Position numbers and translations under genes: made by a program. From assembly GCA_020629005.1 (NCBI GenBank), contig JAHDEE010000006.1, forward strand, positions 1 to 64,000: a stretch of 64,000 nucleotides of DNA, read 5' to 3'. The notes beneath the pieces were generated by a model. It made no database searches. It had not been told where the DNA came from and saw only the letters and a list, made by a program, of their open reading frames with translations. This document shows positions 1 to 64,000 of the stretch, piece after piece. Source of the stretch: Chitinophagales bacterium (lineage in GTDB: Bacteria > Bacteroidota > Bacteroidia > Chitinophagales > UBA2359). Numbering within the stretch: position 1 is the stretch's first letter; the number at the start of each line of letters is the position of its first letter.

Positions 1-656
1 ATCTTCTCGTACTGCGTGTAATAACCCTCGACTTTGGATAAGTCAAGTCCCGGCTTCAGCCTAAAAACACCTAGCGTTCCAGCTCTACCAGTTTCTTGCA
101 GAAACTCGAGTACGGAATGGTAGTATGGACGAGGCCAAAAATCATGAATCATAATCGTGAGCTGTTCGTTGGCGTGGCAGTGCAGAATGGTCTGCAACAC
201 GCAGGCAACACGAAAACGTCCATCCACCAGAACGGTGTCAAGACGCTGATAATCAATCAAGGAAAATATATCCTTAGAATATTGATGATATCTATCTGCG
301 GCACTAGAATCAACTGGAAATCCCCATTCCTTGGTAGGGCCAATGTCGAAGTGATATAATGAAAGCCGCTTACCTTCCTGATTTCGAATCAGTCGGAACT
401 CACGCATCCAGCTTAGCCATTCCAGACTGGAATCGAGAGCGTAAATGTCAGCTGTTGATTTTTGCAGTGTCCTAAAGGTACTGCCTCCAGCACCAAACTC
501 CAGATACTTCCTGGATTTCGAAACAGTCTTGTCAAACAATGCCTTTTCAGCTTTTGACATAATGAAATCGTAAAACATCGGCCAGGGATGATACTTGTCC
601 GATTCCTTTAAAATTTTCCTCAATCCTTGCTTGAGCCTGTTCATTGCTGTTTGCAT
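1..656 (-). CDS. SAM-dependent methyltransferase-like protein, partial (C-terminus beyond window)
   Basis: At least 218 residues are visible; the 3' end runs off the left edge. The ATG at 656 is the first start after an in-frame TAA about 36 nt upstream. The motif YLEFGAGGST near residues 52-61 looks like the glycine-rich SAM-binding motif I of class I methyltransferases, and ALDSSLEWL about 18 residues later fits the acidic end of strand 2. Further on, VDGRFRVACVLQ and MIHDFWPRPYY resemble conserved blocks of uncharacterised methyltransferase-like proteins often found in polysaccharide or glycan gene clusters (family recollection, not checked). No signal peptide is seen, so it is probably cytoplasmic. 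The substrate is unknown. The giant T9SS gene lies upstream on the same strand with a terminator between them, so the two are probably not one transcript. Confidence 0.6.
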   Translation of the reverse strand, partial: MQTAMNRLKQGLRKILKESDKYHPWPMFYDFIMSKAEKALFDKTVSKSRKYLEFGAGGSTFRTLQKSTADIYALDSSLEWLSWMREFRLIRNQEGKRLSLYHFDIGPTKEWGFPVDSSAADRYHQYSKDIFSLIDYQRLDTVLVDGRFRVACVLQTILHCHANEQLTIMIHDFWPRPYYHSVLEFLQETGRAGTLGVFRLKPGLDLSKVEGYYTQYEK

Positions 657-805
657 CAAATTGGGTCTGCGATCTTTCTTGACGACACCTTACCGTTCCG
701 AAAGCAAGACCATTGCGTTTTCATCAGAGAGCAAGCGCAAAGGTAACATTCTTTTGATTGTTCAAAATTGAGTTCCGCTCTTCTTTCTCCACGGACACAG
801 TGATA

Positions 806-861
806 GAAAAACTAAAGCCGGCATCCAGCTCGCCACCGAAGTGACAAGCCAAATGCCGGCT
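806..861 (-). terminator. Rho-independent terminator of the 3056-aa gene
   Basis: Arms AGCCGGCAT (816-824) and ATGCCGGCT (853-861) pair perfectly. Read on the minus strand the second arm is followed by a T-rich tract (TTTAGTTTTTCT). It lies 47 nt past the stop codon of the large minus-strand gene. The remaining 657-805 stretch holds only the upstream region of the partial gene; no promoter was identified with confidence. Confidence 0.7.
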
Positions 862-907
862 AGAGTTCAAATCTCATGCACAGACAGAAGGTCTGTGTTT
901 TGATCTA

Positions 908-3900
908 TTACAGCTTCAGGAAGTTGACTACTTTGGAGCTGTTTGTCCCTGTGACTTTAATCAGGTACTCTCCTTCAGGCAGTGCTGAAGCATCGTATGC
1001 AATTTGCGTCAGACCTGCACTTGCCTGCTGGCTAAGCTTGGCCACTTCTCTACCCAATACGTCGAAGACGATGATCTCGATCATTTGATCTTGATCAGCG
1101 GCAACTTCGACTGTCATCTGATCCTGAACAGGAATCGGGAATGCCTGTACTTCGAACTTCTCGTTAGCTGCTCTGTTGAGCGTAACAATTTTTTCGACAT
1201 ACTCCTGAGTTCCATCATTATCCACGCTTGAGAGTCTGTAGTAAGACAGTCCCGGAGGCGCATTGAAGTGTAGGTATCCGTAGTTGTTTACAGCGTTTGA
1301 TCCATGGCTCTCCTGACGACTAATCTCCATAAAGTTGATTCCGTCTGTGGAGTGCTCAAGGATAAAGTAGGCGTTGTCCTGTTCGTCTGTCGTGATCCAG
1401 TTGAGCCGGTTGCCTTCTTCCAGTGTCTCACCATCAAAGCTTAGCAACTCAACAGAAAGCTTGATACAAGTCCCAAGGTCTTGTACATCATTAACAAATA
1501 CGCATCCGCCAGCTTCTACTGCTTCGATGTATACACTGTTTACAGCCTGGCCCAATGTCGCTACGAAGCTGTTACCATTCAACTCAATTGTTTCGAAGGA
1601 ACCGGTGATCGTGTACGGAGCCTGGCCTCCAATGATCGTTCCGTATACCTGCCATTCAAGAGCTTCCGAATCGCAGATGTATTCAAGTGCAAGCTCGAAT
1701 TCGTAAGGACAGCTCTCACCTTCCTCTTTGGTTGGATCCGTACCCATTACGATTTCTTCTCCGTCCAGGAGACCATCACCATCCGTATCGGGATTTGTCG
1801 GGTCAGTTCCGAAGTCTCCTTCATCACCATCTGGAATTCCATCACCATCGGTGTCCGGGTTAAGCGGATTGGTGCCTAAATCAACCTCTGCATCTTCAAA
1901 GAGGCCATCATTGTCTTCATCTGATCCCATAGTTGTCGGGTCAGTGCCGTTAGTGATTTCTTGTCCATCTTGTACACCATCACCATCCGTATCAACTATG
2001 GTTGGATCAGTACCGTAGTCACCTTCGTCACCGTCAATCAGTCCATCCCCATCTGTATCAGCAATGGTTGGATCAGTTCCGAAGTCACCTTCATCACCAT
2101 CCTGAATTCCGTCGCCGTCTGTGTCTGGGTCGTATGGATTAGTCCCCAGGTGTATTTCGGCATCTGCATAGAGTCCGTCATTGTCCACATCAAGTCCAGG
2201 ATCAACCGGGTCCGTACCATTGTCGACCTCCTGGCCATCTTCTACACCATCGCCGTCGGTATCAGGAATAGTTGGATCAGTGCCTATGTCACCCTCTTCA
2301 CCGTCATTGATACCGTCACCATCAGTGTCTGGGTCAAGTGGGTCGGTACCCAATTCTTCTTCTTCCTCATCTGAGAGACCGTCTTCATCAGAATCTTCTT
2401 CTTCACAAACGCAGTCAAGCGCTTCACCAAAGTATACAAGGTTGTCAGTGCCATTGCTAACAATGATATTGTAGGCTGCTTCAGCTTTTACAAAGAAAGC
2501 CAAAGTGTAAGTGCCATCAGCCGCTGGTGTAAAGGTAGCTGTAGCTATCGGTTGAGCGGCATCGTCGTAGATGCCGTAGCTGAAGATATCCAGTTCCCAG
2601 GTATCACCAGCTGGAGCAGTAATGGTTGCCAATTCAGCAACGTAAAAGTCGCCACCAACTTGATAGTTATTCGGGTTGTCGCAAACACATGGGTCAGTGA
2701 TATCAAGACCATATGCTGTTGGTACCATTGGTTCTGGGTCCTCTGCATTTGTGTATCCATCACCATCACAATCTCCATCAGGAATTGCCAATGGATCTGG
2801 AGAGCAAGGATCAGTTGGATCAGACTCGTTCTGCAGCTCTTCTACATCGCAGTAGCCGTCGAGGTCGCTGTCTGTATTATTAGGATCACAAGGATCATTC
2901 GGATCAGAGCCTTCTTCGCTCTCTGCATCGTCGCAAATGCCGTCACCGTCAGAATCAGTTGCGCCGTCAGCACAAAGCTCTTCAGGAGCACAGGCAAATG
3001 GTACACAAGGATTTTCTGGAGCCGAATCCGTGTTGTCACAAAGACCATCGCCGTCTGTGTCCGTGCCATCCGGAACACAAGCATTTTCAGGTTGTGGATC
3101 TACAGAGTCGCAGTATCCGTCGCCATCAGCATCTTCGCCATTTGGTACACAAGCATCCTCCGGAGCTGGATCATCATTGTCGCAGATGCCATCTCCATCA
3201 GCATCGCTGCCATTTGGAATACAGGCATTTTCAGGTTGTGGATCTTCATTGTCGCAGACACCGTCGCCATCCGCGTCAGTTCCATTTGGAACGCAAGCGT
3301 CTTCCGGCTGTGGATCTTCATGATCACAGAAGCCATCTCCATCTACATCGCTTGCGTCAGGAATGCAAGGATTGTCAGCATCCGGGTCTTCGTTATCACA
3401 TACTCCGTCTCCATCGCTATCTGTACCATTCGGCACACATGGATTTTCAACCTCCGGATCTTCGTTGTCGCAAACACCGTCACCGTCAGTGTCTGTAGCA
3501 TCCGGTACACATGAATTATAGATTTCCGGATCAATATTATCACAAACGCCATCACCATCACTATCTGTACCTACTGGTACACATGGGTCAAGCACAATCG
3601 GGTCAATAACATCACAGACACCATCTCCATCTGTATCCAATGAGTATGGATTGCATGCATCGTCTGGAGCAGGATCTTCCTGATCACAGATTCCGTCATT
3701 GTCCGTATCTACGCCATTTGGAATACAAGCATTTTCTGGCTCTGGATCGATGTTGTCACAGACTCCGTCACCATCTGCATCGTGATCAAATGGTACACAA
3801 GGATCTTGTGGCTGAGGGTCAATCAGATCGCAGTATCCATCATTGTCGGCATCTTCGCCATCTGGGACACAAGGGTCTTGTGGATCTGGATCAGCATTGT

Positions 3901-6900
3901 CACAGTATCCATCATTGTCGCTATCGCTGTTGTCCGGATTACACGGATCATCAACGTCAGGATCTTCGTTGTCGCAAACGCCATCGCCGTCACTGTCTTG
4001 ACCATCTGGGATACAAGCATTCTCTGGCTCTGGATCAGCATTGTCGCAATGACCATCACCATCCGAATCAGTGCCGTCAGGAATACACTCGTCTTCCGGC
4101 TGTGGATCTTCATTATCGCAGATTCCATCGCCATCTGTATCGCTATCATCCGGGAAGCATGGATCTTCCGGAAGCGGATCAGAGTTATCACAGAATCCAT
4201 CACCGTCTGTATCGGTGCCATCAGGTATACATTCGTCTTCTGGCTCTGGATCAGCATTGTCGCAGATTCCATCACCGTCTGAGTCCGTTCCATTAGGAAC
4301 ACATTCGTTTTCCGGCTCTGGGTCAGCATTATCACAAACACCATCTCCGTCAGTATCTGCTCCCTCAGGAATACACTCATCCTGTGGATCAGGGTCATCA
4401 TTGTCACAGATTCCGTCGCCGTCAGTGTCGCTACCATCCGGTATACAAGCATCTTGAGGATCGGGGTCTGCATTGTCGCAGATACCATCTTCGTCCAGGT
4501 CTTCGCCGTTCGGCACACATTCGTTTTCTGGCTCAGGATCGCCATTGTCGCAGATTCCATCACCATCCGTATCGGTACCGTCAGGTATACACTCATTCTC
4601 TGGCTCTGGATCGGCATTGTCGCAAATGCCATCACCGTCTGAATCTACACCGTTCGGCACACATTCGTTTTCTGGCTCAGGGTCAGCATTGTCACATACT
4701 CCGTCGCCGTCTGTGTCAGCTCCGTCAGGAATACACTCGTCCTCCGGCTCAGGATCTGCATTGTCGCAAATTCCATCACCATCGCTGTCCGTGCCGTTTG
4801 GTATACACTCGTTCTCTGGCTCAGGATCGCCGTTGTCGCAGATTCCGTCACCATCTGTATCGGTACCATCTGGTACACATTCATTTTCTGGCTCTGGATC
4901 TGCGAAGTCGCAAACACCATCACCATCAGTGTCTGTGCCATCAGGGACGCATTCGTTTTCTGGCTCCGGATCTGCGTTATCGCAAACTCCATCACCATCT
5001 GAATCTGTTCCATCTGGTACACACTCATTTTCTGGTTCTGGATCGCCGTTGTCACAGATTCCATCGCCGTCAGTGTCCGTTCCGTCAGGTACACATTCAT
5101 TTTCTGGTTCTGGGTCAGCATTGTCGCAAATACCGTCTAAGTCAAGATCGCTTCCATTTGGAATACACTCGTTTTCTGGCTCAGGATCGCCATTATCACA
5201 AATACCATCTCCATCTGTATCCGTTCCATCAGGTACACATTCATTTTCTGGTTCCGGATCATCAATGTCACAAATTCCATCGCCGTCCGTGTCCGTGCCA
5301 TCTGGGATACAAGCGCTTTCCGGGTCAGGATCTTCGTTATCACAAACTCCGTCTCCGTCTGCATCGGTTCCATCGGCTACGGTGATTTCCATTGAACAGC
5401 TGCTGCTGTTGCCACAAGCATCTGTAGCAGACCAGGAATACACTAGAACCAAGGGATTTTCAGGACATCCGGATCCTCCGTTGTCTTCCGATCCCAGGAA
5501 CAGAATCTCCACTGATCCGCAATCGTCGTCTGCTACAATAACCACAGAATCTGGCGATGGAACAGCGTCAAGGCTCGTCAAGGACAGTGCATCAGGACAA
5601 GTAATTGTCGGTGCAGTATTGTCTCCTACGCTAATTGTCTGAGTGGCTGTCGTGACATTTCCGCAATCATCGGACAATGACCAGACTCTGGAAATCGTAT
5701 AGGAACCAGCGCAGTCACCCTCAGTCATCATATCTTCGTAAGTAGCCTCAGCTACGGTCTCGCTACATGAGTCTGCCTCGTCAGTTACATCGCCAGCCAA
5801 TTCAAGATTTGAGAGGTCTTGATCACATCCCAGGCTAACATCTGCAGGAACGGTGAAAGTTGGAGCTGATTCGTCGTAAACTGTTATTGTCTGAGTGGCA
5901 GTTGTTGTGTTTCCACAGTAATCTGCAACCATCCAGGTTCGAGTTACGGTGCTTGCACCAGCGCAGTCCCCTTCAGCTACCTCATCTTCATAAGTGGTCG
6001 TTATTAAATCCTGGAAGCAGTTGTCGAACAGTTCGCTAACTGTACCGGTCAATTCTGTATTATCGATGTCTTGCTCGCATGAGATGCTTACTGCAGACGG
6101 CGCAGTAAATTCTGGCGCTGTTGTATCTTCCAGATAGATCAATTGCTCTGCAGTGCTGCTGTTTCCGCAAGCATCTGTGGCAGTCCAAGTCCTGGTTACT
6201 ATGCGATTTCTTTCGCACATGTTGTAGCCATTGTCTTCATCGACATAGGTCAGTTCAACTTGATCAGCTCCACAATTGTCGTAAAGTTCCAACACAGCTC
6301 CTGTGAGATCGGTGTTTGAAAGGTCAGTATCGCATTCAACCGTGATTTCGGTCGGAGCAACAAATTCAGGAGCAGTGGTATCCTGCTGTGTAATGACCTG
6401 AATATCGGTTGTGGAATTTCCGCAAGCATCCGTTACTGTCCAAATTCGATTGATAATATTATATCCTGGACATTGTTCTCCTTCTACTACATATTCGTCT
6501 ACATATTCAGCTGTCAATCCTTCCGAGCAATTGTCTGCCGCATCGTTAACGGTTCCCAAAGCTTCCTTGTCAGAAAGATCAATATCACACTCTACTACAA
6601 TGTTGTCAGGAGCAGTAAAAGTTGGCGGCGTGGTATCCTGCACAGTGATGATCTGAACTGCCGTTGCAGTATTTCCACAAGCATCGGCTAGCGACCATGT
6701 TCTTTGAATTGTAGCGCTGCCTTCGCAAGCGGCATCGTCTTCAAGTGGTTTGTCTTCGTATGTAGCTTCCAACATACCCTCTGTACAGCTGTCTGCGGCA
6801 TCGCTAACATTGCCAGTAAGTTCCAGATTGTTTGGGTCCTGGTCACATTCAATGACTGCATCTGCCGGAGCAGTGAAGGTCGGAGCAGTTTCATCTACTA

Positions 6901-9900
6901 CAGTAATTACTTGTAGTTGGCTGCTTGTGTTTCCACATGGATCTGTGGCAGACCAAAGTCGATTAATGGTATAGTTACCACTGCAAGTACCTTCCGCTGG
7001 AATTACCTCATCTTCGTAAGTGGCAGTCAACATTCCTTCAGCACAGTCATCAGTCACTTCAATCATGATTTCGCCCGGGCCAAGGTCAGCATCGCAGCTG
7101 AGTGTTAGGTCTTCAGGAGCAGTAAATACTGGCCCGTGTGTATCCTGTACAGTGATCGTTTGTATAGCTGTGCTTGTGTTACCGCATTCATCACTTACTG
7201 ACCAGGTTCTGGTAATCGTATAATTTCCAGTACAGCCTTCCAGTTCGCTCTTTGAGAACTCGTCTGTGTAGCTTGCTGCCAATTCGCCTTTGCTACAGTT
7301 GTCTGTTGCATCTGCAACAGTACCAACAATATCAGGATTGTCAATATCCGCAGTACATTCGATCGTAAGATCAGCAGGAGGGGTGAAACTTGGTGCCATT
7401 TCGTCAACAACAGTAATCACCTGAACCTGTGTAGTGGTGTTTCCACAAGGATCTGTAGCAGACCATGTTCTGTTAATGGTATAGCTACCGGAACAGCCGC
7501 CTTCGCTTACAATAAGCTCATCCTCATAAGCAGAGGTGATGCCTCCTTCTGCGCAGTCATCATTTGCATCCAACTTGATCTCTCCCGGCGCCGTATCCGA
7601 ATCGCAGCTGACAGTCATGTCTTCAGGAGCGGTGAAAACTGGTCCATGTGTGTCTTGAACGCTTATTATCTGTACGGCTGTAGTTGCATTGCCGCACTCG
7701 TCTGTGAGTGTCCAGTTCCTGAAGATCGTGTAGGTCCCGGTACATGTTTCTAATTCTCCTGGAGTAATCACGTCTTCATAAACTGCTTGCAATTCTCCCT
7801 TTGAGCAGTTGTCTGCTTCATCGGTTACATCTCCAAGCAATTCCAGGTTTGATACATCCTGGCTACATTCAATCACTGCATTATCAGGTACAGTGAAAGT
7901 TGGAGCAGTTGTGTCTTGAATAGTAATATTTTGTGTGGCTGTAGCTGTATTGCCGCAATCATCGACAGCGGTCCAGGTTCTGCTGATGGTATAGTTCGAA
8001 GGGCAAGCTGTAGTTACTTCACTGGATAGTTCTCCTCCGGTTTCGCCAGAGCTGATCTTGTCTTCATAACTGACTTGTAGTTCACCTGTATTGCAATCAT
8101 CGCTTAGATCTGAATAGTCTCCTGTGAGTTCTAGATTTGTTGGGTCCTGATCGCATTCTAGTGTCACGTCTTCTGGCGCTGTAAAGGTAGGAGCGGTTGT
8201 GTCCTGAACTGTAATAGTTTGTTTTGCCAGAGCAATATTTCCGCAGGCATCTTCAACTGCCCAAAGTCTTGTAATGACATAGTTTCCCCGGCATGATTCT
8301 CCCTCAGGTGCCAGAACTTCATCTGTATAAGTTGCCCCGAGGAGTGCTTCTGAACATGCATCTGCTCCATCTGTAACTGTACCGGTAACGGCCGGGTCGT
8401 CGAGGTCGGCACCACATTCTACTGTCACGTCGGCTGGGGCGGTTAAAGTGGGCAATACGTCTGCCACTACAGTGATGACCTGGACATGGCTGGTACTGTT
8501 CCCACATGGGTCAGAAGCTGTCCAAACTCTGTTAATAACATATGCATTTGGGCAGCCATTTTCACTCGGTATGATTTCGTCAACGTATGTTGGTGCGAAG
8601 GCTTCCTTGCTACAAGCATCTGCAGCTCCTTTTGTTACTGATCCGGCTGCTTCTGCGATATTTACATTGCAGCTTAGCGTCACATCTTCTGGTGGAGTAA
8701 ACTGCGGTCCCTCTGTATCAACGACAGAAATCACTTGTACAGCTGTGCTTGTGTTACCACAGGCATCGGTAAGCGTCCATGTTCTGTTGATAGTGTATGC
8801 TCCCGTACAAGCAGTTACTTCTCCTGGTATGTTCTCGTCGGTATAGGTAGCTTGCAAAAGTTCCTCAGAACAGCTATCAGCTTCATCCACAACATCACCA
8901 GTAAGCTCAAGGTTTCCTGCCGACTCAGTACATTCAATGCTAACATCACCTGGCACTGTAAAAGTCGGTGCTACATCATCTACCACTGTTATTACCTGGG
9001 TCTGATAAGAAGAGTTTCCGCAAGCATCTGTTGCTACCCAGGTCCTATTGATAATATAATCGTTTGCGCAACCACCTTCAACGGGCTCTGTCTTGTCGCT
9101 GTAGGTAGGAACGATGGTCCCTTCGTTACATGGGTCTATTATCTCTGCGGAAACAGTTCCTGCTACCTCGTCAACGTTGTCGGTGCAGCTGATTGTAATA
9201 TCAGCAGGAGCTGAGAATACAGGGCCCTGTTTGTCTACTAGTGTAATGACCTGAGTTGCCGACGCGGAGTTTCCACAAGCATCTGTTAGCGTCCACACTC
9301 TGTTAATGGTGGAATTTCCCGTACAACCCGGAATCGCTCCTGGAACTACTTCATCGACGAAGGTGGCTTCCAAGGGGGCTTCTGAGCAGCTGTCAGCTTC
9401 ATCTGTTACATCTCCCATGAGTTCCAGGTTGGACACGTCCTGATCGCAACTGACACTGAGATCTCCGGGTACTGTGAAAGTGGGTAGTACGGTATCCGTG
9501 ACAGTGATTACCTGTACCTGCACATTAGAATTTCCGCATGGGTCGCTGGAAGTCCAGGTTCTGTTTATCGTATATTCCCCAGGACATCCTGTTTCTCCAG
9601 GAATGATTTCATCCGTGTAAGTTGGTGTGAAAGTTCCTATGTTACAAGCATCAGCGCCCCCTTTTTTGATGGCTCCTCCAGCAATGCTCAGGTCCGAGTC
9701 GCAACTAACTGTTGCGTCTGGCGGAGCTGTAAAGCTTGGCGGAGTAGTATCCTGTACAGTGATGATTTGCACCTGCGGCGTTTGATCCGGGCAAGCAGGA
9801 ATAATAGACCATGTTCTTGTAATGGTATAGTTTCCCTGACAAGCTTCAGGAGTGCCAGGAGTAATTTCGTCCACGTAAGTAGCTTGATCACATCCAGCTG

Positions 9901-10078
9901 GTTCGTCCAGCACATCTCCGACTATTACGAGGTCGCTTGTGCTTTGTGTGCACTCAATTGTGATGTCCGGCGGTGCGGTAAATGCCGATAGGTTAGTGCA
10001 ACAAATGAGCTGTAGCAGGATCAATAGCAGCAAGTGCGTATGCCATTTTCCTACCCAATAAATGAAATTTTTATTCAT
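908..10078 (-). CDS. Giant T9SS-secreted repeat protein (HYR-like + Cys-TSP3 + TSP3 + type A sorting domain)
   Basis: A 3056-residue protein. Residues 1-32 form a signal peptide (KWHTHLLLLILLQLICC core). Residues 33 to about 1566 hold 18 repeats of about 85 residues of the HYR-like type, each starting FTAPxDxxxxC and ending ATDxCGNxxTxxQxITVxDTxAP, with about four cysteines each. Residues 1567-2359 hold 33 copies of a 24-residue DxDGDGxCDN unit. A non-repeated domain (about 2390-2555) follows, then 10 classical TSP3 repeats (DTDGDGxxDGxE...GTDP, about 2560-2781). About 2782-2970 includes a segment typical of Bacteroidota surface proteins (LSFDGETLEEGNRLNWIT...). The last ~80 residues (QAFPIPVQDQ ... 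FDVLGREVA ... LPEGEYLIKV) are a T9SS type A sorting domain. Predicted calcium-binding, surface-attached or released; the biological role is not known. Confidence 0.9.
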   Translation of the reverse strand: MNKNFIYWVGKWHTHLLLLILLQLICCTNLSAFTAPPDITIECTQSTSDLVIVGDVLDEPAGCDQATYVDEITPGTPEACQGNYTITRTWSIIPACPDQTPQVQIITVQDTTPPSFTAPPDATVSCDSDLSIAGGAIKKGGADACNIGTFTPTYTDEIIPGETGCPGEYTINRTWTSSDPCGNSNVQVQVITVTDTVLPTFTVPGDLSVSCDQDVSNLELMGDVTDEADSCSEAPLEATFVDEVVPGAIPGCTGNSTINRVWTLTDACGNSASATQVITLVDKQGPVFSAPADITISCTDNVDEVAGTVSAEIIDPCNEGTIVPTYSDKTEPVEGGCANDYIINRTWVATDACGNSSYQTQVITVVDDVAPTFTVPGDVSIECTESAGNLELTGDVVDEADSCSEELLQATYTDENIPGEVTACTGAYTINRTWTLTDACGNTSTAVQVISVVDTEGPQFTPPEDVTLSCNVNIAEAAGSVTKGAADACSKEAFAPTYVDEIIPSENGCPNAYVINRVWTASDPCGNSTSHVQVITVVADVLPTLTAPADVTVECGADLDDPAVTGTVTDGADACSEALLGATYTDEVLAPEGESCRGNYVITRLWAVEDACGNIALAKQTITVQDTTAPTFTAPEDVTLECDQDPTNLELTGDYSDLSDDCNTGELQVSYEDKISSGETGGELSSEVTTACPSNYTISRTWTAVDDCGNTATATQNITIQDTTAPTFTVPDNAVIECSQDVSNLELLGDVTDEADNCSKGELQAVYEDVITPGELETCTGTYTIFRNWTLTDECGNATTAVQIISVQDTHGPVFTAPEDMTVSCDSDTAPGEIKLDANDDCAEGGITSAYEDELIVSEGGCSGSYTINRTWSATDPCGNTTTQVQVITVVDEMAPSFTPPADLTIECTADIDNPDIVGTVADATDNCSKGELAASYTDEFSKSELEGCTGNYTITRTWSVSDECGNTSTAIQTITVQDTHGPVFTAPEDLTLSCDADLGPGEIMIEVTDDCAEGMLTATYEDEVIPAEGTCSGNYTINRLWSATDPCGNTSSQLQVITVVDETAPTFTAPADAVIECDQDPNNLELTGNVSDAADSCTEGMLEATYEDKPLEDDAACEGSATIQRTWSLADACGNTATAVQIITVQDTTPPTFTAPDNIVVECDIDLSDKEALGTVNDAADNCSEGLTAEYVDEYVVEGEQCPGYNIINRIWTVTDACGNSTTDIQVITQQDTTAPEFVAPTEITVECDTDLSNTDLTGAVLELYDNCGADQVELTYVDEDNGYNMCERNRIVTRTWTATDACGNSSTAEQLIYLEDTTAPEFTAPSAVSISCEQDIDNTELTGTVSELFDNCFQDLITTTYEDEVAEGDCAGASTVTRTWMVADYCGNTTTATQTITVYDESAPTFTVPADVSLGCDQDLSNLELAGDVTDEADSCSETVAEATYEDMMTEGDCAGSYTISRVWSLSDDCGNVTTATQTISVGDNTAPTITCPDALSLTSLDAVPSPDSVVIVADDDCGSVEILFLGSEDNGGSGCPENPLVLVYSWSATDACGNSSSCSMEITVADGTDADGDGVCDNEDPDPESACIPDGTDTDGDGICDIDDPEPENECVPDGTDTDGDGICDNGDPEPENECIPNGSDLDLDGICDNADPEPENECVPDGTDTDGDGICDNGDPEPENECVPDGTDSDGDGVCDNADPEPENECVPDGTDTDGDGVCDFADPEPENECVPDGTDTDGDGICDNGDPEPENECIPNGTDSDGDGICDNADPEPEDECIPDGADTDGDGVCDNADPEPENECVPNGVDSDGDGICDNADPEPENECIPDGTDTDGDGICDNGDPEPENECVPNGEDLDEDGICDNADPDPQDACIPDGSDTDGDGICDNDDPDPQDECIPEGADTDGDGVCDNADPEPENECVPNGTDSDGDGICDNADPEPEDECIPDGTDTDGDGFCDNSDPLPEDPCFPDDSDTDGDGICDNEDPQPEDECIPDGTDSDGDGHCDNADPEPENACIPDGQDSDGDGVCDNEDPDVDDPCNPDNSDSDNDGYCDNADPDPQDPCVPDGEDADNDGYCDLIDPQPQDPCVPFDHDADGDGVCDNIDPEPENACIPNGVDTDNDGICDQEDPAPDDACNPYSLDTDGDGVCDVIDPIVLDPCVPVGTDSDGDGVCDNIDPEIYNSCVPDATDTDGDGVCDNEDPEVENPCVPNGTDSDGDGVCDNEDPDADNPCIPDASDVDGDGFCDHEDPQPEDACVPNGTDADGDGVCDNEDPQPENACIPNGSDADGDGICDNDDPAPEDACVPNGEDADGDGYCDSVDPQPENACVPDGTDTDGDGLCDNTDSAPENPCVPFACAPEELCADGATDSDGDGICDDAESEEGSDPNDPCDPNNTDSDLDGYCDVEELQNESDPTDPCSPDPLAIPDGDCDGDGYTNAEDPEPMVPTAYGLDITDPCVCDNPNNYQVGGDFYVAELATITAPAGDTWELDIFSYGIYDDAAQPIATATFTPAADGTYTLAFFVKAEAAYNIIVSNGTDNLVYFGEALDCVCEEEDSDEDGLSDEEEEELGTDPLDPDTDGDGINDGEEGDIGTDPTIPDTDGDGVEDGQEVDNGTDPVDPGLDVDNDGLYADAEIHLGTNPYDPDTDGDGIQDGDEGDFGTDPTIADTDGDGLIDGDEGDYGTDPTIVDTDGDGVQDGQEITNGTDPTTMGSDEDNDGLFEDAEVDLGTNPLNPDTDGDGIPDGDEGDFGTDPTNPDTDGDGLLDGEEIVMGTDPTKEEGESCPYEFELALEYICDSEALEWQVYGTIIGGQAPYTITGSFETIELNGNSFVATLGQAVNSVYIEAVEAGGCVFVNDVQDLGTCIKLSVELLSFDGETLEEGNRLNWITTDEQDNAYFILEHSTDGINFMEISRQESHGSNAVNNYGYLHFNAPPGLSYYRLSSVDNDGTQEYVEKIVTLNRAANEKFEVQAFPIPVQDQMTVEVAADQDQMIEIIVFDVLGREVAKLSQQASAGLTQIAYDASALPEGEYLIKVTGTNSSKVVNFLKL
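1735..2400 (-). repeat. 10 classical thrombospondin type 3 repeats
   Basis: The unit DTDGDGxxDGxExxxGTDPTxP recurs ten times without cysteines. The series contains an internal duplication: blocks DxDNDGLYADAEIHLGTNP and DEDNDGLFEDAEVDLGTNP open two similar sub-arrays. These repeats normally bind calcium and form a rigid stalk before the sorting domain. Confidence 0.8.
3000..5379 (-). repeat. 33 tandem 24-aa (72-bp) cysteine-bearing TSP3-like repeats
   Basis: The unit consensus is TDTDGDGICDNxDPEPENECVPDG minus minor variants, written here in parts: TDTDGDGICDN followed by xDPEPENECVPDG. I counted 33 consecutive copies with no insertion. The DxDxDG loops are calcium-binding in thrombospondin type 3 repeats, and each unit has two cysteines at fixed spacing (11 residues apart). 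Antisense frames across this stretch produce long spurious open frames. Confidence 0.85.
5380..9982 (-). repeat. 18 tandem HYR-like repeats (about 85 aa each)
   Basis: Each unit has xC near residue 11, a mid-unit DxC, a further C before YTINRTW, and a final CGN. The last unit (starting ITCPDALSL) is divergent. Two unit types alternate over repeats 2-13: type A (SC start, SDPCGN, QVQVITVVD) and type B (NLELTGDVTDEADSC, LTDACGN, AVQVITVQD). This is an Ig-like beta-sandwich class commonly found in Bacteroidota surface proteins. Confidence 0.85.
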
Positions 10079-10560
10079 AGTGTAGTAATTAAATAAAAAA
10101 AAGTGCTTAGGTAACTTGGTTAAGGTTACCCCACCTCGTTATAGGTTAAGTTCAAATTCTTAGAAACTTAGTGATACTGTGATTGAGTGGGGCTCGGGAT
10201 TGTAATCGAATCGTTGATTCGATGATTTTTCAAGATCTTCGATTATCTTCAAAATTCTATCACCTTCTTTTCAAAGCTGGGGCCAAGGCAGCTTAAAGCA
10301 ATTGATTGCTTAGGCGCCGGTGCTACTGCAAAGGCTCTACAGTGGCGCAATGAAACAGTTGCACGATTTGCGGATTTTTAGATCTGTGAAGCTAAGTCCC
10401 GGTAAATCAATGGCGGGATGCACTTTGTTATTTTGGCCTCCAAAAATTGGCGTAGATTGTTTTTTGAATGAAAATCGAATTTTGGGACAGATTTAGAATT
10501 GCCGCATACGCTAGCAGGGGCTAAGAGCAGGGGGAGTTTGACACTTTTTCTTCTGATCGC
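10079..10560. other. Intergenic region upstream of the 3056-aa gene
   Basis: No gene is supported. Two short inverted repeats are visible: GGTAAC/GTTACC at 10110-10130, about 30-50 nt upstream of the minus-strand start, and a perfect 8-bp stem ATCGAATC-GTT-GATTCGAT at 10205-10223. Either could be an operator or part of the 5' leader; neither can be assigned. No exact TAnnTTTG box was found. Confidence 0.4.
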
Positions 10561-10751
10561 GGCGGAAAAACCTTGCCAATAGCCTCGATAGAAGTGGAAA
10601 TAGCGCTGCACTGAACTGACTGACTGCGCCCGCTGGCAGGGCTCCCAAAGGAGACCTGCCAGCGGGATGCAGGAAGCAGTGAAGGGTAGTGCTATTGGAG
10701 CGGATAGCGAGCAAGACGCTTACGCGTTGGTTTAATGCTTCGCTCCTAAAA
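10561..10751 (-). repeat. Nested-hairpin repeat element, copy A
   Basis: Read on the minus strand it starts TTTTAGGAGCGAA and ends with ATCGAGGCTATTGGCAAGG. The inner stem is CCCGCTGGCAGG paired perfectly with CCTGCCAGCGGG (10629-10640 and 10655-10666), around a GGTCTCC...GGAGCC core. Copies B (18483-18670) and C (33539-33727) share the ends, core and about 190-bp length but have different stem sequences. It lies between two minus-strand T9SS genes. Confidence 0.65.
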
Positions 10752-10861
10752 AAAGAAAACCTGGTTAGCTTACATTTAACTGTTGCTACTTTACTGTAAT
10801 GCAGCCGATCCCTTTGAAGCCAGCTAGATTTTGTCCCTCAATTATAAACTGTGGCAGGAAC

Positions 10862-10890
10862 AAAAAAAGGGGCTCAACAAGAGCCCCTTT
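10862..10890 (-). terminator. Rho-independent terminator for the 496-aa gene
   Basis: A perfect 7-bp stem GGGGCTC (10869-10875) / GAGCCCC (10881-10887) with loop AACAA. On the minus strand it is followed by seven T residues. The stop codon of its presumed gene is about 180 nt away because a MITE-like element lies in between. Confidence 0.8.
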
Positions 10891-10899
10891 CCAGATTTA

Positions 10900-11055
10900 G
10901 GGATAGGGAATCAATAACTGTCCGATTTTGACGTCGCTGGAAATGATTTAGACGAGGCATTTTTTGACAGCATCCTTGTTGGCTGGTGGAGAAAAATAAC
11001 GATGGATAAATCATTTCTAGCAAGTCAAAATGGACAGTTATTGATTCGCTGTCCC
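10900..11055. mobile_element. 156-bp MITE-like element, copy 1
   Basis: The ends are imperfect terminal inverted repeats: GGGATAGGGAATCAATAACTG at the left and the complement of GGGACAGCGAATCAATAACTG at the right, with partial pairing continuing about 50 nt inward through TTTTGAC and AAATGATTTA. It is flanked by TTA on both sides (10897-10899 and 11056-11058), a possible 3-bp target duplication. A second copy at 18770-18925 differs at one base only (T11011 versus G18881). It has no coding capacity, so it would be non-autonomous. Confidence 0.75.
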
Positions 11056-11073
11056 TTAATATTCGGTATGCTT

Positions 11074-12564
11074 TTATCTCAACACTAGTAGTTTTAGCAT
11101 TTGCATCTGATTGTTTTGCAGGAACACTTGCAGTAGGTAGCTACCATTGGGAAGAGTTTCCAGGCTGAGTTGTCCGCCATTGCTTGCTTCGCAATTATCA
11201 ATCAGACGTCCCTGGAGGTCCAATATATTGAGTTCAGTTATGTTCGTTATATCTCCGGAAAGTTGGAATTGTCCATTCGCCGAAGGGTTTGGGAATACCG
11301 TAAACAGAGGCGCTGCTATTGTTTCATTATTTATTGAGCAGGCCGTCGTGGTGACGGAAACAGAATTGCTGGAGAGACTGAAGCAATCGCTGGAGGCCAA
11401 ATCGGTGATGGAGCTACCGGTTTCTGCATTTAGTTCACCAGTGTACGAGAAACCATAAATCAGGAACTGTGTTTCTGCAACTCCCATGAAATCATATGCT
11501 GCATCACTAATCTGGCTGATGATGATCCCATCCGGATTGGTCAGAATGTAGGTATAAGAGCTGGCCGCAGTTGAGCTAGTACCAAAAGGGATCAATGTGT
11601 CTGGGTTTGGATCATCAATGCAAATTTCTACCACATCTGTACCATCCTGTGCAAAGATCTCTCCACCGGAAACCAAGCTGCTGCAGTCTGGAGTGTCAAT
11701 GATGGAAATACAATAGTCTGGTGCTTCCAGCTGATCCGAGATGGCAGCGATCTGTGTGGCTTCATCTGAAAAATCCGGTAGGCTGGCCAATACAGAATTC
11801 ATGCTAAGTGCTGGGGTTGACCATACAGAAGAGGAATAACAGGGGGTCAAATCAGTAAATCCATTTTCGTGTAGCAGTCGGTCCACCGACCAGATAGAGA
11901 AAAGGGCGTCTGGAAGAGAAGTTGCCGGATAGCCAAAGAGTGTGGTTAACTCAAAGAGATCATCCAGATCGGCTATGTTCTCCTCAGCAAGATCCTGTAT
12001 GAAGCCGCAATCGTATTCTTCAGGAAGTTCTTCTTCTATTACCGAACAAATGAGGGGATCTGCTACAAAATCCAAAATTGCATTGATATGTGCCAGAGAG
12101 AAGGCGAAACCACTTACGCAGACTTGCGTGCCTGCAGCTAGAGCTGGAAGACTGCCATCACCAGCAGGGTCGGTAGGGTTGAGTGTTCCGTCGAGGCTGG
12201 ACAATAGGTAGCAAGGTTGGCCTGCAACTGGGCAAATCTCCATGATATAAGCATAGTCTCGACTGCTAAAGGATCCATCCGGTAATTCAACTGAAGCAGG
12301 CAGACTAGCATCAGCCGGATAAACGGCACCATTATCTGCCGTTGCGCCATTCTGCTGATACAATTGATAGTCGCTTCCATCTACGTATATAGTGTAATTT
12401 CCATTGCTGTCCATTGGCGCGGCATCGGGAGCAGTTAGAGTTCCGGCGCTGACGGATAAGTTATTGCCTCCATCGAGGCCGCACATACTTTGCGATTTTA
12501 GGGTAGTTTGACTGCAAAAAAGCAGCGTGACAAAGAGAAGGGTTTGATTAAAGGTCTTGTACAT
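11074..12564 (-). CDS. T9SS-secreted protein with type A sorting domain
   Basis: A 496-residue protein. The N-terminus MYKTFNQTLLFVTLLFCSQ is a signal peptide. Residues about 300-405 (GGEIFAQDGTDVVEICIDD ... YTYILTNPDGIII ... FLIYGFSYTGEL ... DCFSLSSNSVSV) are a divergent copy of a module repeated in many Bacteroidota gliding-type proteins. The final ~75 residues (FTVFPNPSANGQFQL ... LNILDLQGRLI ... LPNGSYLLQVF ... LLVLR) are a T9SS type A sorting domain. The middle of the protein is Cys-containing and unassigned. It is transcribed divergently from the receptor/FGE unit, and its terminator lies beyond an inserted MITE. Function unknown; cell-surface or released is likely. Confidence 0.85.
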   Translation of the reverse strand: MYKTFNQTLLFVTLLFCSQTTLKSQSMCGLDGGNNLSVSAGTLTAPDAAPMDSNGNYTIYVDGSDYQLYQQNGATADNGAVYPADASLPASVELPDGSFSSRDYAYIMEICPVAGQPCYLLSSLDGTLNPTDPAGDGSLPALAAGTQVCVSGFAFSLAHINAILDFVADPLICSVIEEELPEEYDCGFIQDLAEENIADLDDLFELTTLFGYPATSLPDALFSIWSVDRLLHENGFTDLTPCYSSSVWSTPALSMNSVLASLPDFSDEATQIAAISDQLEAPDYCISIIDTPDCSSLVSGGEIFAQDGTDVVEICIDDPNPDTLIPFGTSSTAASSYTYILTNPDGIIISQISDAAYDFMGVAETQFLIYGFSYTGELNAETGSSITDLASSDCFSLSSNSVSVTTTACSINNETIAAPLFTVFPNPSANGQFQLSGDITNITELNILDLQGRLIDNCEASNGGQLSLETLPNGSYLLQVFLQNNQMQMLKLLVLR

Positions 12565-12902
12565 AATTATTGGGTTTTAATTTTTGATATCGTCTTCGCA
12601 TCTATGCTATGCGGCTAATTGCAAGTATAGGGGCAATTTAGCAGCAAAACTCTATTATTTTTAGCCTTTGAAAGGTATTGATAAAGACAGATTTGCGTGG
12701 CTTTTGTCCCTGGAATCAAGCTTTGCAAAGCAAGCAGGAGCGTTCTAGGTATATTTTCTTCAATTCTGCCAGAAAGTAGCTCTGCCAAAACAATTTCCGG
12801 GCTAAGCCTGTTAATTGGCACATCTTTTTGTTGCTATTTGTCAAATTTACCCGCAAGCTTACGAGATTGCGTTTTCATAAACGATCTATAGACTCATTAC
12901 GT
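12565..12902. other. Divergent intergenic region
   Basis: This sits between the minus-strand 496-aa gene and the plus-strand receptor operon. Short open frames on both strands have no start context or recognisable product. A weak minus-strand box TATACTTG (complement of about 12634-12641) is one base from the Bacteroidota -7 consensus; I do not call it. Confidence 0.4.
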
Positions 12903-12910
12903 TAACTTTG
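12903..12910 (+). promoter_or_regulatory. Candidate Bacteroidota -7 promoter box (TAACTTTG)
   Basis: An exact match to TAnnTTTG lies 17 nt upstream of the TTG start of the receptor gene. No TTG/TTTG -33 element is present at the usual 19-21 nt spacing. If it is used, the mRNA leader would be only about 10 nt. Confidence 0.3.
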
Positions 12911-12927
12911 ATAAGCTGAATTTAATC

Positions 12928-15543
12928 TTGAAAGAAGTGCAGAGAGCGTTTTACAACTGTTTTTATTTTGTTTGTGTTCTGATTATTTTGACAATTTCCA
13001 GTGGCCTCCAGCCGCTGATTGCTCAAGATGAAGAGCCGAACTTTAGCACCACAGTGTCTAGTCATTGTGGCATGTGCCAGGACAGAATACTGGAGGCTGC
13101 AATCTCTGTGGATGGGGTTTTGAAAGCTACCTATAATCTTGATACCAAAGAGCTCAGTCTGGAGACGAATGAGCAGTTCAATAAAAGGGATTTGGCACGC
13201 ATACTAGCCGCCGCTGGTCATGATTCGGATTTGCGAAGGGCAGATCAACATAGCTATGAGGCTTTGCCAGGTTGTTGTAAGTACAGAGATCCAAATCTAA
13301 AGCCTTGCAGCCCGGATGAAGGGCAAGCAAATCCGGAAAGTGCTTCAGATTCCGCTACTGAAGATTTCGGTTTTGTAAGTGGAATCATACAGGAGAAAGA
13401 TGATTCTGGTGAGTTACGGTCACTGCCTGGCGTGAATGTGTATTGGAAAGGGACTGAGCTCGGCGCAAGCACTGACGAGGAAGGTAAATTCCGCATTGAG
13501 CGTGATGCTAAGACAGACTCGCTAGTTGTGAGTTATGTCGGTTTTGACAATGATACCATCAATATGAGTGCCCGTGAGGCGGTTAACCTCGTATTGTCTC
13601 AGGCCGTGGAACTGGGAGAGGTGGAGGTAAGGCATAAGAGAAGAAGTACTTCGATTTCTTTTATGAATGCGATCAAGATAGAATCGCTCAATGAAAAGGA
13701 ACTGTGTAAAGCTGCCTGCTGTAACCTATCAGAAAGTTTTGAAACCAATGCTTCGGTCAATGCTAGCTTGACTGATGCAGTGACAGGCACTCGTCAGATC
13801 GAAATGCTTGGTCTGGCTGGCCCATATGTTCAATTGACTCAGGAAAACATGCCAGGGGTACGTGGATTAGCCGCTTTATATGGCATGTCCTTTACGCCGG
13901 GACCCTTTATTGAGAGTATTCAGATAAACCAGGGAACCGGCTCTGTGCTTAATGGATTTGAAAGCATGGTGGGTCAGATAAATGTGGAGCTTAAGAAACC
14001 AGCACATAAGGATAGATTGTTCCTAAATCTTTTTGCCAACATGGATGGCAGGATGGAAGCCAACCTCATATTGGCAGATCAGATTGCAGGAGATTGGTCT
14101 TCGAGCTTGCAGCTCCATGCCAGAGAGCAACCCTTTACAAGGGATATGAACAAAGATGGATTCATCGATAGTCCAATAGGGGGGGAGTACATTCTTGTGA
14201 ATCGACATCGGTTTAAGCTTAAAGCAGGCTGGGACGGTCAAGCTGGTATAAAGGCGGTGTTGGCAGACTCGCGTAGCGGTCAGGCCGAGTTTGATCCAAA
14301 TGGGCCAATAGATTCGGATCACCCCTGGGGTTCCTTGATTGAAAATAAGCGTTTAGAAGCCTGGACCAAGATTGGAAAACTCTTTGAAGGTGAGCGCACC
14401 AGCATCGGTTTTCAATTCGCCGGTTCCTGGCATGATCTGGATTCCTATTTTGGAGTACGATCCTATGCTGGTACACAAAAGACTCTGTACGGTAATATGC
14501 TTTATCAGCAGGTGCTTAAAAATCGGGCACATCAATTTACCAGCGGCCTAAGCCTTTTGATTGATGACTACAAGGAGCAGCTGCAGCTGCGGAATTTTGA
14601 TCGAAGTGAATTTACACCCGGTGCCTTTGTCGAATATAGCTATAAGCGAACGGATCGCTTTTCTGCCGTCGCCGGCCTCAGAGTCGATCGGCACAATTTG
14701 CATGGCCTCTTTGTGACACCTAGATTGCATTTGCGATACCTATTGGGAGAGGAAACCGTGCTCAGATTTGTTGCAGGGCGTGGGCAACGAAGTGCATCTG
14801 TGATTGCTGAGAATATTGGCGCTTTGGCGTCTTCAAGAAGCATTATAATTGATGAGCAGGATGCGTCTAAGCCTTATGGTCTTAATGCCGAGATTTCCTG
14901 GAATGTAGGTTTGAATTTGTCCAGAGAAATGGTGCTTGCAGGCAGAGCTGCGATGCTTTCTGCTGATATTTACAGGACACAGTTTCAAGAGCAGGTTGTC
15001 GTAGATTATGATCAAAGTGCAAATGCGCTTCATTTCTACAATCTCGAAGGTCAATCCTTCTCCAACAGCGCGCAGATACAATTTGACATAGAAGCCCTGG
15101 AGGATTTAGAAATTCGACTAGCCTATAGAATGAATGATGTAAAGACCCAATACGGAGAGGAGCTTCGGAGGAAGCCGCTTGTGGCTCAGCATCTTGCATT
15201 TGCTAATCTGGCCTACGAAACCGCGAATAAATGGCAGTTCGATGCTACCATATCCTGGAATGGTCAGAAGCGCATCCCGGACCTGATAGCGGTGCCTGAG
15301 CAATACCAACGCCAGTCAAGTTCTCCCGATTTTGTCACCGTGAACGCGCAGATTTCTAAGGTTTGGAAAGACAGGTTTGATTGGTATCTTGGAGCGGAAA
15401 ATCTATTGAATTTCAGACAAGATGATCCGATTATTGCCGTGTCGCAGCCGTTTAGCGAGCACTTTGATGCATCGCTGGTTTGGGGTCCGGTTTTTGGTCG
15501 AATGGTCTACACTGGTATTCGGTATAGAGTATTTCGAAAATAA
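12928..15543 (+). CDS. TonB-dependent receptor with N-terminal HMA domain (probable metal, possibly copper, uptake)
   Basis: An 871-residue outer-membrane receptor. The reading frame has no ATG near its N-terminus, so TTG at 12928 (or GTG at 12937) is the start; an in-frame stop lies at 12889. Residues 1-33 are a signal peptide ending LIAQ. Residues 35-105 look like a heavy-metal-associated fold with HCGMCQDRI (C47, C50). A second Cys cluster GCCKYRDPNLKPC follows at 115-127. Residues 148-225 are a carboxypeptidase-regulatory-like domain (FVSGIIQEKDD ... LPGVNVYWKGTELG). The plug spans about 235-360 with CKAACCNLSESF (C260, C264, C265) and VGQINVELKKP, and the beta-barrel occupies the rest. 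The receptor part resembles a Bacteroidota group that usually sits beside separate HMA proteins; here the HMA domain is fused. Substrate is inferred, not shown. Confidence 0.8.
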   Translation: MKEVQRAFYNCFYFVCVLIILTISSGLQPLIAQDEEPNFSTTVSSHCGMCQDRILEAAISVDGVLKATYNLDTKELSLETNEQFNKRDLARILAAAGHDSDLRRADQHSYEALPGCCKYRDPNLKPCSPDEGQANPESASDSATEDFGFVSGIIQEKDDSGELRSLPGVNVYWKGTELGASTDEEGKFRIERDAKTDSLVVSYVGFDNDTINMSAREAVNLVLSQAVELGEVEVRHKRRSTSISFMNAIKIESLNEKELCKAACCNLSESFETNASVNASLTDAVTGTRQIEMLGLAGPYVQLTQENMPGVRGLAALYGMSFTPGPFIESIQINQGTGSVLNGFESMVGQINVELKKPAHKDRLFLNLFANMDGRMEANLILADQIAGDWSSSLQLHAREQPFTRDMNKDGFIDSPIGGEYILVNRHRFKLKAGWDGQAGIKAVLADSRSGQAEFDPNGPIDSDHPWGSLIENKRLEAWTKIGKLFEGERTSIGFQFAGSWHDLDSYFGVRSYAGTQKTLYGNMLYQQVLKNRAHQFTSGLSLLIDDYKEQLQLRNFDRSEFTPGAFVEYSYKRTDRFSAVAGLRVDRHNLHGLFVTPRLHLRYLLGEETVLRFVAGRGQRSASVIAENIGALASSRSIIIDEQDASKPYGLNAEISWNVGLNLSREMVLAGRAAMLSADIYRTQFQEQVVVDYDQSANALHFYNLEGQSFSNSAQIQFDIEALEDLEIRLAYRMNDVKTQYGEELRRKPLVAQHLAFANLAYETANKWQFDATISWNGQKRIPDLIAVPEQYQRQSSSPDFVTVNAQISKVWKDRFDWYLGAENLLNFRQDDPIIAVSQPFSEHFDASLVWGPVFGRMVYTGIRYRVFRK

Positions 15544-15602
15544 TCTATCGCACTTGATCTGGCTCTCACCAGTATTGCTGCTTGAATTAACTCACAATCA
15601 CT

Positions 15603-16322
15603 ATGATTCGCAAATTCTCGGTCGCTTTGTTGCTGCTTTTTATTGCACTTTTGTGTGCACAGGCCCAACAATCCAAATGGCACAGTCAACAATCTGCCGA
15701 GACAGAAAGGAAGCTGAAAGTAGAAGGAGACTCGCTTCGATTGCTTGGTAATACGACAGCAAAGGTCGTTCAGCTCGAGCAATCGCTGAAATCCATGGAA
15801 TTGGAGCCCTTGAGTATAGAGCAGCGTCTGCAGGTGGAAGATTTGTACAAACAATATCTCCTTGCGCTACGTCGAATTGACGAAAACTTGCAAGATGTTG
15901 GGAAGAAGAAGATTTTGAGTAAGACACAGTTGACCAAGACGATGAATCGGGATTTGTTGGAAATCCTGACTGAAGAGCAAGGTGCATGCCTAGACAAAGA
16001 AAAACGAAAGGCCTATTTGGAAAGCAAGAGGTCGGTGCCAAAGGAGAAGACAAAACCGCTCAGCATCGGCGAGTTAGCAAACCTCGACTTGCAGGCCTTT
16101 GAAGAAGCAACACTGGCTGCAGGACTACCGCCAGCCGACAAGGGCAAACTGAATCAACTTCGAAATTTGCTGTTGCAACGGCAGATGGATTTAGCAAAGT
16201 ACAACAGCGATGAGATCGACAATAGCCTCCGACTTCAAATCGACAAAGATTTGAAGGATTTTGCAGCAGGAATGTTGGAGGCCGAATATCGCACCATTCT
16301 TGACCAGCTTCTTACACCTTAG
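15603..16322 (+). CDS. Exported coiled-coil protein of unknown function
   Basis: A 239-residue protein starting at ATG 15603, 59 nt after the receptor gene. MIRKFSVALLLLFIALLCAQAQ is a clear signal peptide. The mature part is charged and helical: SIEQRLQVEDLYKQYLLAL, ILTEEQGACLDKEKRKAYLE and a C-terminal DFAAGMLEAEYRTILDQLL, with heptad-like leucines. The paired helical segments and the LTEEQ-like motif recall Spy/CpxP-type periplasmic chaperones or metal sensors, but the match is weak. Its stop codon is 4 nt before the FGE start, so it is very likely co-transcribed with both neighbours. I do not recognise the family. Confidence 0.7.
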   Translation: MIRKFSVALLLLFIALLCAQAQQSKWHSQQSAETERKLKVEGDSLRLLGNTTAKVVQLEQSLKSMELEPLSIEQRLQVEDLYKQYLLALRRIDENLQDVGKKKILSKTQLTKTMNRDLLEILTEEQGACLDKEKRKAYLESKRSVPKEKTKPLSIGELANLDLQAFEEATLAAGLPPADKGKLNQLRNLLLQRQMDLAKYNSDEIDNSLRLQIDKDLKDFAAGMLEAEYRTILDQLLTP

Positions 16323-16326
16323 CTGC

Positions 16327-17478
16327 ATGTTGATGGACGCTGTCACCGCTTTCTTCAGATTTGCTGTATTTTCATTGCTGACTTGCATGCTGCTGCTTAG
16401 CTCCTGCAATGACAGCTCAAGTTCGAGCAGTCAAGGCTGCCATGATGAAAGCATCCAGCACCCAAATGAAGCATTCACAATAGAAGAGGCCGGTCAAATC
16501 CTTGCTTCCATTCCCGTCGATTCAGCTATGGCTGCTAGCACTGAGGGCATGAGACTCATCCCTGGTGGAACCTTTGAGATGGGAGGCTCCGGCAAGCTTG
16601 CCAAGCGAGACGAATTCCCCCTGCATCAGGTTAGCCTGGAATCATTCTGGATCGACGAACATGAAGTGACCAATGCCGAATTTCGAGCTTTTGTGCAGGC
16701 AACAGACTATGTCACTACTGCCGAACAGGATATATCGGCGGAGGAGATCCGAAAGCAATTACCTCCGGGCGCCGAAATGCCACCTGCCGAATTGCTCAAA
16801 GCTTCCTCAGCAGTTTTTTCTCAGCCGGCATTTCAACAAGGAGCCAGGTATACCTTCCTCGATTGGTGGTCTATGACTCCGGGTGCAAACTGGAAACATC
16901 CTCAGGGGCCAGCATCAAGCATCTTGGGCAAGGATGATTTTCCCGTTGTCCATGTTTCCTGGTACGATGCCCAAGCTTATGCAAAATGGGCTGGAAAGCG
17001 TCTGCCTACGGAAGCAGAATGGGAGTATGCAGCCAGGGGCGGGCTAGCAGCCAATACTTACCCTTGGGGAAACGAACCTATCGAAAGCGGAGCGCCTAAG
17101 GCCAATTTTTGGCAAGGGCAATTTCCGGTGGAAAACGAAAATACAGATGGATTCGAAAGGCAAAGTCCTGTTGCCAGCTTTGCTTCGAATTCCTACGGCC
17201 TCTTTGATATGGCAGGCAATGTTTGGGAATGGACCTCAGACTGGTATCATGCCACACATTATGAAAACCGCGCCGGAAAAACCAGTATTAATCCCAAAGG
17301 ACCGGAACGCTCTTACGATCCGGAGAATCCGGCCGCCCAGGCAAAAGTGATGCGAGGAGGTTCTTTTCTCTGCAATGACAGCTACTGTGCGGGCTATCGG
17401 GTATCTGCCCGGATGAAATCAAGCCCCGATACTGCGCTGGAGCATACTGGATTTCGGTGTGTACGAACGCATAGGTAA
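16327..17478 (+). CDS. Formylglycine-generating enzyme (FGE/SUMF1) family lipoprotein with both active-site cysteines
   Basis: I chose ATG 16327 (383 residues; ATG 16333 is also possible), 4 nt after the previous stop; an upstream start at 16261 would overlap that gene. Residues 4-26 are hydrophobic and end in a lipobox LSSC (C27), so the protein should be a lipoprotein. The FGE domain runs from about 75 (MRLIPGGTFEMGG) through VSWYDAQAYAKWAGKRLPTE, YGLFDMAGNVWEWTSDW and RGGSFLCNDSYCAGYRVSAR to GFRCV. C349 and C354 match the copper-binding catalytic pair of true FGEs; many SUMF1-like domain proteins lack them. FGEs oxidise a cysteine in sulfatases to formylglycine with O2. No sulfatase is in the window, so the substrate may be different or encoded elsewhere. 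Confidence 0.88.
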   Translation: MLMDAVTAFFRFAVFSLLTCMLLLSSCNDSSSSSSQGCHDESIQHPNEAFTIEEAGQILASIPVDSAMAASTEGMRLIPGGTFEMGGSGKLAKRDEFPLHQVSLESFWIDEHEVTNAEFRAFVQATDYVTTAEQDISAEEIRKQLPPGAEMPPAELLKASSAVFSQPAFQQGARYTFLDWWSMTPGANWKHPQGPASSILGKDDFPVVHVSWYDAQAYAKWAGKRLPTEAEWEYAARGGLAANTYPWGNEPIESGAPKANFWQGQFPVENENTDGFERQSPVASFASNSYGLFDMAGNVWEWTSDWYHATHYENRAGKTSINPKGPERSYDPENPAAQAKVMRGGSFLCNDSYCAGYRVSARMKSSPDTALEHTGFRCVRTHR

Positions 17479-17484
17479 AAAACA

Positions 17485-17525
17485 AAAAAAGAAAAGCCCT
17501 CCTGATGAAGGGAGCGCTTTTCTTC
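17485..17525 (+). terminator. Rho-independent terminator of the receptor-FGE unit
   Basis: An imperfect stem AAAAGC-CCTCC / AGGGAG-CGCTTTT with loop TGATGA, followed by CTTCTCT. It starts within 10 nt of the FGE stop codon and is A-rich before and T-rich after, so it could act in both directions. Confidence 0.65.
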
Positions 17526-17642
17526 TCTAAATAAACCAAAACTTAAAGCAAAGAAAATCTAACTTGCAGATTGCAGGCTACAAATTAGTTTGTTATAGTA
17601 CTATACTCGCAAATTCCTATGATGGTTGCCTGGTTAAAGGCG

Positions 17643-17650
17643 TAAATTTG
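17643..17650 (+). promoter_or_regulatory. truC: Candidate -7 promoter box (TAAATTTG followed by CA)
   Basis: An exact TAnnTTTG match continuing as TAAATTTGCA, the form typical of Bacteroidota promoters. It lies 117 nt upstream of truC. A TTG at 17626 is only 14 nt upstream, shorter than the usual -33 spacing. Confidence 0.45.
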
Positions 17651-17767
17651 CACTTTTCTATGCCGCACTTCAATATGGCGATTTTTTTACTTATCTGCTA
17701 GGCCTTTTGTCGTTATTTGACATTTATCTTTTTTCGAGGTCATTGTTAGGACAGTAATTACGATTCA

Positions 17768-18487
17768 TTGAAATTAGACATTCTTTTTCAAGACGAAAGC
17801 TTGGTTGCTATCAATAAACCTCCCGGTTTGCTCGTCCACCGCACTAGAATTGCCGAAGAAAGGAAGTACTTCGCATTACAATTGCTACGCAATCAGATCG
17901 GTCAGAGAGTTTATCCTGCCCATCGGCTAGATCGGAAAACATCCGGAATATTGCTTTTTGCAAAAAACAAAGAAGCGGGAGCCATCTTGGCCGAACGATT
18001 TCGCTCTCGTTCTGTCAGGAAAATCTATTATGCCATCGTAAGAGGCTATATTGAGGAGAATCAGCTTATAGACTACGAACTCAAGAAGGCAAAGCTAGGG
18101 CTGGCACAGGAGGCAAAGACCCACTACAAACGTCTGGCGCAGGTCCAGATCGATATCCCTGTCGGGCCATATCAACAATCTCGCTATTCACTTGCGGAAG
18201 TTCAACCACTAACAGGTCGCATGCACCAAATCCGCCGACATTTCGCGCACATTCGTCACCCTATAGTGGGTGATCGGCCACATGGCGATTGGCGGCACAA
18301 TAAGATGTTCAAAGAGACTTTGGGTATTCCGCATATGCTGTTACACGCCTCTTCTCTTCAATTCCAACATCCCTTCAAGACACAAGTCATCCAACTCAGA
18401 GCACCGTTATTCGACTCTTTTGAGAAGGCTTTGGCCACTTTTGGCTGGCAAATCCCGAAGGAAGAGAATTTGAAAAATTTGCTTTAG
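17768..18487 (+). CDS. truC: tRNA pseudouridine(65) synthase TruC
   Basis: A 239-residue protein of the RsuA/RluA pseudouridine synthase family. The motif HRLDRKTSGILLFAK (residues 52-66) carries the catalytic aspartate D55. The KPPGLLVHRT block near residue 17 and the GRMHQIRRHFAHIRHPIVGD block are also typical. GDWRHNKMF after VGDRPHG is characteristic of TruC rather than RluA/RluD. It isomerises U65 in certain tRNAs in the cytoplasm. The frame has no ATG: an in-frame TAG lies at 17747-17749, so TTG at 17768 is the most plausible start. The stop codon overlaps the beginning of a hairpin repeat element (18483). Assignment to TruC is by motif memory. Confidence 0.82.
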   Translation: MKLDILFQDESLVAINKPPGLLVHRTRIAEERKYFALQLLRNQIGQRVYPAHRLDRKTSGILLFAKNKEAGAILAERFRSRSVRKIYYAIVRGYIEENQLIDYELKKAKLGLAQEAKTHYKRLAQVQIDIPVGPYQQSRYSLAEVQPLTGRMHQIRRHFAHIRHPIVGDRPHGDWRHNKMFKETLGIPHMLLHASSLQFQHPFKTQVIQLRAPLFDSFEKALATFGWQIPKEENLKNLL

Positions 18488-18670
18488 GAGCGAACAGCTA
18501 TTCGTTCGCGCTACCTGTAGTCCCGCTATCCATTGCAATTCACCCCGTATCTGCTTGTTCATGCTCAGGCAACCAGGTCTCTCCGCAGGCTCCGAGCCCC
18601 GGTTGCCTGGCATTCACCACAGCAGCTACGGGGTTCATTTTCATTTCTATCGGGGCTATTTTGAAAAGTT
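18483..18670 (+). repeat. Nested-hairpin repeat element, copy B
   Basis: It starts TTTAGGAGCGAA, overlapping the truC stop codon, and ends TCGGGGCTATTTTGAAAAG. The inner stem CAGGCAACC (18566-18574) / GGTTGCCTG (18601-18609) is perfect, and the outer stem ACCCCGTATCTGCT (18542-18555) / AGCAGCTACGGGGT (18621-18634) pairs at 13 of 14 positions. The core reads GGTCTCTCCG...GCTCCGAGCCCC. Arm sequences differ from copies A and C but pairing is kept. Confidence 0.7.
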
Positions 18671-18769
18671 CTTTAGCGCGTTACCGGCAATCAATCTATC
18701 ACTTTTTGTAAGCACTGATGATCCGGTTTTCGTAATGGCGATATTAAACTGTTGAAAATAAAAGACTAA
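18671..18769. other. Intergenic, nothing identified
   Basis: A short stretch between the hairpin element and the second MITE copy. No gene, promoter or terminator is supported. Confidence 0.4.
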
Positions 18770-18925
18770 GGGATAGGGAATCAATAACTGTCCGATTTTG
18801 ACGTCGCTGGAAATGATTTAGACGAGGCATTTTTTGACAGCATCCTTGTTGGCTGGTGGAGAAAAATAACGATGGATAAAGCATTTCTAGCAAGTCAAAA
18901 TGGACAGTTATTGATTCGCTGTCCC
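18770..18925. mobile_element. 156-bp MITE-like element, copy 2
   Basis: Same length, orientation and sequence as the copy at 10900-11055, with one substitution (G at 18881). It is flanked by TAA on both sides (18767-18769 and 18926-18928), a possible 3-bp target duplication. It lies between truC and the palindromic element, outside any gene. Confidence 0.75.
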
Positions 18926-19034
18926 TAAAGTATAGTTTTGTTTTTCTTTGAGTTGCTTCGAGCCGATTTCTGCTTTCTCACATTTTCCGATTTTCACTTT
19001 GCAGCCTCACACACCCGATGCTAGCTTTGAGAAG

Positions 19035-19200
19035 CTAGTGCTGCGTAAACAAAGTATGTGACACCTTTAAGGAGCTTATCTTTATGTCAGCCTAGGCGCG
19101 AGGATGGAGCATAGCCTTAGCTACGTGACCGACGAGCAACGAAGGATGACAGAAATAGAAGCCCTTAAAGGTGTTGCGTATTTCGTTTGCGTAGCACTAG
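19035..19200. repeat. 166-bp imperfect palindrome
   Basis: The left arm begins CTAGTGCTGCGTAAAC and contains ACACCTTTAAGG; the right arm ends in the complement (GTTTGCGTAGCACTAG) and contains CCTTAAAGGTGT. The arms pair over about 55 nt with scattered mismatches, enclosing a ~50-nt GC-richer centre that contains GCCTAGGC. It could be a MITE-like or REP-like element or a transcribed long hairpin. A further small hairpin CTGTGC-A8-GCACAG follows near 19217-19236. Confidence 0.65.
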
Positions 19201-19288
19201 TCAAATAAGGCTCTATGCTGTGCAAAAAAAAGCACAGACAAAATACAAATGTCGTGGTACGTTCCCTAATTATCACATACATCTTAGT

Positions 19289-19320
19289 AGGCTCTTCAGG
19301 CAACTGAAGAGCCTTTCTTA
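19289..19320 (+). terminator. Terminator-like hairpin with GCAA tetraloop
   Basis: A perfect 11-bp stem AGGCTCTTCAG / CTGAAGAGCCT with a GNRA-type GCAA loop, followed on the plus strand by TTCTTATTCT. It ends 30 nt before the 3' end of the minus-strand mini-CTD gene. It may stop plus-strand transcription from the palindrome side; on the minus strand no T-run follows. Confidence 0.6.
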
Positions 19321-19349
19321 TTCTAGGTCTTGGTTTTGCGAATTCACCG

Positions 19350-19667
19350 CTACAGCTTTAAAACCTTTCCTGTCAGCAGCTTCCCTTCTGCCGTACTTAT
19401 ATGATAAAGGTAAAGTCCAGGTGGAAAGTGCAGAAGATCGATCTCAATGGTTCTCGACTGATTCACCTCAAACAAAACGGGCTGACCGTTGTAACCAATG
19501 ACCTCCAATCTCTCGGCTGTCTGTATCTGTGGAAGATCCACAGAAAAGGTCCTACTTGTAGGATTGGGGTACGATTCAAGTTTGAGCTTTTCGAGCTCAG
19601 TAGAATGCAGTTGGCAGAAGCAAAGCAGTGCCATAAGCGTGAATAGGGGTGCAATTAGATTTTTCAT
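19350..19667 (-). CDS. Mini T9SS protein: signal peptide plus type A sorting domain only
   Basis: I chose ATG 19667 (105 residues) because MKNLIAPLFTLMALLCFCQLHS is a proper signal peptide; an upstream ATG at 19715 would add 16 residues before it. After the signal peptide there are only about 80 residues: LESYPNPTSRTFSVDLP, LEVIGYNGQPVLFEV, FPPGLYLYHISTAEGKLL and TGKVLKL, the full pattern of a T9SS type A C-terminal domain. No passenger domain is left. It is downstream of serS on the same strand with about 106 nt between. It could be a remnant of a larger gene, or a genuine CTD-only protein. Function is not known. Confidence 0.7.
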   Translation of the reverse strand: MKNLIAPLFTLMALLCFCQLHSTELEKLKLESYPNPTSRTFSVDLPQIQTAERLEVIGYNGQPVLFEVNQSRTIEIDLLHFPPGLYLYHISTAEGKLLTGKVLKL

Positions 19668-19773
19668 AACCCAGTTCTTTGATTTTGTAGATATAGGCAA
19701 ATATGCCTCTTGCAAAATCCACTAGTGTCACGCGAAGGTAAAACCTCAATCTGCTTGCTTCCCTACAAAAGTT

Positions 19774-21045
19774 CTAACCAATCTTGTCGAATCCTACATA
19801 AGGAATAACTGCCGCCGGCATGCTCACTGTACCGTCACTATTTTGGTTATGCTCCAGCAAAGCAGCTACAATTCTTGGCAGAGCAAGCGAACTTCCATTG
19901 AGTGTATGGCAAAGTTGGGTCTTTCCTGTTTCATCCTTATAACGCAGCTTCAATCGGTTGGCTTGAAATGTTTCAAAGTTCGAAACGGAACTTACCTCCA
20001 GCCAGCGATCTTGAGCCTTAGACCACACTTCGAAATCGTAGGTCATCGCCGAAGCAAAGGTAGTATCACCACCGCAAAGCCTCAAGATTCGATAGGGCAA
20101 TTCAAGCTTGGCCATTAGTGCTTTCACATGCTGAAGCATTTCCTCGAGTGTGTCATAGGATTTATCAGGATGAGTGACCTGAACAATCTCAACCTTGTCA
20201 AACTGATGAAGACGATTTAGGCCTCTTACATGGGCTCCGTAACTTCCGGCCTCCCTTCTAAAGCAAGGCGTGTATGCAGTACACTTGAGAGGCAGTTTGT
20301 CGGGATTAACTATATCGTCCCTAAAGATGTTGGTCACTGGTACTTCAGCAGTAGGAATGGCATAAAGGTCATCCACTTGCATATGGTACATTTGCCCTTC
20401 TTTATCGGGTAAATTTCCTGTAGCGATACCACTGGCCTCATTTACAAACAATGGAGGCAAGTATTCGGTGTAACCCGCTTCTGTATTGTGATCCAAAAAC
20501 ATGTTGATTAAACCTCGTTGCAACCTTGCTCCCTTATCGATGTACAAAGGAAAACCTGCTCCCGCAATTTTTACGCCTAACTCAAAGTCGATTATTTCAT
20601 GTTTTTTCGCCAATTCCCAATGCGGTAGCAAACCATCCTCCTTCGCAGGAATACCGCCACTTTCAAAAACAACTTCATTGTCTGTTTCATCAACTCCTGC
20701 CACTACTTTGGCATGCGGGACATTTGGTAATTTATAGAGCAAGCTCTTCATGTCTTCTTCCGCAGAGCGCAGTTGTTCCTGCAGTCCCTTGCTCTTTTCC
20801 TTGAGCGCAGAACTTTCACTTTTGAGATCGTTTGCCGCGGCTGCCTCACCTTTTTTAAACAAGTCTCCAACTTGCTTACTTATTTCATTCGCCTTCTGAA
20901 GGCAGCTGTCCAGGGCTTGTTGTGTTTTTTTCCGATGCTCATCCATCAATCTGATCTCACTGACGGTGGACGAGAAATCTGTTTTTCTCTTTTCAGTTAA
21001 TCTTTGAATGGTTTCTTCATCCCAAACTTGCTTAAGTGTGAGCAT
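19774..21045 (-). CDS. serS: Seryl-tRNA synthetase
   Basis: A 423-residue class II aminoacyl-tRNA synthetase, normal length for bacterial SerRS. I chose ATG 21045 (MLTLKQVWDE); an upstream in-frame ATG at 21150 would add 35 residues unlike the family. Residues about 25-110 form the long helical tRNA-binding arm with the LKEKSKGLQEQL-type coiled coil. TAEVPVT (232-238) is the serine/ATP pocket, CFRREAGSYG (261-270) is motif 2 and NGSSLALPRIVAALLEHNQ (from 383) is motif 3. It charges tRNA-Ser (and tRNA-Sec) in the cytoplasm. Transcribed divergently from the first giant plus-strand gene. Confidence 0.96.
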   Translation of the reverse strand: MLTLKQVWDEETIQRLTEKRKTDFSSTVSEIRLMDEHRKKTQQALDSCLQKANEISKQVGDLFKKGEAAAANDLKSESSALKEKSKGLQEQLRSAEEDMKSLLYKLPNVPHAKVVAGVDETDNEVVFESGGIPAKEDGLLPHWELAKKHEIIDFELGVKIAGAGFPLYIDKGARLQRGLINMFLDHNTEAGYTEYLPPLFVNEASGIATGNLPDKEGQMYHMQVDDLYAIPTAEVPVTNIFRDDIVNPDKLPLKCTAYTPCFRREAGSYGAHVRGLNRLHQFDKVEIVQVTHPDKSYDTLEEMLQHVKALMAKLELPYRILRLCGGDTTFASAMTYDFEVWSKAQDRWLEVSSVSNFETFQANRLKLRYKDETGKTQLCHTLNGSSLALPRIVAALLEHNQNSDGTVSMPAAVIPYVGFDKIG

Positions 21046-21381
21046 CGTATTGTTTTTTTTGTTAAAAGGAGCACGAAGATAACTGATCTGCGAGAAATAT
21101 TGCAACAAATCTACTTTGCCACGCAAGAAGAGAAACCTTCGCTGATTCACTTATTCGTGGAGCAAAAATTTGTCAAAAAAGCTCAAAAAAACGCGGTAAA
21201 ACTGAAGAGCAAAGTCACAAAATTCTGGAAAATTTGCGATCTCTGTCAGGACTTTTTTTGGGCGATTATCTTGCTATCATCCTGTAATACAGCTAACTAT
21301 ATAGAAGTTGAATGATGTTGGAGACTCATGCTCTGTCGGCCTTCTTTCCGTTTTTCCTTTCGGAAGTCTGCGATTTTTGTA
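21046..21381. other. serS upstream region
   Basis: A-rich DNA upstream of serS. A plus-strand open frame of 103 codons starting at 21004 overlaps serS antisense and is lysine-rich only because the DNA is A-rich; I do not call it. No clear serS promoter was found. Confidence 0.4.
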
Positions 21382-21413
21382 TTTGGGTTAGCGTCATCAT
21401 TTAGGCAAATTTG
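21382..21413 (+). promoter_or_regulatory. Candidate promoter of the putative small RNA
   Basis: TTTG at 21382-21385 and CAAATTTG at 21406-21413 are separated by 20 nt, the usual spacing of the Bacteroidota -33 (TTTG) and -7 (TAnnTTTG) elements. The -7 box has one mismatch (C for the first T). Confidence 0.45.
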
Positions 21414-21418
21414 TGTAC

Positions 21419-21706
21419 CGTACGAAAATTGGAAAAGGCGGAAGGTAGGAAAGGGTGAGGGAAGGTAATAAGGTAGCTGAACTATACCAAAACTACTTTC
21501 CGCCAGTCCAATAGTGTGCGGATGCTGCGATCATGCAGCCCTATTATGTACAATTATCGAAGGACGCGTCCATTGTAGTAGAGATACGGATTGGATGAGG
21601 ATGCTCCTTCCTTGTACATCTCCAATTGAATTTGCATTTAGGTGATTTTTAGTCTCTTTAGTAATGGGTCAGGGTTTAGTCATTTATCCTGGCCCTTTTC
21701 TTTTGC
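21419..21706 (+). ncRNA. Candidate structured non-coding RNA (about 285 nt)
   Basis: No convincing open frame lies here. It contains a 12-bp stem GGCGGAAGGTAG (21437-21448) / CTACTTTCCGCC (21493-21504) with one G-U pair around a 44-nt loop, then GCTGC-GATCAT-GCAGC (21524-21539). It ends in a terminator: GGGTCAGG (21666-21673) / CCTGGCCC (21688-21695) with one G-U pair, followed by TTTTCTTTT. The 3' end is 514 nt upstream of the giant gene's start, so it looks independent rather than a leader. It does not show the landmarks I know for tmRNA, RNase P RNA or SRP RNA; 6S RNA cannot be excluded. The 5' end is inferred from the promoter-like box. Confidence 0.45.
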
Positions 21707-22220
21707 CCCTTTAGCTGAAATCACTCTGGACCCGCTCGGAGTCCAAACAAAACAACAACTCCCGTCACTTAACTAATGAATTGTCCCGATCAGAACCTTC
21801 CCATTGGTTTCTTAAGACTTACCTTTCCCACTTGACGGGAATTTGCTTTTTGAAAATATTCATATATTGCGTCAAAAGTCAGCAAATCTGACTTTTATCC
21901 GCTCAGAAAACCTAGGACATTCCACCTTAAGCCAGGACTATTCACATGACATGAGCTGGGCGAGCTTTGCCCGGTCGGGCAGCTTATAAGTCATAGCTCC
22001 GAGACAGTCAAGCTACAATATATTAACAATATTTATAGTGTATTTTGGCGCTTCCTGCAATCATTTTAATTTTTTGTGTTACAAAGTGGTATAAAATTTG
22101 GATAACAACACCGGTAAATTGGTCAAATGGACCTCTAAACGGTTGATAATCAAATCTTTTTGAAAGAGGCGTCAATTTTCAGGAAGAGTTTGCATACCCA
22201 CTAATCTCAAGCACGCGCTT
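21707..22220. other. Upstream region of the 3724-aa gene
   Basis: No gene is supported. It is AT-rich with short inverted repeats, for example GGACCCGCTCGGAGTCC-like pairing near 21729-21748 and GGGCGAGCTTTGCCC near 21958-21973. No exact TAnnTTTG box was found; AAATTTGG near 22095 is a near miss. Confidence 0.35.
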
Positions 22221-25200
22221 ATGAGGATATTATTTTTTCTCCTACTGTTGTCAATAGGTACTTTTCGACTTGATGTATTGAGGGCTCAGGATGCCCTCGA
22301 TGTACTTTCATTGGAATGTTTAGATTCGTCAGACTATTTACTTGTGCCGATGGTGATCAATGGGGAGCAGCCGCTGGAAATTGTTCATTCCGATTTGGAA
22401 TCTACTGTTGGAATCTACATATCACTCTCCTCCTCGGAGGTGCATCCCACGAACATAATCGTGACTCCTGACAATGGAGAACCCTTCGCCCTGGAGATGC
22501 ATCCTACTGAGCAAAACACCATTTTTTGGACTGGCTACTTGCCGATTGCACTGGGCGACTTTAGTGTGCAAGCGGATGGAGCTAACATTGAAGAAGAATC
22601 TTTTATCACATCAATCTATGTGCTTGGTAGTGCAGGTTTTACCGCAGGGAATATTGACGCATATTTTTTTGGCGAATTTCTGGATTACAATTTGGGTCCT
22701 CCCTTCATTCAGCCAATGGAAGATTGCTACAGTTTTGATGTTCCAATTGCGGTCGATCCACAAGGGAATTTGCACAACTATTTACTTAAGTTAGTGCTAC
22801 GCGATTTGCAGGGATCTGAGAATCCAGCCTCTCTTCGGCTTACCTATGGGGATATAAGCGCTGAATTTGAGATTTTCGGAACAGAAGCGTTTTCCGACCT
22901 GGCCGTATTTGAACAGACGCTCATTAACGTTGATCCCACTGGAGTTCCTTTGGAAATTCTGCTCTGTTCCAAACAGTTTAATGCGAATGATGCCCTTGGA
23001 CAACCTTTCTTTCTAGAATCAATTGCTTTGCTTGAAGAAGATGATTGTTGCTTTGAAGTTCTGGACACACAAGTTACCCCTCCAGACTGTGGCCAAAACA
23101 ATGGGTCAATTGCTCTTCTGCTCTCTGAAGACACCGGCCCCTTTCAGATTGACTATACGCTTCCAGACGGAACTCCGGTTTCGGAGACAATTCCCTTTCA
23201 GAACGGGGGGGTTACTATCGAAAACCTTCCTGCAGCTAACTATATTATAACAATCACAGATACGGAGGGTTGCGAACTTGTTTTATCTAATCTGACGGTA
23301 CCTACAGCCGCTGGCTGCTGCGATGATCTTTCGCTCACTTACATGAGCTTCAACCCAAGCGCCTGTGGGGTAAATGACGGCTCCATTGATATGCAGGGAG
23401 TTGGAGGCAGTGGTGAATATGAATTTTCAATCGATGGTGGTGAAATATGGTTCACTGCAGGATTGTTCAACAATCTTCCTCCTGGGAGCTACCCCTTAGC
23501 AATCAGAACAATTCAAGATGATTGCTTCGCATTAGCAGAAACAGCAATCTTGACAACACCAGAAGGCATTGTCGTGACAGACGTAAGCGTCAGTCCGGTC
23601 TCTTGCTTTGGTGACGAAGATGCTCAGATCACCGTTACCGTAGATGGAGCTACAGCTGGTCTGCAATATAGTATCGACGCAGGCATTACTTATCAATCGG
23701 AAAATGTTTTTGCTGGGCTTGCGGCAGGAATCTATGAACTGTTTGTCAGTTCAGGAGATGATTGCACTATTGAATATGGCCAAATTTTGATTGAAGCTCC
23801 GACAGAATTGGAACTCATAGATATCGTTGATAACGACGTTAACTGTGTGGGAAATGGTGAGGGCTCGATCGAGATATATGCTTCAGCTGGTGAAGGGGTA
23901 TCACTTCAATATTCAATAGATGGCGGTGAAACCTTTACAGATAACAGTGTATTCCTGGGATTAGATCCTGCTGTTTACCAAATAGCCGTTCGTAATCTTG
24001 CAGGCTGCTTGGTAACTGGTGAGGCGACCATCAATTTTAATGGTGCAGATCTCGTTGAGTTTGATGTTAGTTTCCAGGAAAACTCTGGTTGCGGCGAGCA
24101 AGATGGTTTTATTGAATTCACCGCCTTGGGCGGTGTTCCTCCCTATCAATATTCAATCGATGGAGGACTTGTTTATCAGACTCAGCCTTTATTTGAGAAT
24201 CTTGGAGGGGGCTTTTATGAGCTATACATCAAAGATCAAAACGATTGCATCGGAACCTATGAAGCTGGGGTGCTTTCCTTCGCCTCTTCTGAATCCCCGC
24301 TGGTTTCTGATGTGCAATATTTTAATCCTTCCTGTTTTGGGGGTGACGACGGTGTGATCTCGATTGTCGCAGCCGGCGGCTCCGGAATCCTCGAATACTC
24401 TGTGGATGGTGGCGACACTTATATCGCTTCCAACACTATCGACGGTCTAACTTCAGGCTTGTACGAAATTCTGGTAAGGGACGATGCTGGCTGTACCGTC
24501 ACTTTTGAAAATGAGATATTGCTTCTTGATCCAGATCAGCTTTCAAACATAACAATAGAAATTACGCAGCTGCTAGATTGCGAAAGTAACAGCGCAACTG
24601 TTGAGGTATTTACTGTAGGCGGGACAGGATTACTGGAATACTCTGTTGATGGGGGCGAAACCTATTCTTTTGACAATAGCTTTATCGATCTTGATGCAGG
24701 GATTTACAATGTAGTGGTAAAGGATGCGAATGATTGCTCCCTCGATTACGAGGAAAATCCAGTGATTATTGAAGAGCCAACTGAATTCCTTGGCGTGGAT
24801 GTTTTGGCGCTGGATGTCACTTCCTGTGCTGAGCCCGATGGGCAGATCATCATTACTGCAACTGGAGGAGTTGATCCGCTTGAGTATTCAATTGACAATG
24901 GTATGACCTTTACGGAAGAGAATGTATTTAGCGGATTGTCAAGCGGAGAGTATCAGATTCTGGTTCAAGATGGTCTGGGCTGCGAAGCTGCTTACACAGA
25001 AACAGTAACGCTGGGACAGCCAGATGACATCGCGATCACAGATGTGCAAACTACACCGCTCGTTTGTTCGGGAGACGGTACAGGCCAGGTGACAGTATTT
25101 GCTTCTGGCGGCGCAGAGCCTTTGGAATATTCGCTCAATGGTGAGGACTGGCAATCAAATAATCAGTTTACTGATTTGCAAGCCGGTTCCTACACGGTCT

Positions 25201-28200
25201 GGGTGAGAGACGACCTCGCTTGTCTGATTCACACCGATGAGTTTGTCAGCTTGACAGAACCACTGCCAGTAACGGTGGCGGAAGTCATTGCTACCGATCT
25301 TTCTTGCCCTGAGTCAAATGACGGTACCATTACCGTTTTTGCCTCCGGTGGTAGCGGTGCCTTACAGTACTCTATTGACGGAGGAATTAACTTCAGCAGT
25401 TCAACGGTATTTACTGATCTCCCTCCCGGTGCATACAGTGTACTGGTTGCTGATGATTCAGATTGTACCTCTGATTTGACAGTAGCTACAGAAGTCTTGG
25501 AAGCAGAAACGCCGATTATAAATGTGTCAATCACAAATGCAAATGATTGCGAGTCTAACAATGGTTCCATCGAGATAGAAGTAGTAGATGGCTTGGAACC
25601 CTTGACATACTCCATTGATAATGGAGAAAATTATTCCTCGGACCCCTTCTTTGCAGAACTGGGTGGTGGTGTGTATCAACTACTGGTTCGAGATGCAGAG
25701 CTTTGTGTTTATAATTATGGAAATGTTGAACTGTTCCAGGGAGCAGAAATCAACTTCACCGCTGAACCAGCAGTCGTTGATCCGGATTGTACGGGGCTAG
25801 GAGGCTCCATATCCATTCAAGTCGATGGCGGCGCAGAGCCGTATGCATATTCGATTGACAATGGAAGTTCCTTTCAGGATACTGGTTTGTTTGAAAATCT
25901 GGGGGAAGGAGATTACTTGATTCAAGTAGCTGATTCTGCCAATTGTACAGCAAATTATAGTGAGGTCATAAGCCTCGTGGCTCCTGCGTCATTTGAGATA
26001 CTCGATGTACTTGTTGCACCGTTTGATTGTGCAGGGGCCCTGGGGTCAATTCAGATTTCAACTTCAGCTGCTGATCTTAGCTATTCAGTAGATGGCACAA
26101 ATTTTCAAAATGAAAGTCTCTTTGAGGATTTGCCCGCAGGCTCCTACACAGTAGTTGTTCAGAATCAAGATGGTTCTTGCGCTCAGGAATATTTGGACAA
26201 TCCAGTAGTAATAGAGCCAAGTGGCGATTGCGGCAGCATCTCAGGTGTTGCATTTATTGACGAAAATGGTAATGAGCAATATGATGTAGGAGAGCCACTC
26301 ATTGAAGGGGCCTTGGTCTCCATAATTGCCCCGGATGGAACGCTAACAGTGTTAGAAACGGATGAGCTTGGTGCCTATGAACTTATAGGAGTGGAGCCTG
26401 GGGATTACATAGTCTCCATCAATCCGGATTCTGTGGCAGAGAACCTCATACCAATCACTGCAGTTTCTGAAACAGTGTCTGTAGGAGATGGTACTGGCGC
26501 AGAAGTAGACTTTGGTTTTGCGGAAGATATTCCGAATACTCTGGAATTGGTAGATGATCTGGTAAATGTAGACTTTGGAGAAACCGTAGAGATCGACGTA
26601 CTTGCAAATGATCTGATTGACGACCTTCAAATCATTGACTGGACAGAGACAGCAAATGGCACATTTGAACTGACAGAAGACGGCACTTTGATATTTACAC
26701 CTGCTGAAGGCTTTACCGGAAGTCTGACCATTCAATACTCCGCACAAAATTCTGCTGGAGAACAAGGTATTGCAACGCTGACGATCAATGTGGGCCCGAA
26801 TGCTATTGATGACTACTTTATTACACAACCAAATACTCCAGTAACCTTCAACCCGCTTACAAATGATCTTGGTGTGGATTTGTCTGTTGTGGATTTCACA
26901 ATACCAGATGGTGGTGAACTGATTCTTGGTGATGATGGAGAGTTCACTTTCGTGCCCATAGATGGCTTTGAAGGATCCGTCACCTTCATCTACACGATCG
27001 AGGATGCTAACGGCAATACAAGCACAGCAATTGGTACCGTGGAGATCACCTTCGATATCCCAACTCCTCCAGTAGCTATGGATGATACTTATAACACCTT
27101 TCAAGGAGTTTCAATATCTCTTGATGTACTGGAAAATGACTCGGGTGTATCGATCGCTATCGAAACACTTGTGCCTCCGGTCAATGCTATTACCCTGATA
27201 GAGGGAGAAATGATCCTATTTACTCCCGAGGATGGATACATCGGCGATATTACTTTTACTTACACCATTGTTGATGCCGCGGGACAAACTGACACAGCAA
27301 TCGTGACAGTCACAGTGGAAGCAGATGACTCTCTGGTTGTTGACGCCATCAATGACTTTGAAGAAACAGACAACAACTCTCCCATCGTGATCGATGCATT
27401 GCTAAATGACATAGGTGCTGGTATCTACATTTCAAGCTTTACACAACCTGCCTTTGGAGGAGAAGTGATTTTGGGCGACGATGGTTTGATCTTTACACCG
27501 GACTCGAATTTTGTTGGTCAAGCGGTTTTCCAATACAGTATCTCGGATCAGGAAGGAAACATGGATACTGCAACAGTAACAATTACCGTCTTCTCCTCTG
27601 ATGCCCCAGACGCTGTCGATGACTTTTACACAACTACGGTCAATACTCCGATTAACCTGGACCTGATTGAAAATGACACCGGCTTCGCCATCGTGATCGA
27701 GGAAGTTAGCTTGCCAATACCTTCGGGAGGTACAATTCTAAATGATGATGGAACAGTGACCTTTATTCCAGAACAGGGTTTCACTGGTCTTGTTGTATTC
27801 ACATACTCGATTCTAAATCAAGATGGTCTGTCAGATACAGCTACCGTGACAGTAAATGTAGTGTTGGAAGCCAACTTGCCACCATGTGTGGACACCTTGT
27901 CTTTCTGCACGACTCCTCTCTCTACTGTTCCGGTGTGCTTCGATTACTGTGAGCCGGAGGGACAACCAAGCACCATCGTAGATGTACAAACTACCTTCAA
28001 CTGTAGTATATCGGTGACCAGTGACCTCTGCTTCAATTATACACCGCTACCGCAATTCTTTGGAATGGATTCAGTCTATGTCACAATTTGTGATAATCAG
28101 AACCCTCAAGAGTGTTCAGTCTCTACGGTATTTGTGTTCACACTCGGACCAGACCAAGAGGTCGTGCTGGCAGTTGACGACACTTTCGAGATTCCTGCAA

Positions 28201-31200
28201 ATCAAAGTATGCAGATCGATCCTTTAAGCAATGACGAAGGAGAACAACTGTTCCTACTTGAATTTACCGAACCAGGTGAGGGGGCGAGTGTAACTCAACA
28301 AGGAGCTCAATTGCAGGTAAGTCCTGACCCGGATTATCTGGGGCAGGTCCAGTTTGATTACCAAATCGAAGACTTTTGCGGTTCAATTTCTCAGGCAACC
28401 ATTACCCTGGATATTATCGATCCGGTAGAAGATCCGTTTGAAGCGGTACCTGATGTCGTAAATACCATCACCAACACCCCAATCAATATTTCTGTATTGG
28501 ATAATGATACAGGTGAAGGACTAATGATCACTGGGGTAACACAGCCTGAAGTTGGAGGTACAGTCATGATCGTTGGCGACGATATTGTATTCACTCCAGA
28601 TGATGACTTTACCGGTTTGGTCGAATTTGAATACACCATAACAGATGAAAATGGACAAACAGCAAATGCCACTGTTACCGTCCTTGTGGAAGATCCACCT
28701 GAACCAGTTTGCGATACTTCCGCATATTTAACGGCCCTATGTACAGTGCCAGTCCAACCAGAAGTTATATGCTTCGATTGGTGTACCCTCGAGGGCGACA
28801 GCATTGAAGTGGTAGAAGTAACAGCACTATACAATTGCAGCATCAATCTGGACGATCATCCCCCTGAATGCTTTGGATATACTGCATTGCCAGGTTCAGC
28901 CGGACTAACTAACGAGCTCACGGTGGTAGCCTGTGACAATAACGAGGTCTGTGACACTGCCTACGTTGAAGTATATGTGGGATGTTTCCCACCGCTGGCA
29001 TTGGACGATTTCGTCTTACTGGAGGAAGAATCAATAATGATAGATGTACTAGCCAACGATAGCGATCCATGCTACTCAATCGACACCTTGACTACCCTGG
29101 CTATTACGCAACCACTCAACGGAACCATTGAGCCGGATGCAGCAGGTCGGTTCAACTATACACCCAATGAGGGCTTTATTGGAACAGATTCCTATACCTA
29201 CCAGGTATGCAATCCATGTATCGATCTCAGCTGTGATACGGCAACTGTTACAATCACGGTCCTGGATGTCACACCTCCTGAGGAGATCATCGCTGTGTTG
29301 GATGTAATCACAACTCCCTACGAAACACCAGTTACTATCGAGGTCTTAATAAATGATTCCGGTGAGGGCATCTCCATTGATTCCTTCACTGACCCAATCA
29401 ACGGTACCGTCAGCTTGAGTCCCGACGGTAGCGCATTAGTTTATACGCCAAACCTGGGTTTCAGCGGGGGAGACTTCTTCTTCTATACTATAATTGATGA
29501 AGAAGGAAACACATCGACCGCAGCTGTCACAGTTGAAGTGCTCGAAGATGGCGCACCAAACCAACCACCTTCAATCAACGGAGATGTATTTGAAGTCGAA
29601 CCAAATGAAATAGTTACACTGCCTGTTCTGGATAATGATTCAGATCCCGAAGGCGGCGAGATCTCGATACTTGATGTTATTGGACCAGACAATGGAGGAA
29701 CAGTGACCTTCAACGAAGATAGCACGGAACTGATTTTTACTCCAGATCCCGACTTTATTGGAGAAGTGGAATTTGAGTACGTGGCCTGTGATGATGATGA
29801 CCCTCCTGCTTGTGACACAGCAACAGTGGTGATCTCCGTTGGGACGGAAGTCAGCAACAATTCCCCCGTAGCTACTATAGATGAAGCAACCCTCACCAAT
29901 ATGGACGAGTTTGTGGTCATTGGCGTCTGCGGTAATGACTTGGATATTGACGGAGACCAACTTTCTGTATCGATACTGGTGCCTTCTGCGATTGGCTCCA
30001 TTGAGCAAGATCCTACAGATGATTCTGGTTGCACGTTCATCTATACTCCCAACGAATTTATCGATGGAGCTCAAGATGTTTTCAGCTATTTGCTTTGCGA
30101 CAATGGTATTCCTGTGCTCTGTGACTCTACATTTGTAACAGTCAACTATACCTTCATCCCGGAAGAGATTAGTGCTGAGCCAGATGCAGCGACAACCAAT
30201 TTTGAGGAATCTATAACCATTCACGTACTGGCAAACGATATTGGGGAAGGCCTTACAATCATTGAAATAGCGCAGCCGGAAAACGGCACTGTAGCATTCA
30301 ATGAAGACAGTACTGCCATTATATATACCCCAAATCCTGGTTTTGACGGAGATGATCTCTTCTTCTATACCATCATGGATGCCGATGGCAACACAGATGC
30401 CACCGTTGTCACTATCACTGTGCTGCCGGATGATCAGGAAAACCTACCTCCATTGGCCAATAATGATAGCTTTGAATTCGAAGAGTATGAAGAGCTAATC
30501 ACTTTGGATGTCTTAGGAAACGACACCGATCCAGAGGGAGGATTACTCACCATCACCGAAGTGATAGGGCCCACAGAAGGAGGAACCGTCACTATTAGCG
30601 AGGATGGAACTAACTTGATCTTCGCTCCCGATTCTGGGTATGTAGGCAATATCAGCTTCGATTATGAAGTCTGCGATGAAGAAGGCCTCTGCGATACTGC
30701 AACAGTCGCAATCGCACTAGGTGGAATGGAACCAATCAACTCAGCTCCAATCGGAATAGAGGACAATTTCGATATGCTACCGACTGAAGACTTCATCATC
30801 ATCGATGTTTGTGCCAATGATAGCGACCCGGATGGAGACGACCTTAGCGTTTCTGTCCTGGGGCCTCCGGCCTTTGGAATCGTTACGGCAGATGAATCGG
30901 ACCCCTCTGGTTGTACTATGATTTATACCCTGCTGGATCCTGATGCAGACACCGACGGATTTTCATATCTGCTCTGCGACAACGGAGAGCCGCAACTATG
31001 CGATACTGTAGCCGTCATTATCACGATCTATCAAGGTACTGGCGAAGTCGAGCTAAATCCCGACGTTGTGCAAACGCCGTACGAAACCAGTGTTACCATC
31101 GATGTACTGCTAAATGACAACGCAGACTTTCCACTTACCATCACCGGTTTTACCAATCCGGAAAATGGCACAGTAGCCTTTGGTGAAGGTGGAACGGTTC

Positions 31201-33395
31201 TGATTTATACGCCAAACGATGGCTTCAGCGGTTCTGATTTCTTCTTCTACGATGCCTGCGATGCAGAAGCCAATTGTGCCTCAACCATCGTGTCAGTAAG
31301 TGTTCTACCGGAAGATGCAATCAACATGCCCCCGATTGCCAACAACGATCTGGTACTTACCGATCCCGGAGAAGCTGTCCTTATCTCGGTTTTAGACAAC
31401 GATAGTGATCCGGAAAACCAGCTTCTCACAATCTCCTACCACACAGATCCGGAGTTTGGAGTCGTAACCTACAATGAAGACAGCACAGCCTTGATCTACA
31501 CGCCAAATGATGGAGTGGACATGGTTGAAGATTCATTCTCCTACGTCATTTGCGATCCATTAGGACTTTGCGATACAGCCAATGTCTTCATCGCCATCGG
31601 TACCGATCCAAGCAATAGCTACCCGAATGCTGAAAATGACGAAGCCACCACAGATATCAATGTTCCGGTCATAATCAATATTTGTGAAAATGATTCTGAT
31701 CCGGATGTTGGCCAGTTACTGACCATCACAATAGTGGCAGAACCAGCAAATGGTACAGTGGAAATCATCAATGACACCCTGCAGAATCAAGAGTGTTTGG
31801 TCGAATATACCCCAAATGAGGGCTTTGTAGGCGAAGATTATCTGGTGTATATCCTCTGCGACAATGGAGTGCCTGAGCTCTGCGATACAGCATTTGTGAC
31901 CATTACAATGGTCCAGGATTCAGTCCCTCAACCACAGATCGATGCCGAACCCGATATCGCTGTGACCTCGGTCAATGATCCGGTGCTGATTGATGTGCTC
32001 GCAAACGACGAAGGGCAAAATCTAACAATAACCGACTTTACAAATCCGCCTAATGGAACCGTCATCTTTACCGTTGACGGCAATGGACTCATCTATACGC
32101 CAGTGCCTGGCTTTATCGGTACAGATTACTTTGAATACGTCATCTGCGACGATATTGGCCAATGCGATACCGCACTGGTCGCAGTTGTGGTACAACCTGA
32201 AAGCATCACCAATTTGCCACCGACAGGAATCAGCGATGCCTACTGTTTTGAAGATGATCAGCCAAACATAATTGATGTATTAGCCAATGATCTTGATAGC
32301 TTTGGAGGTGACGAGCTCACGCTAGACTCCTTTACGCAAGGTGCCTTTGGAACACTGACACAAGATGGCGAAACGCTACTCTACACACCAATTGAAGGGG
32401 GCACCGAGTGCGATGTATTTGAATATGTGGTCTGCGACAATGGAACACCCGTTCTTTGCGATACCGTGATGGTCGAATATTGTATTCTCAATTGTGATGA
32501 CCAAAACAATCCACCTTACGCCCTGGAAGACTATGCAACCGTAACTAACTGTGAACCTACGACCATCTCAGTGCTAGACAACGATGAAGACCCGGACGGA
32601 GACAACTTGGTTATCTCCTTTATCACAAGTCCGGCTATGGGAGAAGCAGTGCATCTAAACGGTCAGTCAATCTATACACCGGACTCTGGCTATGTAGGCC
32701 TGGATTACTTCGTGTACACCGTTTGCGATGAAGGAATACCCCCATATTGTGTCAATGGAGCAGTGTTCCTAACGGTGGAGGAATGCGAACCCGAAGATAC
32801 TATCCCGGCTGACACGCTAGTGGTAGCAATCGATGACAATTTCATGGCCGTAACTGGTGAGGTGCTCACAATGCCAATCTTGTCCAATGATACCTTGTCC
32901 CATGAACAGACTCTTTTGGAAATCATCACCGATCCTATCGCAGGCAACTCAGCCATGGTCGTTGGAAATGAAATTCAATATGTCGCAGCCCTCGGATTTG
33001 AGGGGCCAGATAGCTTGCAATACCTTGTCTGTATTGAGGATATATGTGATTCAGCTTGGGTATACATAACTGTCGGCCCTCCTGAAGAGCCCGAAGTCAA
33101 TTGCGATTCTCTCTTAATTGCCAACGGTTTCTCGCCAAATGGTGACGGCATTCAAGATTACTTTGTGATTCCCGATCTCTACGATTGCTATCCCGCAAAT
33201 GAGCTCAGGATTTACAATCGCTGGGGAGTCGAGGTTTACAACGCCGTCGGATATGGAGATGCCATTCAATGGGACGGAACCTGGCAGGAAAGCGGCGATC
33301 CGCTTCCCGATGGAACTTACTTTTACCTACTGGTGCTTGATCCAGCCAATGAAGCCCTTGAACCACGCGATGGATACATAGAACTCCGTAGATAA
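22221..33395 (+). CDS. Giant gliding-motility-type surface protein (SprB + Ig/cadherin-like repeats, T9SS type B CTD)
   Basis: A 3724-residue protein. Residues 1-23 are a signal peptide (MRILFFLLLLSIGTF ... RAQ). Residues 24-275 are an unassigned head. About 275-1335 are 13 SprB-type repeats (core YSIDGGxTYQxSxxFxxLxxGxYxVxVxDxxxC). About 1339-1434 is one SdrD_B-like domain (GVAFIDENGNEQYD...). About 1437-3620 are some 21 Ig/cadherin-like repeats (xNDxxxTxxxxxxxIDVLxNDSD ... YTPNxGFxGxDxFxYxxCD ... CDTAxVxxxV), interrupted twice by a Cys-rich module. The end (ANGFSPNGDGIQDYF, LRIYNRWGVEVYN, WDGTW, LPDGTYFYLLVL) is the gliding-motility-associated type B C-terminal domain. SprB proteins in Flavobacterium are mobile gliding adhesins; a similar adhesive role is inferred. 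Confidence 0.92.
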   Translation: MRILFFLLLLSIGTFRLDVLRAQDALDVLSLECLDSSDYLLVPMVINGEQPLEIVHSDLESTVGIYISLSSSEVHPTNIIVTPDNGEPFALEMHPTEQNTIFWTGYLPIALGDFSVQADGANIEEESFITSIYVLGSAGFTAGNIDAYFFGEFLDYNLGPPFIQPMEDCYSFDVPIAVDPQGNLHNYLLKLVLRDLQGSENPASLRLTYGDISAEFEIFGTEAFSDLAVFEQTLINVDPTGVPLEILLCSKQFNANDALGQPFFLESIALLEEDDCCFEVLDTQVTPPDCGQNNGSIALLLSEDTGPFQIDYTLPDGTPVSETIPFQNGGVTIENLPAANYIITITDTEGCELVLSNLTVPTAAGCCDDLSLTYMSFNPSACGVNDGSIDMQGVGGSGEYEFSIDGGEIWFTAGLFNNLPPGSYPLAIRTIQDDCFALAETAILTTPEGIVVTDVSVSPVSCFGDEDAQITVTVDGATAGLQYSIDAGITYQSENVFAGLAAGIYELFVSSGDDCTIEYGQILIEAPTELELIDIVDNDVNCVGNGEGSIEIYASAGEGVSLQYSIDGGETFTDNSVFLGLDPAVYQIAVRNLAGCLVTGEATINFNGADLVEFDVSFQENSGCGEQDGFIEFTALGGVPPYQYSIDGGLVYQTQPLFENLGGGFYELYIKDQNDCIGTYEAGVLSFASSESPLVSDVQYFNPSCFGGDDGVISIVAAGGSGILEYSVDGGDTYIASNTIDGLTSGLYEILVRDDAGCTVTFENEILLLDPDQLSNITIEITQLLDCESNSATVEVFTVGGTGLLEYSVDGGETYSFDNSFIDLDAGIYNVVVKDANDCSLDYEENPVIIEEPTEFLGVDVLALDVTSCAEPDGQIIITATGGVDPLEYSIDNGMTFTEENVFSGLSSGEYQILVQDGLGCEAAYTETVTLGQPDDIAITDVQTTPLVCSGDGTGQVTVFASGGAEPLEYSLNGEDWQSNNQFTDLQAGSYTVWVRDDLACLIHTDEFVSLTEPLPVTVAEVIATDLSCPESNDGTITVFASGGSGALQYSIDGGINFSSSTVFTDLPPGAYSVLVADDSDCTSDLTVATEVLEAETPIINVSITNANDCESNNGSIEIEVVDGLEPLTYSIDNGENYSSDPFFAELGGGVYQLLVRDAELCVYNYGNVELFQGAEINFTAEPAVVDPDCTGLGGSISIQVDGGAEPYAYSIDNGSSFQDTGLFENLGEGDYLIQVADSANCTANYSEVISLVAPASFEILDVLVAPFDCAGALGSIQISTSAADLSYSVDGTNFQNESLFEDLPAGSYTVVVQNQDGSCAQEYLDNPVVIEPSGDCGSISGVAFIDENGNEQYDVGEPLIEGALVSIIAPDGTLTVLETDELGAYELIGVEPGDYIVSINPDSVAENLIPITAVSETVSVGDGTGAEVDFGFAEDIPNTLELVDDLVNVDFGETVEIDVLANDLIDDLQIIDWTETANGTFELTEDGTLIFTPAEGFTGSLTIQYSAQNSAGEQGIATLTINVGPNAIDDYFITQPNTPVTFNPLTNDLGVDLSVVDFTIPDGGELILGDDGEFTFVPIDGFEGSVTFIYTIEDANGNTSTAIGTVEITFDIPTPPVAMDDTYNTFQGVSISLDVLENDSGVSIAIETLVPPVNAITLIEGEMILFTPEDGYIGDITFTYTIVDAAGQTDTAIVTVTVEADDSLVVDAINDFEETDNNSPIVIDALLNDIGAGIYISSFTQPAFGGEVILGDDGLIFTPDSNFVGQAVFQYSISDQEGNMDTATVTITVFSSDAPDAVDDFYTTTVNTPINLDLIENDTGFAIVIEEVSLPIPSGGTILNDDGTVTFIPEQGFTGLVVFTYSILNQDGLSDTATVTVNVVLEANLPPCVDTLSFCTTPLSTVPVCFDYCEPEGQPSTIVDVQTTFNCSISVTSDLCFNYTPLPQFFGMDSVYVTICDNQNPQECSVSTVFVFTLGPDQEVVLAVDDTFEIPANQSMQIDPLSNDEGEQLFLLEFTEPGEGASVTQQGAQLQVSPDPDYLGQVQFDYQIEDFCGSISQATITLDIIDPVEDPFEAVPDVVNTITNTPINISVLDNDTGEGLMITGVTQPEVGGTVMIVGDDIVFTPDDDFTGLVEFEYTITDENGQTANATVTVLVEDPPEPVCDTSAYLTALCTVPVQPEVICFDWCTLEGDSIEVVEVTALYNCSINLDDHPPECFGYTALPGSAGLTNELTVVACDNNEVCDTAYVEVYVGCFPPLALDDFVLLEEESIMIDVLANDSDPCYSIDTLTTLAITQPLNGTIEPDAAGRFNYTPNEGFIGTDSYTYQVCNPCIDLSCDTATVTITVLDVTPPEEIIAVLDVITTPYETPVTIEVLINDSGEGISIDSFTDPINGTVSLSPDGSALVYTPNLGFSGGDFFFYTIIDEEGNTSTAAVTVEVLEDGAPNQPPSINGDVFEVEPNEIVTLPVLDNDSDPEGGEISILDVIGPDNGGTVTFNEDSTELIFTPDPDFIGEVEFEYVACDDDDPPACDTATVVISVGTEVSNNSPVATIDEATLTNMDEFVVIGVCGNDLDIDGDQLSVSILVPSAIGSIEQDPTDDSGCTFIYTPNEFIDGAQDVFSYLLCDNGIPVLCDSTFVTVNYTFIPEEISAEPDAATTNFEESITIHVLANDIGEGLTIIEIAQPENGTVAFNEDSTAIIYTPNPGFDGDDLFFYTIMDADGNTDATVVTITVLPDDQENLPPLANNDSFEFEEYEELITLDVLGNDTDPEGGLLTITEVIGPTEGGTVTISEDGTNLIFAPDSGYVGNISFDYEVCDEEGLCDTATVAIALGGMEPINSAPIGIEDNFDMLPTEDFIIIDVCANDSDPDGDDLSVSVLGPPAFGIVTADESDPSGCTMIYTLLDPDADTDGFSYLLCDNGEPQLCDTVAVIITIYQGTGEVELNPDVVQTPYETSVTIDVLLNDNADFPLTITGFTNPENGTVAFGEGGTVLIYTPNDGFSGSDFFFYDACDAEANCASTIVSVSVLPEDAINMPPIANNDLVLTDPGEAVLISVLDNDSDPENQLLTISYHTDPEFGVVTYNEDSTALIYTPNDGVDMVEDSFSYVICDPLGLCDTANVFIAIGTDPSNSYPNAENDEATTDINVPVIINICENDSDPDVGQLLTITIVAEPANGTVEIINDTLQNQECLVEYTPNEGFVGEDYLVYILCDNGVPELCDTAFVTITMVQDSVPQPQIDAEPDIAVTSVNDPVLIDVLANDEGQNLTITDFTNPPNGTVIFTVDGNGLIYTPVPGFIGTDYFEYVICDDIGQCDTALVAVVVQPESITNLPPTGISDAYCFEDDQPNIIDVLANDLDSFGGDELTLDSFTQGAFGTLTQDGETLLYTPIEGGTECDVFEYVVCDNGTPVLCDTVMVEYCILNCDDQNNPPYALEDYATVTNCEPTTISVLDNDEDPDGDNLVISFITSPAMGEAVHLNGQSIYTPDSGYVGLDYFVYTVCDEGIPPYCVNGAVFLTVEECEPEDTIPADTLVVAIDDNFMAVTGEVLTMPILSNDTLSHEQTLLEIITDPIAGNSAMVVGNEIQYVAALGFEGPDSLQYLVCIEDICDSAWVYITVGPPEEPEVNCDSLLIANGFSPNGDGIQDYFVIPDLYDCYPANELRIYNRWGVEVYNAVGYGDAIQWDGTWQESGDPLPDGTYFYLLVLDPANEALEPRDGYIELRR
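23043..26230 (+). repeat. 13 SprB-type repeats
   Basis: About 80 residues each. The unit starts with a beta strand and xC, then GxI.I.AxGGxxPLxYSIDGG, then FxxLxAGxYxVxVxDxxxC. The cysteine pair is well kept. These are degenerate at DNA level. Confidence 0.85.
26236..26525 (+). repeat. SdrD_B-like domain
   Basis: One copy, with ENGNEQYDVGEPLIEGALV and the closing VDFGFAE motif typical of the Cna-B/SdrD_B fold, between the SprB and Ig-like arrays. Confidence 0.75.
27880..28152 (+). other. Cys-rich module, copy 1
   Basis: About 90 residues: CxxxxSFCTTPLSTVPVCFDYC, then FNCSI, then LCFNYTPLPQFFG and TICDN...CSVSTVFVF. It recurs at 28700, 43781, 44970 and 45531. Confidence 0.6.
28700..28986 (+). 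other. Cys-rich module, copy 2
   Basis: Pattern ALCTVPVQPEVICFDWC, YNCSI, ECFGYTALPGSAG, ACDNNEVCDTAYVEV. Same order and spacing as copy 1. Confidence 0.6.
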
Positions 33396-33428
33396 TAGCA
33401 TCTTAGATATAACGTCTAATTTTTCTGT

Positions 33429-33475
33429 AATGCCCGGATTGCCTGTTACTTAAGGTGATCCGGGCATTTTATTTG
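33429..33475 (+). terminator. Rho-independent terminator of the 3724-aa gene
   Basis: A perfect 11-bp stem AATGCCCGGAT / ATCCGGGCATT followed by TTATTT, 34 nt past the stop codon. Confidence 0.85.
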
Positions 33476-33538
33476 GCGCCAACGTGCATCCAACAGGCCA
33501 ACACAAATTTCGCACAATAAAGCTCAAAATCTTAATGC

Positions 33539-33727
33539 TTAGGAGCTAAAAGTCTCTCCTTCGCCTAAGCTGCCTTCCCGTGCTCCATTATTATTCGTAC
33601 CGCTGCTGCCTGCTACAGCATCACCTGCAGGGTCTCTCCGGCAAGCTCCGAGCCCCCGCAGGTGAGCTTCCGCCACGGCAGCAGCGGCACTCATAGCCAT
33701 TTCGCCCGGGGCTATTTTGAACCTTCC
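33539..33727 (+). repeat. Nested-hairpin repeat element, copy C
   Basis: It starts TTAGGAGCTAAAAG and ends CGGGGCTATTTTGAACCTTCC. The inner stem is CACCTGC (33622-33628) / GCAGGTG (33658-33664); the outer stem is CCGCTGCTGCC (33600-33610) / GGCAGCAGCGG (33677-33687). Both are perfect. The core is GGTCTCTCCGG...GCTCCGAGCCCC, as in copy B. Confidence 0.7.
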
Positions 33728-34124
33728 GTCCTACGCGCCACCTGATTTGCATGCCACAGATAAACTAAATTGCCATAATCGAATGCTCCCTCATCTGGCG
33801 AAATAGCGCCAATCACCAAAAGGGTATCTGTTTTGCATGGAATTGTCACTTTCCTGCCTATCGTAACAATCTGACCTTGATTATCTTGGCACAACAAAAA
33901 GTCGAAAAATTAATGTTCAATTTTGGCAGATTAGGTGACGAATTTTCGACTTTTTTGTCTTACTATTGTAAAGTATACTGTACACAATTGTATGTAATAC
34001 TATGCAGTGAAACCAAGTTCACTCTTTTACACTGATAAGACTACACAAAAAGAAAGGAACCGGAAGTAGCTCGATAACATGGATAGGGCAATTTATGAAT
34101 GGCTTTTTTTCATAAAAAAATAAC
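33728..34124. other. Intergenic, no supported gene
   Basis: A 61-codon minus-strand open frame (33712-33897) overlaps the hairpin element and has no recognisable product or ribosome-binding context. The rest is AT-rich with TTCGACTTTTTTG near 33950 and no clear signal. Confidence 0.4.
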
Positions 34125-34132
34125 TAAATTTG
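34125..34132 (+). promoter_or_regulatory. Candidate -7 promoter box (TAAATTTG) for the 3892-aa gene
   Basis: An exact TAnnTTTG match about 300 nt upstream of the start. The -33 position holds a T-run without TTG, so support is partial. Confidence 0.35.
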
Positions 34133-34139
34133 TCTTTTG

Positions 34140-34430
34140 AACTTGGTCATGTAATGGTATGAGCTTGAGCGCCCACCAGCCGCTATTATCGTACTGAGAT
34201 TGACCAGGCTGTGCAACCAGCATCCCTAACAGGATGCAAAGGCACACATCCTTAACCATCACCATTAAGCAACTGACGAAACCAGCGTGCCTGAGGTCTC
34301 TCCGGAGATTTGGGCATGCCGTATTTAGCCCCCTTGCCAGGCTTCACGGGTACCCCGTATTTACACCCAGGATGATAGCAAGTGTCTGATTCGTCGGAAT
34401 TGGGTTTTTGTGATGGAAAACAACTAAATT
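34140..34430 (+). promoter_or_regulatory. Putative structured 5' leader of the 3892-aa gene
   Basis: Contains a two-part hairpin GTGC (34211-34214)...GCATCC-CTAACA-GGATGC (34220-34237)...GCAC (34242-34245). A second hairpin is GCGTGCC (34285-34291) / GGCATGC (34313-34319) enclosing GGTCTCTCCGGAGA, the same core as the nested-hairpin family. No gene lies here; a leader role is inference. Confidence 0.4.
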
Positions 34431-37400
34431 ATGAAGAGATTCTTACCCCGGATCTGGCTGCTCTTGCTGCTTATGGCTTGTAGTACCAGTATGCTGTCCG
34501 CGCAAATTTCTGGAACTGTGTTCGCCGATCTCGATGGTAGCGGTAACCTGACGGCCAATGAGCCTGGTCAGGAAGGAGTTACTATCACTGCATTTGATGA
34601 GAACAATCAATCAGCAGCGCAAACTAGCTCTGCGGCAGACGGTAGCTACACACTTTCAGTACCTCCTGGGCAGTATAGATTGCATTTCTCCGATCTCGGC
34701 AATGCCTTCGCCGGTCCCTCCGGTGCTGGTTCATCTACCGAGGTGACTTTTGTCAATGGTCCTGCATCAAATGTGAACTTCGGGCTAATGAGACCCGATC
34801 AGTTCTGCGAAGCAAACCCAACCATTGTCATACCCTGCTACGTAAATGGTGATCCGCTGGATACAGAGGGTATCAGCCTGCAAAACCAAACGGCTGTAGC
34901 AGATGTGCTGGTTTCAACTAGCTTCAACGCTACTGGCCAAACTCCGGCTCCTGGTCATATTGCTGTAGGGGAGGAGTTAGGAGCCATATGGGGTTTAGCC
35001 TACCAGCCTCAGTCTCAAAGTTTGTTTTCGGCAGCAGTGATCAAACGACACACGGGACTTGCAGCGCTGGGAACCGGGGGAATCTACATTACGGACATGT
35101 CCTCCTCTGGACCATCTTCTGATCCATTCGTTGACCTAAATACGCTTGGGATAAACACCGGTGCAGATCCACACCAAGGACTAACAGGAGATAAAACAGA
35201 TGCTAGCACCGATTCGGAAACCTTCGGTGCAGTTGCCAAAATTGGTCTTGGAGATATGGATATCTCAACAGATGGAAATACACTATATGTCGTGAATCTC
35301 CTACAAAAAGAGATCGTTGCTTTATCTATTGGCAATCCACCAACAACTCCCTCCTTATCAGGAGTCGATACCTATGCAATACCAAACCCAGGGTGCTCCA
35401 ATGGCGATTATCGTCCTTGGGCGCTAAAGTATTACGAGGATGCCCTTTATGTAGGTGTTGTTTGTTCCGCAGAAACTTCACAGTCATCTGCTGATCTGAC
35501 CGGAATCATCTACGAGATGAATCTAAGCACAGGGCAATTTACCCAGGCGCTCTCAATACCTTTAGATTACGATAAAGGCTGTACAGATTTGAACTATGGC
35601 TGTAGTTGGAACCCATGGACAGATAACCCTGCAGATCTTGTAATTGCTGGCACAAATAGGCTAGTATATCCACAACCGATCATCAGTGACATCGAGTTTG
35701 ATAGTAATGGGAACATGCTAATCGGTATGATGGATAGAACCGGACACCAAACTGGACGAGCAAATCTGGTCCCTGGAGTGACTGGCATATTCAATGGTTT
35801 TGCATCAGGTGACTTACTCAAAGCTGCAAATCAAAACGGCTCGTTTGTTCTGGAAAGTAATGGAACCCTTGGAGCTATCTCAGGCTGTGGAGCTAATACA
35901 GGACAAGGACCTGGCGGAGGAGAGTTCTTCTGTGAGGACAACTGGAATGACGATCTGCACGAAGAAGTGGTAGTAGGTGGATTGGCATATCTGGCAGGAG
36001 CCAACGAAGTGGTATCTTCTGTGTTTGATCCTTTGGATCAGTTCTACTTTTCTGGAGGTCTGCATTGGTATGACAACGGAACAGGACAAAGAACTGATGG
36101 CTACCTCCTATATCAAAACAATGATCCTGGTACACTGGGGAAAGCAACCGGAATAGGAGATGTAGAGCTCCTCTGTGGAGTACCTGAGATCGAAATTGGA
36201 AATCGTGTCTGGGCAGACACGAATGGCAACGGTATTCAGGATCCAGGCGAACTAGGACTGGCAAACGTCGAGGTTCTGCTGCTTGACGAAAATGGCACAC
36301 AAATAACCAGCACGCAATCAAATGCACAAGGCGAATACCTCTTCACAGGACTAAATGCTTTCACAACATACATAGTGGCAGTTGAAACAGGTGCTAACGT
36401 AAACAACTTTCCGCCATCTCCGGCTAACAATGCTTCGGGAGCATTTGCCGATCATATAGACTCCGATGGAGCTGAAGGGCAAATCCTCAATGCTGTAGCA
36501 GCGACAATCACTACGGGACAAGATGGTAATAATGATCACTCAGTAGATTTTGGCTTTGTATATAGCCAATGTGAAGAACTTTCGATTGTTGTAGCCGTTA
36601 CCTGCGAAGAGACAGTGGAGGGCGGCGATGGCTCAGCCATAGTAACCTATGAGGGTGCAGTGGAGCCGGTATCCATTCTATGGAGTACAGGTGAAACCTC
36701 AGACACAGCTACCGGCTTGTCTGCTCCCCTAGACTACTCGGTTACCGTGACTGATGCAGCAAATTGCTCCGTCACATATGAATTTGTAATGTGTGAAGCA
36801 ACTTGCGATCTCGACCTTTCTTTGGAAAGTCTGACGCAGATCAGCTGTGCAGGTGAGGCTGATGCAAGCGCTACTCTTAGCATCGAAGGGATAGACAGCG
36901 GTTTAGTCGGTTATACATGGTTCAGCAATGGTGAAAATCTAGGAATAATAGGGAACCAGGCTCAAGACTTGGCGGCTGGCACATATGTGGTTTCAGCAGC
37001 AAATCAATCAGGCTGCGAAGTAGAACTTAGCTTTACTATAGAAGAACCTGATGCCCTTTCTGTGCTGACTTGCGATTCACAACCTGCATCTTCCGCTTCT
37101 GCCTCAGATGGTAATCTCACCGTTTTTGCAACCGGTGGTACAGGAAGTTACACCTTTGAATTAAATGGTACTTCTTCCAGCTCCGGCACATTTGACAATT
37201 TAGCGGTCGGTGAATACACCATCACAATCACGGATCAAGAAGCTTGTTCGACTACGACGACTTGCACAGTATCAGGTCCGGATTGTAATATACTGCTTGC
37301 AGTAATGCCAACAGCAACACAAGGGTGTGAACAAGAAAACGGCAGCCTGCAAATTAGCTTTCAAGGCAATGATGCACCTGTTGACATATACTACATGATA

Positions 37401-40400
37401 AATAGCGGATTGGAGCAACTTGTGGATTCAGGAGTTACTGATAGTCCGTACCTCATTTCCAATTTGGGCGCAGCGAATTATACAGTACGGGTCGAAACAG
37501 CTTCCTGTGAAGCAACGGCAGAAACTGTAAGTGTTCAGGGAGCAGAGCCTTCTGTCAATTTTCAGACGGTGGAAGCAGGTGGGGGATCTTGCGGTGATGA
37601 GAATGCATCGATAGTCATCACTGCCAATGGTAATGAGCCTCTTTCATATTCTATAGATGGCGGTCAATCATTCCAGACATCAAATACCTTTGAAAATGTT
37701 GCTCTTGGTACATACGACATCGTAGTTGCAGATGCAAACGATTGCGAGCAACCCTACGGTGAACCATTTGTGGTTTCAGGTTCAGCTGGAGGATTGTCTG
37801 TAAGTAACGTCCAGGTGCAAAACGTCTTTTGCGCTGGAGACGCTGATGGTAAAATCACACTCTCAATTTCGGGGGGGTCCCCACCTTATGAGCTTTCCAG
37901 CGATGGTGGAACTACATTCCAGATGTCCGACAACTTTAACAATCTGGAAGCAGGATATTATGAACTCGTCGTTATGGACGCTACAGGTTGCCAAATTTCT
38001 GCTGGCTTTGCAGAGGTAGAAGGCCCAGCTATCCCACTCGAAGTATTGGATGTCACTGTCACTGATGTGGATTGTTTTGGTGGAGGAAATGGAACCTTAA
38101 CAGTATTGGCAACTGGAGGAACAGAACCTTATCAATATTCACTGGATGCCGGAGAACATTTTCTGGATGTGAGCTTTGTCGAAAATCTAGGTATGGGCAC
38201 TTACGATATCTTGGTTCGCGATGCCAACTATTGTACTGCCACCTGGCCGGTAACGGTCCAAATTGGCGGAGATCCACTGACGATCACCGATGTGCAGTTT
38301 ACAGATATACCCTGTGGAGGAAGCGCAACTACAACAATGACCATTGAAGCCAGTGGTGGTTTTGGTGACTTGTTATATTCAATTGACGAAGGAAATACCT
38401 ATCAAACATCTAATGTGTTCGATGAAGTGTCTGCAGGCTCCTACCTGGTATATATAAAAGATGAAAACGATTGCCCGCTTGCCTACGGCCCTCCTGTGAT
38501 TGTCGGCGGCGGCGATGAGAACTTTCGAATTGCAAATGTCTCTTACACACAAGTGATGTGTACTGGTGCCAATGATGCATCCATAACTATTACAGGAGAT
38601 GGAGGGGTCCCTCCTTACATGTATTCGATCGATAACGGTGAGACCTATCAGGATTCTAACCTGTTTGAAAATGTCGGACCTGGCATCTATATGGCAGTCT
38701 TGGAAGACGGCAATGGATGCATGTCTGGGTATGATGAGCTCATCGAAATTTCAGAGCCTGCAATCCCACTACAAATTCGTGATCTCCAATCTGAGGATGT
38801 TAGTTGCCCTGGGGAACAAGATGGCTTTATTCAGGTAACAGCGCTGGGTGGAATTGAGCCATATACTTTCAGCATCGATGGAGGTACGACTTTTTCAAAT
38901 TCCGGCATTTTTGAGCAACGTCAAGGTGGAGAATACATCGTGATTGTGGAAGATGCCAACGGGTGTACCGAAACTTTCGAGACTGTAGTAAACATACAAG
39001 AGGCTCCACCAATCTCGATTCAAGAAGTGCAAGCCACAGATGCCCTCTGCTTTGGCCAGTCAAACGGATCGATCGTGATTTTTGCCGCTGGCGGCTTTGG
39101 CGAGTTGTTATACTCAATTGATGGCGGCGCAATCTATCAAACCTCGGGAACCTTTCTGAATATCCCGGCTGGCTCATATGATGTTAAGGTAAAGGATGAA
39201 AATGATTGTTACGTAGACTGGTCCTCCCAAACGATTGTGGGAGAATCACCGCAGTTGTCAATGGAATTTGAATCGACTGATATAACGATTTGTGACGGTA
39301 ACAATGGAACTATATCGATAACAGCAGATGGCGGTCTTCCACCCTATCAATATACGATCGACAACAGAGTGACATTTCAAAATACAGGCGATTACGATGG
39401 CTTGGCGGCAGGGGTTTATGTGGTAGATGTAGTGGATGCAAATGGATGCTCGGTTGAAGATGAAGTAATAGTCATCAATGAGCCTGCAGATTTTGAAATC
39501 GTATTTGTGGACTATGAGGATTTGACAACTTGTGGTGCAGATGATGGATGGCTTGTGATATACACTGCAGGCGGCGAATTGCCTTTGGAGTTCTCGATCG
39601 ATGGAGGTGAAACATTTGCACTAGGTAACGAATTCACTGACTTATCCGCCGGAGATTATGAAATCACAGTCAAAGACGCATTGGGTTGCAGTAAGTCAGG
39701 CGGAATGGTCACGATCTCTGGGCCTTCAGATATTGTAATCGATGAGATAATAGCGCAGAATCCAACTTGTGCTAACAATGTCGACGGAACTATTACAATC
39801 GAAGCCCACGGCGGAGACTTCCCCCTTGAGTATTCAATAGATGGTGGTCTTAGCCACCAGTACAGTAACGTCTTTGAAAATGTCGGACCAGGCAGCTATG
39901 AGATAATCGTCCGATCAGGCTTTCTTTGCTCTGTCGAGGGACCAGTCCAAACAATGATGGCTCCTCCTGCAATAGAAGTACTGTCAGTTACAACTAACAA
40001 TATCTCTTGTAACGGCAATAACGATGGACAAATCTCCATCCTTGCTGGTGGAGGAGGTGCTCAATTGTATTACTCTATTGACAATGGAGATGTATTTTCA
40101 ACCGGTAATACTTTCTCTGGTCTACCTGCTGGAATCTACCAGATCAAAGTACGGGATGCCAATGGTTGCTTTGCAGATTTTGAGCAAGTAGTCGAGATTA
40201 GCGATCCTGAACCTTTACAGGTCTTCGTCAACACCACCAACCCTACAACCTGTGGAGGTACAAATGGTGTGATAGAAATTGCCGCCACCGGCGGTACTGG
40301 AGAATACAGTTATTCGATTGACGGAGGAGCACACTTCAATGATGTTTCCCTAATTGAAGGATTGATTTCTGGCGCATATTCCGTAGTGGTTAGAGACGAA

Positions 40401-43400
40401 AATGGATGTCACTATTTCGACACCGAGCTGACAGTTCTTGAGCAACCACAAGACATCCATATAGTAGCGGTTAACGCCCAGGATGTCGATTGTAATGGTG
40501 GTGAAAATGGTAGCATCACCATATATGCAGGTGGTGGAACCGGAGTATTGCTATATTCTATTGATGGAGGAGAGAATTTCTCTACAGACAACGTCTTTGA
40601 GAACCTGGCGATCGGCCAATATGATATCATAGTATCTGATCAGGCTCTTTGCGATCTTGCTTACACCACACCTATCGTAATTGGAGATCCATCTTCTTCG
40701 ATTGTAATTGCCGGAGTTCAAAGCACAAATTTGAGTTGTCATGATGACCAATCCGGTAGCATCCTAATCGAGGCTTCTGGTGGAACTGGCTCGCTTGGAT
40801 ATTCGATTGATGGCGGGATTACATTCCACATCGTGCAGAATCAATTTGATCATCTTGAAGCTGGACTGTATGCAGTGGTGGTTAGAGATGCCAACGGCTG
40901 CACCAGCTCTTGGAATCAGATCGTCAATCTGGCGCAACCGGAAGACCTACTACTCACAATAGAGTCTGTAGAACACAATGATTGCTTCGGAGAAGCAGAA
41001 GGAAGTATTGAACTTGAAGTAATTGGGGGAATTCCTCCTTATCAATATTCTATCGACGATGGTTTAACCTATCAAGATTCTCCTATATTTACAGGTCTGG
41101 TAGAAGGTATATATTATGCCGAAACTCTCGACGCCAATGGATGCAACTTTGGCGAGCCAACGCCTGTGTCAATCGAAGCACCGCTAGACCTCCAAATATT
41201 AGATATTATTGTTGCTGATCAATCCTGCAGCGGTGAGGACTCAGGTGTATTGGAAATCATTGCTGGTGGTGGACAAGGAGAGATTTCTTATTCAATTGAT
41301 GGGGGAGCAAACTATTCGAATAACTCCATCTTCAACAACTTACAAATAGGAACCTACAACGTCTTGGTGAAAGATGAAAATGAATGTATAACAGCCGCGG
41401 GAGAAGTGGCGGTCAATGGTGCAAATCCAATCCAGATTTCCCAGGTTTTGATTTCTGATGTGACAGATTGTGAGGCTGCGAATGGTTCAATCTCCTTTGT
41501 TGTTACTGGTGGCACGGGAGCCCTTCAATATTCAATTGATGGTGGCCAATCGGTTTCTTTTGATCCACTCTTTGAGGGGCTATCTGCAGGCAACTATCAA
41601 CCACTAGTGATTGACCAGAATGCATGTTCAGTATCTGCAAATGAGCTCACAATCGGCGGCTTAACCAGCGTTGAGTTTGGGGATCCTGTGGTGACTGATG
41701 CCTCCCAGTGTGGAGGTAGCGATGGTGTGATTCAAGTCATTGTCTCCACAGATGGAAATCTCCAATACTCAATTGATGGTGGTAGTACTTATTCTGATGA
41801 TTCAGTCTTTTCGGGATTATCTGAAGGTGAGTATCAGATAGTAGTTCGAGATGATAACGCATGTATAACAAGCTTCGGAAATCCAGTTATAGTCAATGCT
41901 CCTCCCGCCGTTTTTATTTCAGATATTCAAGTATCTAACCTCTCTTGTGCTGATGCTGGAGATGGAGAAATCTTAGTGGTTGCCCTCGGCGGTGATAGCA
42001 ATTTGGAATACTCAATTGATGCCGGACTAAATTGGCAGTCGAATTCGATCTTCGAAGGTTTGGCGGCTGGACAGTTCTCGGTTTGGGTACGCAGTGGAGA
42101 CAATTGCATAGCACAGGCTGATGAGCTAGTAACAATCGCTTCACCGGCAGCAATTTCGGCTCCGCAGGCCGAAGTGAATGACCTTACTTGTCCTGATTCT
42201 CAAAATGGAGAGATCATCGTATTCTCCTCAGGCGGTGTCGGGGAATTGAGTTACTCCATAGATGGTGGAAGTAACTTCTCTTCAACCTCTACATTTGATG
42301 GGCTTTCGGCTGGAGTTTATATGTTGTTAGTGGCCGATGAAATGGGCTGTCAATCATCAATCGTAGAGGTGACTGTTGGGGCAAGTGAGCCATTGATTTC
42401 GACTGCGAATATTGATCAACCAACCTGTGGCAGCACAGTTGCAGAAGTGACAATTAGCATTAGCAATTCTGCCGGCGAATTTGAATTCTCGGCCGACCTT
42501 GGTACTACTTACCAATCCTCACCCATCCTAAGTCTTGAACCAGGAATATATACGATTTGGATTCGAGACAACGATGGCTGTGTGCATGAGCTGACGGGTG
42601 GCGACATCGAAATCCTTGCTCCTTCGGGATGTGGGTCAATTGGAGATACAGTTTTTACTGATACCAATGCCAACGGGATACAGGATGCAGGGGAACAAGG
42701 AATACAAGGTGTGATTGTGCAACTCTATGATGCAGCGGGATTACTTCTCGATTCTGCGATCACAGACGAAAACGGCAATTATCTCTTCGAGAATCTGGCT
42801 CCTGGAGAATATACTGTTGTCCTCGATACGGATTCTTTGCCTTCTGGGTATACACTTTCGACGCCTAGCCAATTTAATGTGAACCTGGGAGAAAATGAAA
42901 ATTTCCTTGATGCGGACTTTGGAATCTACGGAGCTGCTTGTCTCGGTGACTCTATTTTCATTGACCAAAATGAAAATGGAATGCAGGATGTAGAAGATTC
43001 TGCCTTCGTTGGAGCTGTCACTGTGATACTTTATGACGGCAACGGCCAGCAAATTAATCAACTCGTTACGGAAAACGGAAGTTACTCTTTCTGTGGCTTG
43101 GAGCCGGGAATATATTCTGTAGAATTAATTGCCCCAGAAGCTTACGGCTTGACAACCCCGTCTTCATTTACCGTGACATTATCCTCAGGTGAGGATATAT
43201 TGAATCTGGACTTCGGCTTAACTCTTGAAAATACGGTCATTGCAAATGATGATCAAGTGTCCACGGAATTCGAGACACCCATTACAATCGTCGTGACTAG
43301 CAATGATACCGATCCGGATGGTGATACTTTCTCAGTCACTGATTATACTGAGCCGCTAAACGGAACAGTGACAATTAATCAAGACGGGACCATCACCTAT

Positions 43401-46109
43401 ACACCTAATGATGATTTCTGTGGGGTAGATAGCTTTACCTACACGATTACAGATTCGGAAGGAAACTCCGACACCGCCGAAGTGACAGTAATTGTTGCAT
43501 GTGAAATTAACGAGGGCCCAGATGCGGTGGATGATTTTGTCAACACATCGGGGGACACTCCTGTAGTAATTTCTCCTTTGGAAAACGATTCTCATCCAGA
43601 AGGGGATACATTCACGATTTGTGGATACTCACAGCCACTAAATGGCACAGTCGTACAAGTTGGCGAAGAGTTTGTTTACGAGCCTAATCCTGGCTTTGAG
43701 GGTGTCGATACTTTCACATACACGATTTGTGATTCTGATGGAAATGAGGATACCGCTACAGTATTCATTACGGTTGATGAAAATCCTTGCGATCCAGAAG
43801 TCATTTCAATTTGCACTGAGCCACTGTCACCGACACTGATTTGTCCAGAGTTCTGCTCTCTTGGAGATGATTTTACATTGACCAGTGTCAATACTTCTTA
43901 CACATGTGGAGTTGAAATGGAAGGAGATTGCTTGGTCTTTACTTCTGTACCCGGCATTGTACCCGGATTTGTATACGAAGTTTCGTTGACTGCGTGCTCA
44001 GATACAGAGTGCGAGACAATCTCTATCTTTATTCAGGTAGGAAATTGCAATGGTAATACTTCACCAGTTGCAATCATGGACGAGTATCAAACAGTTTGGA
44101 ATAACCCAATTGTTGTTGATGTCCTTAATAATGATTATGATCCTGACGGTGGAGAAGTGATTGTTTGCGATTTCTTTCAACCAACACATGGTTTCTTGGA
44201 AATGATCAACGGCCAACTTGTCTACACACCTCAGGAAGGATATACCGGGGTAGATCACTTCTCTTACCAAATCTGCGATGAAGATGGAGGAATTGACTTG
44301 GCAATCGTGACGATTACAATTGATGAGCCCGGAGCATGTCCAGCCACAAGTGAAGTTCTGGTTCCGGATGTTTACAAAATTTGCGTAACTGGATACATTA
44401 AGGCACTGCAAACAGTGGCTCCCGTCGTTCCTCCGGGATATCAGGTAGTCTATTTGCTTACCTCCTCTTCTGATTTCACAATTCAGCAGATTTCTACTGT
44501 GCCATCTTTTGGGCCGATGTTAAATGGTGGATTTTTTACAGTGCATAGCCTTGTATATGATCCGGCCACATTTGATCTGTCTGCCATTACTTTTGGACAA
44601 ACAACGGCATTTGAGGTAAATGCCCAGCTAAACCAGGGAGGTGGAGATATTTGTGCAGCCTTGGGTCTTGCTGGCGCAGAGTTCAAGGTGGTAAATTGTA
44701 ACAGCGCTCCTATTACCGTAAATGACTTATACAATATTACATCAGGTAGTGAAATCTCCTTCAATCCTCTGGAGAACGATTTAGATGCTGAAGAAGGAGA
44801 ACTATACATCTGTGATTATACAGAGCCGGCGAACGGAGTCCTCCAGGTAATAGGAAACACAATGACTTACAGTCCTGATGCTGGATTCATCGGAGTCGAA
44901 ACTATACACTATAATGCTTGTGATGACATTGGCAACTACGGTCAGTCAACCATTACGATTATGGTGCAAGAGGGAGATTGCACAAATCCAGTTTGGTCTA
45001 TCTGTACAGCGCCAATGGAAACAGTATTAATTTGCCCAGAATATTGTGATCTTGAAGGGGATTATTCGATTACAGACGTGCAAAATACATTTGATGCTTC
45101 AATAGTCTACAATGGCAACTGCATCGAGTACACTTCAGTCCCGGCCTTCCTTGGTTCAGAATCTCTTGTAATTACAGCTTGTGATGACATTCAATGCGAT
45201 ACGCAAGTGATCCAATTGACAATCACAGATGACTGCAATGCGATGCCTAATGAAGCTCCGGTTGTGGGTACAGATCAGGCAACAACTACCGTCGACACCC
45301 CTATCACTTTGGATCCGGTCGGAAATGATGCCGATCCGGAAGGAGAGACTCTGATGCTCGACCAATTAGGTGACCCTGATAATGGTTCTGTGTTTGCCAC
45401 TGGTAATGAAGTCACCTATCTGCCTGACCTCGGGTTTGTAGGGCAGGATGAGTTCTCATATACAGTCTGTGATGCACAAGGCTTATGTACAATCGGAGTA
45501 GTTGAGGTATATGTGCAGTCAGCAATTGAACCAACTGATTGTACTCCAGAGCCTATTTGCACGCCTCAGATGACGCCAACTGCAATTTGTGTAGAGTTTT
45601 GTGATTTGCTTGCAGATGCGACTGTCGTTTCTGTTACCACCCTATACTCTTGCAGTATTCAGGATATCGATCAGAATTGCTTTACTTATATCGGTTTGCC
45701 TGCATTCACTGGTGTAGAATTACTTACAATTGATGGCTGTGATTCGGCGGGAAATTGTCAAACCATCAGCGTCGAATTGACGGTTGGTGATTGTGGTCTG
45801 GATGGCAATTTGGTAGACGATAGTGATGAAAATCAGATCGGCAAAACGCGGATAGTTGACTGCGAAGTGGCAGTTGCAACAACACAATCGCAAGGCTTAA
45901 GATTTGAGATTCTTGAACCTTGCTATGCAATGGAAGATTTGCATTTGATGATCTACAATCTAAATGGCTCTTTGATCTACCAGGCAAGCGGGCAAGCGGC
46001 GTTGCAGTGGAATGGTGAAGCAGTTGGTGCCTCCCTTCCAACTGGATTGTACGTGTATGCCCTCTTAGAGGGGCCTAGGGTCATCAGTACAGGCCAGACA
46101 ATAAGATAA
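34431..46109 (+). CDS. Giant SprB/SdrD_B/Ig-like surface protein with divergent gliding-type C-terminus
   Basis: A 3892-residue protein. MKRFLPRIWLLLLLMAC...SAQ is a signal peptide. Residues 26-120 are an SdrD_B-like domain. Residues about 124-583 are a head shared with the next gene (CYVNGDPL, WGLAYQPQ, VIKRHTGL, GLGDMDIS, RPWALKYY, ISDIEFDSNGN, GIGDVELLCG). An SdrD_B domain follows at 587-710, then 25 SprB-type repeats (714-2730), two SdrD_B domains (2733-2935), Ig/cadherin-like repeats and three Cys-rich modules (2936-3790). One further segment (about 3305-3420, VVYLLTSSSDFTIQQIS ... VHSLVYDP) is a known-looking Bacteroidota module. The C-terminus (LHLMIYNLNGSLIYQ, LQWNGEAVG, LPTGLYVYAL) resembles a gliding-motility-type sorting domain without the usual FSPNGDG start. 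Predicted secreted adhesin. Confidence 0.9.
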   Translation: MKRFLPRIWLLLLLMACSTSMLSAQISGTVFADLDGSGNLTANEPGQEGVTITAFDENNQSAAQTSSAADGSYTLSVPPGQYRLHFSDLGNAFAGPSGAGSSTEVTFVNGPASNVNFGLMRPDQFCEANPTIVIPCYVNGDPLDTEGISLQNQTAVADVLVSTSFNATGQTPAPGHIAVGEELGAIWGLAYQPQSQSLFSAAVIKRHTGLAALGTGGIYITDMSSSGPSSDPFVDLNTLGINTGADPHQGLTGDKTDASTDSETFGAVAKIGLGDMDISTDGNTLYVVNLLQKEIVALSIGNPPTTPSLSGVDTYAIPNPGCSNGDYRPWALKYYEDALYVGVVCSAETSQSSADLTGIIYEMNLSTGQFTQALSIPLDYDKGCTDLNYGCSWNPWTDNPADLVIAGTNRLVYPQPIISDIEFDSNGNMLIGMMDRTGHQTGRANLVPGVTGIFNGFASGDLLKAANQNGSFVLESNGTLGAISGCGANTGQGPGGGEFFCEDNWNDDLHEEVVVGGLAYLAGANEVVSSVFDPLDQFYFSGGLHWYDNGTGQRTDGYLLYQNNDPGTLGKATGIGDVELLCGVPEIEIGNRVWADTNGNGIQDPGELGLANVEVLLLDENGTQITSTQSNAQGEYLFTGLNAFTTYIVAVETGANVNNFPPSPANNASGAFADHIDSDGAEGQILNAVAATITTGQDGNNDHSVDFGFVYSQCEELSIVVAVTCEETVEGGDGSAIVTYEGAVEPVSILWSTGETSDTATGLSAPLDYSVTVTDAANCSVTYEFVMCEATCDLDLSLESLTQISCAGEADASATLSIEGIDSGLVGYTWFSNGENLGIIGNQAQDLAAGTYVVSAANQSGCEVELSFTIEEPDALSVLTCDSQPASSASASDGNLTVFATGGTGSYTFELNGTSSSSGTFDNLAVGEYTITITDQEACSTTTTCTVSGPDCNILLAVMPTATQGCEQENGSLQISFQGNDAPVDIYYMINSGLEQLVDSGVTDSPYLISNLGAANYTVRVETASCEATAETVSVQGAEPSVNFQTVEAGGGSCGDENASIVITANGNEPLSYSIDGGQSFQTSNTFENVALGTYDIVVADANDCEQPYGEPFVVSGSAGGLSVSNVQVQNVFCAGDADGKITLSISGGSPPYELSSDGGTTFQMSDNFNNLEAGYYELVVMDATGCQISAGFAEVEGPAIPLEVLDVTVTDVDCFGGGNGTLTVLATGGTEPYQYSLDAGEHFLDVSFVENLGMGTYDILVRDANYCTATWPVTVQIGGDPLTITDVQFTDIPCGGSATTTMTIEASGGFGDLLYSIDEGNTYQTSNVFDEVSAGSYLVYIKDENDCPLAYGPPVIVGGGDENFRIANVSYTQVMCTGANDASITITGDGGVPPYMYSIDNGETYQDSNLFENVGPGIYMAVLEDGNGCMSGYDELIEISEPAIPLQIRDLQSEDVSCPGEQDGFIQVTALGGIEPYTFSIDGGTTFSNSGIFEQRQGGEYIVIVEDANGCTETFETVVNIQEAPPISIQEVQATDALCFGQSNGSIVIFAAGGFGELLYSIDGGAIYQTSGTFLNIPAGSYDVKVKDENDCYVDWSSQTIVGESPQLSMEFESTDITICDGNNGTISITADGGLPPYQYTIDNRVTFQNTGDYDGLAAGVYVVDVVDANGCSVEDEVIVINEPADFEIVFVDYEDLTTCGADDGWLVIYTAGGELPLEFSIDGGETFALGNEFTDLSAGDYEITVKDALGCSKSGGMVTISGPSDIVIDEIIAQNPTCANNVDGTITIEAHGGDFPLEYSIDGGLSHQYSNVFENVGPGSYEIIVRSGFLCSVEGPVQTMMAPPAIEVLSVTTNNISCNGNNDGQISILAGGGGAQLYYSIDNGDVFSTGNTFSGLPAGIYQIKVRDANGCFADFEQVVEISDPEPLQVFVNTTNPTTCGGTNGVIEIAATGGTGEYSYSIDGGAHFNDVSLIEGLISGAYSVVVRDENGCHYFDTELTVLEQPQDIHIVAVNAQDVDCNGGENGSITIYAGGGTGVLLYSIDGGENFSTDNVFENLAIGQYDIIVSDQALCDLAYTTPIVIGDPSSSIVIAGVQSTNLSCHDDQSGSILIEASGGTGSLGYSIDGGITFHIVQNQFDHLEAGLYAVVVRDANGCTSSWNQIVNLAQPEDLLLTIESVEHNDCFGEAEGSIELEVIGGIPPYQYSIDDGLTYQDSPIFTGLVEGIYYAETLDANGCNFGEPTPVSIEAPLDLQILDIIVADQSCSGEDSGVLEIIAGGGQGEISYSIDGGANYSNNSIFNNLQIGTYNVLVKDENECITAAGEVAVNGANPIQISQVLISDVTDCEAANGSISFVVTGGTGALQYSIDGGQSVSFDPLFEGLSAGNYQPLVIDQNACSVSANELTIGGLTSVEFGDPVVTDASQCGGSDGVIQVIVSTDGNLQYSIDGGSTYSDDSVFSGLSEGEYQIVVRDDNACITSFGNPVIVNAPPAVFISDIQVSNLSCADAGDGEILVVALGGDSNLEYSIDAGLNWQSNSIFEGLAAGQFSVWVRSGDNCIAQADELVTIASPAAISAPQAEVNDLTCPDSQNGEIIVFSSGGVGELSYSIDGGSNFSSTSTFDGLSAGVYMLLVADEMGCQSSIVEVTVGASEPLISTANIDQPTCGSTVAEVTISISNSAGEFEFSADLGTTYQSSPILSLEPGIYTIWIRDNDGCVHELTGGDIEILAPSGCGSIGDTVFTDTNANGIQDAGEQGIQGVIVQLYDAAGLLLDSAITDENGNYLFENLAPGEYTVVLDTDSLPSGYTLSTPSQFNVNLGENENFLDADFGIYGAACLGDSIFIDQNENGMQDVEDSAFVGAVTVILYDGNGQQINQLVTENGSYSFCGLEPGIYSVELIAPEAYGLTTPSSFTVTLSSGEDILNLDFGLTLENTVIANDDQVSTEFETPITIVVTSNDTDPDGDTFSVTDYTEPLNGTVTINQDGTITYTPNDDFCGVDSFTYTITDSEGNSDTAEVTVIVACEINEGPDAVDDFVNTSGDTPVVISPLENDSHPEGDTFTICGYSQPLNGTVVQVGEEFVYEPNPGFEGVDTFTYTICDSDGNEDTATVFITVDENPCDPEVISICTEPLSPTLICPEFCSLGDDFTLTSVNTSYTCGVEMEGDCLVFTSVPGIVPGFVYEVSLTACSDTECETISIFIQVGNCNGNTSPVAIMDEYQTVWNNPIVVDVLNNDYDPDGGEVIVCDFFQPTHGFLEMINGQLVYTPQEGYTGVDHFSYQICDEDGGIDLAIVTITIDEPGACPATSEVLVPDVYKICVTGYIKALQTVAPVVPPGYQVVYLLTSSSDFTIQQISTVPSFGPMLNGGFFTVHSLVYDPATFDLSAITFGQTTAFEVNAQLNQGGGDICAALGLAGAEFKVVNCNSAPITVNDLYNITSGSEISFNPLENDLDAEEGELYICDYTEPANGVLQVIGNTMTYSPDAGFIGVETIHYNACDDIGNYGQSTITIMVQEGDCTNPVWSICTAPMETVLICPEYCDLEGDYSITDVQNTFDASIVYNGNCIEYTSVPAFLGSESLVITACDDIQCDTQVIQLTITDDCNAMPNEAPVVGTDQATTTVDTPITLDPVGNDADPEGETLMLDQLGDPDNGSVFATGNEVTYLPDLGFVGQDEFSYTVCDAQGLCTIGVVEVYVQSAIEPTDCTPEPICTPQMTPTAICVEFCDLLADATVVSVTTLYSCSIQDIDQNCFTYIGLPAFTGVELLTIDGCDSAGNCQTISVELTVGDCGLDGNLVDDSDENQIGKTRIVDCEVAVATTQSQGLRFEILEPCYAMEDLHLMIYNLNGSLIYQASGQAALQWNGEAVGASLPTGLYVYALLEGPRVISTGQTIR
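36570..42620 (+). repeat. 25 SprB-type repeats
   Basis: About 80 residues each with the YSIDGG core, counted by their opening strands ending in C. Units 1-4 are divergent, the rest regular. Unit 12 reads YTIDNR and several read YSIDNG in place of YSIDGG. Confidence 0.85.
42630..43230 (+). repeat. Two SdrD_B-like domains
   Basis: Openings GSIGDTVFTDTNANGIQDAGE and GDSIFIDQNENGMQDVEDS, closing VDFGIYG-like and LDFGLT motifs (DADFGIYG, NLDFGLT). Confidence 0.75.
43781..44050 (+). other. Cys-rich module, copy 3
   Basis: Pattern SICTEPLSPTLICPEFC, YTCGV, DCLVFTSVPG, ACSDTECETISIFI, ending GNC. Same order of cysteines as copies 1 and 2 in the neighbouring gene. Confidence 0.6.
44970..45240 (+). 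other. Cys-rich module, copy 4
   Basis: Pattern SICTAPMETVLICPEYC, NCIEYTSVPAFLG, ACDDIQCDTQVIQL, ending DDC. The cysteine of the FNCSI position is replaced (FDASIV). Confidence 0.6.
45531..45800 (+). other. Cys-rich module, copy 5
   Basis: Pattern PICTPQMTPTAICVEFC, YSCSI, NCFTYIGLPAFTG, GCDSAGNCQTISVEL, ending GDC. It is the last module before the C-terminal domain. Confidence 0.6.
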
Positions 46110-46133
46110 CGAAGTACGACCAATTTGTCTCGT

Positions 46134-46177
46134 AAAGGGCCTACAGTTGCGCTAAGCAACTGTAGGCCCTTTTGTTT
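46134..46177 (+). terminator. Rho-independent terminator of the 3892-aa gene
   Basis: A perfect 14-bp stem GGGCCTACAGTTGC (46137-46150) / GCAACTGTAGGCCC (46156-46169), loop GCTAA, then TTTTGTTT, 28 nt past the stop. Flanking A and T runs extend the stem, so it could work in both directions. Confidence 0.9.
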
Positions 46178-46906
46178 CTGTAGGTGTATGCGATGCAGCC
46201 AGTATACAACAGAGATATGGAAGAACGATAATCGAAAGCGCCAAAGAGCTTGATCAGCACAACAGATAGCTATCAGCAACGAAAGCACTTTAACCATTGT
46301 ATTAGTGCTATTCATTGAACGAAAGTCCGCTCGCATATAATTGACTTACATCAGGCTTCGACGCCAATTCTAAGTGCTACCTAGTGATATTCTTACGTAG
46401 AGGTCCTAAAGTGAAATTATGAAGATCTATAAAACGGAGGCGAAAATTCAAAATTTATTGTGAAAAGTGGCAGGAATTTACCGGAATGTTGCTAGTTTTG
46501 CGGTGTAGGCCGTTGCGCTTCATGAAGCTATAACTACATGAACCCAAAGGCCTTGTCCTACCACTATTAAGCAATAGAGATTTGCCCTGTCTCGCCTATA
46601 TACCAGATACTCGATAGTCTGACCCAATCTGTTTGGGGTCGCTTGCAGTGCTGGGGTGCTGGAGACAGTGTAAATGCAGACCACTTTTCACCCACCATTA
46701 GGCGCGAATTGTGGAACTTATTCCAATACCTTGCTTTTAATTGCTCGGAATTGGAGTGTAAATGTGAATATGAATAGAAAACCTATACAGGACAGACTTG
46801 TGCCTGTTATCTGGGTGTCTCCACTTTGGGAGGTACCCTTTCTGTGTTTTCATTCTTTTAAACGCAATTTATGCGTCAGAGAAACGATAATCTCAAATTA
46901 TAAATA
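46178..46906. other. Intergenic region before the third giant gene
   Basis: No gene is supported. A minus-strand open frame (45977-46336) is antisense to the end of the previous gene and crosses its terminator. A small hairpin GACCC...GGGTC lies at 46621-46640. TACCTTGC near 46729 is one base from the -7 consensus and is not called. Confidence 0.4.
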
Positions 46907-49900
46907 ATGAAAAGAAAATTTTACCCCAACAGATTCTCAAGGCTTGCGACCTTTTCGATTCTGTTGATTCTTACGGCTCTTTTGAGTCCTGGCGATATTT
47001 TCGCCCAGGTCTCTGGAACTGTATACCGGGATTTCACTAGTAATGGCACCCTGGATGGTGGCGATATTGGGGTTGCCGGTATGACCGTAACAGCCACCGA
47101 CGCTAACGGCACAACTGCCACGGCGACAACTGACGCAAATGGAAATTATTCCGTTAATGTCGCTGGTTGTAACGGACCCGTAAGAATTCAATTTGGCATT
47201 GACCAGTTCAATGCTACACAGCCCTCCGAGGCTTACTACTTGTATGAGAGCTTTGCAAGTATTGATGGTAACGGAAACACAGGAAACTCGTCTGTGACAA
47301 GTGTTACCTTTGAAAGCTGCTCATCAAGTAATGTTAATTTCGGGGTCAATACTCCAGAAGACTACTGTGAGTTAACACCTCGAATTTCAACCAGCTGTTA
47401 TGTCAATGGAGATCCTCTTTGTCAGGACTTCATAAACGACGAATCGGCTTCACCTGCTCTCCCAGCTGCCTTTGTTGAGTTCGATTATACAGACTCTGGT
47501 CCAGGGGCAAACTATGAGAATTCCTACCCACCAACGGGTAATAACCTGCCAACAATGTTGGCGACAAATGGGGAGATTGGAGCTACTTGGGGTATTGCTT
47601 ACGACAAGTACAGTGGAAACCAATTCACCACTGCGGTGTTGAAGAGGCACTCAGGCTTTGGGCCTGCAGGAATCGGGGGGCTATATCAGATCGATGCTGG
47701 TGGAAACCCAAGCACCTACTTAGACCTTGCAGATTGTACCAATCTGGGATCTGTTATCAGAAATGACCTTTCATGTAACAGGACACAACCAAGTAATGAT
47801 ATTGATGGTTACACCGAAGTTGGTAAAAAAGGACTTGGTGACATTGATATCTCCAGTGATGGAACTACACTTTGGACGGTCAATTTAAACACTAAGGAAT
47901 TGGTAAAGATTGACATTCGAAATGCCGAAGATGGACCTTTGCTTGCAGGCACCTGCGCAAATGTAACCACTTATGCAATTCCAACCCCATGTGGAGGGAG
48001 TACACGACCTTGGGCGGTGCGTTACCATCGTGGACAAGTGTTTGTCGGAGCTGCTTGTGATGACGCTTCTAATGCCTACGTCTGGTCTTTTGATCCAGAC
48101 AACGCAGGATTCACGCAAGTACTTGTAACAACGCTCAACTATCCTAACAAGGGCTGTGCCGCAGGCACAAGTGGTTGCGAATGGCTCCCGTGGTGCGACA
48201 CGTTCTGTGATGCAACACCTGGAGGCTTTGTTGATTACCCTCAGGCAATACTATCAGATATAGAATTTGATGGTAATGAGAATATCATTCTAGGATTCAT
48301 AGATCGTCTTGGTAACCAAACTGGCTACCAAAATACATATGGAGGTGGACTACGTCAGGGGATCACTGGTGGTGATATACGTTACTTCTACAATGCAAAC
48401 GGAACTTATATCTCTGAGCAAGGCGGAAACCTTGTAGACGGAGGTGGTAACATCATTGCTGCTGGTTCTGGAGCAGGTGGAAATGAAGGAACAGAGTTCT
48501 TTTATGACGATGGCTGTTGCGATCACTTTGAAAGCGCTCAGGGTGGATTGGCAATTAACCTAGCTGCTGGTGATGTACTTTCAAATGCAGTAGACCCATC
48601 GAACTCATTGATTTGGGCTGGTGGTGTAGAGTGGTTTAAGCTCTCCGATGGTAGTAACTTTCAGGATTATAGTGTCTTCTACAACGCGACCGCCGGATTC
48701 TTTGGTAAGGCTAGCGGTATTGGAGATTTGGAGGTTCAGTGTGGCTTTGCTCCTTTGGAGATCGGAAACTATATCTGGATTGATGCGGACGCAGATGGTA
48801 TCCAGGATCCTGAGGAATCACCAGTAGCAGGTGTTACAGTACAACTAAAAGATCCTGCTGGTGCCGTAATCGCAACTACGACAACAGGCCCGGATGGTAG
48901 CTACTACTTCAATGATGACAATGTGCCTGGAGGATTGCTGCCAAACACAGCCTATAAAGTTATGATTCCTGCTTCCGATTTAGGTGATGGAGGGGTATTG
49001 GACGGACTTGAACCAACTGTTGCAAATGCTGGAGACGACCGAATTGACTCAGACGGGGTAACAGACCCAGGCGGGGTTGTTGCCATGGTTACCACCGGCA
49101 GCTACGGGCAAAATGATCATTCGATCGATTTTGGTTTCGTAGAATCTGGCCCTGATGGATGCCAACTCTTTATCGAGGTAATCCCTCCTTCATGTGGCTC
49201 TTGCAATGCGGAAATCATAATCAACGCTCCTGAAGAATTGATTGATGGTTCAAACCAATGGTTTATCCGTCTCTTTGATAATCCAAACTTCTCAGGAGAT
49301 CCTCTTGAAATCAATGCGACCTTGTTTACCTTCGGTCCTCAGACCTTTGATGAGCTTTGTCCTGGAACTTATGGAATTGATGTTGAAGGAATAAATGGTG
49401 CCGTCGAAGGCTGTACCCAGTTTATTACACCAATCATCTTGGATGATCCTTCAGAGGATTTTCTCCCCACGGCTACTGCTTTTGATGCAGATTGTGGTGA
49501 AGAAAATGGATTCATCACGGTTGATGCAGGACAGGCTGGAACTTATACCTATACTCTCGAACCTGGTGGAATCACTGAAACTGGAGGGCAATCCTTTACT
49601 TTCCAGAATCTAGGTGCGGGTATGTATACAGTCACAGTATCCAATGACGAAGGTTGCAACGCCACACTTCCTAATATTGACATAGCTGGACCGGACTCTC
49701 CTTCTGTCACCTTCTCCGGAGAAGGTGTGGATTGTCTCGGTGTTGGAGGAGCTGTAACTGCAACGATTACTGGTGGTGCTTCACCATATACGGTCACTTG
49801 GAGCACAGGATTAACAGAAACGGTAACCAATGTATCAACAATCGCAGATTTACAAGCTGGAACATATATCGTAGATATTGAAGATGCTGAAGGTTGTGAG

Positions 49901-52900
49901 GCGACCGGAGCCTTCAACTTAGGGGACGTAACTCCTATCACGGTGGACATAGTATTAAAAGAAAACGAAAGCTGTGATGGAGCAAGTGACGGACGACTTG
50001 CTGCCTTGGCCCAGGGAGTAGGCGAAATTACATACTCTTGGGAAGAAGGTGGAGAAGTAGTAGGAACTGGCCCAATGTTGGAGAATATAGGACCAGGCTT
50101 TTATGTCGTAACAGCTACTGATGAAAACGGTTGTACTGCCGTTGCCAGTGCTGAGATTGACGGAGGCGAGGCAGTCGTTCCTGTAATCTTAATTCAAGGC
50201 GACCCAGAAGCCTGCGCAGAAGACGGAGTAACCCTACAGGTGATTGGTTCAGCATCCTCTACTTATGAGTGGTTCCAGGGTACTTTCCCAGATGGAGCAC
50301 CAGTCGGAAATGGACCTACTTATGATGCCATTGAAAATGGCACATACTACGTAGTCGAAAGCAATACAGATGGCTGCGAGGCTCCATCGCTTCCAATCAA
50401 TCTGGAAGATTTGCAAGAATGTACTATTGACCTTGAGCTTGAAAAGACAGTTAATGTGGAATCTGCAAGCATTGGAGATGAGGTAGTTTACACTATAGCG
50501 ATTACTAACAATGGCCCCGCGGATGCTACTGGAGTAGAGGTATTTGATCAACTTCCGCCAGAAGTATCTTATGTAAGTTCCAATGGAGCCTATGTGCCAG
50601 GAACCGGAATCTGGTTGGTTGGAACGCTAGCTAACGGAGAAACCAAAACCTTGGAAATTACGGTTGAAATTATTGAAGAAGGTGATCCGGTTTGCAATGC
50701 AGCACAAGTGCTAAGCTTCGATGATGAACTTACTGATTCAGATTCAGAGCCAGGCAATGATGACGGAGATCAAAGTGAAGACGACGAAGGCAAAGCAATT
50801 TTAACTGTGGCGCCGGATGTAGTGGATTTGGAATTGGTGAAAATGATTAAACCTGCGCCGGTTACTGTAGATGTACTTGCCAATGATTTCAACGGTGCTA
50901 ACGGATCTCTTACAATTGTTGGAGATCCAACATTGGGAACTGTTGAAGCAAATGCGAATGGGACAGTGACTTACTTCCCGGCAGTAACTATGGACCCACC
51001 CTATACTGACACATTTACATATGAGGTTTGTAACCTCAATGATCCAACGGATTGTCAGCAGGTAGATGTCGATATGTTCATTGGAAATGATGGGGAATTA
51101 CATGCTTGTGAAGATTTTAGATTCTTCCCAGCCTACACAGATCCTTTAGCGATCGCTCCTACTTACTCAATTAATGTTGCAAGTAATGATCTGAATGGAA
51201 ATGCCGGTACTGTAGCATTGGTCTTTCTTCCAATAAACGGTACTGCCGATGTGGTCGGTGGACAAATTCAATATAGCCCAAATCTAGGCTTTGAAGGTGT
51301 AGAAGAATTCTTGTACACAATTGAGGGTGCCGGAGCAACACAAGAGGCTAAGATAACTTTGGTAATCGGAGGAACAGACAATTTAGTTGCAAATCGAGAT
51401 TGCCGATTCGTTCCTAACCCAAATGTATTTAATGTAGGGGATGAGTTCTGCTACATTCTTGCGCTAAGCAATCTTGGACCAGAAGATGCTTCCAATATTG
51501 AAGTCTTCGATCAGCTACCTGGAGAAGTTTCGTATGTTAGTGATCTTCCTTCCACAGGAACTTTCTCACCAGGATCATCCATTTGGTCTATCGATAGTCT
51601 GGCCCTAGGTGGTTTGGAAACACTCGAAATTTGTGTTGTAATCGATGAGCCTGGAACATTCATTAACATTGCTCAGGTCTCCTCGGTAGATCAAGAGGAT
51701 GTGGATTCAACTCCAAATAATGATGATGGAGACCAGTCTGAGGATGATGAGGATAACCAACCTGTCACCGGAGTGGAGATCGATCTAGAACTAGATAAAA
51801 CAGTTTCTGCCAACACAGTTAGCATCGGTGAAGAATTTACCTTTACAATTGTGGTAGAGAATGTCGGAGACTTTACAGCAACAGGAGTCGAAGTGACTGA
51901 TGAGCTACCTGAGGGCATTACTTATGTATCGTCAAATGGAGATTACAATCCTACGACAGGTATCTGGAATATTGGCACACTTGCAGCGGGAGCTTCAGCC
52001 ACACTTAACATCACCGCAGTAATTGCTGAATCTGGCGATTATGTGAATGTTGCTGAAATTACAGACGCAGATCAGCCAGATGTGGATTCAGAGCCTGACA
52101 ACGATGATCCTACAGAGGATGATCAGGACGATGAGCCAATTGCGGCTGAATCGATAGATTTGGAACTAACAAAAACAGTTGATCAAAACTTGGTAAATGT
52201 TGGTGATGAAGTGATTTGGACTGTGACCGTAATCAACCAAGGTCCTGACACTGCAACTGGAGTTACTGTCACCGATGCTTTGCCAGCAATAGGCCTAACT
52301 GTCACAAATGTTGAGCCACAGAGCGGTACTACATTTGATGCTGCAACATTGACTTGGGACATTGGAACCTTGATGATGGGGCAAACGACAACCTTGGAAA
52401 TTACCACCACCGTAGATGGCGTTGGACCATATACCAACACTGCTCAGGTGGCAACTGCAGATCAGACAGATATAGATTCTGAGCCTGGTAATGACGATGG
52501 CGATCAAAGTGAAGATGAAGAGGATTCAGCTACTGTTGGTGCAGAACAGATTGATCTGGAACTGACCAAGACGGCAGATGCAACTTCAGTGATAGTAGGA
52601 GAGACTTATAATTATACGATCGAATTGACTAACCTGGGTCCAAGTGATGCAACCGGGGTGGCAGTGCTTGACAACCTTCCGGCTTGTGCTTCATACGTTT
52701 CAAGTTCAGCCTCTGCAGGCTCATACGCAGAAGGAACTGGGGTTTGGACGGTTGGTGATTTGGCTGTTGATCAGTTAGTTACATTAACTATCGAAGTATT
52801 AGCTTCCTGCGAGGAAAACACTCTGAATATTGCGCAGGTAAGTGCGGCTGACCAGCCAGACGTGGATTCAGAACCAAATAATGATGACGGCGATCAAAGT

Positions 52901-55900
52901 GAGGATGAAGAAGACAGCGTAGAAGTCATTATAGAATGTCTCGTTGATATCGAACTTGAAAAGACAGTAAGCGAAAACACAGTGAATGTCGGTGACGATG
53001 TTACCTGGGTAATCAATGTGGAGAATTTAGGTCCATGTGATGCGACAGGTGTAACAGTTACTGATAATCTTCCGGACGGCTTGACAGCAGTATCTGCTGA
53101 TGCTGAAGTAGGAGTGTTTGATGCAGGAGTGTGGACGATTGGAGACCTGCCTGTTGGCACGGTCAGAACCCTGACTGTTGTAACTACTGTCGAAGGAGTT
53201 GGTCCGTACACAAACATTGCTGAAGTTTCGACACAAGAACAGCAAGATGTCGATTCAGAGCCAGATAACGATGATGGCGACCAAAGTGAAGATGATGAAG
53301 ATAGCGATACCGTATCTGGTGAGCAGATTGATCTTGAACTGACTAAGGTTGCAGATACGGACGTTGTCCAAATAGGAGAAGAATTTACATACACAGTTAC
53401 CCTGAACAACCAGGGGCCTTCTGATGCAACTGGTGTTGAGGTGGTGGATAATCTCCCTGCTTGCGTAGGTTTCGTTTCTTCAATTGCATCCAATGGTGTT
53501 TACAATGAAGACACTGGTGTTTGGTCTATCGGCGATCTTGCCAATGGTGGGGAAGAGACCTTGTCGATTACCGTTATTGCTACATGTGAGGCGATTACTT
53601 TGAACATCGCTCAGGTGAGTGCGGCCGATCAACCCGATGTTGACTCAGAGCCGGGCAACGATGATGGTGATCAGAGTGAAGATGAAGAGGACAGTGCCGA
53701 AGTAACGATCGAATGTATCGTTGATGTCGAGCTCACTAAGTCTGTGGACCAAAACATTGTGAATGTAGGAGAACAAGTCATCTGGACCATTGAGGTGGTA
53801 AACCTTGGTCCATGCGATGCAACTGGCGTGACGGTTTCTGATGACCTACCAGCCGGATTGACATTGGTTTCAGCAGATCCCTCTCAAGGTAGCTTGGATG
53901 GCGGAGTTTGGACTATTGGTGACATCCCTGTTGGTGTAACAAGAACATTGGAAGTAATGACTACGGTCGATGATATAGGACCTTTTGTTAATATTGCTGA
54001 GGTGGCATCTACAGATCAGGATGATATAGATTCCACGCCAGCAAACGATGATGGAGATCAAAGTGAAGACGACGAAGACAGCGATGTTGTTGAAGCGCTC
54101 TTAATCGACCTTGAGCTGTCAAAGACTTCAGATGCAGCCGAAGTTTCTATCGGTGAGCAGTTTACTTACACCGTGGAGTTGGTCAACTTGGGGCCAAGTG
54201 ATGCGACTGGTGTAGTTGTACTGGATAATCTTCCACCTTGTGCCGAATATGTTTCGGCCTCGACAACAGGAGGAGCATACAATGAAGCTACTGGCGAATG
54301 GACGATCGGAGCAGTTGCAGTAGGAGAAATATTCAGCTTGAGTGTGGTTGTAGAGGCGATCTGTGACGACTTGACTCTGAATATCGCGCAGGTAAGCGAA
54401 GCTGATCAACCAGATATTGATTCAACTCCAAATAACGATGATGGTGATCAAAGTGAAGATGACGAGGATGCCGTCGACGTAACGATCAACTGCCTTGTTG
54501 ATGTTGAGTTGACAAAAACTGTGGATCAAAACCTCGTGAATGTAGGTGATGAGGTTACTTGGACAATTGAAGTCGTGAATTACGGACCGTGTACAGCAAC
54601 TGGAGTTACAGTTACAGATGCTTTGCCTGCTGAACTAGGATTTATTTCCGCCGTTCCTTCGGCAGGTTCATTTGACGCAGCAACACTGACATGGGATATC
54701 GGTACCCTTTTGGTCGACCAAAGTCGCACTTTGACAGTGGTCACAACAGTTGATGGGGTAGGGCCATACGTAAACATTGCGGAGGTGGCATCAGCGGACC
54801 AGGAAGATATTGATTCTGAGCCAGCTAACGATGACGGGGATCAGAGCGAGGATGACGAGGACAGTGATGTTGTTGCTGGTCAGCAAATTGACCTGGAACT
54901 CGAAAAGACAGCTGATGCCGCTGTCGTAAACGTGGGCGATCAGTTTACTTACACAATTGTTCTTACCAATCAGGGGCCTTCCGATGCAACCGGAGTTGAA
55001 GTCTTTGATCAATTGCCTGGTGAGGTCGAGTACGTTAGTTCATCAGGAGATGGTACATTTAGTGCGGGCTCAAGCATGTGGACTATCGGAGCAGTTGCAG
55101 CTGGTGAATCTAAAACACTCAATATTACGGTTGAAGTACTAGAACCTGGTGATTTCATAAATACTGCTCAAGTCAGCGCAGCTGATCAACCAGATGTAGA
55201 CTCCACTCCTGGTAACAATATGCCAGAAGAAGATGATCAGGATGAAGTGCCCGTTACGGGAGCTCAAATCGATCTCGAATTGGAAAAGACATCTGACGCA
55301 ACTATCATTAACGTCGGTGATGACTTCACATATACAATTACACTTACTAATCAAGGACCATCAGATGGTACCGGAATTGAAGTAACTGATAATCTACCGT
55401 CAGAAGTAACTTTCGTGTCTTCCAATCCCGATGGGGCATACGACCCTGGAACTGGGGTTTGGACTGTTGGGGACCTAGTAGCTGGTGCGACTGCCAGTCT
55501 GGATATAGTCGTAACTGTTAACACGGAAAGTGATGAGATTCTTAACACTGCCGAAGTTTCAGCAGCTGATCAGCCTGATATTGATTCCGAGCCGGACAAT
55601 GATGATCCTACCGAAGATGATCAGGATGCGGTGGTTGTAGGTGGTATACAAGCAGATCTGGAACTTGACAAGTTTGTCAACGAGGAGATTGTAAACCTAG
55701 GAGACGAAGTGATCTTCACAATCGTTGTGGAGAATAATGGTGGTGCAAATGCAACTGGAGTACAAGTAACTGATCAACTACCTGCAGGCTTGAATTATGT
55801 CAGTGATGTTACCACCGTAGGCACTTATGATGCGGCTACTGGAATTTGGGACATCGGAGAGATTTATGCCGGTGAGGAAGAAAGTCTATTCATTACTGTC

Positions 55901-58900
55901 ACTGTCGATGCACTGGAAGCGATCACGAATGTAGCTGAGATTACTGCTGTTGATCAATCTGATCCAGATTCAACTCCTGACAATGATGTCCTAGAGGAAG
56001 ATGATCAGGATGATGCTACAGTAGATGCTGTGCAGATCGATCTTGAACTTACAAAAGATGTAGATGCAGAAATTGTGAATGTTGGTGATGAGGTAACATT
56101 TACAATTACCTTAACAAACCAGGGTCCAGATGATGGAACTGGAATTGTAGTCTTTGATGGATTACCCGCAGGTCTTACTTACGTAAATAGCGATACGCCA
56201 TCCGGTTTCTACAGTGGTGCTACAGGGCAATGGCAAGTAGGAGATTTGGCTGCCGGAGATGCCACTACGTTGGACATTACAGTGACTGTTGATGAGCCAG
56301 GACTTCAAACCAACATAGCGGAAGTCGTAGAAGCAGACCAGCCAGATGTTGATTCTACTCCTGGAAATGATGATGGCGACCAAAGCGAAGATGAAGAAGA
56401 TAATGCTTCCGTTGAAGGACTACAGATTGATCTGGAGCTGGAGAAGACTGCAAATGTATCTGAAGCTTTTGTTGGCGAAAACGTGATATACACTATTACA
56501 ATAGTTAACAATGGACCTTCAGATGCAACAGGTGTTGAAGTAACTGATCAACTGCCACCCGAAGTTACTTTTGTAGGAGCAGATGGTACATATGAAGCTG
56601 GTACCGGACTCTGGATTGTTGGAGATTTGGCAGTTGGAGAAACAGCTTCGCTAAATATTGAAGTAACGATCAACCAAGAGGATGAAATGATCTTCAACTC
56701 GGCCGAAATTACTTCTGCCGATCAGCCAGACGTCGATTCAACGCCGGACAATGATGTTCCGTTTGAAGATGATCAAGATGAGATAATCATTGGTGGTCAA
56801 CAATTGGATCTTGAACTCTATAAGACAGCTGATGGAGAATGCTTCAATGTGGGCGAAGAAGTAACATATACAATTACTGTTGAAAACGACGGTTCAGAAA
56901 TTGCCACCAATATTACAGTAACTGATGTTCTTCCTGCAGGTGTTCAATTTGTTTCTTCTAATCCTAGCAACGGGCAGTATGAAATTCCAAATTGGACGAT
57001 CGCTGAGCTTGTTCCTGGTGAAAAGGAAACCTTGGAAATTGTAGCCATAGTTACAGCAACAGGCGCAATCACAAACTCTGCAGAAATCACAGCTGTGGAT
57101 CAACCGGATATCGACTCCATAGCAGGAAATGATATTCCTGAGGAAGATGATCAGGATGCAGTTACGATCGAAGGAAAAGCAATTGACCTCGAAGTAACTA
57201 AAGTTGCTAGCGTAGAATCTGCGAAGGTAGGTGAAGCATTCACATACACAATCGAGGTGACAAACCAGGGGCCTAGCGATGCAACAGGCGTTGAGATCTT
57301 TGATGAACTGCCAGCTGAAGTGGCTTTCCTTTCCTACACAGCATCAAGTGGATTTTTCAACGAAAGTACCTCAACATGGACGATTGGAGATTTGCCAGCA
57401 GGTGCTGCAGCACAACTCGAGATAGATGTTGAAATTTTGGTTGATGGAACAGCATTCATTAATGCTGCGCAAGTAAGTGCAGCCGATCAGCCGGATGTAG
57501 ATTCTACACCTGGGAATGATGATGGAGACCAGTCTGAAGATGATGAGGACAGTGTCGAAATTACCGTTCCAGCAACAATTGTAGACCTAGAATTGACCAA
57601 GGAAGTTGACCTGGCTGCCGTGCAAATTGGTGACGAAGTCAACTTTACACTGAGCATTACCAATCTTGGTCCGGATGATGCAACAGGAGTTGTGGTTAAT
57701 GATGATCTTCCAACCGGATTTACCTACTTAAATGACTTACCAAGTACCGGAGACTATTCTGCTGGTACCGGAGAATGGACCATTGGAGATATAGCAGTAG
57801 GAGCAGTCGAAACAATCACAATATCTGCTACAATGGATGTCCTTGGCGATCTCACAAATGTAGCACAGGTTATTGCTGTCGATCAGGAAGATGCGGACTC
57901 TACACCAAACAACGATGACGGTGATCAGAGTGAAGATGATGAAGACAATGCTACCGTCACAGCAACAGACTTTATAGTTGACCTGGAGTTAACGAAAAGT
58001 GTTTCTCCGGAAGCAGTACAAATCGGTGACGAGGTAGTCTTCAGCGTTAGTGTCACAAACCTAGGTCCTGATGACGCTACAGGAGTCGTTGTTAATGACG
58101 ATCTCCCAACAGGATTCACTTACTTGAACGATTCGCCAAGTACTGGAGACTATTCGGCAGCCACAGGCGAGTGGACAATTGGTGACCTCGCAGTAGGTGC
58201 TGTAGAAACAATTACTATTTCTGCTACTATGGATGTCCTAGGAGACTTGACAAACGTTGCACAAGTGATAGCAGTAGATCAAGAGGATGTGGACTCCACA
58301 CCAAACAATGATGATGGTGATCAAAATGAAGATGATGAAGACAATGCTACAGTAACGGCTACTGACTTCATAGTTGATCTTGAATTGACGAAGGAAGTTG
58401 ATCCACAAGCGGTTCAAATTGGTGATGAAGTCACTTTTACTGTGACTCTTACAAACCTTGGTCCTGACGATGCAACGGGAGTTGTAGTCAATGATGATCT
58501 ACCTGCAGGATTTACCTATCAAAACGATTCTCCATCAACTGGTGATTACTCAGCAGGTAACGGCGAATGGACTGTAGGTGAGCTTGCAGTTGGTGCAGTG
58601 GAAACGATCACCATCACGGCTACTATGGATGTGCTGGGAGATTTGACCAATGTCGCTCAAGTGATCGCAGTAGATCAGGAAGATGTGGATTCGACACCAA
58701 ACAATGATGATGGTGATCAAAGTGAAGATGATGAAGATAATGCTACCGTAACCGCGACCGACTTTATTGTCGACCTCGAGTTGACAAAAAGCGTAGCTCC
58801 GGAAGCAGTTCAGATTGGTGACGAAGTAGTCTTCACTGTTGATGTGACAAACCTAGGTCCTGATGATGCAACAGGAGTCGTAGTCAACGACGATCTGCCA

Positions 58901-61900
58901 GCAGGTTTTACTTACCTAAACGATTCTGCAACTACTGGAGACTATTCTGCAGGTAACGGTGAGTGGACGATTGGTGATTTGGCAGTAGGTGCAACAGAAA
59001 CTATTACAATAACTGCCACTATGGACATCTTGGGTGAATTGACCAATGTAGCACAAGTGATTGCAGTTGATCAAGAAGATGTAGATTCTACTCCAAATAA
59101 TGACGATGGCGATCAGAGTGAAGATGATGAGGATAATGCAACGGTCGTTGCTACAGACTTCATTGTCGATCTTGAATTGACCAAAGATGTGGACCAGCCT
59201 GCTGTTCAGGATGGCGATCAGGTTACATTTAGTTTAACCCTTACAAACCAAGGGCCTGATGATGCAACTGGCGTTGTAGTAAACGATGACCTCCCAGTTG
59301 GTATGACTTACATTAGCGACAATCCTAGTACAGGAGATTATACAGCCGCATCTGGAGACTGGATTGTAGGTGATCTTGCTGCTGGAGCCTCCGCAACCTT
59401 GGACATTACTGTCACAATGGATGTTCTGGGTGAGTTAACAAATGTAGCTCAAGTGACTGAAGTTGATCAAGAAGACATTGATTCGAGTCCAAATAACGAT
59501 GATGGAGATCAAAGTGAGGACGATGAAGACAATGCTTCGGTTATTGCTACAGATCAAGAAATCGATTTGGAAGTAATTAAGGAGGTTGATGCAGATGTGG
59601 TCACTCAGGGACAAGACGTAACATTTACGGTTGCGATCACAAACCTTGGACCAGATGATGCCACCGGAGTTGTAGTAAACGATGACCTTCCAGGTGGATT
59701 CGCGTATGTTACCGATCAGCCGAGTACAGGAGATTACACTTTCTCAACGGGTGACTGGGTGATTGGAGATTTACCTGTTGGTGCAACAGAAGTTTTGACT
59801 ATCACTGTATCAGCGGATGAGCTGGGTGATTTTGTCAATGTTGCCCAAGTAGTAGAAGCTGATCAAGTAGATATAGATTCTACCCCAAATAATGATAATG
59901 GTGATCAAAGCGAGGATGATGAAGACAATGCTCCTCTAACCGTGGAGCCAAGTCAGATTGACCTCGAGATCATCAAAACAGCAAGTGCTAGTCTCATCAA
60001 GGTAGGAGACTCATTTAGTTACGAGATTACGGTTACAAATCAGGGTCCAGATGATGCTACAGGTGTAGTTGCACTGGATAATCTGCCTGATGCGGTAAAC
60101 TTTATCGGGTATTACTCTACAAAGGGATCGTACAATTCTGCAAGTGGAGAGTGGACGATTGGAGACTTGGCTGCTGGAGCTAGCGCGACCTTAGGTATAA
60201 CAGTACAGGCCTCTGAAACTGGAGTGGATATTCTCAATGTTGCGCAGGTGATTGCAGCTGATCAACCAGATGTGGATTCAACTCCAGATAATGACGACGG
60301 AGATCAGTCTGAAGATGATGAAGATGCTGTACCAGTAACCATTGATGGTATTCAAATTGACTTGGAACTTGTTAAGGATGTTGACCAAACAACAGGACTC
60401 GTTGGTGATACATTTACATTTACTTTGACCTTGACGAATCAAGGACCGGATAACGCATCTGGAGTAGCTGTATTTGATAATCTGCCTGCTGGTTTGACTT
60501 ATGTAAATGATAATCCTAGCACAGGTACCTACAGCGAGTCGCAAGACTTGTGGACAATTGGAGATTTGGCTGCAGGAGATAGTCAATCATTGACAATTAC
60601 TGTTACGGCTGATCAACAGGGAACCTTTGTAAATACAGCGCAGGTTTCTTCAGCAAATGAATTTGATGTTGATTCCAACCCAAACAATGATGATGGAGAC
60701 CAATCTGAGGATGACGAGGACAATGCTACCATCACAGTCGGTGATCCACAGATTGACTTGGAATTGACTAAGACCTCTTCTGTATCAGAGATAATGGCCG
60801 GTGACCAATTTTCCTATACAATTACACTTACCAACCTCGGTCCTGATAATGGAACTGGAATTGTCGTTCAGGACAACATCCCAGAAGACCTACTATTCTT
60901 GAATGCTTCGGCTTCTGCAGGAGCATATAATCCTGCTCCAGGTATTTGGACTGTGGGTGACTTGGGTGTGGGAGAAACTGTTACGCTCACCTATCAGGTA
61001 ATGTTAATGACGATGCCAGAGCAATCTGGTGATCTACTCAATGTCGCACAGGTGGTGCAAGCAAATGAGACGGACGTGGATTCAACACCGTCAAACGATG
61101 ATGGAGATCAAAGCGAGGATGATGAAGATAACGCACTGGTTCAGATTGTTGAAGATCAGATAGATCTGGAACTTACCAAGTCTGCAAGTGCTGTTTCAGT
61201 TATAGTCGGAGATGAATTTGACTACACACTAACGATAACGAACCAAGGACCAGATACTGCTACAGGGGTTACGGTTTTCGATAACCTTCCTACGGGAGTA
61301 TCTTTCGTTTCATCCTCCTCTTCAGTAGGTTCTTACAGTGACGGTAGCGATACCTGGACGATTGGTAATCTAAGCGCAGGTGGAACGGCAACTCTTACAA
61401 TCACTGTGATTGCTGAATCTATGGGTGAATTTGACAATATTGCGCAAGTATCTGCGGCAAATGAAGATGATGTTGACTCTACTCCAAACAATGACGATGG
61501 AGATCAAAGTGAAGATGATGAAGATTCCGTTACGGTTACCGTGACAGACAAAATTGTCGATCTTGATTTAACGAAAGATGTTGATGTTCAAAGCGGAAAC
61601 GAAGGTGACACATTTGTATTTACAATCACAGTTTCTAATCAGGGACCAGATGATGCAACAGGAGTTGTAGCCAACGACGATCTGCCTGGAGGCTTGACAT
61701 ATGTATCTGATAGCCCAACTACAGGTGATTACACCGCTGCCTCAGGAGACTGGGTCATCGGAGACCTTGCAGCAGGAGCAACTGAAACATTGACTATTAC
61801 AGTGACTGCTGATCAAATCGGAGAATTTATCAATTTGGCTCAGATTACGGATGTGGATCAAGACGATAGCGATTCGACTCCAAATAACGATGATGGAGAC

Positions 61901-64000
61901 CAGTCTGAGGACGATGAGGATAGTGCTACTGTTACCATCGAAGATTTGGGTTCTATTGGAGATTATGTATGGTTTGACGAAAATGGTGACGGAGTTCAGG
62001 ATCCATCTGAGGATGGTATTAGCAATGTGACTGTCACATTGACTTACCCAGATGGAACAACGGCAATGACTACGACTGATGCTGATGGTCTATATCTTTT
62101 CGAAGACCTTCCTGCAGGAGAGTATGTTGTGACAGTTGGTGATGGTCCTGAAGACTCTTTCTTAACCACTCCGGGAAGCGATGACGTTACACTGGGTGCT
62201 GGCGAAGATTATGTAGATGCAGACTTTGGTTTTGATATCCCAGAGCTTGGCAGCATAGGAGATACGGTATTCGAAGACCCTAACGGTAATGGTGTTCAGG
62301 ATCCGGACGAAGAAGGCATCCCAGGTGTAACCGTCACCTTGACCTATCCAGATGGAAGTACAGAAACTACTACAACAGGGGGAGACGGAACATATATCTT
62401 TGACGAACTTCCTGAAGGCGATTATACCGTTACAGTCGGTGAAGGTCCAGAAGGTTCGGTTATCACTACTCCAGGAAGCGATGATGTAAGTCTTGCAGAA
62501 GGAGAAGATTATATCGATGCTGATTTTGGTTTTGAAACACCGGAATTGGGATCGATTGGAGATTATGTATGGAGTGATCCAAACGGAGATGGTATACAAG
62601 ATCCAGGTGAAGAAGGCATTTCTGGTGTGGAGGTTACTTTAACATATCCAGATGGTACAACAGAAACAACTACTACCAATGACGATGGTCAGTATATCTT
62701 TGAGGACCTGCCTGAAGGAACATACACCGTAACAGTAGGTGACGGCCCAGAGGGTTCAACGATCACTACTCCTGCGACTGATATTGTTGATCTGGGAGAA
62801 GGCGAAGACTACATTGATGCTGACTTCGGTTTCGAAACACCGGAACTTGGTTCAATCGGAGACTTCGTTTGGTATGACTCTGATAATGATGGGGTTCAAG
62901 ATCCTGGTGAGAACGGAATATCTGGCGTAACTGTGACATTGACATACCCAGATGGCTCAACAGAAACGACTACCACCGATAATGATGGTGAGTATCTATT
63001 TGACGAGCTTCCAGAAGGAGCTTATGTCGTAACTGTAGGCGAAGGTCCGGAAGGCGCAGATTTGACCACAGCCGGTACGGATAATGTGGATCTGGCAGAA
63101 GGAGAGGACTATATCGATGCAGACTTTGGTTTCTACATGGAAGATCCAATGGCCGATCTTGATTTGATCAAGGAGGTAAATGCAAGCACTGGAGTTGTAG
63201 GAGATACATTTGTCTTTACAATCACTGTTATGAATCAGGGTCCTGATGATGCAAGTGGAGTGGAAGTGTTTGATGCACTACCTGCTGAGTTAACGCTTGT
63301 GAGCGCAGCAGCATCAACAGGCACATTTAGCGATGCAACAGGAATTTGGGCAGTCGGAAATCTTGCTGCTGGAGCAGCTGCAACAGTAGACTTGACAGTA
63401 ATCGCAATTGCTGGTGGAGACATTACTAACGTTGCTCAAATTAGTGCAGCAGATCAGATTGACATCGATTCAGATCCCAATAATGATGATGGTGATCAAT
63501 CGGAAGATGATGAAGACAATGCATCAATCTCGATTGAAGAATTAGGCTCAATTGGAGACTATGTATGGTTTGACACCAATGGTGACGGAATTCAGGATCC
63601 TTCCGAAGATGGAATTAGCAACGTAACAGTTACCCTGACGTATCCTGACGGTTCAACTGAAAGTACCACTACAGATGCGGACGGTTCTTACTTGTTTGAA
63701 GAATTGCCTGCAGGTAACTATGTTGTAACAGTTGGAAATGGTCCCGAAGGATCTAATCTAACAACCCCTGGCACAGATGACGTTGCACTAGCATCGGGAG
63801 AAGACTATGTAAATGCGGACTTTGGTTTTGATATCCCAGAGCTTGGCAGCATAGGAGATACAGTTTTCGAAGATCCAAATGGAAACGGTGTACAAGATCC
63901 AGGTGAAGATGGAATTCCAGGTGTGACGGTAACGCTAACATATCCTGATGGTACAACGGAAACAACCACAACTGGTGGTGACGGTACCTATGTCTTCGAT
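46907..64000 (+). CDS. Giant DUF11/SdrD_B surface protein, partial (C-terminus beyond window)
   Basis: Open from ATG 46907 to the window edge: 5698 codons without a stop. MKRKFYPNRFSRLATFSILLILTALLS...FAQ is a signal peptide. Residues 35-147 are SdrD_B-like; 150-613 are the head shared with the preceding gene (CYVNGDPL, WGIAYDKY, VLKRHSGF, GLGDIDIS, RPWAVRYH, LSDIEFDGNEN, GIGDLEVQCG); 617-745 SdrD_B; 749-1172 several SprB/Ig-like units. From about 1174 to 5010 come about 28 DUF11 repeats (VDLELTKxVD...VGDxVTFTIxVxNxGPxDATGVxVxDxLP) of about 130 residues, with two Ig-like units after the first. Then four SdrD_B domains, another DUF11, and SdrD_B again. The sorting domain, expected by analogy, is not in view. 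Likely a very long surface fibre or adhesin. Confidence 0.92.
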   Translation, partial: MKRKFYPNRFSRLATFSILLILTALLSPGDIFAQVSGTVYRDFTSNGTLDGGDIGVAGMTVTATDANGTTATATTDANGNYSVNVAGCNGPVRIQFGIDQFNATQPSEAYYLYESFASIDGNGNTGNSSVTSVTFESCSSSNVNFGVNTPEDYCELTPRISTSCYVNGDPLCQDFINDESASPALPAAFVEFDYTDSGPGANYENSYPPTGNNLPTMLATNGEIGATWGIAYDKYSGNQFTTAVLKRHSGFGPAGIGGLYQIDAGGNPSTYLDLADCTNLGSVIRNDLSCNRTQPSNDIDGYTEVGKKGLGDIDISSDGTTLWTVNLNTKELVKIDIRNAEDGPLLAGTCANVTTYAIPTPCGGSTRPWAVRYHRGQVFVGAACDDASNAYVWSFDPDNAGFTQVLVTTLNYPNKGCAAGTSGCEWLPWCDTFCDATPGGFVDYPQAILSDIEFDGNENIILGFIDRLGNQTGYQNTYGGGLRQGITGGDIRYFYNANGTYISEQGGNLVDGGGNIIAAGSGAGGNEGTEFFYDDGCCDHFESAQGGLAINLAAGDVLSNAVDPSNSLIWAGGVEWFKLSDGSNFQDYSVFYNATAGFFGKASGIGDLEVQCGFAPLEIGNYIWIDADADGIQDPEESPVAGVTVQLKDPAGAVIATTTTGPDGSYYFNDDNVPGGLLPNTAYKVMIPASDLGDGGVLDGLEPTVANAGDDRIDSDGVTDPGGVVAMVTTGSYGQNDHSIDFGFVESGPDGCQLFIEVIPPSCGSCNAEIIINAPEELIDGSNQWFIRLFDNPNFSGDPLEINATLFTFGPQTFDELCPGTYGIDVEGINGAVEGCTQFITPIILDDPSEDFLPTATAFDADCGEENGFITVDAGQAGTYTYTLEPGGITETGGQSFTFQNLGAGMYTVTVSNDEGCNATLPNIDIAGPDSPSVTFSGEGVDCLGVGGAVTATITGGASPYTVTWSTGLTETVTNVSTIADLQAGTYIVDIEDAEGCEATGAFNLGDVTPITVDIVLKENESCDGASDGRLAALAQGVGEITYSWEEGGEVVGTGPMLENIGPGFYVVTATDENGCTAVASAEIDGGEAVVPVILIQGDPEACAEDGVTLQVIGSASSTYEWFQGTFPDGAPVGNGPTYDAIENGTYYVVESNTDGCEAPSLPINLEDLQECTIDLELEKTVNVESASIGDEVVYTIAITNNGPADATGVEVFDQLPPEVSYVSSNGAYVPGTGIWLVGTLANGETKTLEITVEIIEEGDPVCNAAQVLSFDDELTDSDSEPGNDDGDQSEDDEGKAILTVAPDVVDLELVKMIKPAPVTVDVLANDFNGANGSLTIVGDPTLGTVEANANGTVTYFPAVTMDPPYTDTFTYEVCNLNDPTDCQQVDVDMFIGNDGELHACEDFRFFPAYTDPLAIAPTYSINVASNDLNGNAGTVALVFLPINGTADVVGGQIQYSPNLGFEGVEEFLYTIEGAGATQEAKITLVIGGTDNLVANRDCRFVPNPNVFNVGDEFCYILALSNLGPEDASNIEVFDQLPGEVSYVSDLPSTGTFSPGSSIWSIDSLALGGLETLEICVVIDEPGTFINIAQVSSVDQEDVDSTPNNDDGDQSEDDEDNQPVTGVEIDLELDKTVSANTVSIGEEFTFTIVVENVGDFTATGVEVTDELPEGITYVSSNGDYNPTTGIWNIGTLAAGASATLNITAVIAESGDYVNVAEITDADQPDVDSEPDNDDPTEDDQDDEPIAAESIDLELTKTVDQNLVNVGDEVIWTVTVINQGPDTATGVTVTDALPAIGLTVTNVEPQSGTTFDAATLTWDIGTLMMGQTTTLEITTTVDGVGPYTNTAQVATADQTDIDSEPGNDDGDQSEDEEDSATVGAEQIDLELTKTADATSVIVGETYNYTIELTNLGPSDATGVAVLDNLPACASYVSSSASAGSYAEGTGVWTVGDLAVDQLVTLTIEVLASCEENTLNIAQVSAADQPDVDSEPNNDDGDQSEDEEDSVEVIIECLVDIELEKTVSENTVNVGDDVTWVINVENLGPCDATGVTVTDNLPDGLTAVSADAEVGVFDAGVWTIGDLPVGTVRTLTVVTTVEGVGPYTNIAEVSTQEQQDVDSEPDNDDGDQSEDDEDSDTVSGEQIDLELTKVADTDVVQIGEEFTYTVTLNNQGPSDATGVEVVDNLPACVGFVSSIASNGVYNEDTGVWSIGDLANGGEETLSITVIATCEAITLNIAQVSAADQPDVDSEPGNDDGDQSEDEEDSAEVTIECIVDVELTKSVDQNIVNVGEQVIWTIEVVNLGPCDATGVTVSDDLPAGLTLVSADPSQGSLDGGVWTIGDIPVGVTRTLEVMTTVDDIGPFVNIAEVASTDQDDIDSTPANDDGDQSEDDEDSDVVEALLIDLELSKTSDAAEVSIGEQFTYTVELVNLGPSDATGVVVLDNLPPCAEYVSASTTGGAYNEATGEWTIGAVAVGEIFSLSVVVEAICDDLTLNIAQVSEADQPDIDSTPNNDDGDQSEDDEDAVDVTINCLVDVELTKTVDQNLVNVGDEVTWTIEVVNYGPCTATGVTVTDALPAELGFISAVPSAGSFDAATLTWDIGTLLVDQSRTLTVVTTVDGVGPYVNIAEVASADQEDIDSEPANDDGDQSEDDEDSDVVAGQQIDLELEKTADAAVVNVGDQFTYTIVLTNQGPSDATGVEVFDQLPGEVEYVSSSGDGTFSAGSSMWTIGAVAAGESKTLNITVEVLEPGDFINTAQVSAADQPDVDSTPGNNMPEEDDQDEVPVTGAQIDLELEKTSDATIINVGDDFTYTITLTNQGPSDGTGIEVTDNLPSEVTFVSSNPDGAYDPGTGVWTVGDLVAGATASLDIVVTVNTESDEILNTAEVSAADQPDIDSEPDNDDPTEDDQDAVVVGGIQADLELDKFVNEEIVNLGDEVIFTIVVENNGGANATGVQVTDQLPAGLNYVSDVTTVGTYDAATGIWDIGEIYAGEEESLFITVTVDALEAITNVAEITAVDQSDPDSTPDNDVLEEDDQDDATVDAVQIDLELTKDVDAEIVNVGDEVTFTITLTNQGPDDGTGIVVFDGLPAGLTYVNSDTPSGFYSGATGQWQVGDLAAGDATTLDITVTVDEPGLQTNIAEVVEADQPDVDSTPGNDDGDQSEDEEDNASVEGLQIDLELEKTANVSEAFVGENVIYTITIVNNGPSDATGVEVTDQLPPEVTFVGADGTYEAGTGLWIVGDLAVGETASLNIEVTINQEDEMIFNSAEITSADQPDVDSTPDNDVPFEDDQDEIIIGGQQLDLELYKTADGECFNVGEEVTYTITVENDGSEIATNITVTDVLPAGVQFVSSNPSNGQYEIPNWTIAELVPGEKETLEIVAIVTATGAITNSAEITAVDQPDIDSIAGNDIPEEDDQDAVTIEGKAIDLEVTKVASVESAKVGEAFTYTIEVTNQGPSDATGVEIFDELPAEVAFLSYTASSGFFNESTSTWTIGDLPAGAAAQLEIDVEILVDGTAFINAAQVSAADQPDVDSTPGNDDGDQSEDDEDSVEITVPATIVDLELTKEVDLAAVQIGDEVNFTLSITNLGPDDATGVVVNDDLPTGFTYLNDLPSTGDYSAGTGEWTIGDIAVGAVETITISATMDVLGDLTNVAQVIAVDQEDADSTPNNDDGDQSEDDEDNATVTATDFIVDLELTKSVSPEAVQIGDEVVFSVSVTNLGPDDATGVVVNDDLPTGFTYLNDSPSTGDYSAATGEWTIGDLAVGAVETITISATMDVLGDLTNVAQVIAVDQEDVDSTPNNDDGDQNEDDEDNATVTATDFIVDLELTKEVDPQAVQIGDEVTFTVTLTNLGPDDATGVVVNDDLPAGFTYQNDSPSTGDYSAGNGEWTVGELAVGAVETITITATMDVLGDLTNVAQVIAVDQEDVDSTPNNDDGDQSEDDEDNATVTATDFIVDLELTKSVAPEAVQIGDEVVFTVDVTNLGPDDATGVVVNDDLPAGFTYLNDSATTGDYSAGNGEWTIGDLAVGATETITITATMDILGELTNVAQVIAVDQEDVDSTPNNDDGDQSEDDEDNATVVATDFIVDLELTKDVDQPAVQDGDQVTFSLTLTNQGPDDATGVVVNDDLPVGMTYISDNPSTGDYTAASGDWIVGDLAAGASATLDITVTMDVLGELTNVAQVTEVDQEDIDSSPNNDDGDQSEDDEDNASVIATDQEIDLEVIKEVDADVVTQGQDVTFTVAITNLGPDDATGVVVNDDLPGGFAYVTDQPSTGDYTFSTGDWVIGDLPVGATEVLTITVSADELGDFVNVAQVVEADQVDIDSTPNNDNGDQSEDDEDNAPLTVEPSQIDLEIIKTASASLIKVGDSFSYEITVTNQGPDDATGVVALDNLPDAVNFIGYYSTKGSYNSASGEWTIGDLAAGASATLGITVQASETGVDILNVAQVIAADQPDVDSTPDNDDGDQSEDDEDAVPVTIDGIQIDLELVKDVDQTTGLVGDTFTFTLTLTNQGPDNASGVAVFDNLPAGLTYVNDNPSTGTYSESQDLWTIGDLAAGDSQSLTITVTADQQGTFVNTAQVSSANEFDVDSNPNNDDGDQSEDDEDNATITVGDPQIDLELTKTSSVSEIMAGDQFSYTITLTNLGPDNGTGIVVQDNIPEDLLFLNASASAGAYNPAPGIWTVGDLGVGETVTLTYQVMLMTMPEQSGDLLNVAQVVQANETDVDSTPSNDDGDQSEDDEDNALVQIVEDQIDLELTKSASAVSVIVGDEFDYTLTITNQGPDTATGVTVFDNLPTGVSFVSSSSSVGSYSDGSDTWTIGNLSAGGTATLTITVIAESMGEFDNIAQVSAANEDDVDSTPNNDDGDQSEDDEDSVTVTVTDKIVDLDLTKDVDVQSGNEGDTFVFTITVSNQGPDDATGVVANDDLPGGLTYVSDSPTTGDYTAASGDWVIGDLAAGATETLTITVTADQIGEFINLAQITDVDQDDSDSTPNNDDGDQSEDDEDSATVTIEDLGSIGDYVWFDENGDGVQDPSEDGISNVTVTLTYPDGTTAMTTTDADGLYLFEDLPAGEYVVTVGDGPEDSFLTTPGSDDVTLGAGEDYVDADFGFDIPELGSIGDTVFEDPNGNGVQDPDEEGIPGVTVTLTYPDGSTETTTTGGDGTYIFDELPEGDYTVTVGEGPEGSVITTPGSDDVSLAEGEDYIDADFGFETPELGSIGDYVWSDPNGDGIQDPGEEGISGVEVTLTYPDGTTETTTTNDDGQYIFEDLPEGTYTVTVGDGPEGSTITTPATDIVDLGEGEDYIDADFGFETPELGSIGDFVWYDSDNDGVQDPGENGISGVTVTLTYPDGSTETTTTDNDGEYLFDELPEGAYVVTVGEGPEGADLTTAGTDNVDLAEGEDYIDADFGFYMEDPMADLDLIKEVNASTGVVGDTFVFTITVMNQGPDDASGVEVFDALPAELTLVSAAASTGTFSDATGIWAVGNLAAGAAATVDLTVIAIAGGDITNVAQISAADQIDIDSDPNNDDGDQSEDDEDNASISIEELGSIGDYVWFDTNGDGIQDPSEDGISNVTVTLTYPDGSTESTTTDADGSYLFEELPAGNYVVTVGNGPEGSNLTTPGTDDVALASGEDYVNADFGFDIPELGSIGDTVFEDPNGNGVQDPGEDGIPGVTVTLTYPDGTTETTTTGGDGTYVFD
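50427..61935 (+). repeat. About 28 tandem DUF11 repeats
   Basis: About 390 bp (130 residues) per unit. Each unit ends in an acidic linker DxDSxPxNDDGDQSEDDED or a close variant. Units 4-10 alternate between two subtypes; units 18-21 are nearly identical proteins. The second unit (about 51380) has a degenerate start. Ig-like units at about 50815-51375 separate units 1 and 2. Confidence 0.85.
61945..63145 (+). repeat. Four tandem SdrD_B-like domains
   Basis: About 100 residues each: LGSIGDYVWxDxNGDGxQDPxExGIxxVxVTLTYPDG, TTTDxDGxYxFxxLPxGxYxVTVGxGPEG and DADFGF. A second series begins at 63540 after one DUF11 repeat (63150-63535) and runs off the window. Confidence 0.85.
63540..64000 (+). repeat. 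Second SdrD_B series (truncated by window)
   Basis: One complete domain (63540-63835) and part of another. Order and wording follow the first two domains of the 61945 series closely, including a 44-nt identical stretch. Confidence 0.8.

Follow-up and report, generated by a model that had tools for sequence, protein, structure and literature searches.

The closest described relatives of the enzyme considered here are the aerobic formylglycine-generating enzymes (FGE/SUMF1), represented by the solved structures from T. curvata (6s07), S. coelicolor (6muj/2q17) and human (1y1e). These enzymes need copper and an unfolded substrate, and in animals both are supplied by the ER, in which human FGE is located. 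The characterised bacterial FGEs are, to our knowledge, all cytosolic. The same product, formylglycine, is yielded by the radical-SAM enzyme anSME. FGE requires copper in stoichiometric amounts (PMC4505483) and binds Cu(I) linearly (PMC7279497).

The window (the whole analysed stretch of DNA, 64,000 nucleotides) contains three neighbouring genes, for which the earlier note had proposed a copper-supply and FGE unit. The genes and the hairpin behind them are as follows:

12928–15543, + strand: gene of a TonB-dependent receptor of the outer membrane, 871 aa, with TTG as start codon (Pfam, ORF list)
15603–16322, + strand: middle gene, encoding an exported all-helical protein, 239 aa (ORF list)
16327–17478, + strand: gene of a lipoprotein FGE, 383 aa (PF03781, alignment with solved FGEs, orthologues)
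17489–17524, + strand: intrinsic terminator hairpin 3' of the FGE gene (folding)

All three genes are on the + strand and are separated by 59 nt (receptor to middle gene) and 4 nt (middle gene to FGE). The ORF list and folding of the hairpin (−18.7 kcal/mol, z = −4.28; the terminator call is present on both strands) bore out these coordinates, gaps and terminator as first described. Co-transcription of the three genes is plausible, and it is still allowed by the congener G001 because the gaps are short there too (11 nt, followed by a 4-nt overlap).

The FGE was assigned to its family over the full length of the Pfam model (PF03781, E = 5.8e-82, model positions 3–255 of 255). A phmmer search gave E-values of 4e-79 with the solved T. 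curvata FGE and 4e-74 with human FGE. The following residues were located in it:

16405–16407, + strand: Cys27, putative lipid-anchor residue in a lipobox-like LLLSSC (sequence, by eye; orthologues)
17371–17373, + strand: Cys349, the first Cu(I) ligand as predicted by alignment (solved FGEs, orthologues)
17386–17388, + strand: Cys354, the second Cu(I) ligand as predicted by alignment (solved FGEs, orthologues)

Cys349 and Cys354 form a CxxxxC pair that aligns with the Cu(I)-binding pair of the solved FGEs and is invariant in 13 orthologues; the rest of the invariant residue set is also kept in the window FGE. The hydrophobic N-terminus with LLLSSC at Cys27 was read by eye, and like segments were seen in most orthologues. 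The description of this protein as an FGE of the catalytic type was confirmed by the family match, the alignment to solved FGEs and the invariance of the pair.

The statement in the earlier note that no sulfatase is nearby holds for the window, but elsewhere in the genome six sulfatases of the Cys type (motif C-[ST]-P-[ST]-R) are encoded. Their motifs are CTPTR, CSPSR, CTPTR, CSPSR, CSPTR and CTPTR, and their N-termini are hydrophobic. No Ser-type motif was found among the sulfatases of the genome. About nine PF03781 genes are present, and CxxxxC occurs in the window FGE alone. An anSME (TIGR03942) was not recognised in the genome, the best match scoring 88 bits where the cut-off is 349. Because no other FGE-family gene has CxxxxC and no anSME was recognised, the window FGE is the sole maturase candidate found in this draft genome, which consists of 456 contigs, is 96.7% complete and may thus be missing a second maturase. 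With six Cys-type sulfatases and a single maturase candidate, the substrates of this FGE have an ordinary explanation.

The distribution of both protein types was compared in 61 related genomes. With a threshold of E up to 1e-30, FGE orthologues were found in 13 of them. FGE and A4-type sulfatases co-occurred: the sulfatases were present in 7 of the 13 genomes with FGE vs 8 of the 48 others (Fisher p = 0.011, kinship ignored). The eight genomes of the latter group carry A4-type sulfatases, nearly all read as Cys-type, without an FGE match at E ≤ 1e-30. Four of these eight assemblies are less than 80% complete, and in others a more distant FGE may do the work.

Gene neighbourhoods agree with a pairing of this kind. 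In 51 Bacteroidota FGE loci, which were picked by similarity to the window FGE and are not a balanced survey, a Cys-type sulfatase was located within four genes of FGE in 14 loci and directly adjacent to it in 12. This adjacency spans Chitinophagales-like, Cytophagales-like and flavobacterial relatives, and the pairing was also found on plasmids of Streptomyces, Bradyrhizobium and Halomontanus.

All these characteristics make it likely that the window FGE would act as an extracytoplasmic, Cu(I)-using maturase of the genome's own exported Cys-type sulfatases. With regard to its lipid anchoring, membrane side, copper occupancy and activity, we infer the following course. FGE would be exported by Sec and anchored by lipid at Cys27. 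Cu(I) would be bound at Cys349 and Cys354, as family knowledge predicts. Newly exported, still unfolded sulfatases would then meet FGE, which would use O2 and convert the Cys of CxPxR to formylglycine.

The first gene encodes a receptor with a TonB barrel (1e-18) and a CarboxypepD_reg-like domain (1.8e-13) in the Pfam search. The following parts were distinguished in it:

13063–13221, + strand: HMA domain, residues 46–98, with CGMC at residues 47–50 (PF00403, alignment with separate HMA proteins)
13273–13290, + strand: CCKYRD motif, residues 116–121, at the end of the HMA unit (stand-alone partners show YxxLPxCCxYRD)
13699–13725, + strand: KELCKAACCN, residues 258–266, receptor-family signature at the plug start (homologue comparison)

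The HMA domain scored 23.2 bits with PF00403, slightly below the cut-off of 24.8, and it aligned with stand-alone HMA proteins encoded beside homologous receptors; together with the Pfam barrel this upheld the reading of the gene as an HMA-fused TonB receptor. Of the 61 related genomes, 44 contain homologues of the receptor; most of these homologues lack the HMA part, and the AACC part of the signature is common to nearly all of them. Two small proteins are usually encoded beside them: a CopZ-like HMA protein with YxxLPxCCxYRD at its end and a Cys/His-rich protein. One of the Cys/His-rich proteins was identified as HYC_CC_PP above the cut-off. The window receptor has the plug and barrel homology and the signature of this HMA/HYC_CC_PP-associated TonB receptor family. 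The HMA partner is also present in the window, as an N-terminal fusion instead of a separate gene; such a fusion was found in the window genome, G001, G007 and G041. No HYC_CC_PP was found beside the window receptor among ORFs of at least 80 aa, either at 12564–15543 or directly 3' of the receptor. A literature search on the receptor family and on HYC_CC_PP returned nothing on point. Judged by its CopZ-like HMA and HYC_CC_PP neighbours, the family is of a metal type, the metal probably being copper in view of the CopZ-like HMA partners.

The earlier note had stated beforehand that a lack of conserved synteny would refute its proposal, and the proposal did not pass this test. Among the 61 genomes, the receptor, the middle gene and FGE were found together only in the window genome and in G001. 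In these two genomes nine consecutive genes are collinear over about 35 kb (11074–46109), from a Por-tail protein at 11074 to a giant protein ending at 46109, with one ORF inserted in the G001 block that was read from its sequence as acyl-CoA dehydrogenase-like. Because the whole nine-gene block is collinear in the congener, the three-gene order is background synteny, and a conserved three-gene operon was rejected as a sign of function. The receptor adjoins FGE in G001 only among the 51 Bacteroidota FGE neighbourhoods, and neither the receptor nor its HMA partner was found at any of the 50 others. Conversely, no FGE linkage was seen among the receptor neighbourhoods listed, 20 in number. The position of the receptor ahead of FGE is thus a feature of one genus.

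These data bear on the proposal of one dedicated three-gene unit, in which copper would cross the outer membrane by way of the receptor with its HMA domain and be loaded from there into FGE with the help of the middle protein. The tight spacing, the shared terminator, the short gaps in the congener, the CopZ-like and Cys/His-rich neighbours of the receptor family and the stoichiometric copper need of FGE (PMC4505483) are in favour of it. However, the linkage is limited to one genus and lies inside the collinear block, and beyond the congener no FGE locus includes the receptor or its HMA partner. Moreover, the HMA-fused receptor and FGE of G007 are on different contigs, the receptor being flanked by unrelated genes, and G041 has an HMA-fused receptor without an FGE match at the threshold. 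We therefore regard a dedicated unit as unlikely. What stands of the original proposal is an exported catalytic-type FGE and a metal-type receptor; their functional linkage is not supported, given background synteny and the different usual neighbours of the two genes. As part of the best explanation, the receptor gene would serve metal acquisition independently of FGE and belong to a family widespread in Bacteroidota, here with its HMA partner fused on. A hand-over of copper from the receptor to FGE is possible, as suggested by their adjacency in one lineage, and periplasmic copper from this receptor is a possible source for the enzyme, no better supported than any other.

The middle protein is restricted to the genus, having been found in the window genome and G001 only among the 61 genomes, and evolves fast: its identity to the congener protein is 33% vs 65% and 63% for the flanking proteins. 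It could be a periplasmic chaperone similar to Spy, CpxP or CnrX, which would keep sulfatases unfolded for FGE, or a metal sensor. The signal peptide, the all-helical AlphaFold 2 model (pLDDT 82 but pTM 0.44) and LSIEQ/LTEEQ-like stretches read by eye ahead of helices are consistent with such a role. Against it, the protein is confined to one genus, had no Pfam or NCBIfam matches and matched no PDB entry by sequence or fold (best fold E = 0.34), which makes this role rather doubtful. A Spy/CpxP or other known fold was thus not supported by the fold, sequence or family searches.

It is very improbable that the exported FGE acts on a non-sulfatase, such as a copper or phosphonate enzyme, or is an inactive structural lipoprotein like PorK/GldK: many FGE-fold proteins are indeed non-catalytic, among them PorK, a lipoprotein of the T9SS (9mzu and others), but the window protein scored 164.2 bits with the GldK/PorK model TIGR03525, below the cut-off of 350, both predicted Cu ligands and the other invariant residues are kept, and Cys-type sulfatases are present in the genome as substrates.

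Apart from its catalytic domain, the window FGE has a short element in its N-terminal extension:

16438–16443, + strand: Cys38-His39 in the N-terminal extension, 45 residues ahead of the catalytic domain (where other FGEs have their CC/CH element)

Of 64 FGEs that have the Cu pair, 26 carry CC or CH in the extension, mostly 33–51 residues before the domain. In a set of 105 extensions of Cu-pair FGEs, C[CH] was present in 33 (5.4 ± 2.2 when every extension was shuffled) and C.{1,5}P.R in 14 (1.9 ± 1.3 when shuffled); these counts come from sequences that share ancestry and are not independent, and a simple pattern was used to define the domain starts. Thirteen plasmid-borne FGEs, three of them haloarchaeal, served as an independent sample, and 10 of these 13 have CC near the start, e.g., SCCSPSR, which is identical to a sulfatase motif. 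SCCTPAR and CCAPQR likewise resemble CxPxR, and exported forms include CHSGVPSRFG and CCDKLPNR. Ten FGE-family members without the Cu pair were checked and no CC/CH element was found in them; an apparent exception, L097, has the element but also the Cu pair. Modeling of a motif-bearing orthologue with AlphaFold 2 to place the N-terminal arm led to a poor model (pLDDT 49).

The CC/CH element is thus carried by FGEs of many bacterial phyla and of haloarchaea, with a spacing like that of human Cys50 and Cys52, which would lie about 47–49 residues before the catalytic domain. In human FGE both residues are within the N-terminal extension, and their replacement with Ala abolishes sulfatase activation (PMC7279497). 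Another laboratory found the extension of FGE to be dispensable for in vitro activity (PMC4505483). We tentatively suggest that bacterial, haloarchaeal and animal FGEs might share a functional element (CC, CH or CxC, often followed by xxR or PxR) about 33–51 residues before the domain, corresponding to human Cys50/Cys52 and serving as an arm for Cu(I) loading or as a pseudosubstrate. Either role would fit both the mutant phenotype and the dispensability in vitro. As far as can be read from its sequence, the window FGE retains only the Cys-His (C38-H39) of this element. A review limits the N-terminal extension to higher eukaryotes (PMC7279497); the presence of the element in microbial FGEs does not fit this statement and offers a simple model for the requirement of human Cys50 and Cys52.

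If the lipoprotein FGE is the sole maturase in a genome with sulfatases of the Cys type only, formylglycine chemistry would be placed in the bacterial envelope. The unsolved question of the copper supply of FGE would then become testable in a genetically open compartment.

A comparison with known systems indicated that the window FGE is similar to the aerobic FGE/SUMF1 enzymes in the whole catalytic domain, including the CxxxxC pair and the RGGSFLC...GFRC landmarks, and differs from them in being exported and probably lipid-anchored. It shares with the T9SS ring component PorK/GldK the character of an FGE-fold lipoprotein of Bacteroidota. Unlike PorK/GldK, it keeps the Cu-binding Cys pair, and its match to FGE (4e-79) is far better than that to PorK/GldK (1e-28). 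The anSME is an enzyme of a different, radical-SAM type. The window receptor is homologous over most of its length to the Bacteroidota TonB receptors that are accompanied by an HMA partner and HYC_CC_PP (NF047658), with the same KAACCNLSESFETN signature and the same type of HMA domain; it differs from them in the fusion of HMA to its N-terminus, as in G001, G007 and G041, and in the absence of an adjacent HYC_CC_PP gene. Overall, we regard the FGE as a probable sulfatase maturase of a known kind located in the envelope, a less studied compartment, and the receptor as a member of a common family that differs by its fused HMA domain.

The following window features concern the flanking ORFs and the lipoprotein formylglycine-generating enzyme (FGE):

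908-10078, ORF of 3056 aa
16438-16443, CC/CH element of the FGE
22221-33395, + strand, very long ORF of 3724 aa
34431-46109, + strand, very long ORF of 3892 aa
46907-64000, + strand, very long ORF of >5600 aa

The first ORF contains HYR-like repeats followed by a long DxDxDGxxD (thrombospondin type 3-like) run, and its C-terminus is sorting-like. The three giant ORFs are consecutive, repetitive and mutually related, with collinear counterparts of the first two present in the congener. The middle gene (15603-16322), located between the receptor and FGE genes, encodes a helical, exported, genus-restricted product; its identity was 33% vs. 65% and 63% for the flanking genes, indicating much faster evolution.

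Elsewhere in the genome, a second member of the window receptor's TonB family, lacking an HMA domain, was found at G000:C264:25278-27419 (L050; KAACCDLAGCFETQ), with a congener counterpart resembling it on G001:C453. Contig G000:C264 also carries a Cys-type sulfatase gene (16548-17855). Two neighbouring exported Cys-type sulfatase genes (G000:C149:21434-24258; L012, L014) have the motifs CSPSR and CTPTR, and a comparable pair is present in the congener (G001:C506).

In FGEs with the Cu pair (CxxxxC), a CC/CH element is conserved in the N-terminal extension across bacterial phyla and haloarchaea (window, L040, L041, L070, L071, L104-L132, L183-L188, L201 and L231-L243), frequently extended to CCxxxR or C..xPxR. 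This element resembles both the sulfatase substrate motif CxPxR and the Cys50/Cys52 region of human FGE.

What the first reader, a model, noticed from the sequence alone, without database searches (positions are those of the whole stretch)
18483..18670. A ~190-bp nested-hairpin repeat with different stems but kept pairing (copies at 10561-10751 minus, 18483-18670, 33539-33727)
Three intergenic copies share a start (TTAGGAGCKAA), an end (TATCGRGGCTATT or CGGGGCTATTTTGAA), a core (GGTCTCTCC ... GCTCC/GAGCCC) and a length of 188-191 bp. The inner stems are unrelated in sequence yet pair perfectly in each copy (12, 9 and 7 bp). The outer stems of copies B and C (13/14 and 11/11) are also unrelated to each other. 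Changes that keep pairing are the signature of selection on a folded RNA or DNA. It may be a novel structured RNA, a REP-like element, or a mobile element using a hairpin. Copy B overlaps the truC stop codon; a partial relative of the core lies at 34285-34319.
Basis: seen in the sequence. Interest (0 to 1): 0.75.

Follow-up and report, generated by a model that had tools for sequence, protein, structure and literature searches.

The report
High-copy Flavo-1-type hairpin repeat, enlarged
The three 'nested hairpin' sites are copies of a repeat present several hundred times in this Chitinophagales genome; it is an enlarged, diverged form of 'Flavo-1', catalogued as a small RNA of unknown function, and its behaviour fits a scattered hairpin DNA element better than an RNA gene.

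Summary
All three copies match one covariance model (118-178 bits). The genome holds at least 158 exact-motif copies (reversed control 0), probably 400-700. Pairing is overwhelming: 95.8% of cells paired against 65% in shuffles, 31 of 36 pairs with two-sided changes. The folding strand is the minus strand of copies B and C. There it is a distant relative of Rfam Flavo-1 (RF01705): copy B scores 40.7 bits (cut-off 42), and shorter versions in related genomes pass the cut-off. Flavo-1 has no known function. Copies show no strand preference relative to genes, no conserved promoter, turnover at orthologous sites (at one Flavobacterium-like locus absent from all 20 congeners sampled) and opposite orientation behind truC in a congener. 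I favour a strand-specific hairpin DNA element of REP-like behaviour, mobilised in trans by an unidentified enzyme. Group-5 RAYT transposases are not its proven partner: none of 29 RAYT loci elsewhere is flanked by Flavo-1. An RNA role is not excluded. New features: the enlarged nested hairpin, confined to one genus in the collections searched, and paired direct-repeat motifs on both sides of the hairpin. New variant of a known kind.

The parts
18484..18663 (-). Copy B, whole element (given on the folding/Flavo-1 strand; conserved 5' TTAGGAGC end is at 18484 on the + strand)
   Evidence: CM 178 bits; Flavo-1 40.7 bits, minus strand, 18515-18661
33539..33719 (-). Copy C, whole element
   Evidence: CM 154.6 bits
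10575..10749 (+). Copy A, whole element (opposite orientation; folding strand is + here)
   Evidence: CM 118 bits on the minus strand
18484..18491 (+). Conserved 5' motif TTAGGAGC of copy B; supplies the truC stop codon TAG at 18485-18487
   Evidence: GGAGC nearly invariant in 94 copies; truC ORF end
18504..18517 (+). Upstream direct-repeat motif D1 of copy B (TTCGCGCTACC type)
   Evidence: fixed-register similarity to D2 over 80 copies
18522..18525 (+). Outer helix, 5' arm CCCG (pairs with 18651-18654 CGGG)
   Evidence: 100% paired in 31 copies
18542..18549 (+). Middle helix, 5' arm ACCCCGTA (pairs with TACGGGGT 18627-18634)
   Evidence: sequence; covarying helix
18566..18574 (+). Inner helix, 5' arm CAGGCAACC (pairs with GGTTGCCTG 18601-18609)
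   Evidence: sequence; covarying helix
18576..18599 (+). Apical core GGTCTC...GAGCCC: invariant closing helix with one mismatch and a variable loop module
   Evidence: alignment A1; genome-wide pattern
18601..18609 (+). Inner helix, 3' arm
18627..18634 (+). Middle helix, 3' arm
18651..18660 (+). Outer helix 3' arm and conserved 3' motif CGGGGCTATT
18673..18688 (+). Downstream direct-repeat motif D2 of copy B (TTTAGCGCGTTACCGG); the conserved element reaches about 25 bp beyond the covariance-model end
   Evidence: 3' flank profile; D1/D2 register test

Best explanation
Shown: the element is a divergent, enlarged member of the Flavo-1 group, present in several hundred dispersed intergenic copies, whose strand-specific fold is conserved while helix sequences differ from copy to copy. 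Inferred: it acts at the DNA level. When one strand is single (for example lagging-strand template) it folds into a long hairpin that a DNA-processing enzyme recognises together with the flanking GGRGC and D motifs, which recur as direct repeats on both sides. Copies are scattered, lost and re-inserted by that route, as REP elements are thought to be by RAYT (TnpA_REP) nucleases, and are tolerated mainly between genes and away from divergent promoter regions. The enzyme is not identified.
For: Copy number and dispersal on both strands. Two-sided covariation with strand bias: consensus -57.0 kcal/mol on minus against -39.0 on plus; minus lower in 80 of 80 copies; wobble-type cells 26 (minus) against 1 (plus) at shared pairs. 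Turnover: at one Flavobacterium-like locus none of 20 congeners has Flavo-1 in the orthologous gap; at a second, two fully syntenic congeners lack it. Behind truC the congener G001 has a copy in the opposite orientation and five checked family members have none. No orientation preference: a gene reads into the element's plus strand in 40 and its minus strand in 39 of 66 contexts; convergent 22, divergent 9. No conserved sequence beyond about 25 bp on the side where a minus-strand promoter would lie. Published: Flavo-1 hits in F. psychrophilum lie in sense or antisense of transcribed regions and many outside them (PMC9723704). Direct-repeat D motifs in fixed register, 0 of 1000 permutations.
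Against: No mobilising enzyme shown: 0 of 29 group-5 RAYT loci elsewhere carry Flavo-1 nearby, 11 of 26 Flavo-1-rich genomes lack that RAYT, and G001 has no Y1 hit. No near-identical copies among 80 (best 87%, mean 71%), so no sign of recent bursts. No exact empty site or target duplication recovered. Some sharing of element sites between the two congeners: 5 unascertained ortholog pairs against about 2 expected (expectation is my estimate). The D1/D2 copy-specific match was not significant in G001 (p 0.12). Wobble pairs on the minus strand would suit RNA equally well.
Confidence: 0.5

Rival explanations
1. A structured RNA (as Rfam classes Flavo-1): a dispersed RNA element made from the minus strand, acting in trans or as a 3'/5' UTR element.
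For: Minus-strand fold far better than plus, G-U tolerated on that strand only; purine-rich GAA/GGA internal loops on that strand (sequence); Rfam match; some 5' transcribed regions of F. psychrophilum coincide with Flavo-1 (PMC9723704).
Against: No orientation preference relative to neighbouring genes, no conserved promoter, non-conserved positions, opposite orientation at truC in the congener, hundreds of copies.
Confidence: 0.25
2. REP element of the Bacteroidota RAYT group 5 (TnpA_REP subclass 2.6).
For: Co-occurs with that RAYT across 294 genomes (61/47/56/130, odds ratio 3.0, p 8e-6, not corrected for phylogeny); both group-5 RAYT genes of the host have an element 0.3-0.6 kb away; subclass 2.6 is reported to be flanked by atypical structures (PMC6006769).
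Against: 0 of 29 RAYT loci in other genomes has Flavo-1 within 1.5 kb; one inspected locus carries other palindromes, TCGCAAAGTT-N10-AACTTTGCGA; by my estimate about a fifth of host genes have a neighbouring element, so two of two is weak.
Confidence: 0.12
3. A structural or regulatory chromosomal repeat, such as an mRNA-stabilising hairpin or supercoiling/insulator site, kept for host benefit.
For: Excess at 3' ends over divergent regions; some element sites shared between the two congeners.
Against: Equal sense and antisense placement; absence from most orthologous sites in Flavobacterium-like genomes; no U-tract hairpin end.
Confidence: 0.1
4. Folded single-strand recombination site of a tyrosine recombinase, integron attC-like.
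For: Only one strand is under folding constraint; conserved motifs on both sides of a hairpin with free stem sequence.
Against: D motifs are direct, not inverted (inverted match no better than permuted); copies about 10 kb apart in both orientations, no cassette arrays.
Confidence: 0.03

Closest known systems
Rfam RF01705, Flavo-1 RNA (Weinberg et al. 2010, PMC2864571)
   Same: Same strand, same outer architecture: CCCG/CGGG helix, 3x3 purine-rich internal loops, variable inner hairpin...TAGCCCCGAT... and ...GGAUAGCGGGA... motifs; many copies per Bacteroidota genome.
   Different: Host copies lie just under the curated cut-off (40.7, 32.5, 28.0 bits; GA 42), the inner hairpin is about 75 nt longer with a conserved GGTCTC...GAGCCC core, and a GGAGC box and D motifs outside the Rfam model are conserved.
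REP/REPIN elements and RAYT (TnpA_REP) nucleases
   Same: High-copy dispersed intergenic strand-specific hairpins, mismatched stems, enriched at 3' ends.
   Different: No GT[AG]G foot; much longer (175-185 against 20-40 bp); no cognate RAYT shown.
Integron attC sites
   Same: One strand folds; pairing rather than sequence is conserved.
   Different: No inverted core boxes, no cassette arrays, dispersed in both orientations.

Membership tests
Rfam Flavo-1 (RF01705) | Match at or above the gathering score (42 bits) | tested here: not met
   Window copy B 40.7 bits, E 1.9e-7; L036 32.5, L061 28.0; window none at gathering. Short forms in related genomes reach 43-62 bits, linking the two through intermediate forms found with one model.
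Rfam Flavo-1 (RF01705) | Helix order, internal loops and orientation of the family consensus | tested here: met
   Full-length 1-76 alignments on the minus strand
Rfam Flavo-1 (RF01705) | Found in Bacteroidota | tested here: met
   108 of 295 genomes of the class, 0 of 14 controls; the only named genome with the enlarged form is a Chitinophagales MAG
Rfam Flavo-1 (RF01705) | Is transcribed as an RNA | not testable with these tools
   No transcript data; literature report shows no orientation preference (PMC9723704)
REP element of a RAYT | GT[AG]G tetranucleotide at the hairpin foot | tested here: not met
   Conserved motif is GGAGC, about 30 nt from the hairpin in host copies
REP element of a RAYT | Copies flank the cognate RAYT gene | tested here: inconclusive
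   Host 2 of 2 within 0.7 kb; 0 of 29 in other genomes
Integron attC | Inverted core boxes and tandem cassette arrays | tested here: not met
   Inverted match between flanks no better than permuted; dispersed
Intrinsic terminator | GC hairpin directly followed by a U-tract | tested here: not met
   Flank profile: only TTTTG on the plus side, none on the minus side
MITE of a DDE transposase | Terminal inverted repeats with target-site duplication | tested here: inconclusive
   Ends TTWGGAGC and CTATTTTG are not inverted repeats; direct D motifs exist but not as exact flanking duplications

The most novel reading that the evidence does not exclude
Flavo-1 is not an RNA family but a Bacteroidota-wide class of strand-specific hairpin DNA elements with an unidentified processing enzyme, recognised by shape plus GGRGC/D motifs. 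In this genus it has grown a nested hairpin whose stems diversify copy by copy while staying paired, perhaps by hairpin-templated conversion of one arm by the other.
Probability: 0.4. Interest if true: 0.75.

Novelty: new variant of a known kind. Interest (0 to 1): 0.58.

Why it matters
Flavo-1 is one of the more abundant listed bacterial 'sRNA' families, without a function since 2010. Copy number, strand bias, site turnover and orientation data make 'RNA gene or mobile hairpin DNA?' directly testable, and would change how hundreds of loci per genome are annotated. The saturated yet paired stems also offer a natural data set on how compensatory changes arise.

Tried and rejected
Rfam at gathering threshold on the window: no hit, misleading because copy B misses by 1.3 bits. 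First reading of the plus-strand fold, that near-absence of G-U pairs means DNA: withdrawn, because on the correct strand wobble pairs occur. RAYT group 5 as partner: co-occurrence found, but no flanking in 29 loci. Empty-site test inside the host genus by DNA: congener too diverged. Direct repeats as target-site duplications: significant in the host, not in G001, so no claim of a duplication. Whether elements at orthologous sites are the same copy: mostly not more alike than random copies. Whether contig ends behind copies mark a rearrangement hot spot: mostly other repeats and heptamer arrays. Literature search for a renaming of Flavo-1: none found. The sampled contigs were partly chosen because they held a copy, which biases the density upward; scaling the 158 motif matches by model/pattern hits in the same contigs gives about 430, density gives about 670.

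Full report
WHAT IS THERE. The three sites are real. A covariance model built from 31 copies of the host genome, the three window copies among them, finds them at 10575-10749 (-), 18484-18663 (+) and 33539-33719 (+), with 118, 178 and 154.6 bits, and nothing else in the window above 12.3 bits; the proposed partial copy at 34285-34319 is not recovered. The window lies on a 72-kb contig of a 6.9-Mb draft genome in 456 contigs. In that genome the strict end pattern occurs 38 times and the core-to-end pattern 158 times; both reversed controls are 0. All 150 candidates the tool scored exceed 140 bits. In 389 kb of contig stretches there are 38 copies. Density gives about 670 copies; scaling the 158 matches by the ratio of model to pattern hits in the same contigs gives about 430. 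I state 400-700.

STRUCTURE. Over 31 distinct copies, 95.8% of cells of the minus-strand structure are standard pairs (shuffled 65.3%, sd 1.0), 31 of 36 pairs have two-sided changes, and the covariation score is 0.781 against 0.196 shuffled and at most 0.13 when slid (the plus-strand version is weaker). The shuffles do not remove relatedness, but the slid controls keep it and are far lower. At several inner pairs all four Watson-Crick types are nearly equally frequent. The consensus fold is -57.0 kcal/mol on minus and -39.0 on plus; the minus strand has the lower energy in 80 of 80 copies; at the 32 pairs common to both structures, 26 cells are wobble on minus and 1 on plus. So one strand only is under folding constraint: minus for copies B and C, plus for copy A. 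On that strand conserved 3x3 internal loops are GAA/GGA type and some apparent 2x2 mismatches of the plus strand are tandem wobble pairs.

IDENTITY. On the minus strand, copy B matches Rfam RF01705 Flavo-1 over all 76 positions with 40.7 bits (cut-off 42; E 1.9e-7 in the 401 bases given); two other host copies score 32.5 and 28.0. Related genomes hold shorter versions found with the same model, several at or above the cut-off (up to 61.8 bits). RF01705 itself is found in 108 of 295 genomes of the class and in none of 14 controls. The enlarged form with its GGTCTC...GAGCCC core was found, in 84,980 named species genomes, only in one Chitinophagales MAG (records of the host itself may be hidden). 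Flavo-1 was described in 2010 without function (PMC2864571).

ANATOMY BEYOND RFAM. Upstream (plus strand) is TTWGGAGC(GAA), nearly invariant in 94 copies; downstream GGGGCTATTTTGCACC; beyond about 25 bp nothing is conserved. GGAGC/GAAGC is also present 0-40 nt before the core in Flavobacterium-like copies. About 20 nt after GGAGC and about 15 nt after GGGGCTATT lie similar motifs, D1 and D2, as direct repeats; within a copy they match more than between copies (mean 6.55 of 10 against 6.08, sd 0.11; 0 of 1000 permutations; an earlier test gave 1 of 2000). In the congener G001 the same motifs flank the hairpin, but the within-copy excess is not significant. In copy B: D1 TTCGCGCTACC, D2 TTTAGCGCGTTACCGG.

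BEHAVIOUR. Among 66 host copies, 22 lie between convergent genes, 35 between tandem and 9 between divergent genes; a gene reads into the plus strand in 40 and into the minus strand in 39 cases (ORF-based, approximate). At one locus of a Flavobacterium-like genome with Flavo-1, none of 20 congeners has it in the orthologous gap; at a second, the two congeners syntenic on both sides lack it; the gaps instead hold other short repeats. Behind truC, host copy B supplies the stop codon; the congener G001 has an element there in the opposite orientation; five relatives inspected have none. Some element sites are shared between the two congeners (5 unascertained pairs; about 2 expected by my rough estimate), but the shared-site copies are mostly no more alike than random ones. 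No two of 80 copies exceed 87% identity, so transposition, if it occurs, is not recent, or the stems change fast.

MECHANISM. Shown: a strand-specific fold under selection, high copy, dispersal and site turnover. Not shown: transcription, an enzyme, an exact insertion footprint. Equal sense/antisense placement, lack of a promoter-like block, turnover and reversed orientation speak against an RNA gene or a cis-acting UTR element, and agree with the published remark that Flavo-1 hits in F. psychrophilum lie indistinctly in sense or antisense of transcribed regions or outside them (PMC9723704). I infer a single-strand hairpin DNA element that works like REP elements. Direct rather than inverted terminal motifs would suit an enzyme that reads both ends on one strand (HUH/Y1 type, established for IS200/IS605 and RAYT), but that is inference. 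The obvious candidate, the Bacteroidota RAYT group 5 (PMC6006769), co-occurs (odds ratio 3.0) but does not sit beside Flavo-1 at 29 loci in other genomes, so it is not claimed.

VERDICT. A confirmed, abundant, strongly covarying hairpin repeat; a new enlarged variant of the known Flavo-1 group; RNA-or-DNA remains open, with DNA favoured.

Noticed in passing
3' flanks of host copies, e.g. L123:6216-6300, L130:5840-5924: Period-7 tandem arrays (TTTTGGG, GGGATCT, GATTGCT, CCCTCTA ...) lie within a few hundred bases of the element's 3' end in 10 of 69 copies, some starting at once, against one period-7 array on the 5' side.
   Followed up: partly
host contig starts, e.g. G000 C50, C200, C377: Assembly contigs tend to end on the 3' side of an element: among listed copies within 500 bp of a contig start, 18 face it with their 3' side and 1 with the 5' side. 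Several tails hold other repeats.
   Followed up: partly
window 18766-18835: Downstream of copy B, ACTAAGGGATAGGGAATCAATAACTGTCCGATTTTGACG... belongs to another repeated sequence of this genome; 31-mers of a similar tail recur in at least four other stretches.
   Followed up: no
L319:946-976 and 1547-1576: A RAYT group-5 locus in another Bacteroidota genome carries palindromes TCGCAAAGTT-N10-AACTTTGCGA, possibly the real REP of that RAYT group.
   Followed up: no
L131:6132-6308 and L134:3602-3777: A host copy and its congener counterpart next to an orthologous gene lie in opposite orientation, and this host copy is the best match of 94 to the congener's copy (77%); possibly an inverted orthologous element.
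   Followed up: no
window 908-10078, 22221-33395, 34431-46109: Three very large ORFs of 3056, 3724 and 3892 codons, not examined.
   Followed up: no
L109:365-486 and L109:1501-1622: Two near-identical short copies in genome G020, 1.1 kb apart, share about 50 bp upstream but have unrelated downstream flanks directly after the element.
   Followed up: no

Follow-up and report, generated by a model that had tools for sequence, protein, structure and literature searches.

To our knowledge, RNA regulation in Bacteroidota is known mostly from Bacteroides. The sections of PMC7366714 that deal with B. thetaiotaomicron describe validated intergenic sRNAs, GibS among them, with a start site and an intrinsic terminator as features; they give TTTG/TAnnTTTG as the promoter consensus, and list 6S RNA as known in Bacteroides. 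According to the part of PMC11697453 that concerns RNA binding, RbpB binds sRNAs, preferring single-stranded regions, and its clients of the FopS family are multicopy RNAs with a single-stranded seed at the 5' end. A probe with a UAG core, GUAGGAUA, is reported as bound in the excerpt of PMC12119571 that cites Adams 2021. No description of the RNA considered here, and nothing on sRNAs of Chitinophagales, was found among the papers listed in literature searches.

The locus lies in the window, a 64,000-nt stretch of a Chitinophagales contig, in the ~1.17 kb gap between a minus-strand gene (ATG near 21045), which we take to be serS as the preliminary description did, and a giant open reading frame on the plus strand that starts at 22221. 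A stand-alone structured RNA had been proposed in this gap. The observation is real and largely right, and, as far as sequence comparison goes, a conserved element is confirmed. We consider it fairly probable that positions 21418-21704 (plus strand) constitute an independent, trans-acting intergenic sRNA gene of ~285 nt. Within this reading, the existence of an independent RNA carries more weight; the trans mode of action is inferred. The element is probably a genus-restricted sRNA gene, and an ordinary kind of bacterial regulator. Like the Bacteroides intergenic sRNAs in the sections of PMC7366714 cited above, it is intergenic, with a promoter-like box of its own and an intrinsic terminator; however, no sequence or Rfam relationship to them was found, and its length, ~285 nt, sets it apart.

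A search of 99 genomes, the window's own included, yielded two matches, one in the window's own genome (G000) and one in a congener, G001 (Chitinophagales MAG contig JAHDDV010000013.1). In G001, the same element is found at the same place, between serS and a giant gene, with 77% identity over query positions 1-324. Both genomes of the genus that were searched contain the element, each as one full match, i.e., in single copy. Over the predicted transcript, 21418-21704, the start of which is placed from the -7 box and is uncertain by a few nt, 75% of aligned bases are identical in the two species, and the longest identical run is 70 nt. In the same genome pair, serS DNA is 71% identical with a longest run of 17 nt, RNase P RNA is 82% identical (run of 36), and SRP RNA is 95% identical (run of 32). 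The flanks of the element retain 45% and 51% of aligned bases (~36% per alignment column), with runs of 5 and 9 nt. When the whole gap was aligned and identity calculated per 40 nt, a value of 0.82 was obtained just upstream of serS (21046-21085), followed by 0.28-0.62 over 21086-21365; identity then climbs from the promoter-like box, reaches 1.0 at 21646-21685, and drops back past the T-run. The borders of conservation, as they appear in the alignment, are therefore the promoter-like box and the T-run of the terminator, and it is the conservation of the element, set against the non-conserved flanks, that is decisive. The 70-nt identical block (21630-21699, plus strand) spans the linker, the terminator stem, and the terminator loop, and is letter-perfect in both species. 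What surprises in this two-species comparison is that the terminator loop and the linker are perfectly conserved.

At the upstream border, the promoter-like pair reported earlier is present: TTTG at 21382-21385 is followed, after a spacing of 20 nt, by CAAATTTG at 21406-21413. The -33-like TTTG is contained in a promoter-proximal block (21376-21402, plus strand) that is near-identical in the congener, while the flank upstream of it is at background identity. At the place of the -7-like box (consensus TAnnTTTG), the congener has GATCTTTG, and so retains TTTG and the A..TTTG portion of the box at the same spacing, giving TTTG-N20-nAnnTTTG in both species. The first T of TAnnTTTG is absent from both, being C or G. 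Taken alone, the promoter pattern occurs at chance level, with 7 matches in the window versus 5.6 in shuffled sequences. At the downstream border, the intrinsic terminator (21666-21704, plus strand) consists of a 10-bp stem, 21666-21675/21686-21695, and a T-rich tail, TTTTCTTTT, that extends to 21704; stem and tail are identical in the congener. A simple hairpin scan omits this terminator, since its loop is longer than the limit of the scan.

The assertion that the region contains no credible open frame is borne out, the longest frames inside 21400-21720 being 43 aa on the plus strand and 27 aa on the minus strand. In the congener, three indels (1, 1, and 2 nt) disrupt the 43-aa frame. A coding sequence was therefore rejected, as the frames are short and none is conserved. 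From the end of the terminator it is 516 nt to the giant frame at 22221, in agreement with the earlier figure of more than 500 nt, and the independent transcript that had been deduced from it is the supported reading. Since serS is divergent, a plus-strand RNA terminated at 21704 must begin within the gap. Another block, at 22075-22102 (plus strand, apart from the RNA element and just upstream of the giant frame), is identical over 28 nt in the congener and looks like the promoter of the giant gene itself. With serS divergent and this promoter-like block separate, the unit is consistent with an independent transcript.

The RNA is predicted to fold into hairpins in series. The 5' hairpin (21429-21511, plus strand) comprises an outer helix, 21429-21433/21507-21511, and a main 12-bp helix, P1, in which GGCGGAAGGTAG (21437-21448) pairs with CTACTTTCCGCC (21493-21504). 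This 12-bp stem is as originally noted; the epithet "long-range" mildly overstated a loop of 44 nt. Of 11 P1 pairs that could be aligned with the congener, 7 are unchanged, 3 have one-sided changes and still pair, and 1 is a mismatch. The outer 5-pair helix is possible in both species but in a shifted register, and two double changes in it depend on that shift. The purine-rich apical region, GGTGAGGGAAGGT(A)ATAAGGTAGCTGAACTA(T/A)ACCAAAACT (21454-21494, plus strand), is nearly invariant, with one indel and one substitution over 41 nt. The middle helix, P3 (21559-21610, plus strand), is formed by 21559-21564/21605-21610 and 21566-21571/21599-21604 around a one-base bulge; 11 of its 12 pairs are unchanged in the congener, and the remaining one carries a one-sided change that preserves pairing. 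The GCTGC/GCAGC hairpin was found where it had been described (21524-21539, plus strand); it is not conserved as such, and the congener has an unrelated hairpin instead. The label "structured" thus holds for the main stem and the 12-pair middle helix, which persist in the congener, but not for the GCTGC hairpin.

Between the two sequences, neither P1 nor P3 nor the terminator stem shows compensatory changes on both sides of a pair, and invariant pairs say nothing in favour of a structure. There is, therefore, little covariation support for the stems, and two sequences cannot give real covariation evidence. The predicted fold of 21410-21706 has a z of -3.59 (0 of 200 shuffles as good), and that of the congener a z of -1.94 (7 of 200). 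When 80 windows of 288 nt were ranked by fold energy (20 selected gap positions, each taken on both strands, plus 40 positions drawn at random), the element came 8th, behind other intergenic windows that contain hairpins or repeats. We conclude that folding by itself does not single out the element, which is not exceptional among the intergenic windows of the contig.

Landmarks of tmRNA, RNase P RNA, and SRP RNA had been declared absent from the element, and this stands. ARAGORN detected no genes in the window and no match was obtained with Rfam models, while canonical copies of RNase P RNA (RF00010) and SRP RNA (RF00169) are located elsewhere in both genomes of the genus; these three classes were rejected. 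No Rfam family reached its gathering score, 6S included, and none was convincing at E values up to 10, in either the window or the congener. The best sub-threshold match was to RsaH (RF01821), a staphylococcal sRNA, at 20.1 bits in the window and 24.7 bits in the congener (E 2 and 0.2; gathering score 50), and the two matches are not independent, since the block concerned is identical in both species. The likeness is confined to the UUUAGUA...GGG terminator region; the scores are far below the cut-off, and most of the 5' part of RsaH is missing from the element. A multicopy mobile element was rejected because the element is single copy, as was a phage or plasmid origin, because no match was found in viral contigs, phages, or plasmids. 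The basis for a stand-alone plus-strand RNA, which is the best reading, is thus formed by the conservation borders, the lack of a conserved frame, the lack of an Rfam match, and the location of RNase P and SRP RNAs elsewhere.

Outside the genus, no relative was detected in 18 other genomes of the family or in wider searches. In 17 other genomes of the family, the sequence upstream of serS contained no homologue (two matches at E 20 and 53), with the stretches of L011, L017, and L019 shorter than 1500 nt; G011 had no serS match. A covariance model, R1, produced 10 matches outside the genus when run over 298 genomes of the order (E 1.3e-7 to 0.31); its structure was an automatic RNAalifold prediction on an alignment in which the 5' strand of the main stem is out of place, which limits the sensitivity of the model. 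Five of the 10 matches (the others being L058, L059, L061, L062, and L064) were searched again, giving alignments for four (L055, L056, L057, and L060) and a score only for L063. The matches in L055, L056, and L057 cover 141-186 nt, compared with 288 nt, with the 3' block largely or wholly missing; that in L060, judged by eye, looks like an open frame on the opposite strand. With up to three mismatches allowed, the 5' motif was found in 3 of 396 genomes of the order: the window's own, the congener, and L066, where the rest of the RNA is absent around it. The 77-nt 3' block, searched against 20 family genomes at E values up to 10, gave only short, weak matches outside the genus. Slices around eight of these matches (L025-L030, L043, and L044; the L026 slice stops short of its match) revealed no homologue. 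An exact 21-mer of the block occurred in one contig only of the genome_contigs collection, apparently that of G001, and a serS search of viral contigs returned nothing.

If the element is an sRNA gene, a Bacteroidota-type promoter of its own would start the RNA, an intrinsic terminator of its own would end it, and the product would act in trans. Two parts that hardly change, the purine-rich apical region (21454-21494) and the linker (21630-21665) together with the terminator loop, would be shielded and held out by the stable 5' hairpin and the middle helix, and would make contact with mRNAs, an RNA-binding protein, or both; the invariant 3' segment with the terminator would be the partner-binding part. 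When three segments of the RNA were compared with eight nearby translation starts, nothing convincing emerged, the best of the 24 comparisons being equalled in 6 of 200 shuffles. A stronger version, which we regard as improbable, is that the terminator doubles as a binding module, that a dedicated partner (a protein or many mRNAs) reads the loop and the linker, and that the RNA is a central post-transcriptional regulator of a lineage with large genomes and giant adhesins. An unlikely alternative, formed by analogy with RbpB and the Bacteroides sRNAs, is that of a decoy or client RNA: an RRM-type protein would bind UUUAG sites and either be titrated by the RNA or stabilise it. TTTAG occurs four times within 45 nt (21637, 21648, 21657, and 21675), a density of the motif unequalled on either strand of the window, with all four copies inside the invariant block, and G000 encodes one RRM_1 protein, of 94 aa. 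However, the motif was chosen post hoc, and once any 5-mer is allowed, an equally repeated one occurs in 308 of 1000 shuffled versions of the block, so that the repeat is not significant after correction; moreover, no RRM_1 match was found in G001 (~90% complete), which has the RNA. The FopS family, in the part of PMC11697453 that describes it, resembles the element in having a conserved stretch by the terminator, and the genome here encodes an RRM_1 protein; it differs in being multicopy with a 5' single-stranded seed, while the element occurs once per genome, carries a large hairpin domain at its 5' end, and belongs to another order of Bacteroidota.

The element could also be the leader of the giant adhesin gene, its terminator acting as an attenuator that controls read-through into the frame at 22221. 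The two are on the same strand, and the element stays upstream of a giant gene in both species; but 516 nt separate the terminator from the start codon, part of the intervening sequence is at background identity, and both species share, letter for letter, the separate promoter-like block at 22075-22102, which makes a leader quite unlikely. We judge a divergent 6S RNA, which would bind RNA polymerase, very unlikely. It would be a stand-alone RNA of a few hundred nt, as the element is, and none of the 20 family genomes has a 6S RNA over the cut-off with either Rfam model (RF00013 or RF01685), leaving a place for a divergent one; yet neither species gave a 6S match even at E 10, in a test that is weak because RF00013 also missed the Bacteroides control genome. 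In addition, the 5' and 3' ends of the element are not predicted to pair into a long closed hairpin that is bulged at its centre; in the modelled fold, hairpins follow one another, and the terminator is perfectly conserved. The notion that the conserved object is a DNA site, for recombination, replication, or regulator binding, and that no RNA is made, strikes us as most improbable. In its favour, perfect identity over 70 nt is uncommon even among structured RNAs, and the transcript is a predicted one. Against it, the element is single copy, the conserved blocks are arranged as promoter, paired helices, and terminator, and the helices still pair despite changes.

If the sRNA reading is correct, an uncultured Chitinophagales lineage would have a conserved sRNA gene here, and the 70 nt conserved to the letter in its 3' half, an identical run that RNase P RNA does not equal in the same genome pair, would point to a strong, testable interaction.

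Several other features of the window were observed. The whole-gap alignment with the congener contains a second conserved block at 21842-21936, TTCATATATTGCGTCAA. In several family genomes, the gene next to serS has a start that, judged by eye, resembles that of Rho, and similar strings, TAATATTGC/TAATATTAC, were seen by eye upstream of this Rho-like frame in L006, L008, L011, and L016. The block may be an old promoter retained after the arrival of the giant gene. The giant frame at 22221 contains Big_9, cadherin-like, SprB, and CHU_C (type IX secretion signal) domains, as revealed by a domain scan. Giant frames are located at 908-10078, 22221-33395, 34431-46109, and 46907-64000 (3056, 3724, 3892, and at least 5698 aa, respectively), and both of the two that were domain-scanned contain repeat domains and type IX secretion signals. 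A palindromic, MITE-like element of ~165 bp, with 34-nt arms ~98 nt apart, is present at 10893-11062 and 18763-18929; it has at least 40 copies in the genome at 96-100% identity (40 scored of 210 first-look candidates). Strong hairpins with perfect or near-perfect 17-nt arms are located at 10629-10666 and 46134-46172, the latter directly after a giant frame, and are perhaps bidirectional terminators.
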